A DNA stretch of 36,732 nucleotides, taken from the IMG/VR virus record IMGVR_UViG_3300047510_002417, positions 1 to 36,732 of that record; one strand, written 5' to 3'. This DNA comes from a virus. Position numbers and translations under genes: made by a program. Position 1 is the stretch's first letter. Each line of letters starts with the position of its first letter. The notes below the pieces were generated by a model, which had not been told where the DNA came from, made no database searches, and worked only from the letters and a program-made list of their open reading frames with translations. Of this stretch, positions 1 through 36,732 are shown one piece after another.

Positions 1-347
1 GTATTATAATATTTTGATTCAATCGTTTTAGCTATTTCAGAATCTAATACAAAAGACCAAGTATCTTTATTATAAAAAATTGTTAAATCTGTTCTATAAT
101 TTTTTATAGAAATATCAATTAATTCACTAGAAAAAATTGTTGCATGTGGACTAGTTTTTTCTTCTATTGTAAATTTATTGAACCCATGACATTTAATATA
201 GTGTCCTGGATAATTCTTACCTAAAAAAAACTCTCTAACTGTTGATTTTTCTGTTACAAAAAAATTTGTTGTGTCCTCTGGTTTGTAAGACACAATTAAT
301 TTAAGATTCATATCATCATCGTAAACTACGTACACAGGATTTTTCAT
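1..347 (-). CDS. Unknown protein, C-terminus cut off by window edge
   Basis: A minus-strand frame opens with ATG at 347 (protein starts MKNPVYVVYDDDM) and stays open for 115 codons to the window edge, so the C-terminus is missing. Its ATG overlaps the stop of the upstream glycosyltransferase-like gene as ATGA, the same junction used by the next two genes, so it is very likely a real member of this small operon. The visible part is hydrophilic, rich in Lys, Thr and aromatic residues, with no signal peptide, membrane segment or catalytic motif that I recognise. I do not know its function. Its position after two glycosyltransferase-like genes suggests a link to the same process, but that is inference only. 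Confidence 0.7.
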   Translation of the reverse strand, partial: MKNPVYVVYDDDMNLKLIVSYKPEDTTNFFVTEKSTVREFFLGKNYPGHYIKCHGFNKFTIEEKTSPHATIFSSELIDISIKNYRTDLTIFYNKDTWSFVLDSEIAKTIESKYYN

Positions 348-1165
348 GATTCAAGAACCTTTAAAATTTTATCAGTTAAAAATTCATCTTCTGTGTAATG
401 AAAAAGTCCATTTTGTAAATTATTTGCAAGATAAAATTTAAAATCTGTAGTAAAATTTGTTGGCAAACAAGATGTCCAAGATGGTGGAATTAATGACCAA
501 TTTTGCAACTCCTTTTTCATATGTACAAAAGTAATAGAACTTTGTTTTGCAGTAAATTCATCTTCTGCATTCAATATTTTTGTAGCTATAGCAGCACTTA
601 CATCCATGCTACAAAAATTTTGTGTATGATTAGGAGCTAATGTTTCATAAAATTCCTTATAATTTTTTACAATTATTTCTAACCATTTATAAAATTCATA
701 TGCCCTAGTTGTTTTTTTAAAATAATGAAATCCAAAATATATGTTTGGTAAATTATTTTCAATAAAAGTTTTACGTAATAATGTATCTTGAATTATGTTA
801 TTACGATAATCTAATACTTTAGAAGTTAAAAATATATCATAACTGTTTAACTCATTCCACCAACTATCGTTAGAATTCAACAAAAGCATATCTGAGTCAT
901 AGACCATAGTTTCATCGTAAGGTGAAGAGTGTATTAATTTCCAACGATTTTCTATTTTCCATGAACTATCGCTAGAATCATCACTCCATGGTATGCTCAC
1001 TATATAATCAAATACCTGTTTGAATTTTTCTGGAATTATGTTATTTGTTACTAATGTTACATTATTAATAACGTTATGTTTTTTAATAGTCAATGCAAGT
1101 GTGTATGCTTGTCTAACATAATCAATATCAGAATTTTGTGAAAAAATTAAATGTCCTCTTTTCAT
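344..1165 (-). CDS. Glycosyltransferase-like protein with DxD motif (copy A)
   Basis: This 273-residue protein looks like a GT-A-fold nucleotide-sugar transferase. Residues 1-60 alternate hydrophobic strands and helices, with D-I-D-Y at 13-16. A strand then leads into Asp-Ser-Asp at 90-92 (context MVYDSDMLL), the place where GT-A enzymes carry the metal and sugar-nucleotide binding DxD. A short acidic helix (CSMDVSAAIA, about 185-194) and FVHM near 213-216 fit later elements of such folds. The next gene upstream has the same length and motif order, so the two are diverged tandem duplicates. Both ends overlap neighbours as ATGA, implying coupled translation. Phage enzymes of this type may modify DNA, virion proteins or host glycans; donor and acceptor cannot be told. 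Family assignment is moderately sure. Confidence 0.65.
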   Translation of the reverse strand: MKRGHLIFSQNSDIDYVRQAYTLALTIKKHNVINNVTLVTNNIIPEKFKQVFDYIVSIPWSDDSSDSSWKIENRWKLIHSSPYDETMVYDSDMLLLNSNDSWWNELNSYDIFLTSKVLDYRNNIIQDTLLRKTFIENNLPNIYFGFHYFKKTTRAYEFYKWLEIIVKNYKEFYETLAPNHTQNFCSMDVSAAIATKILNAEDEFTAKQSSITFVHMKKELQNWSLIPPSWTSCLPTNFTTDFKFYLANNLQNGLFHYTEDEFLTDKILKVLES

Positions 1166-1989
1166 TGTATATTTTCAATAAGACTAAATTTATTCATAAC
1201 ATGTACATCTACATTATTAATTCTTACAGGAACATATTGTCCACCTAAATTCTCTTTTTCTACTAAAAATGTACAAGAATTATCGTCAACTTTATACAAG
1301 TAATCTCTATCAAGAGTATAATAAATTTTTGAAGGAATAATGTTCTCAAACGACTTACTTATAAATCCTGAAAAAATATGTATTGCAATACTAAATGCAA
1401 AATCATTTCTAAACTTCGAGTCAGAAATTTGATAGAGAGATCTATAATAATTCCAATTATCTTTAATATAATTAACTAGATTAAAAAATATCTTATTTTT
1501 GTTAGTTTTTTTAAAAATTAAAACTGTTGCCCAATAAAAATCTATTGAATAATCTGATATATACTTAAATTCTTTACTATTTCTCCAAAAAGATAAATCA
1601 CAAGAGTCTTTAAAAATTAAAAAATCTTTATCAATATCTAAACATTTTAGCAAAAAGTCTGAATTTACAATATAATCAACGTCTAAAACAATAGTGTGAT
1701 CATATGGGGTCAGCTCGTATGACAAGGATCGATTAGAATTTTTCCAAACATAATTATGATAAGTCGATGAACCATTGTAAAATAACTTTTTTTGAGAAGT
1801 ATCATCCGAACTTTCTAAGATTTTATCAAATAATCCTGAGTGTTTTAATTTCTCTAAATTTTCTTTAGAATCAGTTACTATAGATATAGGAAGATTTAGA
1901 TACTTTTTAACTCTTTTAGCGCAAAATATTGCCAAAGAAATATAATCAATATCGCCTTGAAAAGCAAATAATAAAACTCCTTTATTCAT
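1162..1989 (-). CDS. Glycosyltransferase-like protein with DxD motif (copy B)
   Basis: This 275-residue protein is a diverged paralog of the next gene downstream. It shares the N-terminal hydrophobic strand, D-I-D-Y at the same residues (13-16), a TPYDHTIVLDVD segment with Asp-Val-Asp at 103-105 as the likely metal-binding DxD, and an aromatic/acidic stretch (FRNDFAFSIAIHI, about 193-205) matching CSMDVSAAIA in the other copy. Overall identity is low, so the duplication is old or the copies came separately. It overlaps the downstream gene by ATGA (1162-1165) and the upstream small gene by ATGA (1986-1989), so it probably sits on one transcript with them. No signal peptide or membrane segment is evident, pointing to action in the host cytoplasm. 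Substrate is unknown. Confidence 0.65.
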   Translation of the reverse strand: MNKGVLLFAFQGDIDYISLAIFCAKRVKKYLNLPISIVTDSKENLEKLKHSGLFDKILESSDDTSQKKLFYNGSSTYHNYVWKNSNRSLSYELTPYDHTIVLDVDYIVNSDFLLKCLDIDKDFLIFKDSCDLSFWRNSKEFKYISDYSIDFYWATVLIFKKTNKNKIFFNLVNYIKDNWNYYRSLYQISDSKFRNDFAFSIAIHIFSGFISKSFENIIPSKIYYTLDRDYLYKVDDNSCTFLVEKENLGGQYVPVRINNVDVHVMNKFSLIENIQ

Positions 1990-2333
1990 ACATTTAATAT
2001 ACTTTCTATTTCTCTAGAATCTTGAATTTTTTTGTATTCGGTCAAGAACTTATTAGATGCTCGAGTATAACAATCGAGTATATTTGACAAAAATGTATTG
2101 ATATTTTCAATAAAAATTGGTAACTTGTTTTGATCAATAATCACTGCGGTAGTTTGATCCATCATTTTTAATGATAGAACAAATGCTATTATTGTTTGAT
2201 CAATTTTAAATGTACCGCCATTATAGAAATATAATGTCGAATTCTCAAATTCTTCTTTTAATGACTTTTTTTGATTGGCTACTACTGCCATCAAATTTGA
2301 TATTTCAAATGCTTTTTCAAAATCAGTATTCAT
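1986..2333 (-). CDS. Small unknown protein, first gene of the glycosyltransferase cluster
   Basis: The gene encodes 115 residues. The ATG at 2333 is chosen because GGAGGT lies only five bases upstream, one of the strongest ribosome binding sites in the window. That site is buried in a hairpin (2339-2365). The protein appears mostly helical: an N-terminal helix (about 3-30), a short aromatic segment (TLYFYNGG), a hydrophobic stretch (TIIAFVLSLKMM, about 47-59), then helices to the end. I see no catalytic motif and do not recognise the family. The stop overlaps the start of glycosyltransferase copy B as ATGA, so it is probably co-translated with that gene. It is the first cistron after the tail-fibre operon and may have its own transcript or rely on readthrough. 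Confidence 0.6.
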   Translation of the reverse strand: MNTDFEKAFEISNLMAVVANQKKSLKEEFENSTLYFYNGGTFKIDQTIIAFVLSLKMMDQTTAVIIDQNKLPIFIENINTFLSNILDCYTRASNKFLTEYKKIQDSREIESILNV

Positions 2334-2338
2334 GAAAA

Positions 2339-2365
2339 CCTCCGCACTTATTAATTATGCGGAGG
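2339..2365 (-). terminator. Hairpin after tail-fibre operon; 3' arm contains the next gene's RBS
   Basis: CCTCCGCA (2339-2346) and TGCGGAGG (2358-2365) form a perfect 8-bp, GC-rich stem with an 11-base AT loop, 33 bp past the stop of the last tail-fibre gene. Read on the minus strand the stem is followed by TTTT, as in an intrinsic terminator. On the plus strand it is followed by GTATTTTTT, so it could end transcripts from either side. The minus-strand 3' arm is also the GGAGGT ribosome binding site of the 115-aa gene. The same element may therefore end the tail operon and keep that gene untranslated on readthrough RNA. The pairing is seen; both functions are inferred. Confidence 0.65.
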
Positions 2366-2397
2366 GTATTTTTTAATCTTTAATTTTGATTATATAT

Positions 2398-3423
2398 TTA
2401 AGTTAACGCAGCAAGTTGTACGCCATTTTGAGAAGATAGTGCTAAACTTGGTCCAGATACTATAACTCCTCCTGGAATATATGGTCTGAGAATATCGACA
2501 TATTGAGTTATTATTGGTGAATTTTGTTCATCAACTGCGCCACCAGCTAAATCTTGGAATCTAATCAAAAATGTTAACTCGGTTGGAGAAGCAGCACTGT
2601 CAGCATACATTCGAATATCGTATATATTAGAACCATATGAACTAGCACTTTTTGAAAAAATTGTAGTTGCTGTTGTTGGCAAGTTACTATTGGTATAACT
2701 AGATGCCGATGTATAAAAACTATATGCAGGATATGATGTTCCTAGTGTTGAATAAGAAACAAAATTAACCGGTGACGTATCTACAAACGTATTTCCTGTA
2801 TAAGTATATTGTGCTACTGAATTATACTTATAAGCAACTATACCGAATCCAGAACCAGCAGTTCCATCTTTAGTTGTGCTGGTTCCAATAATATTACTCC
2901 ATTCTTGATCTTTTGATAGTGCGGTAGTTGTACTTTTTGATGCGTAAAATCTTATCTCGCCGCCGGCATTAAAAAAATATCTTGCTTGATTATTATCAGC
3001 AAATTTTATTTTTGCTCGATAATAAAGAGTACTATTCCAATTTGATGGATAACCGGTGCTTGTAAAGAATGTTTCTTTTTGAGCTTGATCAATAGTATCA
3101 TCAGATAAAGGAGAAAATGCTAATCTTCTTTGATCTGTAACAATATTATCGGCATAAGCATCAAATGCTGCTCGAACTGATTCAGAAATAAGAGAAGTTC
3201 TATTTAAAGTAGCAGGAGCGTAAGGATCCTCATCTCGACCAGTTTGGTGAGTTCTGGCCTTTTTCATATCTGTTCTTAAATTATTCCATAGTGTAGAGCT
3301 AATAACAGAAGTACTAGTTGCTGCACTACTGACAAGTGTTTGCCCGTACCCAGTCGCTCCTGTTCCTAATACTGCAACTATCTTATTTCTTATATTATTA
3401 TAATCGTCTGCTGTAATAGCCAT
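2398..3423 (-). CDS. Tail-fibre-region virion structural protein
   Basis: This 341-residue protein opens with a short helical domain (DDYNNIRNKI at 6-15, a G/T/S-rich loop, then HQTG at 59-62) of a type I associate with structural proteins of aquatic T4-like phages. The rest is Ser/Thr/Tyr-rich and beta-prone (for example TIFSKSASSYGSNIYDIRMY), as expected of a fibre shaft or tip. It lacks the SGxxxENFLxLLENF N-terminus of the three upstream fibre paralogs. It starts 12 bp after the 496-aa fibre gene, with AAGGA upstream of the ATG, and is the last gene of the late block before the hairpin at 2339-2365. It is probably a virion component near the host-contacting fibres; no exact role can be given. 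Confidence 0.6.
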   Translation of the reverse strand: MAITADDYNNIRNKIVAVLGTGATGYGQTLVSSAATSTSVISSTLWNNLRTDMKKARTHQTGRDEDPYAPATLNRTSLISESVRAAFDAYADNIVTDQRRLAFSPLSDDTIDQAQKETFFTSTGYPSNWNSTLYYRAKIKFADNNQARYFFNAGGEIRFYASKSTTTALSKDQEWSNIIGTSTTKDGTAGSGFGIVAYKYNSVAQYTYTGNTFVDTSPVNFVSYSTLGTSYPAYSFYTSASSYTNSNLPTTATTIFSKSASSYGSNIYDIRMYADSAASPTELTFLIRFQDLAGGAVDEQNSPIITQYVDILRPYIPGGVIVSGPSLALSSQNGVQLAALT

Positions 3424-3435
3424 AATGTTTAATCC

Positions 3436-4926
3436 TTACAAAACAACACATTCAACTAATTTTACACCATCGTCTAAATTAGTTTCTAATGCAATAGCAA
3501 ATGTATCTGGAAAACTACGAGATGTCACTTGCTGTCCTTTTAAAATTCTTTGAGCAGGTGCTGCTGTACCATTGCTAGCTGCCATTAATTTGTCGCCTTT
3601 TTCTACAGGTCCTGAAACTTTCACAGGAACACGGCCTTTTAGTGCAATGTATGTACCACCTACTAATCCGTCATTCATTTTGAATGCTGGATTAGCACTT
3701 ACTGCACCAAATGCTCTGTCTCCAATTTGGCAAGCGGTAACTTCTTTGCTTCCGCCTACGGCAACTACTGTACCTACTTCATATTCTTGATCTGCTAAGT
3801 ATTTTTCTGCTAAGTCAGCAAAATATGCACTTGTTGCAGTTCCTTGAAACTCAGTAGCTCTTAAATTACCGCTAGCATCTCTACAAGCAATTGTATCAGG
3901 ATCTCCTATATCTGGTTCACTTACTGCCGCTATTCTATAGATACCATTTACAGATAATGCATCTGCTTGTTGGGCAGAACCATATAAGTAATTTGCGTAG
4001 ATATTATTATATTTGTAAGAACTACTTCCAATATTTGATACAAGGTCTACTCCTGGAAGTATGGATGCTCCTAATAGAATCATCGGAGTTTGTGTTCCTG
4101 ACGATGTAGTCTGAAAAACGATTCTATCTCCAATTTGATTTTTTACATATGCATCGCTACCAGATACTAAAACACTTAAATCATTACTATCACCTACAGT
4201 AAATCCAGCATCAACAAATGTTGCAGCGTCTAAGAAGCTGCCGCCAACTTTCGTAACAAAATTGTTAGCATCAGTTCCATTAAGTTTTAATGCATTGCTA
4301 GCAGTTCCCCAAAATTTGTGATCGCTACTAGTTACTCCTGAAGTACTAGTATTAATTAGAGTCAACCCTGACTTAATGAGACTAAACCCTAAAATTGGAT
4401 TTACTGTTCCATTTAATGTAAATTCGTCTGTAGAAATAACGTAAACAACTTCATCATCTACTATTGCTTCAATAATTGCATGAGCAACGTCTGCGTCATC
4501 AAGTACTGACCGTGATCTCATTTGGGTAGTTCCTAACCCTTCGGCTGCTTGTGGGCCTACTAAATAAAAATCTGTTCCGTCATGGGAATATAGCTGTTTG
4601 TTTACACTATCCCACCATAAATCACCTAATGTGCCGCCTGAAGGTTTTGATCCTGCTGGTTCAGCTCCTACAGTTTTCCAAATAGAATTGTTATAAAATT
4701 TAATTTTTTTAGTAAGACTATCGTACCACAATTGCCCGCTAATTGGGCGAGGAGGAGCTGTTTCTCCTGAAAAATTTTCTAACATATGTAAAAAATTCTC
4801 ATTCTGGATTTCACCGTATCCAGCATAATTTTTACCAATTAGCTTTATATCAAGAGTAACATCAATAGTCCCGTCTTCAACTGTTGCTATAGTTGTACCG
4901 TTGTATCTATCTATTACATATGCCAT
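3436..4926 (-). CDS. Tail fibre paralog 1, with YADLAEKY-type C-terminal domain
   Basis: The 496-residue protein has three parts. Residues about 28-130 form an N-terminal module (LIGKNYAGYGEI, NENFLHMLENF, GQLWYDS at 64-70, then GDLWWDS near 101) shared with the next two genes, and probably a common attachment or trimerisation domain. The middle (about 130-365) is beta-rich fibre shaft. From about 368 the protein runs YFADLAEKYLADQEYEVGTV and then GRVPVKVSGPVEKGD to the end; I know this C-terminal domain from many phage tail fibres but not its exact function. The ATG at 4926 has AAGGGG upstream and a late-promoter-like AATAAATA 20 bp away, overlapping the previous gene's stop. It is likely a host-recognition fibre; the exact T4 counterpart is unclear. 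Confidence 0.65.
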   Translation of the reverse strand: MAYVIDRYNGTTIATVEDGTIDVTLDIKLIGKNYAGYGEIQNENFLHMLENFSGETAPPRPISGQLWYDSLTKKIKFYNNSIWKTVGAEPAGSKPSGGTLGDLWWDSVNKQLYSHDGTDFYLVGPQAAEGLGTTQMRSRSVLDDADVAHAIIEAIVDDEVVYVISTDEFTLNGTVNPILGFSLIKSGLTLINTSTSGVTSSDHKFWGTASNALKLNGTDANNFVTKVGGSFLDAATFVDAGFTVGDSNDLSVLVSGSDAYVKNQIGDRIVFQTTSSGTQTPMILLGASILPGVDLVSNIGSSSYKYNNIYANYLYGSAQQADALSVNGIYRIAAVSEPDIGDPDTIACRDASGNLRATEFQGTATSAYFADLAEKYLADQEYEVGTVVAVGGSKEVTACQIGDRAFGAVSANPAFKMNDGLVGGTYIALKGRVPVKVSGPVEKGDKLMAASNGTAAPAQRILKGQQVTSRSFPDTFAIALETNLDDGVKLVECVVL

Positions 4927-4946
4927 TTACTATACCCCTTATTTTG

Positions 4947-4954
4947 TATTTATT
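4947..4954 (-). promoter_or_regulatory. Late-promoter-like core AATAAATA
   Basis: The minus strand reads AATAAATAC, one mismatch from the T4 late core TATAAATA at its first base. It ends 20 bp before the ATG at 4926, the same spacing as three other such cores in the window. It partly overlaps the stop codon of the upstream 618-aa gene. Transcription would start about 14 bases before the ATG. Confidence 0.5.
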
Positions 4955-6809
4955 AAAAATCCATCTGCCACTGCCATACCGCAGTTGAGCTATCTGATAC
5001 TAATTCGAATAATTTATTAACTCTTGTTACTGTAATAGTTGCTGGACCTAAATTAATTGGATTTATACTGAAATCTTTCAAGACCGGCTCACTGGGTTGA
5101 GGTCCTACATTGTCCGATTTATCAACATCAATATAAGTTTTTACGAAATCTCCAGTAGGAGTGGTTGTAAATTGTACATTTGAGTAGGTTACATTTTGTA
5201 TAGTACAATGGATTCTAGCTTCAGTTCCTATTTCATAATAATTTGCAGGTGCTAATTGTTCTAGTTGATCTGCAATTTGAGTATCATTTAGTCCAGTAAT
5301 ATCCATACTAAAACAAATATTTCTACTAGAAACACTTACATCAACATATTGCTTAGTTGCTGCATCAGTGCCCGTAGTAGGATCAGCTAAACCAGTGATT
5401 TTAGGACTTCCTACAAGCACTACATTTCCTGTGCCATTTGGCTCAAACTCTATATCTCCGTTGACATTTACACTAGAAATACGGTTATCATTTAAATTAA
5501 TATTATCTACAGTTAAAGTCGATAATGTACCAAAACTTGTAAGTCCTGGTGCAGATGTCACTGAAGCTGATAATCTAAAAATAGATCCAGTATATTCTAA
5601 AACAGTAGTTCCATTAATCTTATAAGCTCTAGCGCCTGCGGCTGCATCAAATATATCAAAGTTTTCACTTGCTTTCCATGTTGCTGTTGGCTGATCCCAG
5701 AGAATTGTATGATTTGTAGTACCTCTTAATACTAATCCACCTTGATCCGCATATGTGTCGCTAACACTACTATCATCATTTAATGCAAGTTCAATTTGAT
5801 GATCTTGGATTGACAAATTAGTTGTGCTAATGGATGTAGTTCCTCCATTAACAATAAGATTACCAGTAATTCTAGTATCTCCAGTAACGTCCAAAGTATA
5901 AGCAGGGTTTGGTGTAAATATTCCTACTTTTTTTGTAGAAGCAATTATTGAGATAGGTTCTTGATAACCAGCATTATTTCTAACTTTAATTCTTATATTA
6001 GAATTTAAACTATTGCTTTGAATTACTGTTAAAAAAGCATCAGTGGTTATTTCTAAATTACTGTCTGTTCCTAAAACTAAAGGAGTATTATTAATAACAC
6101 TTAATGTACCAGTAGTATAAGTGTTCTCATCAGTTTTCATGAAATTCGAGGGTGTTTTTAATTGTCCCGAAATATCTAAAAGAGCATCAGCTTTTGAAGC
6201 AGTAATTCTCCACTTTGATCCTGGCAATGTTCCTTCATTAAATCCTGGATAAATGTCTCCGGTATAACCTGTAATTGCACTAGCAGGTGTAAACACTAAA
6301 GCAGATGTGCTGAAAATTCCTAAAAGTACATTATTGGAAAACAGTTTAACTATTGTTTTACCTGAACCATTCGTATCAATAATATCTTCAACTACAAATC
6401 CAGAACGTCCTTGAGATGCAGAATATATTGGTCCGGCTAATTGAAGGTCAACACCATCATAAAAGTATAATTGATTCTGAGCACTATCAATCCATAAATC
6501 GCCTTGACTAAAACTAAGAGGTCGTGTCCCGGATACAATTGGACCTGATCCAATTTTAAATCCGTTACCGTCATATACCTTTAAACGATTTTCAGCAGTA
6601 TCATACCATAGCTGACCTACTATTGGTTGATTTGGCGCAGTTTCGGCAGCGAAATTTTCTAATAATTTTACAAAATTTTCATTTAAAAATTCACCGTACC
6701 CAGAAACATTTTTACCTATTAATGTTAAATCGGTAGCTTGTTGATCTATAGAACTATCAACAATTTCTGTTAATAAAGATCCGTTAGTTAAATTAATTTG
6801 ATAAGTCAT
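4953..6809 (-). CDS. Tail fibre paralog 2
   Basis: This 618-residue protein shares the N-terminal module of its neighbours: LIGKNVSGYGEF near 30-41, NENFVKLLENFAAETAP, GQLWYDT at 65-71 and GDLWIDS at 103-109, each LW-D box followed by a VYDG/FYDG turn. The middle (about 240-480) is beta-rich shaft with repeats such as LDVTGDTRITGNLIVNGG. The C-terminal 130 residues (from about RNICFSMDITGLNDTQI) resemble neither neighbour's C-terminus, so the tip has a different partner or target. AAGGA lies just upstream of the ATG at 6809, and only ten bases separate it from the collar-fibre gene. It is probably a tail fibre or baseplate-attached appendage; receptor binding is inferred from position and architecture. 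Confidence 0.6.
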   Translation of the reverse strand: MTYQINLTNGSLLTEIVDSSIDQQATDLTLIGKNVSGYGEFLNENFVKLLENFAAETAPNQPIVGQLWYDTAENRLKVYDGNGFKIGSGPIVSGTRPLSFSQGDLWIDSAQNQLYFYDGVDLQLAGPIYSASQGRSGFVVEDIIDTNGSGKTIVKLFSNNVLLGIFSTSALVFTPASAITGYTGDIYPGFNEGTLPGSKWRITASKADALLDISGQLKTPSNFMKTDENTYTTGTLSVINNTPLVLGTDSNLEITTDAFLTVIQSNSLNSNIRIKVRNNAGYQEPISIIASTKKVGIFTPNPAYTLDVTGDTRITGNLIVNGGTTSISTTNLSIQDHQIELALNDDSSVSDTYADQGGLVLRGTTNHTILWDQPTATWKASENFDIFDAAAGARAYKINGTTVLEYTGSIFRLSASVTSAPGLTSFGTLSTLTVDNINLNDNRISSVNVNGDIEFEPNGTGNVVLVGSPKITGLADPTTGTDAATKQYVDVSVSSRNICFSMDITGLNDTQIADQLEQLAPANYYEIGTEARIHCTIQNVTYSNVQFTTTPTGDFVKTYIDVDKSDNVGPQPSEPVLKDFSINPINLGPATITVTRVNKLFELVSDSSTAVWQWQMDF

Positions 6810-6819
6810 TCATAGTTCC

Positions 6820-8937
6820 TTAAAAATACTTTCCGGTATAAATTATGTAATTTAGACTTATGTAAGGATTCATTAGAGAAACTGCTGCTCCTAAAATTGA
6901 ACTATTAACTCCACCACTATTAGGTAGATACTGTCCTTCATTCGGTAGAGAAGGGCCATTAGTAGTATGACTTACAGTATTAACATCTCCGCCTGGGTCT
7001 GAACTATTTCTAAATGCATAATATTGTTGCCCTTTTTCCCCTGTGGAAGTTAGTCCTCTCATATCATGTGTATGTTCTGGCAACTGATTTGTTTGCAATT
7101 GCGTATCTTGAGCTCCGCTTCCTGAACCAATAGTGTTTGCAGCAGTTGCATTAACACGGCTAGCATTGGATCCGATCGTATAGATTAAATCTCCTGAGCC
7201 ATCATTTTTAGGAACTTTTGTGTCACTAAACATGTTATCTAAACCTAAAGGAAATCTTCCCCTTAGGTCAGGAACAGCAAAAGTGTTAAGTCCTTGTAGT
7301 AATCCTAAAGGTTTATATGTATAACCTATAACTTGCCATAATTCAGTATATTCACTAATTAAATATTCGCTTCCGTCACATAAAACAAATCCATTTGGAG
7401 CAACAGATCCTGCAAAAGGCATCAAAGCTCCGATTGGCAATACTCCTGCTTTTGAAAAAAGTCCAGATACAGTAACTTTTTGTAACCCTGTAGCTGGTCT
7501 TTGAATTAATAACAAATCATCATTATTAACTGAGTTAACCAAAAGTTTATTTGAAATAAAGTCTGAACTCACTGTAGATGTAAATTCTGCTACACCTCCA
7601 GATTGAAGACCATTGAAACTTACAGTATTACTAGTTACTTCCCCTATTAATCTAAAGTTAGTAGAACTTGCTAAACGGCTAGCACTTCCTGTGACTGATC
7701 CTATCAGTTGTCCTGAAAAAGATCCTTCAAAATTTGAAGATATAACTTTTGATGCATATATGTTTCTAAAAGTTGTATCCTCAGTGCCTATGTCATAAAT
7801 TCCTGTAGTATCTGGTACAATATTATTTCCAGTTAGTGTTCCAGTTACAGTTATTCCTTGGCCAACATGTAAACTTTTTTGAACACTAAGACCGCCGGCA
7901 GTTCTGATCGATCCGGTATTTAAATCTACTGCATTATTTGTTCCGGTAACAAACAAATTATTGCTAGCTCTTACTGTTCCAGATACATCCAATTCATAAA
8001 CTGGATTAGTTTTATTAATTCCTACATTAGCACCTGTTATTGTAATAGCATCCTGAGCTGCTCCGTCTTGATTTGTCCTTATAAAAATACTTGAACCTTC
8101 TGTTTTATTATATAAAACAGTAGCACCTGTATTAGTGTTCGATAAACTCACAGACAAATCTGAACCTAAAATAAGACCAGCATTATTTCTAATACTAAAA
8201 CTACCATTAGTTGTACTATTAATGTCATTTCTTACAAAATTTGCAGATTCAATACCGCCTAATTTTTCACTATTAGTAGCAGATCCTACAAATCTAAAGG
8301 CACTGTTACCTATATTAGTAACACCACTATCATTTGTATCTCTTAAATTAATGCCTTTTTTAATTTTGCTGAATCCATCAACAGATAATTTAGGTGTAAA
8401 TTCTTGAGAACTTACAATGGCTATACGTTCATCGCCGACATATAAACTAATTACAAATTGTTCAGAATTTAAAGTATCTACTAAAGATTCAACTTTAGGA
8501 CCAGTAACTGTTCCTGCACTAAATTCTGGACCAATTAAAATCCAACTAGATCCTGACCATAGATATAATTGCTGATTAGCAGTATCTACCCATAAATCAC
8601 CGATAACACTTTCAGATGCTAATGGTTGAGAAGATTTTTTCTTTACAGTGCCAGCTGGTTGCCAGTTTGTGCCGTCGTATACTAGTAACTGAGGTTGCGA
8701 AGGATCGTTATTAGAATCTGTATCATACCATAATTGACCAATAACTGGATTATTTGGTGCTTCTGCTTTTGCAAAATTTTCTAAAAGATGTAGAAAGTTT
8801 TCTGCAATAACTTTAGCATAGCCGGTATAATTTTTTCCTATAAATTTGATACTTTTATTTTCATTAATTGATTGATCTTCTACTGTTATGCCGCCTGGGT
8901 TATTTGGTGCATCTGTAAAATTTATAGTATAACTCAT
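6820..8937 (-). CDS. Tail fibre paralog 3 with phage tail-collar tip (gp12-like)
   Basis: The 705-residue protein starts with the shared module (FIGKNYTGYAKV at 32-43, AENFLHLLENF, GQLWYDT at 67-73, GDLWVDT at 113-119) and has a long beta-rich shaft. It ends in a clear tail-collar domain as in the T4 short tail fibre gp12: PIGALMPFAGSVAPNGFVLC near 500-520, PDLRGRFPLG, LPEHTHD with His622 and His624, and a final NPYISLNYIIYTG. In gp12 an H-x-H pair from each chain of the trimer coordinates metal in the receptor-binding head, so metal binding here is likely. Its start overlaps the preceding stop as TAATG. The most probable role is irreversible binding to the host surface. Confidence 0.85.
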   Translation of the reverse strand: MSYTINFTDAPNNPGGITVEDQSINENKSIKFIGKNYTGYAKVIAENFLHLLENFAKAEAPNNPVIGQLWYDTDSNNDPSQPQLLVYDGTNWQPAGTVKKKSSQPLASESVIGDLWVDTANQQLYLWSGSSWILIGPEFSAGTVTGPKVESLVDTLNSEQFVISLYVGDERIAIVSSQEFTPKLSVDGFSKIKKGINLRDTNDSGVTNIGNSAFRFVGSATNSEKLGGIESANFVRNDINSTTNGSFSIRNNAGLILGSDLSVSLSNTNTGATVLYNKTEGSSIFIRTNQDGAAQDAITITGANVGINKTNPVYELDVSGTVRASNNLFVTGTNNAVDLNTGSIRTAGGLSVQKSLHVGQGITVTGTLTGNNIVPDTTGIYDIGTEDTTFRNIYASKVISSNFEGSFSGQLIGSVTGSASRLASSTNFRLIGEVTSNTVSFNGLQSGGVAEFTSTVSSDFISNKLLVNSVNNDDLLLIQRPATGLQKVTVSGLFSKAGVLPIGALMPFAGSVAPNGFVLCDGSEYLISEYTELWQVIGYTYKPLGLLQGLNTFAVPDLRGRFPLGLDNMFSDTKVPKNDGSGDLIYTIGSNASRVNATAANTIGSGSGAQDTQLQTNQLPEHTHDMRGLTSTGEKGQQYYAFRNSSDPGGDVNTVSHTTNGPSLPNEGQYLPNSGGVNSSILGAAVSLMNPYISLNYIIYTGKYF

Positions 8938-9548
8938 TAAGCTACCTCACTTAAACCTGTAAGACTTTGAATTCGTACTGTATAATCTACTTGAATTAAT
9001 CTATTCAAGCTTTTTTGTACTGGGTGAAAAATAACATGAGTTAACAATCTACTTTGTCCTGTAGAACTATATGATTTTAATCCTATTTCGTCAAAAACAA
9101 AATCGCTTTCGTTGTTAGTCACATTATCAAATGCTTCTTGACCTGCTGGTTCGCCATAATCTAACAAACAAGTAACAAAAACATCAGTATAATTAGTTCC
9201 AGTTACATGTCTAGTTTCTAATTTATTTCTAACAGGATCTAAATTAGCCACAGATCTATCATCAATTACTTTTGAATAAGTTTGATTATACAATCCGGCA
9301 TTTATTCCTGTAGAATTAGGAGTTAAGTATGTTATGATTCCAGTAGGATCAACAGTAGTTGCACCGTTTCCAAACGCCATTTCATAAATAAATCCTTGCC
9401 CTGAATTAGCTATAGATTCTGCTAAAGCAATGCTAATGTTTTCATAGTGAATAGCATTTCTTTTATTTCTATATACTTCGCCAGTAGAAGGATCCCAGAT
9501 TTTTATGTGTCCTTCAATATGTATTCCAGATAAGTCTTTTCCTTGCAT
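8937..9548 (-). CDS. Virion structural protein, possibly baseplate wedge
   Basis: The product has 203 residues if it starts at the ATG at 9548. An in-frame TTG at 9578 would add ten residues but lies inside the promoter core at 9569-9576, so RNA from that promoter would not contain it. The ATG has a GAGA ribosome binding site and the same promoter spacing as other late units. The protein carries IEGHIKIWDPSTGEVY (about 11-26), FDEIGLKSYSS and LLTHVIFHPVQKSLNRLIQV near the end. It is a compact beta-rich protein of a type seen beside fibre genes in aquatic T4-like phages. Position between the giant baseplate genes and the fibres suggests an adaptor or a gp8/gp9-like wedge part, but sequence alone does not prove it. 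Confidence 0.6.
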   Translation of the reverse strand: MQGKDLSGIHIEGHIKIWDPSTGEVYRNKRNAIHYENISIALAESIANSGQGFIYEMAFGNGATTVDPTGIITYLTPNSTGINAGLYNQTYSKVIDDRSVANLDPVRNKLETRHVTGTNYTDVFVTCLLDYGEPAGQEAFDNVTNNESDFVFDEIGLKSYSSTGQSRLLTHVIFHPVQKSLNRLIQVDYTVRIQSLTGLSEVA

Positions 9549-9568
9549 AGCGGTCTCTTTTAATGTAT

Positions 9569-9576
9569 TATTTATC
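9569..9576 (-). promoter_or_regulatory. Late-promoter-like core GATAAATA
   Basis: The minus strand reads GATAAATAATAC, one mismatch from TATAAATA. It ends 20 bp before the ATG at 9548, matching the 19-21 bp spacing at 4926, 28076 and 33917. It would start a unit covering the 203-aa protein and two fibre genes, and it settles the start codon of that protein. Confidence 0.55.
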
Positions 9577-9602
9577 AAGTCCTATAATATGGTATTTTAA
9601 CT

Positions 9603-12600
9603 TTACTTTATATTAGTACTTTGAGTTGTTACGTATTCAGGGAATACAGTTTCTGTATTTTTTAAGAAATCTGCAATAGGATTATTAGATTCCGATAAAC
9701 TCTTGCATACAAATCCATTTTCTAACCCGGTTCCTGTATATGTAAACTGAACAATTGAACGGAGAGGATCTTTATTTGGATATACTGCCCATTCTTTTGA
9801 CATAATCGATGATTTGTTGTTCAACTCGTTATCTAGCTCTACAATAAACGAGCCAGTTGTACCAGTATTATCAATACTTTTAATATAACCTGAACCTCCG
9901 TTACCTATAAAGTATGCGTTATACCACAAAATGTTTGCAGTTCCAGATGCCATAGTAAACAATTGCTCTGACGGATTAGGCAATCCTACAAGAATAAATG
10001 CACTTCCGCTACCTGTACCTGCTCCTGTTGCTACAAACTCTACGCCTACTGTGTTTGAGCTGGCGCCAACTAATGTAAAATCTGTAGTGCCTACAAAATC
10101 AATAACATAACTTTCACCTATAATAAAATATCCGGCACTGAATAATGAGCCACCTGGATAAATTTTCGCATTTTTAGCGAAATTAGTTCCTCTAGTTGCA
10201 AGGCTTTCAGTAACAGTTATGTTAATATCGTTTTCAGGACTTGAGCCACCTAATTGAGCGCCTGATAGATATAAAGTATCTCCTTGATTATAAACAGTAC
10301 CTGCATCTATTAATTTTACTGTGTAGTTAGAATTTACCTTAGTTACATCAAATGAAGCATCACCGAATGAAGGGCGAACGTTTCTAAAAATTTGAACTGG
10401 ATTAGCTGCATCTTCCCAAGCTCTTCCAAGTTTTTTAACTACTACAATCTTAGAATTATCAGGTGCTCCTCTGGTTAATCTTAATTTATTAGTTCCATCT
10501 ACACTAAACTCTGCTTCAAATTGTGTATCTCCTTCTGGACTATATGGCTGACTATTAGAATCTTCGTACAATTCGTAAGAAGTTTTCTTCAATCGATATC
10601 CTCCAACAAACACATCTAGTTCATCAGATCTTCCAAAAGTTTCAGGAATAGTATCTCTGTACCAATCAGTAGTGCTAACATTAGCATTATAATTTAACAA
10701 TAAATCCTGACTGCTACCGTCTCCTATAAATGTCTCGACAATATGTTGATCATTGTAAGGTATTGTTTCTGTAGGACCTATATCAATTACATAAGTCTTG
10801 GCTATATGAACTTCCGGAGTGCCAGTTCCTAATGTTCCTCTACGTAACTGCCCTAAAGTGTTACCATTTAATGTAAAATATTCTATTCTTTCTCCATTAA
10901 TTTCAACAATTCCTGGAAGATTTTTTGAAGGATTTGGTTTTGATAACACACTTCCATCCTCTACTTCTATAGTCAATGCTTTCTGTAACAAGTTTGTAGC
11001 TAATCTTGTTGACTTAGATTTTCTAATTCTCTTATAATGGAATCTATTAAGCATATCTTTAAATTGCATATAACCGTACCCTAACTGTACATTGTTATCA
11101 TCGAACAAGATTATTTCTAACTTGTCAGTTTCTTCAAAATTATCTGCGAATTTAATTGTTCTAAGATCATCATCTAGATAAAAATCTACACTATGAGACA
11201 GTAAAATTTTATTTTTAATTACCCAAATATAATCATCTCTTTTAACTGTTCTAAATAATCTAATAGAACCGCCTCGAATTTTTGTATATTCAAAATATGA
11301 CGATGTTCCTGGGATTAAACTTGCATTGATATCGAATCTTTCATAGTTTCTTATAATTTTTTCAGTGTTGTGATTATAAAAACTAATAACTCTTATATCG
11401 TCAGATACTTGAGGAGAATCTAAGAATGTAATATCATTTCCTATAAAGAAATAATCCGAAGCACTATAATCAAGCAAAGTCAGTGTTCCGCCTTCAACAT
11501 AGTTTTCTTTTGATAAAGTTAAAGTTAATGTTCCGCTAGAAAATACATAATCTTCGCCTTTGACTAACTCGACACCATTTACATAAACAAAGAATTCTGT
11601 TGGGTTAATGGTAAATGGCTCAGCTTTATACGGAGGGAAGTTATAAACTAGTTGATTATCTTGCATGACAAAATTAGTTGTTATTCCGGAAGTTAACACT
11701 TGTCCATTTTTAATTACTAACACGTTATTTTCGTAAGGTGTGCTAGTTCCAACAGTATTATCAGGCAATGTATAAGTAATTGCAAATCCATCAGCAGGAA
11801 CTTGATAAGAATATACTGTACTTAAACTTTGATTATTGTCGCCTGTTAGAATATAATGTATATCAGTACCATCTAATGGAGCATCTGCTAAACGTATTCC
11901 TACTCTATGCGGGCTGGCATAAGTAGCATCTGTTTCAAATAATTCATAGTTAACGTAAACTCCATTAACAATAACTATTGATCCTAAGCGATCAAGAGCA
12001 TTAGTATCTAATCGATCATTTTGTAATCTTGGCCAAGGAGCATTTGTTACTATTTCTAAGGTACTTCCATCAGAAACACTAGTTCCAATATCTAATACAC
12101 TGTTAGATCCGAACCCAAAAGCAATTACACTAACAAGCTCTCTTTGACTTGGAATTAGAGGATTACCTAAATTATCAATTAGACTAATAGTATTATTAAC
12201 ATAATCTACAGTATACCCTACGCCTTGTTTTAAAACAAGATCATTATACTTTACAATAATTGCACTTGGACTGCTTATATTTTGTCCGTAACTATATGAA
12301 TTCGTTACTCCGTCAGCCAAATAATTGTTAAAAAATATTGTACTACTTCCAGATTTAGGCAATCTAAACATCTTAATTGCAACAGTATCACTAATGTGCC
12401 CTGGAACAATTTCTTCAGGAGCGTGACTATGTGCAGGAGTAATAAATCCTTCTCCGTCTAAAAGAATGTCGTCAGGAGCAAAACCTGTAGCAGTAGTATA
12501 AGCTAAGTTTCCTCCAGATAATTGTGTATCATACTCATTAATATCGCCTGGATATGATCCATCACTGGTATTTTTCCTGAAAATTAATTTATCGCCTGGA

Positions 12601-15600
12601 GACAAATCAATATCGAAAGTTCCACCATCTGGAATTGTAATGGTATCTGATACTCCATCTCCTATCCAAGTATCCATAATAGTACCTGCTGGAGGAATCT
12701 TTCTTCCGTTTGGTTGAACTGTTACACCATCATAAACGCTAAAATAAGGGTCATCTATTCTTCTTCCATTATGGTAAATGTTAATTTGTTGTCCAACTGC
12801 TGGAACGTACGGCAAGTGATAGGTATATGAACTATCACTAACGCTGGCGATATAATCATCGAACTCGGCATCAAATCCGTCCCATCCATCTGTATACCAA
12901 GGTAAACTGTCCCAGCCTCCATTGATATCAAACCCTAAGCCAGTTATGTTCACTCCACCAAAATCTATACCTTGCATTAGTTGAGACAAATCTTTTCCTA
13001 TTTGTCCTTTTTGAGGATCATAATAAAAATTAATTCGATCCGCGGCTGATAAGTGATTAAAATCTTTTTCGTAAGTAACTGTTACTTGAGAATTAGATTG
13101 AGGAGCATTTTCAAAAATAATTAATCCTGAATAACTAGTATATCCTTTAGCAGTTGATTTTTTAGAACTTAATTGATAATCAAATTTTAATATATCAACT
13201 CCATTAATTTTAACAGTTGTTTTGTCATAATTTAAATTAGGACTATATTTTAAAGGCCACTGCTTTCTAGAGTTATTACCAACAAAAGTTTCTGTAACAA
13301 TAAGCTCAGTTACATAATATCGTCTAGTGATTCTATCAAACTTAATACTTAATTTGTTAGATCTAACTACACTATTTTCTATAATTGCAACTGCTCTTGC
13401 AGGAGTTCCGCCAACACTTAGTCCGCCATCAATTATTACTTCAGGTGCTTTAAGATATCCCGATCCTTGAGATATTAAATCAATTCTAGAAAGTTTTCCT
13501 CCATTGATATATGCTTTTGCTACAGCACCAGAACCAAATCCTCCATTTATACGAACCACAGGTCTAGTAATATAACCAGACCCTGCTTCGGCAATTTCAA
13601 TTGATTGAACACTAAACCCGACATTATCCAACCAGAATTTCCAAGGATATGTTTCCATAACAGAATCAAAATACTGAATACTTCCGTTAGAATCATCTAC
13701 TTTTGCATTAACTGGTTTTATAACTAGATCAGGTTGTATCGATGGCAGTAAATCAAAATCTGTTATCGAAGTTTGTGTATTTTCTAAAGTGGAATACGAA
13801 CTTACATATTCTCTAATTTTAGTTCTATACGGTTTAACTTCTTGAATATAAGATTCAAAATCTTGTAAACTATCATTGTTATAAGATACTTTTTTCTGCA
13901 AATAGCCAGCTTTATGATTAGCACTTACAAAACTTGTTTTTATAGCCCAGTCTACAAAATATTGCTCTTTAAATACATATCTTAAACTTGCAAAAAATAA
14001 TTTTATATATTCAATTCGCAAATCTTCGACAAATAGTTTATTTTTTATAGAGTCAATGATAATTCTAAGTTCTTTCTCTGCAAAATTGTCATAATATAAT
14101 GAATCATATAATTGCGCATCATATCCAAAAGTTGTATTAGTAAAATTATACAGAGACGAACTGAATTTTATAGTTCCATTCTGTCTTGCAATAACTTTAT
14201 AATTTTGTGTATAATCAATAGTCACTAAGTTAGAATATTTTTCTAATAATACCCAACCACCGGTACCTATATTTTTTACCTTTACTATTGATCCAATTGA
14301 AGATTCTAAAGAACTTAATTGATATGTATTTTCTACAACAAAGTCTATTGGAGTATATTGATTATAACCGGTATCATACCAATCAATATAATCCCAATAA
14401 TTAGTTACGTTGTAAGATTGTTTCTTTACTCTTTCCCATCTCTTTTTATTAGAATTCCAATTAACTATTGCCCAATTACTTAAAGATTCTGAATCATTTT
14501 TAATTAAAACAGCATACGGTCTTACAATTGCATAAGTGTCTTGATCGTATCCGTATCCAGATTCTATTATATTCACACCAACAATTTTACCATCAAAAAC
14601 TATCGATTTTAAAATAGCACCTTTGCCTTTACCTACAACCTTAATGTAAGGAGCGTTTACATATCCAAAACCTTGATTAGTAATCTCAAAATCTACTATT
14701 CTTCCATCTTTAACTATTAACTGTACCGATGCATCTTTTAATCTTGAAGTACCAATTAATCTTAATTCCTGGTCTAAATCTATGACTTTATCATATAATC
14801 CAGAAATAATACTTGGTTCTTCGTCGGTTGATAATAAATCTGTTAAGTCGGCGAAATCGACAATAACTAAATTTTTTAGAACTAAATTAGTTCTTTCTAT
14901 AAATTCTTTCAATGCTTCAATACGATTAATAAAAATACTTTGTCGTGGACGCGATTCTATACCGTATTTTAATTTAAACGGTAAACGCTTATCTGGTAAC
15001 AATCTATCTTGATAATCTTTTCCTACTAGACTGTCTAACCATTTCTTTTCAATCTCTTTAGGAATTACTGTATCAGGAGTTTCGCTAATAATTTTCCATT
15101 CCGAATGTACGTTCTTTGTTAGGTCATCAATTATCCAATATTGTATATTAAGAACAACTTTATCATCTTCTAAAAGATTTTTTACATTGGATAAGGAAAA
15201 ACTATCTGTACCTATAAGGGCCACACAAGGATATCCATAACTTACAGGATCTGAAATTATTCGAGAAACATCGGCAGCTGACATCGATCGTCCGCTAACA
15301 TTAGGAATTAAATTAGGATTCTTGACCCAGAAATAATATGTAGAAACAAAAGTATTTGTAAGGGTATCAAATCTTCGTTTAACGCTGTACGTCGTATCAC
15401 CGTACTTAGAGGCTCCGCTTATTCCTTGAGAAAAACCTTCCTCAGTTTCAGATAATCTGTCCCACTCTGAAGGAAGATAAGGAGAAGCTACCCATTCATA
15501 TATGTCAATGCTAGAAGTTTTGTACAATTTGTTCCAATTAGTAGAACGATATACAATTTCTCCTACACTATTTTCTAAAAACTTAGCTCTATTAAGATCC

Positions 15601-16184
15601 CACCAAAGCATACCTACGTGCTTTTCATCCCATTTTAATCCATCATTGACATTTAAATTCTCAGATGCTACTGAATATATTGCTGGATCAAAATAAGTTT
15701 TATATTTTATTTCTTGATCCGCAGTTCCAGCAATTTTTCCTTGTAGAGGATTAATGATGTCTAGGTAAGAAACTAAAGAATTTGTAATTCTGTTATACAA
15801 ATATGTCTTTTTAATTTTAGTAGTATCAGGAGCCTTATGCTCTACATATTTTAATTTCCAAGATAAATCTCCAGCAGGTTTACTATAACTATAAATTTTT
15901 CCAATATTAGATAATACTAAACTATCCTCTAATGGAGCAGATACTAATATATTATTATTTGATACCGAAATACTATATCCGTAATTGTCTGATAAATCAT
16001 TGATAGTAGAATCTTCGTCCAAATAAGGTGTTGTTAAACTTTCGCCGTAAATGTAATTAACATCATATCTATCATAGATGTCTACTCTTCCGGTATCTAC
16101 TTGTAAATCCACTATTCGTAAGAAGTTATTATCAAATGTAGTACGTGTCTTATCAAAAACTGTAATATTTTTCAATATCGCCAT
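9603..16184 (-). CDS. Giant tail/baseplate structural protein, probable C-terminal part of a split gene
   Basis: The frame encodes 2193 residues. Residues about 1-102 hold a GRVDIYDRY segment and a seventh FG-GAP-like blade (NYGYSISVSNNNILVSAP, about 67-84) that continues the six blades ending the previous ORF. Two pairs of GxGY modules follow (FGYVNAP near 500, SGYGYD near 538, GSGYITRP near 865, GSGYLKAP near 905). After about 1000 come repeated beta domains with the pattern VNGVxL...DYxF...GTLTL. A GIVEINGERIEYF box lies near 1766, and a GTTDFTLVGASSNTVGVEF module, common in aquatic phage structural proteins, near 2023-2065. No Shine-Dalgarno precedes the ATG at 16184 and the overlap with the previous ORF is 32 bp. 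It is thus probably the C-terminal part of a protein of about 5,000 aa. Confidence 0.7.
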   Translation of the reverse strand: MAILKNITVFDKTRTTFDNNFLRIVDLQVDTGRVDIYDRYDVNYIYGESLTTPYLDEDSTINDLSDNYGYSISVSNNNILVSAPLEDSLVLSNIGKIYSYSKPAGDLSWKLKYVEHKAPDTTKIKKTYLYNRITNSLVSYLDIINPLQGKIAGTADQEIKYKTYFDPAIYSVASENLNVNDGLKWDEKHVGMLWWDLNRAKFLENSVGEIVYRSTNWNKLYKTSSIDIYEWVASPYLPSEWDRLSETEEGFSQGISGASKYGDTTYSVKRRFDTLTNTFVSTYYFWVKNPNLIPNVSGRSMSAADVSRIISDPVSYGYPCVALIGTDSFSLSNVKNLLEDDKVVLNIQYWIIDDLTKNVHSEWKIISETPDTVIPKEIEKKWLDSLVGKDYQDRLLPDKRLPFKLKYGIESRPRQSIFINRIEALKEFIERTNLVLKNLVIVDFADLTDLLSTDEEPSIISGLYDKVIDLDQELRLIGTSRLKDASVQLIVKDGRIVDFEITNQGFGYVNAPYIKVVGKGKGAILKSIVFDGKIVGVNIIESGYGYDQDTYAIVRPYAVLIKNDSESLSNWAIVNWNSNKKRWERVKKQSYNVTNYWDYIDWYDTGYNQYTPIDFVVENTYQLSSLESSIGSIVKVKNIGTGGWVLLEKYSNLVTIDYTQNYKVIARQNGTIKFSSSLYNFTNTTFGYDAQLYDSLYYDNFAEKELRIIIDSIKNKLFVEDLRIEYIKLFFASLRYVFKEQYFVDWAIKTSFVSANHKAGYLQKKVSYNNDSLQDFESYIQEVKPYRTKIREYVSSYSTLENTQTSITDFDLLPSIQPDLVIKPVNAKVDDSNGSIQYFDSVMETYPWKFWLDNVGFSVQSIEIAEAGSGYITRPVVRINGGFGSGAVAKAYINGGKLSRIDLISQGSGYLKAPEVIIDGGLSVGGTPARAVAIIENSVVRSNKLSIKFDRITRRYYVTELIVTETFVGNNSRKQWPLKYSPNLNYDKTTVKINGVDILKFDYQLSSKKSTAKGYTSYSGLIIFENAPQSNSQVTVTYEKDFNHLSAADRINFYYDPQKGQIGKDLSQLMQGIDFGGVNITGLGFDINGGWDSLPWYTDGWDGFDAEFDDYIASVSDSSYTYHLPYVPAVGQQINIYHNGRRIDDPYFSVYDGVTVQPNGRKIPPAGTIMDTWIGDGVSDTITIPDGGTFDIDLSPGDKLIFRKNTSDGSYPGDINEYDTQLSGGNLAYTTATGFAPDDILLDGEGFITPAHSHAPEEIVPGHISDTVAIKMFRLPKSGSSTIFFNNYLADGVTNSYSYGQNISSPSAIIVKYNDLVLKQGVGYTVDYVNNTISLIDNLGNPLIPSQRELVSVIAFGFGSNSVLDIGTSVSDGSTLEIVTNAPWPRLQNDRLDTNALDRLGSIVIVNGVYVNYELFETDATYASPHRVGIRLADAPLDGTDIHYILTGDNNQSLSTVYSYQVPADGFAITYTLPDNTVGTSTPYENNVLVIKNGQVLTSGITTNFVMQDNQLVYNFPPYKAEPFTINPTEFFVYVNGVELVKGEDYVFSSGTLTLTLSKENYVEGGTLTLLDYSASDYFFIGNDITFLDSPQVSDDIRVISFYNHNTEKIIRNYERFDINASLIPGTSSYFEYTKIRGGSIRLFRTVKRDDYIWVIKNKILLSHSVDFYLDDDLRTIKFADNFEETDKLEIILFDDNNVQLGYGYMQFKDMLNRFHYKRIRKSKSTRLATNLLQKALTIEVEDGSVLSKPNPSKNLPGIVEINGERIEYFTLNGNTLGQLRRGTLGTGTPEVHIAKTYVIDIGPTETIPYNDQHIVETFIGDGSSQDLLLNYNANVSTTDWYRDTIPETFGRSDELDVFVGGYRLKKTSYELYEDSNSQPYSPEGDTQFEAEFSVDGTNKLRLTRGAPDNSKIVVVKKLGRAWEDAANPVQIFRNVRPSFGDASFDVTKVNSNYTVKLIDAGTVYNQGDTLYLSGAQLGGSSPENDINITVTESLATRGTNFAKNAKIYPGGSLFSAGYFIIGESYVIDFVGTTDFTLVGASSNTVGVEFVATGAGTGSGSAFILVGLPNPSEQLFTMASGTANILWYNAYFIGNGGSGYIKSIDNTGTTGSFIVELDNELNNKSSIMSKEWAVYPNKDPLRSIVQFTYTGTGLENGFVCKSLSESNNPIADFLKNTETVFPEYVTTQSTNIK

Positions 16185-19100
16185 TAGCAGAGAATACAGC
16201 TAAAGTTTCTCCATTATTCATAAAGTCTACATAAGAACCGAACTTTTCTCTTGGTTCAGCTCTTTGCGAATATAAATCTTGTTGTTTATAATAGACATCC
16301 GATGCTTGTTTAAAAATTACAACTTTGCCTTGATCAGTTGTAATTTTGTCGGCTAATACACTACCAACGGCAATTGTAGTTCCGTCATCAGACACAGCTA
16401 TGGATTCTCCAAATCTTTCTTCTTTAGCTATTCCTAAATCTTGATTAGCTCCTAATGTTTGAGAAAGAGAATATGCAGCGCCGTCAAATTTATAGACAAA
16501 AACTTTTCCTGTATTTGTAGTTCTTGGGAACAATTTTTTCCATTCATGAGATTCTTCTAAATTAGTTCCAGAACTGCCATCGCCTATCCAATGACTCATG
16601 CATTGAAATAAAGTAGCTTTTGTTTTTTTTGGAGTTACAGATATAATTTCTTCTTGATATACAACATCGCCTGGATAATATTTTCCGTTAAGTTGAAATC
16701 TTCCTTGATATCCGTAAGACGAATCTTCATATTGAACGTTTAATAGTTCCCATTCACTTTCAATAAACTCATCTTCGTTAGGATTGCTATCACTATCAAC
16801 AGCATACTGCCAAAATCCTCCTTGATGATATGTGATATCTCCTTTAGAATAAATGATAGTTCTTTTGAATTTTCCTTTAAAATTTCCGTAATTAAATTCG
16901 TCAGAATAAGGAGCAGAAATAATCAATGTATTACCATCTTCTGCACTTAATCTAACATCATGTCCAAATTGATCTCCAGAAAATACTAATTCAACAGAAT
17001 TATTTTTTAAAGGAGGAGGAAATTTGTAACTAGAATCAAAAATAACATTATTATCTATTTCAATATTATCTACAACAATTTGAGGGAAATATCCTAAAAT
17101 AGATGTTGCAGAAGTTACAAGTTCCCAAGCACTAGGATTAGTCTCGATTGGTGTAGGATCTTGTAATGCTAAACATCTATACAATTGATTATTAGCTGGA
17201 TTTAAAACAATATCGCCTGGATAATACTGATTAAATGAACTAAACGCTCCGGTATAAAATCTATTATAATCCATTTTCCAGAAACTAACAGTACTATCTA
17301 CTTCAGATTCTCCATATCTAAACATATAGACACGGCCACGACCTCTTTGTAAATCGTTATCAAACTGATACCCTGGGCTACTAATTGCAAGAACATAATC
17401 ATTTCCTTGTTTTGCAAAAGTCATTTTACTTCCGAATCTTTCTTTATTTGATGGCTCCGGGCTTACAAAACTATGTACAATAACATATTTTCCATCTGCT
17501 TGTTTTTTATAAAGATTGACATACCCTTGTTCTGTTAAAGTACTCGGTGATTTACTTCTATCTGTATTAATTAAGTATGCTGGTGTCCAATCTCGTCTAA
17601 ATCTAAATTCATCGTATACTTTAGATCCAAATTTTGGATTTAAAATTGTGTTTGTTGTTGGATAACCTGAACCCGGATAATCTAACCATTCTAAATTATC
17701 GTATGTATCGACTGAGCTGTCACCTAAGATAGTACTTTTAGCATACCAGTGCGTACTTCGAATTCTTACTGCGTCGGCAAACTGATACGTAGTACCTTCG
17801 TTAAAATCCCCTTGCCAGCCGGAGCGAATACGGCTTGCTAATGGAGCAGCGATTGCCAACCATTCGCCGTCTGGACTGAACGCGGTTTCGTAACCAAATC
17901 CTTGTGCTGCCCTATATGCGGCGCCGCCGTCGATATCAGATGGGAAAATATTATCTTTAGGTTCAATTACAAAAGTTTCAACCCACTTAACATCACTTAC
18001 AGATTTACTAAAAATTATTACTCGATTATCTGATGTAGTTACAGCACATGTCGATCCATCTTTTGTAGAAGAAACTTTTAAACCAAACTTAAGATTTTGT
18101 TTAGGTTCCGGAGTTTCAAAAGATAATCTATTATAAACTTTATTATTTTCGTAAACTCCTTTTAAATTTTCTCCGATGTTGTTTACCCATATTAATTCAC
18201 TTGATTTAATAATAGGAGGTAAAAATTCATTGGCAAAATTAATATTATCTATTTTATTAGAAGTAAGTACAAATATAGTAAAGACAGTACTATCTAAAAC
18301 TTCTACATCTTGTCCTGCGAAATCTTTATTGACAGTAAAAGTTCTTCCTTGAATAGATTCAACTTTATAAAATCCTTTAATTTGTTCATTCTGATCTATA
18401 CCGATGTATTGACCTACTTGAATACTAGGAATTTTATCACAAGTTATCGTAAATCCTGTTTCGGTAAATTTGACAGATTCAACGTTTATATTTGAATTTG
18501 TTAATCTGTAAACATTCCAATAATTATTTTTAACTGTATCGAATGCACACCAGATATAATTACCTTCAATTAGTTCTGATATGTCCTGTTCTAATAATTC
18601 GTCTAAAGTATCAATCGCTAGCTGAACATCGTCGTATCTTACAAATCCTGCTGATCTTAAAAATTGTTTTACGTTTCCTAACGGCCAAGGATTACTGTTG
18701 TAGATAACTGGTTTAACATATACGTCAGTTGGGCGTTGTCTTATAACATAGTCTGTTAATGATAAATTTACATTAGATGTTAATTCGACAGGCTGCGGAG
18801 TTAGTTTAAATAAATTTTCATCTAACTTGAACTCAATTTCTTCAAACGCATCCGATGCTCCGAACTCTCCTACTCGAAGTGCCCATTCTTCATTAAATTC
18901 TAAACTTTCTTGATCGTCTAAACTCAAGGTATCAAAAAGTTTACTTAAGACATTTTGACTGCCTTTTTCTACTATCATACCTTGATAAAATTTATATTGG
19001 CTAACGTCGTCTTTAATAATATTTTCTAAATATTGTCTTTTTTGATATCCTATTAAATGTTGAGCTAGTCTTTGTTGTTCTGAATCAAAGTTATCAGTGT

Positions 19101-22100
19101 CTAAATCATAAAAATCTCTAAATTGATCGGCTTTGTAGTCCCAATTTGACAATAGTTGGCTCTCGGGTTTTTCTTCTAGTCTATGCCAATCTTCGAAATT
19201 AAATTCCTCAGATCCTAAAACAAAACGTTTGGCGCTGTAGTAAAATTCTTTAAATTTTACAATATCACCTAAATTATAATCTGTCCATATTCCCCAATCA
19301 TTTATTTTGGCTTCATCGTATATAAATCCAGGTATTTCAAATCCACCTAGCCATTCAGAAGCAACGTATCCTAAAACTTTAATTCTTTCTTGACGATAGC
19401 CTGGGGCTAAATCGTAAATTACATCATTGAATAAAGTAGTGTTATCAATTACAAGTACATGTTCTTTTTGAATTGTATATAAGACTGCTCCATAAATTCC
19501 TTGATTAGAATTTTTAACTTCAAGATAAAAATCATTTTTATTTCTATATACTTGTAATAAAGATGTATCTAACAAGTTGCCGTCAACTCTATAAATTTTA
19601 TAGCCGTAAAATGGATCTTTAATATCATTGATTACTTCAAGATTTGTTTTAAACACTAATGTTTGCGCAGCAGGACTTAATGCTAAGACGGATCCTTCTT
19701 TCCAATTCTGCGTAGTCCAGAATGCAAATTCTTGCAATGAAGTTTTCCAGTTAGTTACAGTTTGTAATTCGTTGTTAAATTCTTCAAAAACAAATCCTAA
19801 TTGTTCTAAATATTCTCCATAACCTTGAATAAAATCCGCAACTTCTTGTATTGTAGATAATTTAGTTCCGTATGCTAAAGTGATTGGATTTCTATTATCC
19901 CAAGACTTTCTTAAAATAATTTCCACTCCTCCAGATTCTGGAAGTTTTGGCAATTTTGCATATAATTCATTATCAAATGAATCTGTTGTTTGATGTGTAG
20001 TCTTTACTCTGTAATAGCTTCCTTGATATAAGACAACTTTACCGGCGGCATATGTTTTATTTGATGTCCAATCAGCAAAACTTTCGCTTATTCCTCCTAC
20101 TTTAATAACTGTTCCAGTTTGATTATATGGATAATATACAAAGTAAGGATTATCTAAATCATATCCTCTAATTTCATAACCGTCAGGATACTTTGTAACT
20201 ATAACTCCACTGTACACTATCTTTTTAGTTGGGCTAGATGTGTTTAAAAATAAATTGTAGTTTTCTTCGGGAACAAATACTCCGCCAGTACTAGTCGGAG
20301 ATTTACTGTCAAGCAATAAACGTAGCTTTTGTTTACTAGTAAAAGAACCTATTCTAGATCCAATTTTATTAGTTAAACGTTGTAAATCATCTTTATAAGT
20401 ATCTACTAACGATAACAAATCGCTGCTAATAAAATCAACAATATAATTTACTAATCCTGATGTATAAATTCTATCACTTTGAGCAATAGTAGTAGGCAAT
20501 ACTAAATCTTTTAGTTTTAGTCTTAGTCCTGTTTCATTATAGATTAGTTGGTTGTTTAAATTGCGCTTTGTTCTTGAAATATCGAAACAAGACGACAACA
20601 CTTTATTAGGTTGTAATAATAAAAGAGTCTGTATAATACTGAATGGATAAAAACTAGATTTTTTCCACGCAGATTCAACTGGGCCTTGATCTCCAAATGC
20701 ATAATAACCCTCTGATGTTGGTTTTAAAGGCCCTTGAGCAAAATTAGCACGTACAGGATCTGCTAAATTTCCTTGATTGTCTACTGGCGTTCCGTATTGT
20801 AAAATAGGTTTAGCAAACTTTTCATTTATTCTAATTGGCTGATCAGGTTCTCTGATAATACCTTGTGCTATATCGTCCCACAGAATTCTGTTATCAGAGG
20901 TATAAGGTGCAGGACCATATGTTTCTATCCACCACTTAGGTTCTATTGAGAATCCTAGACATTCCCAAGGATGTGTATGAGGTCTATCTGTATCTAATAA
21001 CCAATTATATACACCTCTCCAAAATGCTGGAATATCTTGTCCTTCTGGAGTAAAGTTTCCTCTATAATTAAATGTAAATGGATTTAGTCTGTCCCAGTAT
21101 GTTTGCTGAGTATAATCTTCGTTGATTAACAATGTCCATTGATAAAAGAATTTACTTAACACTTCATCAAATTCATTCTTTGAGAAAGATGTTGCTCTAG
21201 AATAACCTGGAATAATATCGTAAATGTCAAAAATAGTTGTATCATAGTTAGATTTAATATTATTAAAAATTCTTTTTTCAAGTTCTAATAACATGTCATC
21301 TCTATAATCACCGTATGCCAATGTTATACTACCATCGTGACCTTGGATAACTTCTCTTGGTTCTAGGTACGTATCATCAACAAACTTTTTAGGTTCATAT
21401 TTAGGATATAATCCTAATTTCGTTGGAGTAGCCGGGCAAAATGATCCGTCGGTACTTTCGTACTCTACTATTTCTAAATAGTCATCGACATTCAATTCTG
21501 CATTTATAGTGATAAAAACATCATCACCGAACTCGTAATCTCTTCCATGTAAGAGTTGTTCTCCATTTAGATATAGATAGACGGCTTTATTAGATAATGA
21601 AGTAAGATTAAAATTATTTGTCATTGGATAAATTTTTAATCTTGGATCTTCAATAATGTATTCTAGTTTGTTAGCCACTGTATAAGCAAACATATCAGAA
21701 AGATAATATGGTTTATTACTTGCCTGATTTTTGCCCATTTGTTCTAACACATAATCTACGTGAAGTCTGGCTTCAGTTTCTATTCCGGTATTAGAAGCAG
21801 CTACTAAGAAACTTCTTTTAAATTTACCGTAATCATCTTTAGCTTTTTCTAAAGCTTTAAAAATATTAAAGTTTCTTTGTCCAAGATGATATACAGATAA
21901 ATTTAAAGGTCCAGCATGTTGTAAAAATCTTGTTCCATATCCAGATACATCACCTAAGTCTCGTAAATTGTTAGCTCCCGGAAACTCACCAGAAAATCCT
22001 TCTACATTTTCAACTATTGAACCTACATGATCAATAACTTCTCCTAATGTAAATTCGTTGACATTGTCGTTTAAAGGATTATTTTGTAAGTTTAAAGGAA

Positions 22101-24624
22101 TATCATAATGACCATTATTATTTTTATTTTGTTTTGAAAAACACTTTAAAGTTACTACATCATTTGTAGAAACATTCTGAGTTAAATGGACGTATTTTCT
22201 TACTATGTTTGATTCAATACTAAATTTATCTTTACTTAAATATAAACCATTTATATAAACTCTTACTTCCAGATCATCTAAATCGTTTTGATTATCAAAC
22301 ACATCTATAGGAAAATCGTTCACCAAATTTGAATTTTTGAATATTCTAACTATTGGTTGTAAATTATTAATCTGTGTTTTTGTCCATCCGTTGGCATAGG
22401 AATAATTATCTAAGCCTTCAAGTTGTCTTAAGTATGCAATATCAGTATTTTTAGTTTTAACTGATGTAATTTCTTTATATCTAAAAGATTCATTTAATAA
22501 ATTAAATTCAAAAACAATATCTCCAACATTGTTTATATTTTTATAAGCTAAAGGAAATCCTAGACTAGGATCAGATACTCCTGTTCCTGTTTTATAACTA
22601 AAAATTTTATTTCCTTGAAAAGTGCTACTATCATAAACAAGTGAATCAGAATAGCTGACTTCATTTTCGTCAAACAAATCAAATAGAGGTGGCTGATTTA
22701 CTTTAAGTTTTTGTTGTGCATATTTCCAAGTTGTACCATTATACCAGTACATATAACTTCCGTTTTCAACTCCAGATTTTATTAACAATGTTTCATTTAA
22801 TAAAGGAGCTGAATCAGGCTCTTCAGTAAGATTAATCTGTCTACGTAAGCCATTGTAAACTTCGAACTTATGAAGCTCGTCTCCTATTGCTAAAATATCA
22901 ACAGGCACAGTTAATAACTTGTCATTAAACAGTTGAATTCTTAATGTATCGACCACATATACATAATATATTTTTCTATTTTCTAAGCCGCCAACACTGG
23001 TATTTCCATTATTAAGATAAACAATTTGATCACCAGATGACAAGTTATGCGGTGAACTAACACTAATAGTATTAGTTTCTATATTAACTTGTGTTTCAGC
23101 GTTAAAAGTAAATTGTCTACTTGGAATTACTACGTTAATAAAATTAACTTTAAAAATTCTGTCTTTTACAAGAATATCTTCGTCGGCTGTAAAAAGAATT
23201 CTCATTCCATTTGTAAGATCAACTCCATCTACATTATATCCTAAACTTCCTTCGATAGTTGAAAATACATCAATAGTAAAATTGTCGATCAAATCTACGT
23301 CTTTTTTAGACTTGTGTCCAAAATTGTAAAGTTTTATATTATTCTTAAATTCAATAATTGGTCTATTTGCTCGACGTTCTTGATCAAAAACTGCCACTGT
23401 GTTCGAAGCTTGCGCTGCTGCTTCTATAACATTTTTATGAGTCCATCGATTATATCTAGACCACGGATTTCTATCTATTGATCCTCGACTGATTGTAATA
23501 TAATCCTTTTTTCCGGCAAAAGTGCTTGAAGAACTAAAAGTATCAAGGTCAAAACCTGTATCATCAAATAATAAATCTTTTGTTTCTGAATAAGAACTAA
23601 CTATTTCAAGTTCCGATTCTGGTATTAATTTAATTCCTGTGCCTACACCCTCAACATACCAATATCCGTTTGAATAAATTTCTGGAGTTAATCTTCCAGA
23701 AAATTTTAATTTCATACCATTGGACATGGGTATACCGTTAGACATAGTATAAGTTTTCTTACCTAAGATATCTTTTTCTAAATCTAAAAAGGTATTTTCT
23801 TCAATATCTAAAATTTGAAATACGCCACCGGCGTTAGCATCATTTTCACTAACATAGAATAATACATCTGGTGCATTAGATGGCACAGTAAAAGTAATAG
23901 TGCCATTAGCTGTACCGTTATTAATAACTCCATTATTATATCTATTATCAGTACTCTGAACCCTAGAAGTTTTTATACTAAACGGATTATTAGGAGAATT
24001 AATTTGAAAAACGTATGTTTGACCTCTGTAAAGTCTTAGAGTAGGATTTCTTATTAGGCCGTCTGGGCTGAATAGAAATGCGTAATTATCGCCCTCGTCA
24101 ACTAATAATATGCTGTACGTACTAATAATTTCTTCTTGTTGTCCGAAAACTTCTATAACATCAGGACCGTAAGGTAACCAGTAATAATTTTGAAAATTTA
24201 CAAATTTGTCCCAATCTATAAACGGATTCCAACTATAGGATTCCTGACGATTTAATTTTTCGTGATTAGATACATTTCCACCTAAGACTTTAATTTGATT
24301 GATATAATCAATGTAATCTTTAAAGAAAGTGACATTATTAAAATCGTCTTGGATAACTGCGGCTGGTTCTAATTGATAATTTTGTCTGGTTACGTCGCTA
24401 GCATTAACGAAAATATCATCTGCTTTTACTGCTTTAGAATTTTTACGCCCAATAAATCCGTTTACTTTTTTAACAGATCCTGGTTGAATTAATTGATCTA
24501 AAGTCGATTGTAAAAATTTTCTGTTGCCTGTAGTCCTAAAATATCTAGGTAATAGATCAACAGATGATCTCTGAACGGATTTATTAGTAGGTAAACTAGG
24601 TTCTTCTTGATCCATTTGTGACAT
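16153..24624 (-). CDS. Giant baseplate/tail structural protein, probable N-terminal part of a split gene
   Basis: The frame encodes 2823 residues and follows gp6 with a TAATG overlap and GGAG upstream. It takes the place of gp7 in T4 order but is nearly three times as long, so homology to gp7 is only a guess. Residues 1-170 hold the conserved-looking start (SSVDLLPRYFRTTGNRKFLQ, later NFQNYYWLPYGPD). About 190-270 resembles a cupredoxin-like domain without copper ligands. The middle is a long mixed region. Five short modules of the pattern Y-x-x-G-D-x-V...W, like chitin-binding folds, sit near 1523, 1782, 2467, 2595 and 2650. Six FG-GAP-like blades start near 2178, 2240, 2396, 2550, 2738 and 2799. 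It ends in TTT TGA just where the next ORF continues the propeller one base out of frame. Confidence 0.7.
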   Translation of the reverse strand: MSQMDQEEPSLPTNKSVQRSSVDLLPRYFRTTGNRKFLQSTLDQLIQPGSVKKVNGFIGRKNSKAVKADDIFVNASDVTRQNYQLEPAAVIQDDFNNVTFFKDYIDYINQIKVLGGNVSNHEKLNRQESYSWNPFIDWDKFVNFQNYYWLPYGPDVIEVFGQQEEIISTYSILLVDEGDNYAFLFSPDGLIRNPTLRLYRGQTYVFQINSPNNPFSIKTSRVQSTDNRYNNGVINNGTANGTITFTVPSNAPDVLFYVSENDANAGGVFQILDIEENTFLDLEKDILGKKTYTMSNGIPMSNGMKLKFSGRLTPEIYSNGYWYVEGVGTGIKLIPESELEIVSSYSETKDLLFDDTGFDLDTFSSSSTFAGKKDYITISRGSIDRNPWSRYNRWTHKNVIEAAAQASNTVAVFDQERRANRPIIEFKNNIKLYNFGHKSKKDVDLIDNFTIDVFSTIEGSLGYNVDGVDLTNGMRILFTADEDILVKDRIFKVNFINVVIPSRQFTFNAETQVNIETNTISVSSPHNLSSGDQIVYLNNGNTSVGGLENRKIYYVYVVDTLRIQLFNDKLLTVPVDILAIGDELHKFEVYNGLRRQINLTEEPDSAPLLNETLLIKSGVENGSYMYWYNGTTWKYAQQKLKVNQPPLFDLFDENEVSYSDSLVYDSSTFQGNKIFSYKTGTGVSDPSLGFPLAYKNINNVGDIVFEFNLLNESFRYKEITSVKTKNTDIAYLRQLEGLDNYSYANGWTKTQINNLQPIVRIFKNSNLVNDFPIDVFDNQNDLDDLEVRVYINGLYLSKDKFSIESNIVRKYVHLTQNVSTNDVVTLKCFSKQNKNNNGHYDIPLNLQNNPLNDNVNEFTLGEVIDHVGSIVENVEGFSGEFPGANNLRDLGDVSGYGTRFLQHAGPLNLSVYHLGQRNFNIFKALEKAKDDYGKFKRSFLVAASNTGIETEARLHVDYVLEQMGKNQASNKPYYLSDMFAYTVANKLEYIIEDPRLKIYPMTNNFNLTSLSNKAVYLYLNGEQLLHGRDYEFGDDVFITINAELNVDDYLEIVEYESTDGSFCPATPTKLGLYPKYEPKKFVDDTYLEPREVIQGHDGSITLAYGDYRDDMLLELEKRIFNNIKSNYDTTIFDIYDIIPGYSRATSFSKNEFDEVLSKFFYQWTLLINEDYTQQTYWDRLNPFTFNYRGNFTPEGQDIPAFWRGVYNWLLDTDRPHTHPWECLGFSIEPKWWIETYGPAPYTSDNRILWDDIAQGIIREPDQPIRINEKFAKPILQYGTPVDNQGNLADPVRANFAQGPLKPTSEGYYAFGDQGPVESAWKKSSFYPFSIIQTLLLLQPNKVLSSCFDISRTKRNLNNQLIYNETGLRLKLKDLVLPTTIAQSDRIYTSGLVNYIVDFISSDLLSLVDTYKDDLQRLTNKIGSRIGSFTSKQKLRLLLDSKSPTSTGGVFVPEENYNLFLNTSSPTKKIVYSGVIVTKYPDGYEIRGYDLDNPYFVYYPYNQTGTVIKVGGISESFADWTSNKTYAAGKVVLYQGSYYRVKTTHQTTDSFDNELYAKLPKLPESGGVEIILRKSWDNRNPITLAYGTKLSTIQEVADFIQGYGEYLEQLGFVFEEFNNELQTVTNWKTSLQEFAFWTTQNWKEGSVLALSPAAQTLVFKTNLEVINDIKDPFYGYKIYRVDGNLLDTSLLQVYRNKNDFYLEVKNSNQGIYGAVLYTIQKEHVLVIDNTTLFNDVIYDLAPGYRQERIKVLGYVASEWLGGFEIPGFIYDEAKINDWGIWTDYNLGDIVKFKEFYYSAKRFVLGSEEFNFEDWHRLEEKPESQLLSNWDYKADQFRDFYDLDTDNFDSEQQRLAQHLIGYQKRQYLENIIKDDVSQYKFYQGMIVEKGSQNVLSKLFDTLSLDDQESLEFNEEWALRVGEFGASDAFEEIEFKLDENLFKLTPQPVELTSNVNLSLTDYVIRQRPTDVYVKPVIYNSNPWPLGNVKQFLRSAGFVRYDDVQLAIDTLDELLEQDISELIEGNYIWCAFDTVKNNYWNVYRLTNSNINVESVKFTETGFTITCDKIPSIQVGQYIGIDQNEQIKGFYKVESIQGRTFTVNKDFAGQDVEVLDSTVFTIFVLTSNKIDNINFANEFLPPIIKSSELIWVNNIGENLKGVYENNKVYNRLSFETPEPKQNLKFGLKVSSTKDGSTCAVTTSDNRVIIFSKSVSDVKWVETFVIEPKDNIFPSDIDGGAAYRAAQGFGYETAFSPDGEWLAIAAPLASRIRSGWQGDFNEGTTYQFADAVRIRSTHWYAKSTILGDSSVDTYDNLEWLDYPGSGYPTTNTILNPKFGSKVYDEFRFRRDWTPAYLINTDRSKSPSTLTEQGYVNLYKKQADGKYVIVHSFVSPEPSNKERFGSKMTFAKQGNDYVLAISSPGYQFDNDLQRGRGRVYMFRYGESEVDSTVSFWKMDYNRFYTGAFSSFNQYYPGDIVLNPANNQLYRCLALQDPTPIETNPSAWELVTSATSILGYFPQIVVDNIEIDNNVIFDSSYKFPPPLKNNSVELVFSGDQFGHDVRLSAEDGNTLIISAPYSDEFNYGNFKGKFKRTIIYSKGDITYHQGGFWQYAVDSDSNPNEDEFIESEWELLNVQYEDSSYGYQGRFQLNGKYYPGDVVYQEEIISVTPKKTKATLFQCMSHWIGDGSSGTNLEESHEWKKLFPRTTNTGKVFVYKFDGAAYSLSQTLGANQDLGIAKEERFGESIAVSDDGTTIAVGSVLADKITTDQGKVVIFKQASDVYYKQQDLYSQRAEPREKFGSYVDFMNNGETLAVFSANGDIEKYYSF

Positions 24625-27600
24625 TAATTATTCTCCGTACTTGTAATCATTTGTTGTCCAGATGCTGTAGAGCTTGCTGATATTGCTCCAGACGCTTTTA
24701 ATTTATTAGCTGTAACAGTACTAATAATTTCTATATCTTTTACTGTAGCTCCGCTGATAAAAATTTGATCCTTTTCTGATTTAATTTCATAAAGAGCTCC
24801 AAAGCTGACTGATTCTTTTTTAGGGACAATAATAAAATTAACTATGTTAGGACTTAATCTTCTCATAACATATGTTGACAATTCTGAAAAATAAAAATTA
24901 TCACCAAAGTCCCAATTTTCAAGAGCAAAAAATTCATTAATTGCATTAAGAACATTTGCTTTAGCATCATTATCTGTAATAACTAAATCTGGATTTTTTA
25001 CAATTTTAAATGTTGCTTGTACATCTGGAGTTGCTTTTTCTCCAAATAATATTTTATATTTTACTGGATGATATATTACTTCATCACTAATAGATTTAAT
25101 TTTATTTAAATCCTGAGAAAGTAAATTATATAAACTATCTGAACTCTGTGGCAATGGTTCTTGGGCAATTGTTCCTGTTAACCATTGTCTAAATTTTTCA
25201 TCATATCGTTTTGTTAATATATAGATATCAATAATATTAGATACTCCTGGATCTATGCGGGCTTCATAATCAGCATTATGAATATATTGAAATTTAATAT
25301 TTGCTCTTCCCGGATAAACTTTATAATCTAAACTTACATTAAGTAAATTTTGAACTTTATCTAATTTTTTCACAACGTCAGTATCTATAAAATAAAAATA
25401 TTGTCCGTTATTATACAAACTAATACTTAAATCTTCTTCAGTAGATAAGACAATAACTTGTCCTGTATTTTCTACCCAACGATAATCTTCTTGACCTTGG
25501 GAAATTTCATACTTTTCTTGGATAACATATTTTGATAACGGATCAATAGTGGGTGCAACAATTTCATCAAAAATTACTGGATTATCAACTACTCCATCAT
25601 CATCATTATCATTAAAAGTAATTTGAATTTTTTTAGTATCTATATACCCATCTATTCCTCTAAACTCTTCTAGAATTTCCCAGTCTTTATCGTATGTGTA
25701 AGGAAGTAACCCGCCTGATGTAAGATCAGTATTGATACTTAAAACTTTAATTTTATCTTTAACTGTTGTATTAGTTCTAGTATCGTAAATTTTGTCGCTA
25801 GAATCAAAATAAAATCTTACTTGTTTATCACTTTCAAATACATATCTTATTTGACGACTTTTAACTGTATAATTTTCTGTATCAGTTGAAAATAAAATTA
25901 ACCAACTTGAGTCAAGTTGTTGGCCACTATTATCGCCTTGCTGTCCTAAACTAAAATTACTTAAGATGTCAAGGTTTACTTCAAAAACTATTTTCCATTC
26001 TGATGCATCAATATCATATCTTAGACCAAACGGCTTATCTGAAAATATTAAATCGATCATTGTAGAAATTGTACTTTGATTAAGATAAGAAATCCATGTA
26101 GGAATTAATTGATAAAGTATAGCGTTAGAAGGAATAACATCATTTAAAATAATTGGGCCTGATCCGTCAGATAATTCGCCGGTATTATTATTAGTTCCAT
26201 CTCCTGATACACTTATTATTTTGGTCCAAAGACTAGTTGTACTATTAGGTGTTGTAGCAGATCCTTGAACTAGTTCATTATTATTATTTTTATCAAAATA
26301 ATAACCTTCAGGTGCTCTAAATTCTACTAATGCTCCAATTTTAATAAATCTTAACAAAGTATTAGTAAAATTTCCTACTTTATAAGTGAATGCTAAATCG
26401 CTATCACCAATATAACCTGTACACTGATTAGTATCATTAGATTTAGAATACCAGGATATATTCAAACTAGAAACTAAAATTTTAAAAAATTTGGAATAAT
26501 AAAAATCTCTTAAAGAACTTTTATTCAGAATATCAGTAATTTGATTATAAATTACACCTTCAATATCTGTTCTAGTTACGTAATTAAATTTAAAAGTTTC
26601 TGAAAACTCTTCTTTGTATAATATTCCATCATCTGCAAACAAATTCGTTTTACTATATTTTCCTGTAGGATCTACTAAATCAAAGTATCTACTAATACCA
26701 CTAGAACTTCTGTTCACAGCTTTTACTTTTACAATCTCTTGATTAACACTAAGAGGACTAATGTTATAATCCTCCGCAGTAATCATTCTGTTTTGAGTGT
26801 AATATACTGCTGGTGCTCTAGATTTAATATTATCACTAGATTCAGTTTCGCTAGAATTGTTAACCGCTGATTGTAAATTTAAAGTGATAGTTACAGTTTC
26901 AAGTTGGCCTACATTAGAAAAATACGGAATCTCTAAGTTAACATTTCGAATATCTTTTGGATTAATTGTATAAGATAACGCATTACTTACTCTATAATAA
27001 GCTCTAAAAGTACCTAACGGTAAATTGCCAAAAGTTCCATCACTAAACACTATGCTGACTCTATCGCCGGCTCTAGTAATATCTCCGTAAATATTTCTTA
27101 TAGACTTTGACAAACTATTATAGATAATGTTGTTACCTTCTAAACTAGGAACTTTTTTCCAATATTCCGATTCTAATCCGTTTTGATCTAGTCGATACAA
27201 CCATACATCAGAATTATTGATATTCACTGCATCTATGTCAACTGTTTCATTCGTACCTGGTTGATCGATTGTAAAAGTTCCTTGATTCAGCACTCCCTGC
27301 CTAAAATGTAAAAAGAATCCTGTATTAGGACTAGCATTGCCTTTGCCATCATTTCTATATAAAAATGCTAATCTATTTCCTTGTGACGGTGGCTCTTCAT
27401 AAATTTCGTCGGCATCTTTAAAAGAAGTCGACACAATTTCAAAAATCATATTTCTTCCGTCTACAGCTTTTGTAAACGTATACACAGGAACATCAGCATT
27501 GGCTGATTGAAATCTATATTGCTCGGTTGGGATACTATAAATGTTCTTTTTATCAATTGGACTGCCGAATCGAGCAGTAAACGGTAACGCACCATTTAAT

Positions 27601-28076
27601 ACTCTAATAAACTGATCGTACCAATCAGGATTAGATAAATCATTCCAGGAAATTACTTGTCCAGATAAATTTCTTCCGTTACTATCAAGTATATCTTCTG
27701 TAGTAGAAATAGTAGTAAATTTTAATAAACCGCTGGCGCAGATGTTTCTTTTAGAATTATAGCCTAGCAATCTAGCTAAACGTAATACGCTTTCTCTTCT
27801 TTCTGCTAGCTCTAAGAAATTGTCTCGAGCATTAAGATCAGTTCTAAAACTGATGCTTTGACCCATAAATGCTATTAGATCAATTAAGGCTAAAAACTCA
27901 CTAGATTCTATATAATCATTAAAATCCTCAGGATAATTTTCCCTGATGTAATTAATCATCACTCTACGAAGATTTTCAAAATCGTAACTTTGAAAGTCGG
28001 CATTTTGAAATGTTTGATAAATTCTTTTCCAGTCTTCGGCTACTAAAAGTCTATTTTGTCTATCAGTTGCTGACAT
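24624..28076 (-). CDS. gp6: Baseplate wedge subunit gp6
   Basis: The 1150-residue protein is recognised from its N-terminus: LRRVMINYIRENYPEDFNDY, then FLALIDLIAFMGQSISFRTD and ARLLGYNSKR (about 38-108), the pattern of T4-like gp6. Near the C-terminus, KANVLNAINEFFALENWDFG and SELSTYVMRRLS (about 1035-1080) match the baseplate-J-like end. T4 gp6 has 660 residues, so this one is much longer, with extra beta-rich material in the middle (about 420-950). gp6 forms the ring holding the wedges together and changes shape when the sheath contracts. The gene begins 53 bp after gp25, with its own late-promoter-like core, AGGA before the ATG and a TAATG overlap into the giant gene. Confidence 0.88.
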   Translation of the reverse strand: MSATDRQNRLLVAEDWKRIYQTFQNADFQSYDFENLRRVMINYIRENYPEDFNDYIESSEFLALIDLIAFMGQSISFRTDLNARDNFLELAERRESVLRLARLLGYNSKRNICASGLLKFTTISTTEDILDSNGRNLSGQVISWNDLSNPDWYDQFIRVLNGALPFTARFGSPIDKKNIYSIPTEQYRFQSANADVPVYTFTKAVDGRNMIFEIVSTSFKDADEIYEEPPSQGNRLAFLYRNDGKGNASPNTGFFLHFRQGVLNQGTFTIDQPGTNETVDIDAVNINNSDVWLYRLDQNGLESEYWKKVPSLEGNNIIYNSLSKSIRNIYGDITRAGDRVSIVFSDGTFGNLPLGTFRAYYRVSNALSYTINPKDIRNVNLEIPYFSNVGQLETVTITLNLQSAVNNSSETESSDNIKSRAPAVYYTQNRMITAEDYNISPLSVNQEIVKVKAVNRSSSGISRYFDLVDPTGKYSKTNLFADDGILYKEEFSETFKFNYVTRTDIEGVIYNQITDILNKSSLRDFYYSKFFKILVSSLNISWYSKSNDTNQCTGYIGDSDLAFTYKVGNFTNTLLRFIKIGALVEFRAPEGYYFDKNNNNELVQGSATTPNSTTSLWTKIISVSGDGTNNNTGELSDGSGPIILNDVIPSNAILYQLIPTWISYLNQSTISTMIDLIFSDKPFGLRYDIDASEWKIVFEVNLDILSNFSLGQQGDNSGQQLDSSWLILFSTDTENYTVKSRQIRYVFESDKQVRFYFDSSDKIYDTRTNTTVKDKIKVLSINTDLTSGGLLPYTYDKDWEILEEFRGIDGYIDTKKIQITFNDNDDDGVVDNPVIFDEIVAPTIDPLSKYVIQEKYEISQGQEDYRWVENTGQVIVLSTEEDLSISLYNNGQYFYFIDTDVVKKLDKVQNLLNVSLDYKVYPGRANIKFQYIHNADYEARIDPGVSNIIDIYILTKRYDEKFRQWLTGTIAQEPLPQSSDSLYNLLSQDLNKIKSISDEVIYHPVKYKILFGEKATPDVQATFKIVKNPDLVITDNDAKANVLNAINEFFALENWDFGDNFYFSELSTYVMRRLSPNIVNFIIVPKKESVSFGALYEIKSEKDQIFISGATVKDIEIISTVTANKLKASGAISASSTASGQQMITSTENN

Positions 28077-28097
28077 ACATTTTTCCTATATAACTAA

Positions 28098-28105
28098 TAT
28101 TTATT
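28098..28105 (-). promoter_or_regulatory. Late-promoter-like core AATAAATA
   Basis: The 53-bp gap between gp25 and gp6 contains AATAAATAT on the minus strand, 21 bp before the gp6 ATG. The gap has no evident hairpin, so upstream transcripts may read through and this promoter would add to expression of gp6 and the giant genes. Confidence 0.5.
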
Positions 28106-28129
28106 GAATTTTAAAATGTGCGTACTTAA

Positions 28130-28570
28130 TTAAAATATATTATTTTCTCTATCAAACCGTAACTGTAATGCTTCGCTGATGTTATAAGGCAAATATGTTA
28201 ATACACACTCTATTTGAATTCCGCTTTCATATGATGTAACTATAACTTCTTGTGCTGACACACGGGGATCATAATTTACAATAGTTTCTACATTTCTTCT
28301 AATCAAATCTTTTAATTGGTCAGTTAATGGTTCAAATAATAAGTCCCAAATAATTGTTCCAAATTCAGGATTTTCTAATTTTTCACCCTGTCTAATATTA
28401 AAATGATTTAAAATATCTTGCTTAATTAAAGAAAAATCATATAAAGAAAAACTATTAGCATCAGGCGACACTGAGCTAAACCCTTTGTATGTTCTGGATC
28501 CAGGAATTTTTTGATCTTGATTTGATCCTTTTATAACAATTTTGTCATATAATTTAGAGTTAGCAGTCAT
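28130..28570 (-). CDS. gp25: Baseplate wedge subunit gp25
   Basis: This 146-residue protein has the gp25 signature: an N-terminal extension (about 1-40), DFSLIKQDILNHFNIRQGEK, PEFGTIIWDLLFEP (68-81), LIRRNVETIVNYDPRV, and a closing beta section ending near YLPYNISEALQLRF. The phenylalanine-glutamate-proline triad at 79-81 corresponds to the EPR-type motif of gp25-like proteins, which are conserved in contractile systems including type VI secretion. gp25 sits in the wedge core next to gp6 and helps start sheath assembly. The gene lies between gp5 and gp6 with AAGGA before its ATG. Length is slightly above T4 gp25 (132 aa), the excess being N-terminal. Confidence 0.92.
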   Translation of the reverse strand: MTANSKLYDKIVIKGSNQDQKIPGSRTYKGFSSVSPDANSFSLYDFSLIKQDILNHFNIRQGEKLENPEFGTIIWDLLFEPLTDQLKDLIRRNVETIVNYDPRVSAQEVIVTSYESGIQIECVLTYLPYNISEALQLRFDRENNIF

Positions 28571-28581
28571 AATAAAATTCC

Positions 28582-30102
28582 TTATTCGGATGTTCCTTTA
28601 ATTTTTTCAAATGTGTCAGTATCAGTAGAATATTTTTTCCAATATTCGGGAGGATTTTGTAAATCTGTTGTTTGCCCTTCATATCTTCCACTTAAATCTC
28701 GATCAGTTTTATCTGATTTGAATTTTAAAGGATCTAAATTTTCATGCTGAGGGTAAGGCTCATGCGTTGCTGCTGTTGCTGCGGCAGGACCATTCATATC
28801 AATTCTGCTAGCCGTTTCTACAATAGTTTTAGCCCTAGTGTGATTAGCTTCTCCTGATGTTTGATAGTTATGTCCAGCAATATTTAAATCAAAGTCTCCA
28901 TTTATTTTATTTTTAACATTTTGTATAACTGTGCTATCAACACTTTTCTTTATATGAATTTTTTGATTTTCATCAACAATTAATATGTGATCTTTATTCA
29001 CATGAGTATGCATTTCTCCAGCAACTTTTGTATTAAAATTTCTACCTGCTTCTAAATTAATATCTCGATCTGCATAAAAATTTAAATCTTGCTTAGTTCG
29101 TATACTGATACTATCTTGAGCAAAAATATCAATTTTTCCATCGCTGGTTAACTCTATCCAAGCTGTGCCATTTGCATTACCTATATAAATTAAATCTTCA
29201 CTATTGTGTAATAATATTTGATGTCCTGTTCGAGTTCTTAATCTTATAAGTTCATTGTGAGGTCTAGTGACATCACCGCCTGTTTGTTTATTTTCTACTG
29301 ATGTATAAACAGGAGGGCCATCTGAAGGTGCAGTTTTGCGCAGAAATTTATCGTCACCGTCATCCATTACGAATGTACTTCCACCTAATCTACTAACAGG
29401 AAAATTATTAATTTTGTGTTCTGTTTTTCCTATTTTTCCTCTTTTAGCACTTGGTCTTTTATCAAGAGGCCCTGGTGTACTAATACCTACTACATTACTA
29501 GGAGTTTCTCTTCTAGCAGAACTTGTGGTTATACCTCTAATATCATCTCTTAGTAACCCTTGATCGTTTAAAATTTTAGCAAGAGGGTGCTCTGGTTTAG
29601 GAATTTTTGTAGGATCTTGAGTTGTTATTCTTGCAACTTTATTATATTCTGCCACCGGCACTCGATCTGCTTGTCCTGAAATTTTAAATTTTGTAGCGGC
29701 TACTCCTGGAGTCATAAAATTTGAATTTTCTGACTGAACACATCCTAACCAAAAGCCATTACTTGCACTGCCGCCAATAAAAATAACTACTACCAATGTG
29801 CCTGGTTCAGGAGGAACAAACCACATTCCATGACTCTTCTGTGTGTTATTAAAATCTTCAGGCGATTGTGTAACATAATCTGAATCTGTTACTCCGTAAT
29901 AAGGATTTAGATATTTTACAGTTCTCGTTTGACCGGCAACAGCAGGATCATTTCCTACTTCTCTTAAAATCTGAACTTGTAAAGATCCCATATAAGTAGG
30001 ATCTACGTTACTAATAACTTTTGCAATAAAAGGTCCTGGATTAACAGGATTACTGTTAATACTGGGTCTATATTCCTCATTATTATTTTCTTGTTTATAC
30101 AT
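28582..30102 (-). CDS. gp5: Baseplate central spike gp5-like, without lysozyme domain
   Basis: The 506-residue protein has an N-terminal OB-fold domain (about 20-125: PFIAKVISNVDPTYMGSLQV, then HGMWFVPPEPGTLVVVIFIG and GFWLGCV) as in T4 gp5 and VgrG-like spikes. After a linker (about 130-280), a repetitive beta-helix of polar strands (RLRTRTGHQILLHN, WIELTSDGKIDIFA, SISIRTKQDLNFYA, DINLEAGRNF) runs from about 282 to 440, followed by THEPYPQHE and a charged tail. T4 gp5 has a lysozyme domain of roughly 170 residues between these parts. Here the linker has no lysozyme-like sequence that I can see. The protein would form the trimeric needle below the hub that pierces the outer membrane, without digesting peptidoglycan itself. 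Confidence 0.85.
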   Translation of the reverse strand: MYKQENNNEEYRPSINSNPVNPGPFIAKVISNVDPTYMGSLQVQILREVGNDPAVAGQTRTVKYLNPYYGVTDSDYVTQSPEDFNNTQKSHGMWFVPPEPGTLVVVIFIGGSASNGFWLGCVQSENSNFMTPGVAATKFKISGQADRVPVAEYNKVARITTQDPTKIPKPEHPLAKILNDQGLLRDDIRGITTSSARRETPSNVVGISTPGPLDKRPSAKRGKIGKTEHKINNFPVSRLGGSTFVMDDGDDKFLRKTAPSDGPPVYTSVENKQTGGDVTRPHNELIRLRTRTGHQILLHNSEDLIYIGNANGTAWIELTSDGKIDIFAQDSISIRTKQDLNFYADRDINLEAGRNFNTKVAGEMHTHVNKDHILIVDENQKIHIKKSVDSTVIQNVKNKINGDFDLNIAGHNYQTSGEANHTRAKTIVETASRIDMNGPAAATAATHEPYPQHENLDPLKFKSDKTDRDLSGRYEGQTTDLQNPPEYWKKYSTDTDTFEKIKGTSE

Positions 30103-30116
30103 AATAACCTTTTATT

Positions 30117-32546
30117 TTAAATAGTTCCGATTGAAAACGGCTGTGTTTCGAGAACTTTTGCTACTCCTTGATTAGACTGCCCTGGTGTCTGTACTGAAGG
30201 AGATTTTGTGTTAGTATTGTTACCGGATGTAATCGCTGCAAGAATATTTGTGTTTGTTTGTTTATTAAATGCTGCGGCATCTGTTGTTGTCTCTGGATTC
30301 AGCACAAATTCTGCTTCTGGAGCTGCTGGATTATCTTGACCTTTAATTCTAAATCCGTTTAAATTTTGTTTAAATTTTCCTCTTGAAAACTCGTGAGTTA
30401 CACGCTGTATAAGATAAAGTCCGCTAAACTGTAATACTGGTTTTGTATCTGAACCAAAATTATAAAAACCGGTTTCTAAATTAACATCAATAGGTGTTCT
30501 AAAATTAACTGTAACAACGACTTGTCCATTTTGATAGTTCATTTGTCCGTCAGAATTTAAGTTTTGATATGGGCTTGGAGCTGCATTATAATTACCCATT
30601 CCGCTATCTCCAATATAATACGGATCTCCTAAAATCGAAAGATCTAACTTAATCATATCATTACCGTTAAGCAAAATATCTTGAAATAATTTTGCAGCTA
30701 CAGTTTTTTCGTCTGGTACTGACGTTCCTCCTTGGCCAGAACTTCGAGTTTCTATCTTATCATTTTTTACTGACATAGGAGTTTCTTGTGTACTAGGTGA
30801 AGCTCCTGCAACAGATTTTGAAATTATACTTTTTTTCTGTGCTTCTAAATCATTTTGATTAGCTCCTGGACTAGTCGATGCTGCTAATTCTGATTTCGCT
30901 GTATTTTTAGTATTATCTGCATTTAAAGACAAATAAAATCCTGCTCTAAAATCTATATTCCAATCTAGTATTTCTGTGTTCTTTCCTGTATAGATGTAAT
31001 TGTATTCTTTTAAACTTTCTCTTTTAAGATTGTTAATTCCTGGTTTCTTAGTATTAGGAGGAATAATGTATTGACTATCGACTAGATAAGGCACTACTCT
31101 AAAAACAGCTAATTTTGGAATTTGACCTGTAGTTGTTCCTTCGGCAGCTTGCAACATATATAACTGCGTTTCTACTTTCCACCAACTAATTTGACCTTGA
31201 GGATTCTTTTGACTTTCTGTTAATGCATTTCTAGCATAATCGCTAGTCATAATAACTTGATTAATCATGTCAACTACTGTTGAACCTTGATTAAATTTAA
31301 AATCACTATTTTTTACATCTATTGTTATGTCACCTCGTTTATAGATTCCAGTTTTTTCATCATACACAACATTATCTTTTGGAAAGGGGGTATCACCTTT
31401 ATAAAGTTCATTAAATGCTAATAATGATTGTCCAATCTTATTAACTGCTGCTGCTCCGTTACTAGTATCTTGAATAAGGCTATTATTACTTCCTGTTCCT
31501 CTTATTACTCCTAATGCTTTAAAAACTGATGAATCTCCACTTTTAATAGTAGATGACTTAGTAGCTGACTGGTCTGATTTCTCATCAGGCGAGTTAACTT
31601 TTTGTGCCGCTAACTCTGCTGGAAAAATTATTGCTATTTCATCTGCTACTTTTGTTTGATCTTCTTTTACACGTTCTTTAAAATAATTATTCAGCACTGC
31701 TTGCAAACTTTGTTCACCGGTCTGCAATAAATTCTGCAATGTGTAATTTCCTTTATCACATTTAATTGTGATATCTGTTTTTGATATATTATACTGAGAG
31801 CTATATGCTCCTTCATTCCAAGGATACGCATCAATTGAATATGATGTGCCTTTTCCATTAACTTTCATTTGAGCTGTTCTTAATTTTAACGGAATATACT
31901 TTTTAGTATTTGGAATAGTAACATTCGTATCTTGACGGTCATTGTCAAAAATGTGTCCTTTAAATTCAATAGTTAATAAAATAGGAACATCTAAATAATT
32001 TTCATATCCTGATGTTTTTGCAGCAACTTGTAGAGTTTGAAAAAATAAGCCCATGCTATAAGGCTCGTATACTTCAAAACTTATCTTATTTGCATTTGTA
32101 TTTCCTGACATTTTATCCAGCCCGATAATACTGTCAATTTTAAGATTGTCCATATAAAACTCATACTGCCCGTATTGAGTTCCAACTAAATCTTTATCAG
32201 GTGCGCCGCTTGCTGATCTTAATATAAGAGGACCAAAGTCTCCTCTTTTATAACTGGAGGTATTAATTTGATCTCTTGATAATACGCTTAGAGTAAATGC
32301 ATAGTTGTAAGAAGTATATTGACTTAACACATTAGGATACGGAGGCTTTTCAGTTGGTTTGGAATCAACGACTGGTGTAGTTGAAGGGGGCGGCTTATTA
32401 ACTGAATTTGAAATTATACTTCTTTTTTGATTTTCTAAATTAGCAGTAGTGTTAGATCCGGCAACTACTGAACTATTATTAATAATAGAATTTGGATTTT
32501 CAGATAGGCTTTTTGCTGCTCTTAAATTTTCTTCGAAAATATTCAT
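30117..32546 (-). CDS. Baseplate hub protein, gp27-like
   Basis: The 809-residue protein sits between gp53-like and gp5, where a hub is expected. After a low-complexity N-terminus (about 1-75), YNYAFTLSVLSRDQI and EVYEPYSMGLFFQTLQVAAK, ILLTIEFKGH and later YIPLKLRTAQMKVNGKGTSY form a beta domain typical of tail-hub proteins. The C-terminal third carries FSGLYLIQRVTHEFSRGKFK followed by LNGFRIKG, a phrase common in hubs of contractile tails. T4 gp27 has 391 residues, so this protein is about twice as long. Two linkers share the motif NLENQKRSIISNSV (36-49) and DLEAQKKSIISKSV (about 563-576), both leading into Pro/Ser/Thr-rich stretches. The ribosome binding site is weak. gp27-like is an inference from order and motifs. 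Confidence 0.65.
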   Translation of the reverse strand: MNIFEENLRAAKSLSENPNSIINNSSVVAGSNTTANLENQKRSIISNSVNKPPPSTTPVVDSKPTEKPPYPNVLSQYTSYNYAFTLSVLSRDQINTSSYKRGDFGPLILRSASGAPDKDLVGTQYGQYEFYMDNLKIDSIIGLDKMSGNTNANKISFEVYEPYSMGLFFQTLQVAAKTSGYENYLDVPILLTIEFKGHIFDNDRQDTNVTIPNTKKYIPLKLRTAQMKVNGKGTSYSIDAYPWNEGAYSSQYNISKTDITIKCDKGNYTLQNLLQTGEQSLQAVLNNYFKERVKEDQTKVADEIAIIFPAELAAQKVNSPDEKSDQSATKSSTIKSGDSSVFKALGVIRGTGSNNSLIQDTSNGAAAVNKIGQSLLAFNELYKGDTPFPKDNVVYDEKTGIYKRGDITIDVKNSDFKFNQGSTVVDMINQVIMTSDYARNALTESQKNPQGQISWWKVETQLYMLQAAEGTTTGQIPKLAVFRVVPYLVDSQYIIPPNTKKPGINNLKRESLKEYNYIYTGKNTEILDWNIDFRAGFYLSLNADNTKNTAKSELAASTSPGANQNDLEAQKKSIISKSVAGASPSTQETPMSVKNDKIETRSSGQGGTSVPDEKTVAAKLFQDILLNGNDMIKLDLSILGDPYYIGDSGMGNYNAAPSPYQNLNSDGQMNYQNGQVVVTVNFRTPIDVNLETGFYNFGSDTKPVLQFSGLYLIQRVTHEFSRGKFKQNLNGFRIKGQDNPAAPEAEFVLNPETTTDAAAFNKQTNTNILAAITSGNNTNTKSPSVQTPGQSNQGVAKVLETQPFSIGTI

Positions 32547-32551
32547 TTAAA

Positions 32552-32851
32552 TTATAACCCTAAGATTTGTTTTAAACTGTCGCCTTTTGGAATATAAATC
32601 TTTGTACCTGGAATAAAATCGTATATAGGATCTGTTAATACATCCATATTTCTTTGAATAAACACCCACCATAGTTTTGAATCTTTATACAAATCATATG
32701 CTAACAAATCTGGTCTATATGTATATTGAGGTTCTATGGTATACAGAAAATCATCTGCTTCTGCACTAACAGGCCGTATTCTTAGAGTACTTAGATAATT
32801 GTTTTCTATTGGAGTATCAGCCCAAGGACTATTTCCTTTATAAGTTGCCAT
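32552..32851 (-). CDS. gp53: Baseplate wedge subunit gp53-like
   Basis: This 99-residue protein contains TYRPDLLAYDLYKDSKLWWV (44-63), matching the PEELANAIYGNPQLYWV core of T4 gp53. It ends with IYDFIPGTKIYIPKGDSLKQ, a LysM-like tail found in short gp53 relatives. T4 gp53 has 196 residues; this one keeps the core and lacks the long C-terminal part. gp53 clamps neighbouring wedges together and is needed to close the hexagonal baseplate. The gene sits one base after the tail-tube cap-like gene, with AGGA before its ATG, and five bases before the hub gene, so the three are probably translated from one message. The assignment is fairly secure. Confidence 0.8.
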   Translation of the reverse strand: MATYKGNSPWADTPIENNYLSTLRIRPVSAEADDFLYTIEPQYTYRPDLLAYDLYKDSKLWWVFIQRNMDVLTDPIYDFIPGTKIYIPKGDSLKQILGL

Positions 32852-32852
32852 A

Positions 32853-33917
32853 TTATAGATATCCTACATTGTTATCAACATATCCACCATTGATGAATGT
32901 GTTTAAATTAAATTTTCTCATGCTTTGTCTACTGTATATTGGTGTTAAAACGATTGTAAAGCTACTTTTTACTGGAACATGGCTTGCTCCTCCGAATGTT
33001 CCTAAATTAGTAGGAGTCGGTGTACTAGCAGGATTACTATTACTAGCATTCTTTAAAGCCGATATTGCCGAAGATGCAACGGCACCAACTGCTAAAACTT
33101 GTGAAAGTTGTGCTGCACCTAAAGCTCCTGCAAGTCCTGCAAATTGTGCAGTTCGTTGAGCAAAGCTTTGAGTCACAGGAACTGGACTAGCTAATACACT
33201 GCCTGTTGTAGATGGTTGAGAATTAGAAACTCCTACTGTTGTAGCAATGTAATTTACATCCGTAGGAAGATCAATTGAAAAAGATTTTACCACTACAGGT
33301 ATATTTTTAAAAACATAATCTCCATATCCGTTGAATAATACTATTGGAGGTGGATTTCCTGCTATTTCTCCTACATCACCGGTATACATTTTTGTTATGC
33401 TTCTAAAATAATGCACAGCAGCTAACCAATACTGTGCTTGTACTGAATCTTCTGCATAAAATGGTGCCGTAATTTGAATCGAGTCTTGTTTACTATTTTG
33501 ATAACTTATTGAACTATAATTTTGATGAGTCAATTGTTGTTCATCGTATGACGCTGTTCCGGAAATAGCTATTTGAGGAGTATAAGGAAATACCATTCCA
33601 CCAGCAGCTTTTAATGGCTGTAATACTGGACTACTTAAAAAAGTTGGATCAGTAGGCAAACTTAATCTCACTCTCCAATCTCTTGACGATTCTTCGCCTG
33701 ACCATTGGGCACCAGCACTAGAACTTGCGAATGACGTATTTCCATTCACAGGTAAATTTATACTTCTTAATTGTGACAAGGCCATCGACGGGTTAGATAA
33801 ATTACTTAATGCACCTGCTAATCTGCCAGCGGTTCCTAGCACTTGTTTTCCAGCACTTGCCAAAGAACTAGTGAAGGCTCCTGTATTAACACCCGAACCT
33901 TTATCAAATAAACTCAT
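32853..33917 (-). CDS. Tail-tube cap/initiator-like baseplate protein (gp48/gp54-like)
   Basis: The 354-residue protein is the first gene of the leftward late operon. Its centre (GMVFPYTPQIAISGTASYDE, then QITAPFYAEDSVQAQYWLAA, HYFRSITKMYTG, and NGYGDYVFKNIPVVVKSFSI) has the pattern of tail-tube-like proteins that cap the hub. The end (SFTIVLTPIYSRQSMRKFNL) resembles the end of T4 gp48. An Ala/Gly-rich hydrophobic stretch (about 255-290) and a low-complexity N-terminus are unusual and could be flexible or packed segments. In T4, gp48 and gp54 sit on the hub and start tube polymerisation; I cannot decide between them. The ATG at 33917 has GGAG upstream and a late-promoter-like core 19 bp further up. 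Confidence 0.55.
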   Translation of the reverse strand: MSLFDKGSGVNTGAFTSSLASAGKQVLGTAGRLAGALSNLSNPSMALSQLRSINLPVNGNTSFASSSAGAQWSGEESSRDWRVRLSLPTDPTFLSSPVLQPLKAAGGMVFPYTPQIAISGTASYDEQQLTHQNYSSISYQNSKQDSIQITAPFYAEDSVQAQYWLAAVHYFRSITKMYTGDVGEIAGNPPPIVLFNGYGDYVFKNIPVVVKSFSIDLPTDVNYIATTVGVSNSQPSTTGSVLASPVPVTQSFAQRTAQFAGLAGALGAAQLSQVLAVGAVASSAISALKNASNSNPASTPTPTNLGTFGGASHVPVKSSFTIVLTPIYSRQSMRKFNLNTFINGGYVDNNVGYL

Positions 33918-33936
33918 TTTGGACTCCTATATCCAT

Positions 33937-33944
33937 TATTTAGT
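33937..33944 (-). promoter_or_regulatory. Late-promoter-like core ACTAAATA for the leftward baseplate operon
   Basis: The minus strand carries ACTAAATAATGG, ending 19 bp before the ATG of the gp48/gp54-like gene. The core matches TATAAATA at six of eight bases. It shares base 33944 with the -35 box of the opposing rightward promoter. Confidence 0.5.
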
Positions 33945-33972
33945 TGACAAAATTAACTGCATAGTTTATAAT
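33944..33972 (+). promoter_or_regulatory. Perfect sigma-70-type promoter for gp55-gp47-gp46
   Basis: TTGACA (33944-33949), a 17-bp spacer and TATAAT (33967-33972) match the bacterial housekeeping consensus exactly. An AAGGA ribosome binding site (33981-33985) and the gp55 ATG (33993) follow at the right distances, leaving a leader of about 14 bases. Unmodified host polymerase should read it, making gp55, gp47 and gp46 early genes. Confidence 0.88.
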
Positions 33973-33992
33973 TTTACAACAAGGAATCAATA

Positions 33993-34814
33993 ATGAAAGT
34001 AAATTATCTTAATAACAAAGATTTATTAGACGAAATTCACAAATCAAAAAATACATATTGCTCGTTTATCAAACCAGAATATCATCAATATGATATCATT
34101 TTACCACATGTTGATAAAATTAACATAAGAACTGTAGCAGAAGCCAAAAGAAATCATGCTAAACGGCTGTCTGTTAAAGAATATGAACGACGTCGCGCTG
34201 CTGGAGAAAAAGTAAAACAGGCTGAATGCGAAGTTGACTACAAGAAAATTGCCAAGCAAGATCTTGTATTTAGGATTATGACTTTTGATCATATTCCTCT
34301 CAATTCTACTAGAAAAAAGAATCCTAAAACTACAGCCGACGGTCGTGATAAAGTAAATTTTCCTCCTTTCCAACATTGGAAATTTGACGAAAATGATATA
34401 CTTGTATGTGTTGGAAAAAGTCATTGGAAAGGCACTGTTGAAAAAGGAAAATTTTCAAAAGATCATGGCCAAATTACAAATACTTTGGCAAAAATGTACA
34501 TTAAATTATGCGAACGTTACGCAACCAGAGGTAATGTTCGTGGATACACTTACAATGACGAAATGCGGGGACAAGCAATTTTACAATTAACTCAGATAGG
34601 ATTGCAATTTGATGAAAGTAAATCTAACAATCCATTTGCATATTTTACTGCTGCTGTGACAAACAGTTTTGTTAGAATTATTAATATCGAAAAACGAAAC
34701 CAAGTGATACGTGACGATTTACTAGAGATGAACGGAATGAACCCTAGCTACAGTAGAACAGGGCAAGGAGAACATGAAGCAGCTATGCGCAGACACGAAG
34801 GTGGCGACGAATGA
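33993..34814 (+). CDS. gp55: Late-transcription sigma factor gp55, extended form
   Basis: The 273-residue protein contains the gp55 signature: an N-terminal NYLNNKDLLDEI (4-15), then a region-2-like domain (about 158-240) with YIKLCERYATRGNVRGYTYN, EMRGQAILQLTQIGLQFDES and NPFAYFTAAVTNSFVRIINI. In T4 this 185-residue factor replaces the host sigma and recognises TATAAATA. Here about 125 residues (27-150) separate the N-terminal segment from the core; they are basic at first (AKRNHAKRLSVKEYERRRAA) and contain FPPFQHWKFDENDILVCVGK. The C-terminus ends HEGGDE and lacks the hydrophobic SLDFLYE-like tail with which T4 gp55 binds the sliding clamp. A perfect sigma-70-type promoter precedes it. Likely targets are the four late cores in this window. 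Confidence 0.88.
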   Translation: MKVNYLNNKDLLDEIHKSKNTYCSFIKPEYHQYDIILPHVDKINIRTVAEAKRNHAKRLSVKEYERRRAAGEKVKQAECEVDYKKIAKQDLVFRIMTFDHIPLNSTRKKNPKTTADGRDKVNFPPFQHWKFDENDILVCVGKSHWKGTVEKGKFSKDHGQITNTLAKMYIKLCERYATRGNVRGYTYNDEMRGQAILQLTQIGLQFDESKSNNPFAYFTAAVTNSFVRIINIEKRNQVIRDDLLEMNGMNPSYSRTGQGEHEAAMRRHEGGDE

Positions 34815-34969
34815 TGAAATATATCACTTTAACATTACCAGAAGGACAATATCTAAAATTATTGTTTGTAAGAATGAATGATGAAGATACATGGGTATGC
34901 CATATGGATAATGATATGATGAACAGTGTACAAAAAATTATAGGGCAAGGATTTTATGGGTCTATTTAA
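34811..34969 (+). CDS. 52-residue ORF between gp55 and gp47
   Basis: A frame opens ATGATG at 34811, overlapping the gp55 stop as ATGA, and ends with TAA at 34969, overlapping the gp47 start by 14 bases. GAAGGTGG lies about seven bases before the first ATG. The protein (start MMKYITLTLPEGQYLKLLFV, later DEDTWVCHMDND, end QKIIGQGFYGSI) has 52 residues, with a strand-rich beginning and a short helix near the end. I do not recognise it. Tight linkage on both sides and a good ribosome binding site argue that it is translated, perhaps with a role in transcription or recombination like its neighbours. Small unassigned genes are common at this place in T4-like genomes. Confidence 0.65.
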   Translation: MMKYITLTLPEGQYLKLLFVRMNDEDTWVCHMDNDMMNSVQKIIGQGFYGSI

Positions 34970-35966
34970 AAAAGTTGCATGTTTTACTGACATACACTTT
35001 GGACTGAAAAGTAATAGTCAAACACACAATCAAGATTGTTTAGACTTTGTAGACTGGTATATTGCAAAAGCTAAGGAGGAAGGATGTGATACAGGTATTT
35101 TTCTCGGCGATTGGCATCATAATCGTAACAGTCTTAATATCACTACTATGGATTTCTCTCTCAGAGCCTTGGAGAAGCTTGGTTCCAGCTTTGATAATTT
35201 TTTCTTTTTTCCTGGCAACCATGATTTGTATTATAAGGATAAACGAGATATACACTCAGTGGAGTTTGGAAAATACATTCCGGGGATCACAGTCGTCCAC
35301 AATCCAATCACCATCGACGAAGTGACTATGTGTCCTTGGTTGATAGGAGACGAATGGCGAAATATTAGTAAAAAAGGCGGACGTTATATATTTGGTCACT
35401 TTGAATTACCTAACTTCTTTATGAACGCCATGGTACAAATGCCGGATCATGGAGAGATTCAACTTAATGATTTTCAAAATTACGAGTTAGGCTTTAGCGG
35501 ACACTTCCATAAACGTCAACAACAAAAAAATATGATCTATATTGGCAATGCTTTTCCGCATAACTATGCCGATAACTGGGATGATGATCGAGGAATGATG
35601 ATTCTCGAGTGGGGAGGACAGCCCCAATATTACACTTGGCCTGAACAACCCACATTTAGAACTACTAAACTAAGTGAATTAATTGATCGTGCAGACGAAA
35701 TTATACTTCCAAAAGCACATTTACGTGTTAGTTTAGATATCGATATCAGCTACGAAGAAGCAAGTTTTATTAAAGAAAAATTTATGGGCGATTATGATAT
35801 AAGAGAACTTACACTTATACCAGAGAAAAAAGAAATCGAAATAAGCAACACTATAGACATCCAAGCATTTGAAAGTGTAGATCAAATCGTAACTAGTCAG
35901 CTCGTTAATATTGACAGCGAAACATACGATAGTAAAATCTTACTTTCAATTTACAATAATTTATGA
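34956..35966 (+). CDS. gp47: Recombination endonuclease subunit gp47 (Mre11/SbcD-like)
   Basis: The 336-residue protein has all metallophosphoesterase motifs of the gp47/Mre11 family: D12-x-H14 (FTDIHFG), GDWHHNR (51-57), GNHD (87-90), GH at 147-148 and GHFH (182-185). With gp46 it forms the nuclease that resects DNA ends so that UvsX can load for recombination-dependent replication and repair; in T4 it also helps degrade host DNA. Length matches T4 gp47 (339). AAGGA precedes the ATG at 34956. The stop overlaps the gp46 start as ATGA, so the two subunits are made together. The C-terminal part (about 230-336), which should bind the gp46 coiled coil, is less conserved. Confidence 0.95.
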   Translation: MGLFKKVACFTDIHFGLKSNSQTHNQDCLDFVDWYIAKAKEEGCDTGIFLGDWHHNRNSLNITTMDFSLRALEKLGSSFDNFFFFPGNHDLYYKDKRDIHSVEFGKYIPGITVVHNPITIDEVTMCPWLIGDEWRNISKKGGRYIFGHFELPNFFMNAMVQMPDHGEIQLNDFQNYELGFSGHFHKRQQQKNMIYIGNAFPHNYADNWDDDRGMMILEWGGQPQYYTWPEQPTFRTTKLSELIDRADEIILPKAHLRVSLDIDISYEEASFIKEKFMGDYDIRELTLIPEKKEIEISNTIDIQAFESVDQIVTSQLVNIDSETYDSKILLSIYNNL

Positions 35967-36732
35967 TCAAAATAAAAAATCTAACTGTAAAAAACTTTAT
36001 GAGCGTGGGTAATCAAACCCAAGCTGTAAATTTCGAAAAGCAGCACCTAACACTTGTGTTGGGAGAAAACTTAGATATGGGTGGCGACGACAGTGGTAGT
36101 CGTAATGGCACAGGAAAAACTACAATTGTCAATGCATTAAGCTATTCTTTATTTGGAAATGCTTTAACTAACATTAAAAAAGATAATTTAATTAATAAAA
36201 TTAATAACAAAAACATGTTAGTCACACTAGCTTTCGAAAAAGATGGTATAGATTATCGAATCGAACGTGGACGTAAACCTAATATTCTTAAATTTTATAT
36301 TAATGATGTAGAACAAGAAGATAGCGAGTCTGATGAGGCACAGGGTGATGTTCGAGAAACTCAACGAGATCTTGACAGCTTGTTAGGAATGAGTCATGAC
36401 ATGTTTAAGCATATTGTAGCTTTAAACACGTATACAGAACCTTTCCTAAGTATGCGAGCTAATGATCAAAGAGAAATTATCGAACAATTATTAGGAATTA
36501 CCCTATTAAGTGAAAAATCTGAATTATTAAAAGAACAAATTAAACAAACTAAAGAACAAATTCAACAAGAAACTGCTAACATCGAAGCAGCTAAAAAATC
36601 AAATGAAAAAATTGAACAAAGCATTTCTGGTTTAGAAACTAGAAAATCTGCTTGGTATCAACAACAAGAAACTGATTGTTTAAAATTAGCAGAAAAAATT
36701 ATAGAACTTCAAGCAGTTGATATTACTAAAGA
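35963..36732 (+). CDS. gp46: Recombination endonuclease subunit gp46 (Rad50/SbcC-like), C-terminus cut off
   Basis: The frame begins at ATG 35963 inside the gp47 stop and is open to the window edge, giving about 256 N-terminal residues of a protein usually near 560. Residues 1-30 (MIKIKNLTVKNFMSVGNQ) and the Walker A motif GSRNGTGKTT (45-54) identify an SMC/Rad50-type ATPase. The stretch before it (GENLDMGGDDS, 34-44) makes the P-loop about ten residues longer than T4 gp46 (GRNGGGKST). SYSLFGNALTNIKKDNLINK, then LLGMSHDMFKHIVALN and MRANDQREIIEQLLGI follow the family order. From about 185 a heptad-like, Lys/Gln/Glu-rich coiled coil begins. It powers and tethers gp47 at DNA ends. The Walker B and signature motifs lie beyond the window. 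Confidence 0.93.
   Translation, partial: MIKIKNLTVKNFMSVGNQTQAVNFEKQHLTLVLGENLDMGGDDSGSRNGTGKTTIVNALSYSLFGNALTNIKKDNLINKINNKNMLVTLAFEKDGIDYRIERGRKPNILKFYINDVEQEDSESDEAQGDVRETQRDLDSLLGMSHDMFKHIVALNTYTEPFLSMRANDQREIIEQLLGITLLSEKSELLKEQIKQTKEQIQQETANIEAAKKSNEKIEQSISGLETRKSAWYQQQETDCLKLAEKIIELQAVDITK

Follow-up and report, generated by a model that had tools for sequence, protein, structure and literature searches.

Predicted early and late promoters stand back to back in a conserved register at the gp55 gene of a large phage

The window, i.e. the whole stretch of DNA analysed here, is a virus record of 36,732 bases from a large phage. Structural genes, those of the baseplate among them, form a leftward operon, and the gene for a gp55-type late sigma factor heads a rightward unit. 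Both diverge from an inter-ORF gap (Table 1), which extends from 33918 to 33992 and thus has the 75 bp given in an earlier, sequence-only reading of this DNA. The leftward operon includes two very large structural ORFs of 2193 and 2823 aa (9603-24624), which overlap by about 30 bp and both match phrog_10938. The gp55 of the window is 47-48% identical to its counterparts in PA5oct-like phages and about 40% to those of 121Q and RaK2. A hydrophobic C-terminal motif is retained in gp55 homologues according to a review on T4 (PMC2988020). At the C-terminus of the window protein (34780-34814; ...RRHEGGDE) a hydrophobic end is not obvious by eye, and given a C-terminus judged in this way the coupling to the clamp may differ from the T4 pattern. 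At T4-type late promoters initiation depends on gp55, with the sliding clamp and gp33 as activators. A search for the gp45 clamp family (PF09116) gave no match in three relatives (G001, G002, G004), nor in any control genome.

Table 1 Features of the window discussed in the text; promoters and transcription starts are predicted
Feature	Position	Strand	Remark
Leftward operon, baseplate and other structural genes	344-33917	-	
Rightward unit gp55-gp47	33993-35966	+	
gp55-type late sigma factor, heads rightward unit	33993-34814	+	phrog_12791 E=1.9e-78; phrog_234 E=2.4e-24
gp47/SbcD-like nuclease subunit, second in rightward unit	34956-35966	+	phrog_100 E=2.4e-62
Virion structural protein, heads leftward baseplate operon	32853-33917	-	phrog_12050 E=5.1e-47
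gp53-like baseplate wedge subunit, second in leftward operon	32552-32851	-	phrog_7145 E=6.4e-28
Late promoter core ACTAAATA, T4-type gp55 core, -13 to -6	33937-33944	-	reads 33944 to 33937, towards baseplate operon
Late start	33931	-	14-nt leader before ATG; AGGAG (Shine-Dalgarno-like) at 33928-33924
-35 element TTGACA, early host sigma70-type promoter	33944-33949	+	first T common to late core
Spacer, 17 bp	33950-33966	+	conserved in relatives; consensus about WWWWTWASTGCRTAGTT
-10 element TATAAT of early promoter	33967-33972	+	reads towards gp55
Early start	33979	+	14-nt leader before ATG; AAGGAA (Shine-Dalgarno-like) at 33981-33986
Late core AATAAATA, inside leftward operon	28098-28105	-	22 nt before gene 24624-28076
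Late core GATAAATA	9569-9576	-	about 20 nt before likely ATG of gene listed at 8937-9578
Late core AATAAATA	4947-4954	-	21 nt before gene 3436-4926

Two promoter elements were recognized in the gap, and both lie where the sequence-only reading had placed them. The rightward one has the TTGACA and TATAAT hexamers of a host sigma70-type promoter, a spacer within the range of 16-18 bp and an early-type gene, gp55, downstream. A perfect TTGACA-N17-TATAAT was found once in the window, against 0.037 expected on both strands from base composition. The leftward element is a late core of the T4 type and precedes the structural genes of the baseplate operon. The pattern WCTAAATA occurs seven times in the window (10.6 expected), and ACTAAATA taken alone is no rarer than chance. 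On its minus strand the window has only four sites (33944, 28105, 9576 and 4954) with the late-core forms that were established in relatives, NATAAATA or RCTAAATA. All four stand about 20-22 nt before the ATG of a gene, which makes ACTAAATA credible as a late core. The early -35 and the late core indeed have one base in common, T33944, as had been claimed. This base corresponds to late-core position -13, the least constrained one (0.18 bits in 135 cores of relatives). Thus the essential parts of the two elements abut and do not truly overlap, and exclusivity would come from the polymerase footprints rather than from the single shared base.

Conservation of this arrangement in relatives had been named as a check. 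For this, 80 loci with a gp55 identity of 72-87% were fetched, and 79 sequences, the window included, had a readable gap. The compound TATTTA[G/T]TTGAC...TATAAT is present in these 79 gaps, with small changes in a few (e.g. TTGAT in L024, TAAAAT in L038). TTGAC follows TATTTA at an offset of 7 in 78 of the 79 loci and of 6 in the remaining one (L064); in two loci (L021, L022) the automatic scorer had chosen a wrong site, and pattern matching gave an offset of 7 in both. The arrangement is therefore shared by the relatives, and the constant register excludes a chance co-occurrence of both elements. After dereplication to 63 loci a conserved island of 36 bp emerged, which spans the late core to the -10 element. 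Its edges are sharp (0.02 bits at -8 and at +30), and the flanks differ in length and sequence. Mean pairwise identity amounts to 0.91 for the late core, 0.99 for the -35, 0.69 for the spacer and 0.97 for the -10 element, versus 0.42 for the left and 0.32 for the right flank. In most relatives the early promoter of gp55 matches the consensus perfectly or nearly so. On a gp55 tree, the -12 base of the adjoining late core switched about ten times between the valid letters A and C, and at least five of these switches are forced by well-supported branches, while G or T was never seen at this position in the normal register.

The identity of TATTTA as a late core was examined in complete records of relatives. 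Nine of ten relatives, among them the 372-kb G001, have a single copy of the combination TATTTAKTTGAC in their record; the tenth, G004, has TTGAT. G001 harbours 31 sites of the type TTGAC-N18-TATAAT, and the TATTTA part is thus not general to early promoters. Without any prior input, ATAAATA turned out as the most sense-biased 7-mer upstream of G001 ORFs (58 on the same versus 10 on the opposite strand). The same-to-opposite ratio was 6:0 in G001 for ACTAAATA as well as for GCTAAATA, and 8:2 and 12:1, respectively, in four relatives pooled. By comparison, TCTAAATA reached only 1:0 upstream of G001 ORFs despite 42 occurrences in this genome. In relatives, N[A]TAAATA and R[C]TAAATA are accordingly the forms with an excess on the sense strand before genes, and they match the late consensus of T4 and that of Aeh1. 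Furthermore, no conservation is seen upstream of the 135 late cores collected in four relatives, in keeping with T4-type late promoters, which have no conserved -35. At the gp55 junction we ascribe the conservation upstream of the late core to the early promoter and its spacer. Two other motifs, GCTATAAT and TTTGCTATAAT, show a strong sense bias before the ORFs of G001 (372 kb, L091-L109), the former with 18:0, and are candidates for a separate extended -10 promoter class in this genome.

TATTTA was then related to the neighbouring genes. For 35 early promoters of G001 with a downstream gene, TATTTA was scored within 40 bp upstream and the start of a divergent gene within 100 bp. With automatic calling TATTTA was present at six of six promoters with a divergent gene, versus one of 29 others (p = 4e-6). 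The ratio became 7/7 versus 0/28 (p 1.5e-7) after a post-hoc correction for an HNH ORF that the ORF filter had missed and that was spotted by eye. As a control the rnh junction was used: relatives with a divergent HNH gene carry TATTTA 25 bp before TTGAC, and where the neighbour is a different, non-divergent gene TATTTA is absent and the early promoter is kept. Because TATTTA tracks divergent genes in both cases, it is, on these comparative grounds, a leftward late core at the gp55 junction and not part of the early promoter. We therefore reject as very improbable the reading of TATTTAG as a UP-like upstream part of an extended gp55 promoter, even though the block is AT-rich, lies in fixed register at about -43 to -37 and resembles the A-rich sequence frequent at -40 to -44 in T4-like early promoters (PMC1524935), since 30 of the 31 TTGAC-N18-TATAAT sites of G001 lack it in this register, TATTTA follows divergent genes in G001, it is lost at rnh where the divergent gene is absent, and its -12 base toggles solely between valid late-core letters.

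Putative HNH homing-endonuclease genes with late cores of their own are found divergent beside early promoters (G001 97936, 225707 and 289688; L222-L242), and relatives have either both the HNH gene and the late core belonging to it at the rnh junction, or neither.

A divergent junction of baseplate genes and gp55 is also present in PA5oct, 121Q, RaK2, Munch, XbC2, Hallingskeid and Vibrio phage 2.275.O; in Phosso and Atu_ph07 a nucleotidyltransferase-type gene adjoins gp55 at a divergent junction. The distance from the start of the late core to the start of the -10 element is 30 bp in the clade of the window. It is 33-35 bp in the 121Q/RaK2/CBB clade, and many members there have the TGRAACG type of -35 that was described for CBB (PMC5259590). 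For the PA5oct-like clade the distance by which TATTTA precedes TTGAC is about 42 bp, and 29 in PA5oct itself. Judged from these distances, a late core near the early promoter of gp55 is old and general, and the base-level contact of both elements is specific to the clade of the window, Atu_ph07 excepted. This Agrobacterium phage (L190) shares TATTTAGTTGACAAATTAACT, one base shorter than in the window, despite a gp55 of only 40% identity, and no clear -10 follows at a spacing of 16-18 bp upstream of its gp55. Among the isolates examined it comes nearest to the TTGACA-overlap form, which none of them shows together with a clear -10. A search of viral contigs for Atu_ph07-like relatives returned Atu_ph07 alone. 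Within the PA5oct-like clade (L118-L158) the register of about 42 bp between late core and TTGAC is nearly constant, and a conserved UP-element-like block, ATAAAC..TG.TTTTTAT..GAAA, lies between both promoters. In the 121Q/CBB/Munch clade (L164-L178, L192-L194) a hairpin with the loop AMGGATN directly follows the -10 element of gp55 at the predicted 5′ end of the gp55 mRNA. Its stem covaries in six distinct, hand-picked sequences (97% of cells paired, two-sided changes in three of six pairs); RaK2 does not align to it.

The spacer of the gp55 promoter differs from that of any other early promoter seen: its identity across the 63 loci is 0.69 versus 0.32-0.42 in the flanks, and it has invariant positions. 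At rnh the spacer of the early promoter varies more, although the relatives compared are closer (mean identity 0.62 with proteins 82-100% identical). Spacer conservation exceeds the needs of either the early or the late promoter, as the contacts of T4 late complexes with upstream DNA are to the backbone only (PMC7892883) and the late promoter hence does not account for it. A third DNA-binding factor may thus act at the spacer. It is unlikely that the 36-bp island is chiefly an operator, at which a phage or host protein on the spacer would arbitrate between the promoters like p4/p6 of phi29. The invariant spacer positions and Atu_ph07, which keeps TATTTAGTTGACAAATTAACT with a distant gp55 and no clear -10, would agree with an operator. 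However, relatives show neither a conserved dyad nor covarying half-sites (for the dyad AACT-GCAT-AGTT in the spacer of the window, positions 13 and 20 are without covariation), and no candidate binding protein was found. Moreover, degenerate and exact searches of G001, G002, G004 and G005 found the full spacer motif only at gp55, other matches having no TATAAT behind them or lying inside genes, which argues against a recurrent operator or a middle-promoter box.

We consider it rather probable that the early promoter drives gp55-gp47 and the late core the baseplate operon, with a handover between them and a self-limitation of gp55. The two predicted promoters, their targets and their fixed register are supported by the comparisons above. 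The predicted starts are only 48 bp apart, which makes simultaneous occupancy sterically implausible; with a gp55-polymerase bubble that spans -12 to +2 (PMC7892883), each of the two polymerases, when bound, should lie over the core of the opposite promoter. Judged by this geometry the polymerases probably exclude each other at the junction, and the expectation of mutual exclusion in the sequence-only reading stands as far as occupancy is concerned. The stronger proposal of that reading, a switch dedicated to gp55 and acting on it by delayed negative feedback, is an inference; that exclusion in vivo would be strong enough to limit gp55 is less certain than mutual exclusion itself. In early infection only the right side would fire, from the host sigma70-type promoter, and yield gp55-gp47. 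As gp55 accumulates, gp55-polymerase would occupy the left side and transcribe the baseplate operon. With overlapping footprints only one polymerase at a time could be on the junction, and gp55-polymerase on the late core would lower further transcription of gp55 in proportion to its occupancy. The earlier proposal that the early promoter also blocks the late core early in infection is moot, because gp55 is then not yet present. The informative half of the switch model is the late shut-off of gp55-gp47.

Plain compaction has to be weighed against this switch. Two needed promoters would then share a 75-bp gap and exclude each other physically, but would fire too rarely for a regulatory effect. 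Indeed, wherever the 372-kb relative was found to have a close divergent junction, homing-endonuclease genes included, its early and late promoters stand back to back, and the layout is thus not peculiar to a switch at gp55. Divergent promoters of E. coli that overlap do not compete as long as their activity is basal, and one side is repressed when the other is strongly activated (PMC12825309). The register at the rnh junction is likewise constant, though among close relatives only; for the junction at 315148 of G001, relatives are too few and too close for a register control. Nor can tight overlap be required in all gp55 phages, as some 42 bp separate the two elements in the PA5oct-like clade. 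Nevertheless, insertions between both cores should harm neither promoter if compaction were all, and in 78 of 79 loci the register at gp55 stays the same despite variable flank lengths. The 17-bp spacer is conserved too, and the (near-)perfect consensus makes the early promoter of most relatives likely a strong one; such a consensus suggests high activity without proving competition. We regard compaction as possible but rather doubtful. A more tentative extension of the switch is that the 36-bp element of this large jumbo-phage clade combines a self-limiting sigma-factor switch with a spacer-reading factor that times the handover.

No description of an early/late promoter overlap or a back-to-back layout at gp55 was found in the literature searched. 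The T4 late consensus is TATAAATA, and that of Aeh1 is CTAAATA with a/gC at -13/-12 (PMC2988020; PMC1524935). The window core ACTAAATA has the Aeh1 form, with the same position and core, and the window likewise encodes a gp55 homologue, here adjacent to the late core. Unlike in T4 and Aeh1, this core abuts the early promoter of the gene for its own sigma factor. For CBB, promoter motif classes include an ATAAATA late motif and a TGAAACG-type promoter before gp55 (PMC5259590). In the group of CBB, GAP32, 121Q and RaK2 the divergent junction of baseplate genes and gp55 is present in 121Q, RaK2 and relatives with a late core close to the rightward promoter, but the -35 is TGRAACG-like or weaker instead of TTGACA and no base is shared. 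In phi29 the early promoters A2b/A2c and the late promoter A3 diverge within a single intergenic region, as in the window, and p4 and p6 turn the early side off and the late side on (PMC3100819). There, the host polymerase serves both sides together with p4 and p6, whereas the late side of the window would use a phage sigma factor encoded on the early side. At bidirectional promoters of E. coli one polymerase binding event bars the opposite one (Warman et al. 2026; PMC12825309). Exclusion of the opposite side, and competition once one side is activated, is what they have in common with the window; they differ in that a pseudo-symmetric sequence is read both ways, while the window has two abutting elements for two sigma factors.

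For phages of the T4 type it has long been asked how the amount of gp55 and the handover from early to late transcription are set. According to a review on late transcription in T4, dosage and timing can be critical for a late factor that has an advantage for polymerase (PMC2988020). The conserved spacer hints at a possible further regulator, of which no report was found. If exclusion at the junction limits gp55, an element of just 36 bp, kept in 63 distinct phage loci, would provide feedback without a repressor, by promoter layout alone.
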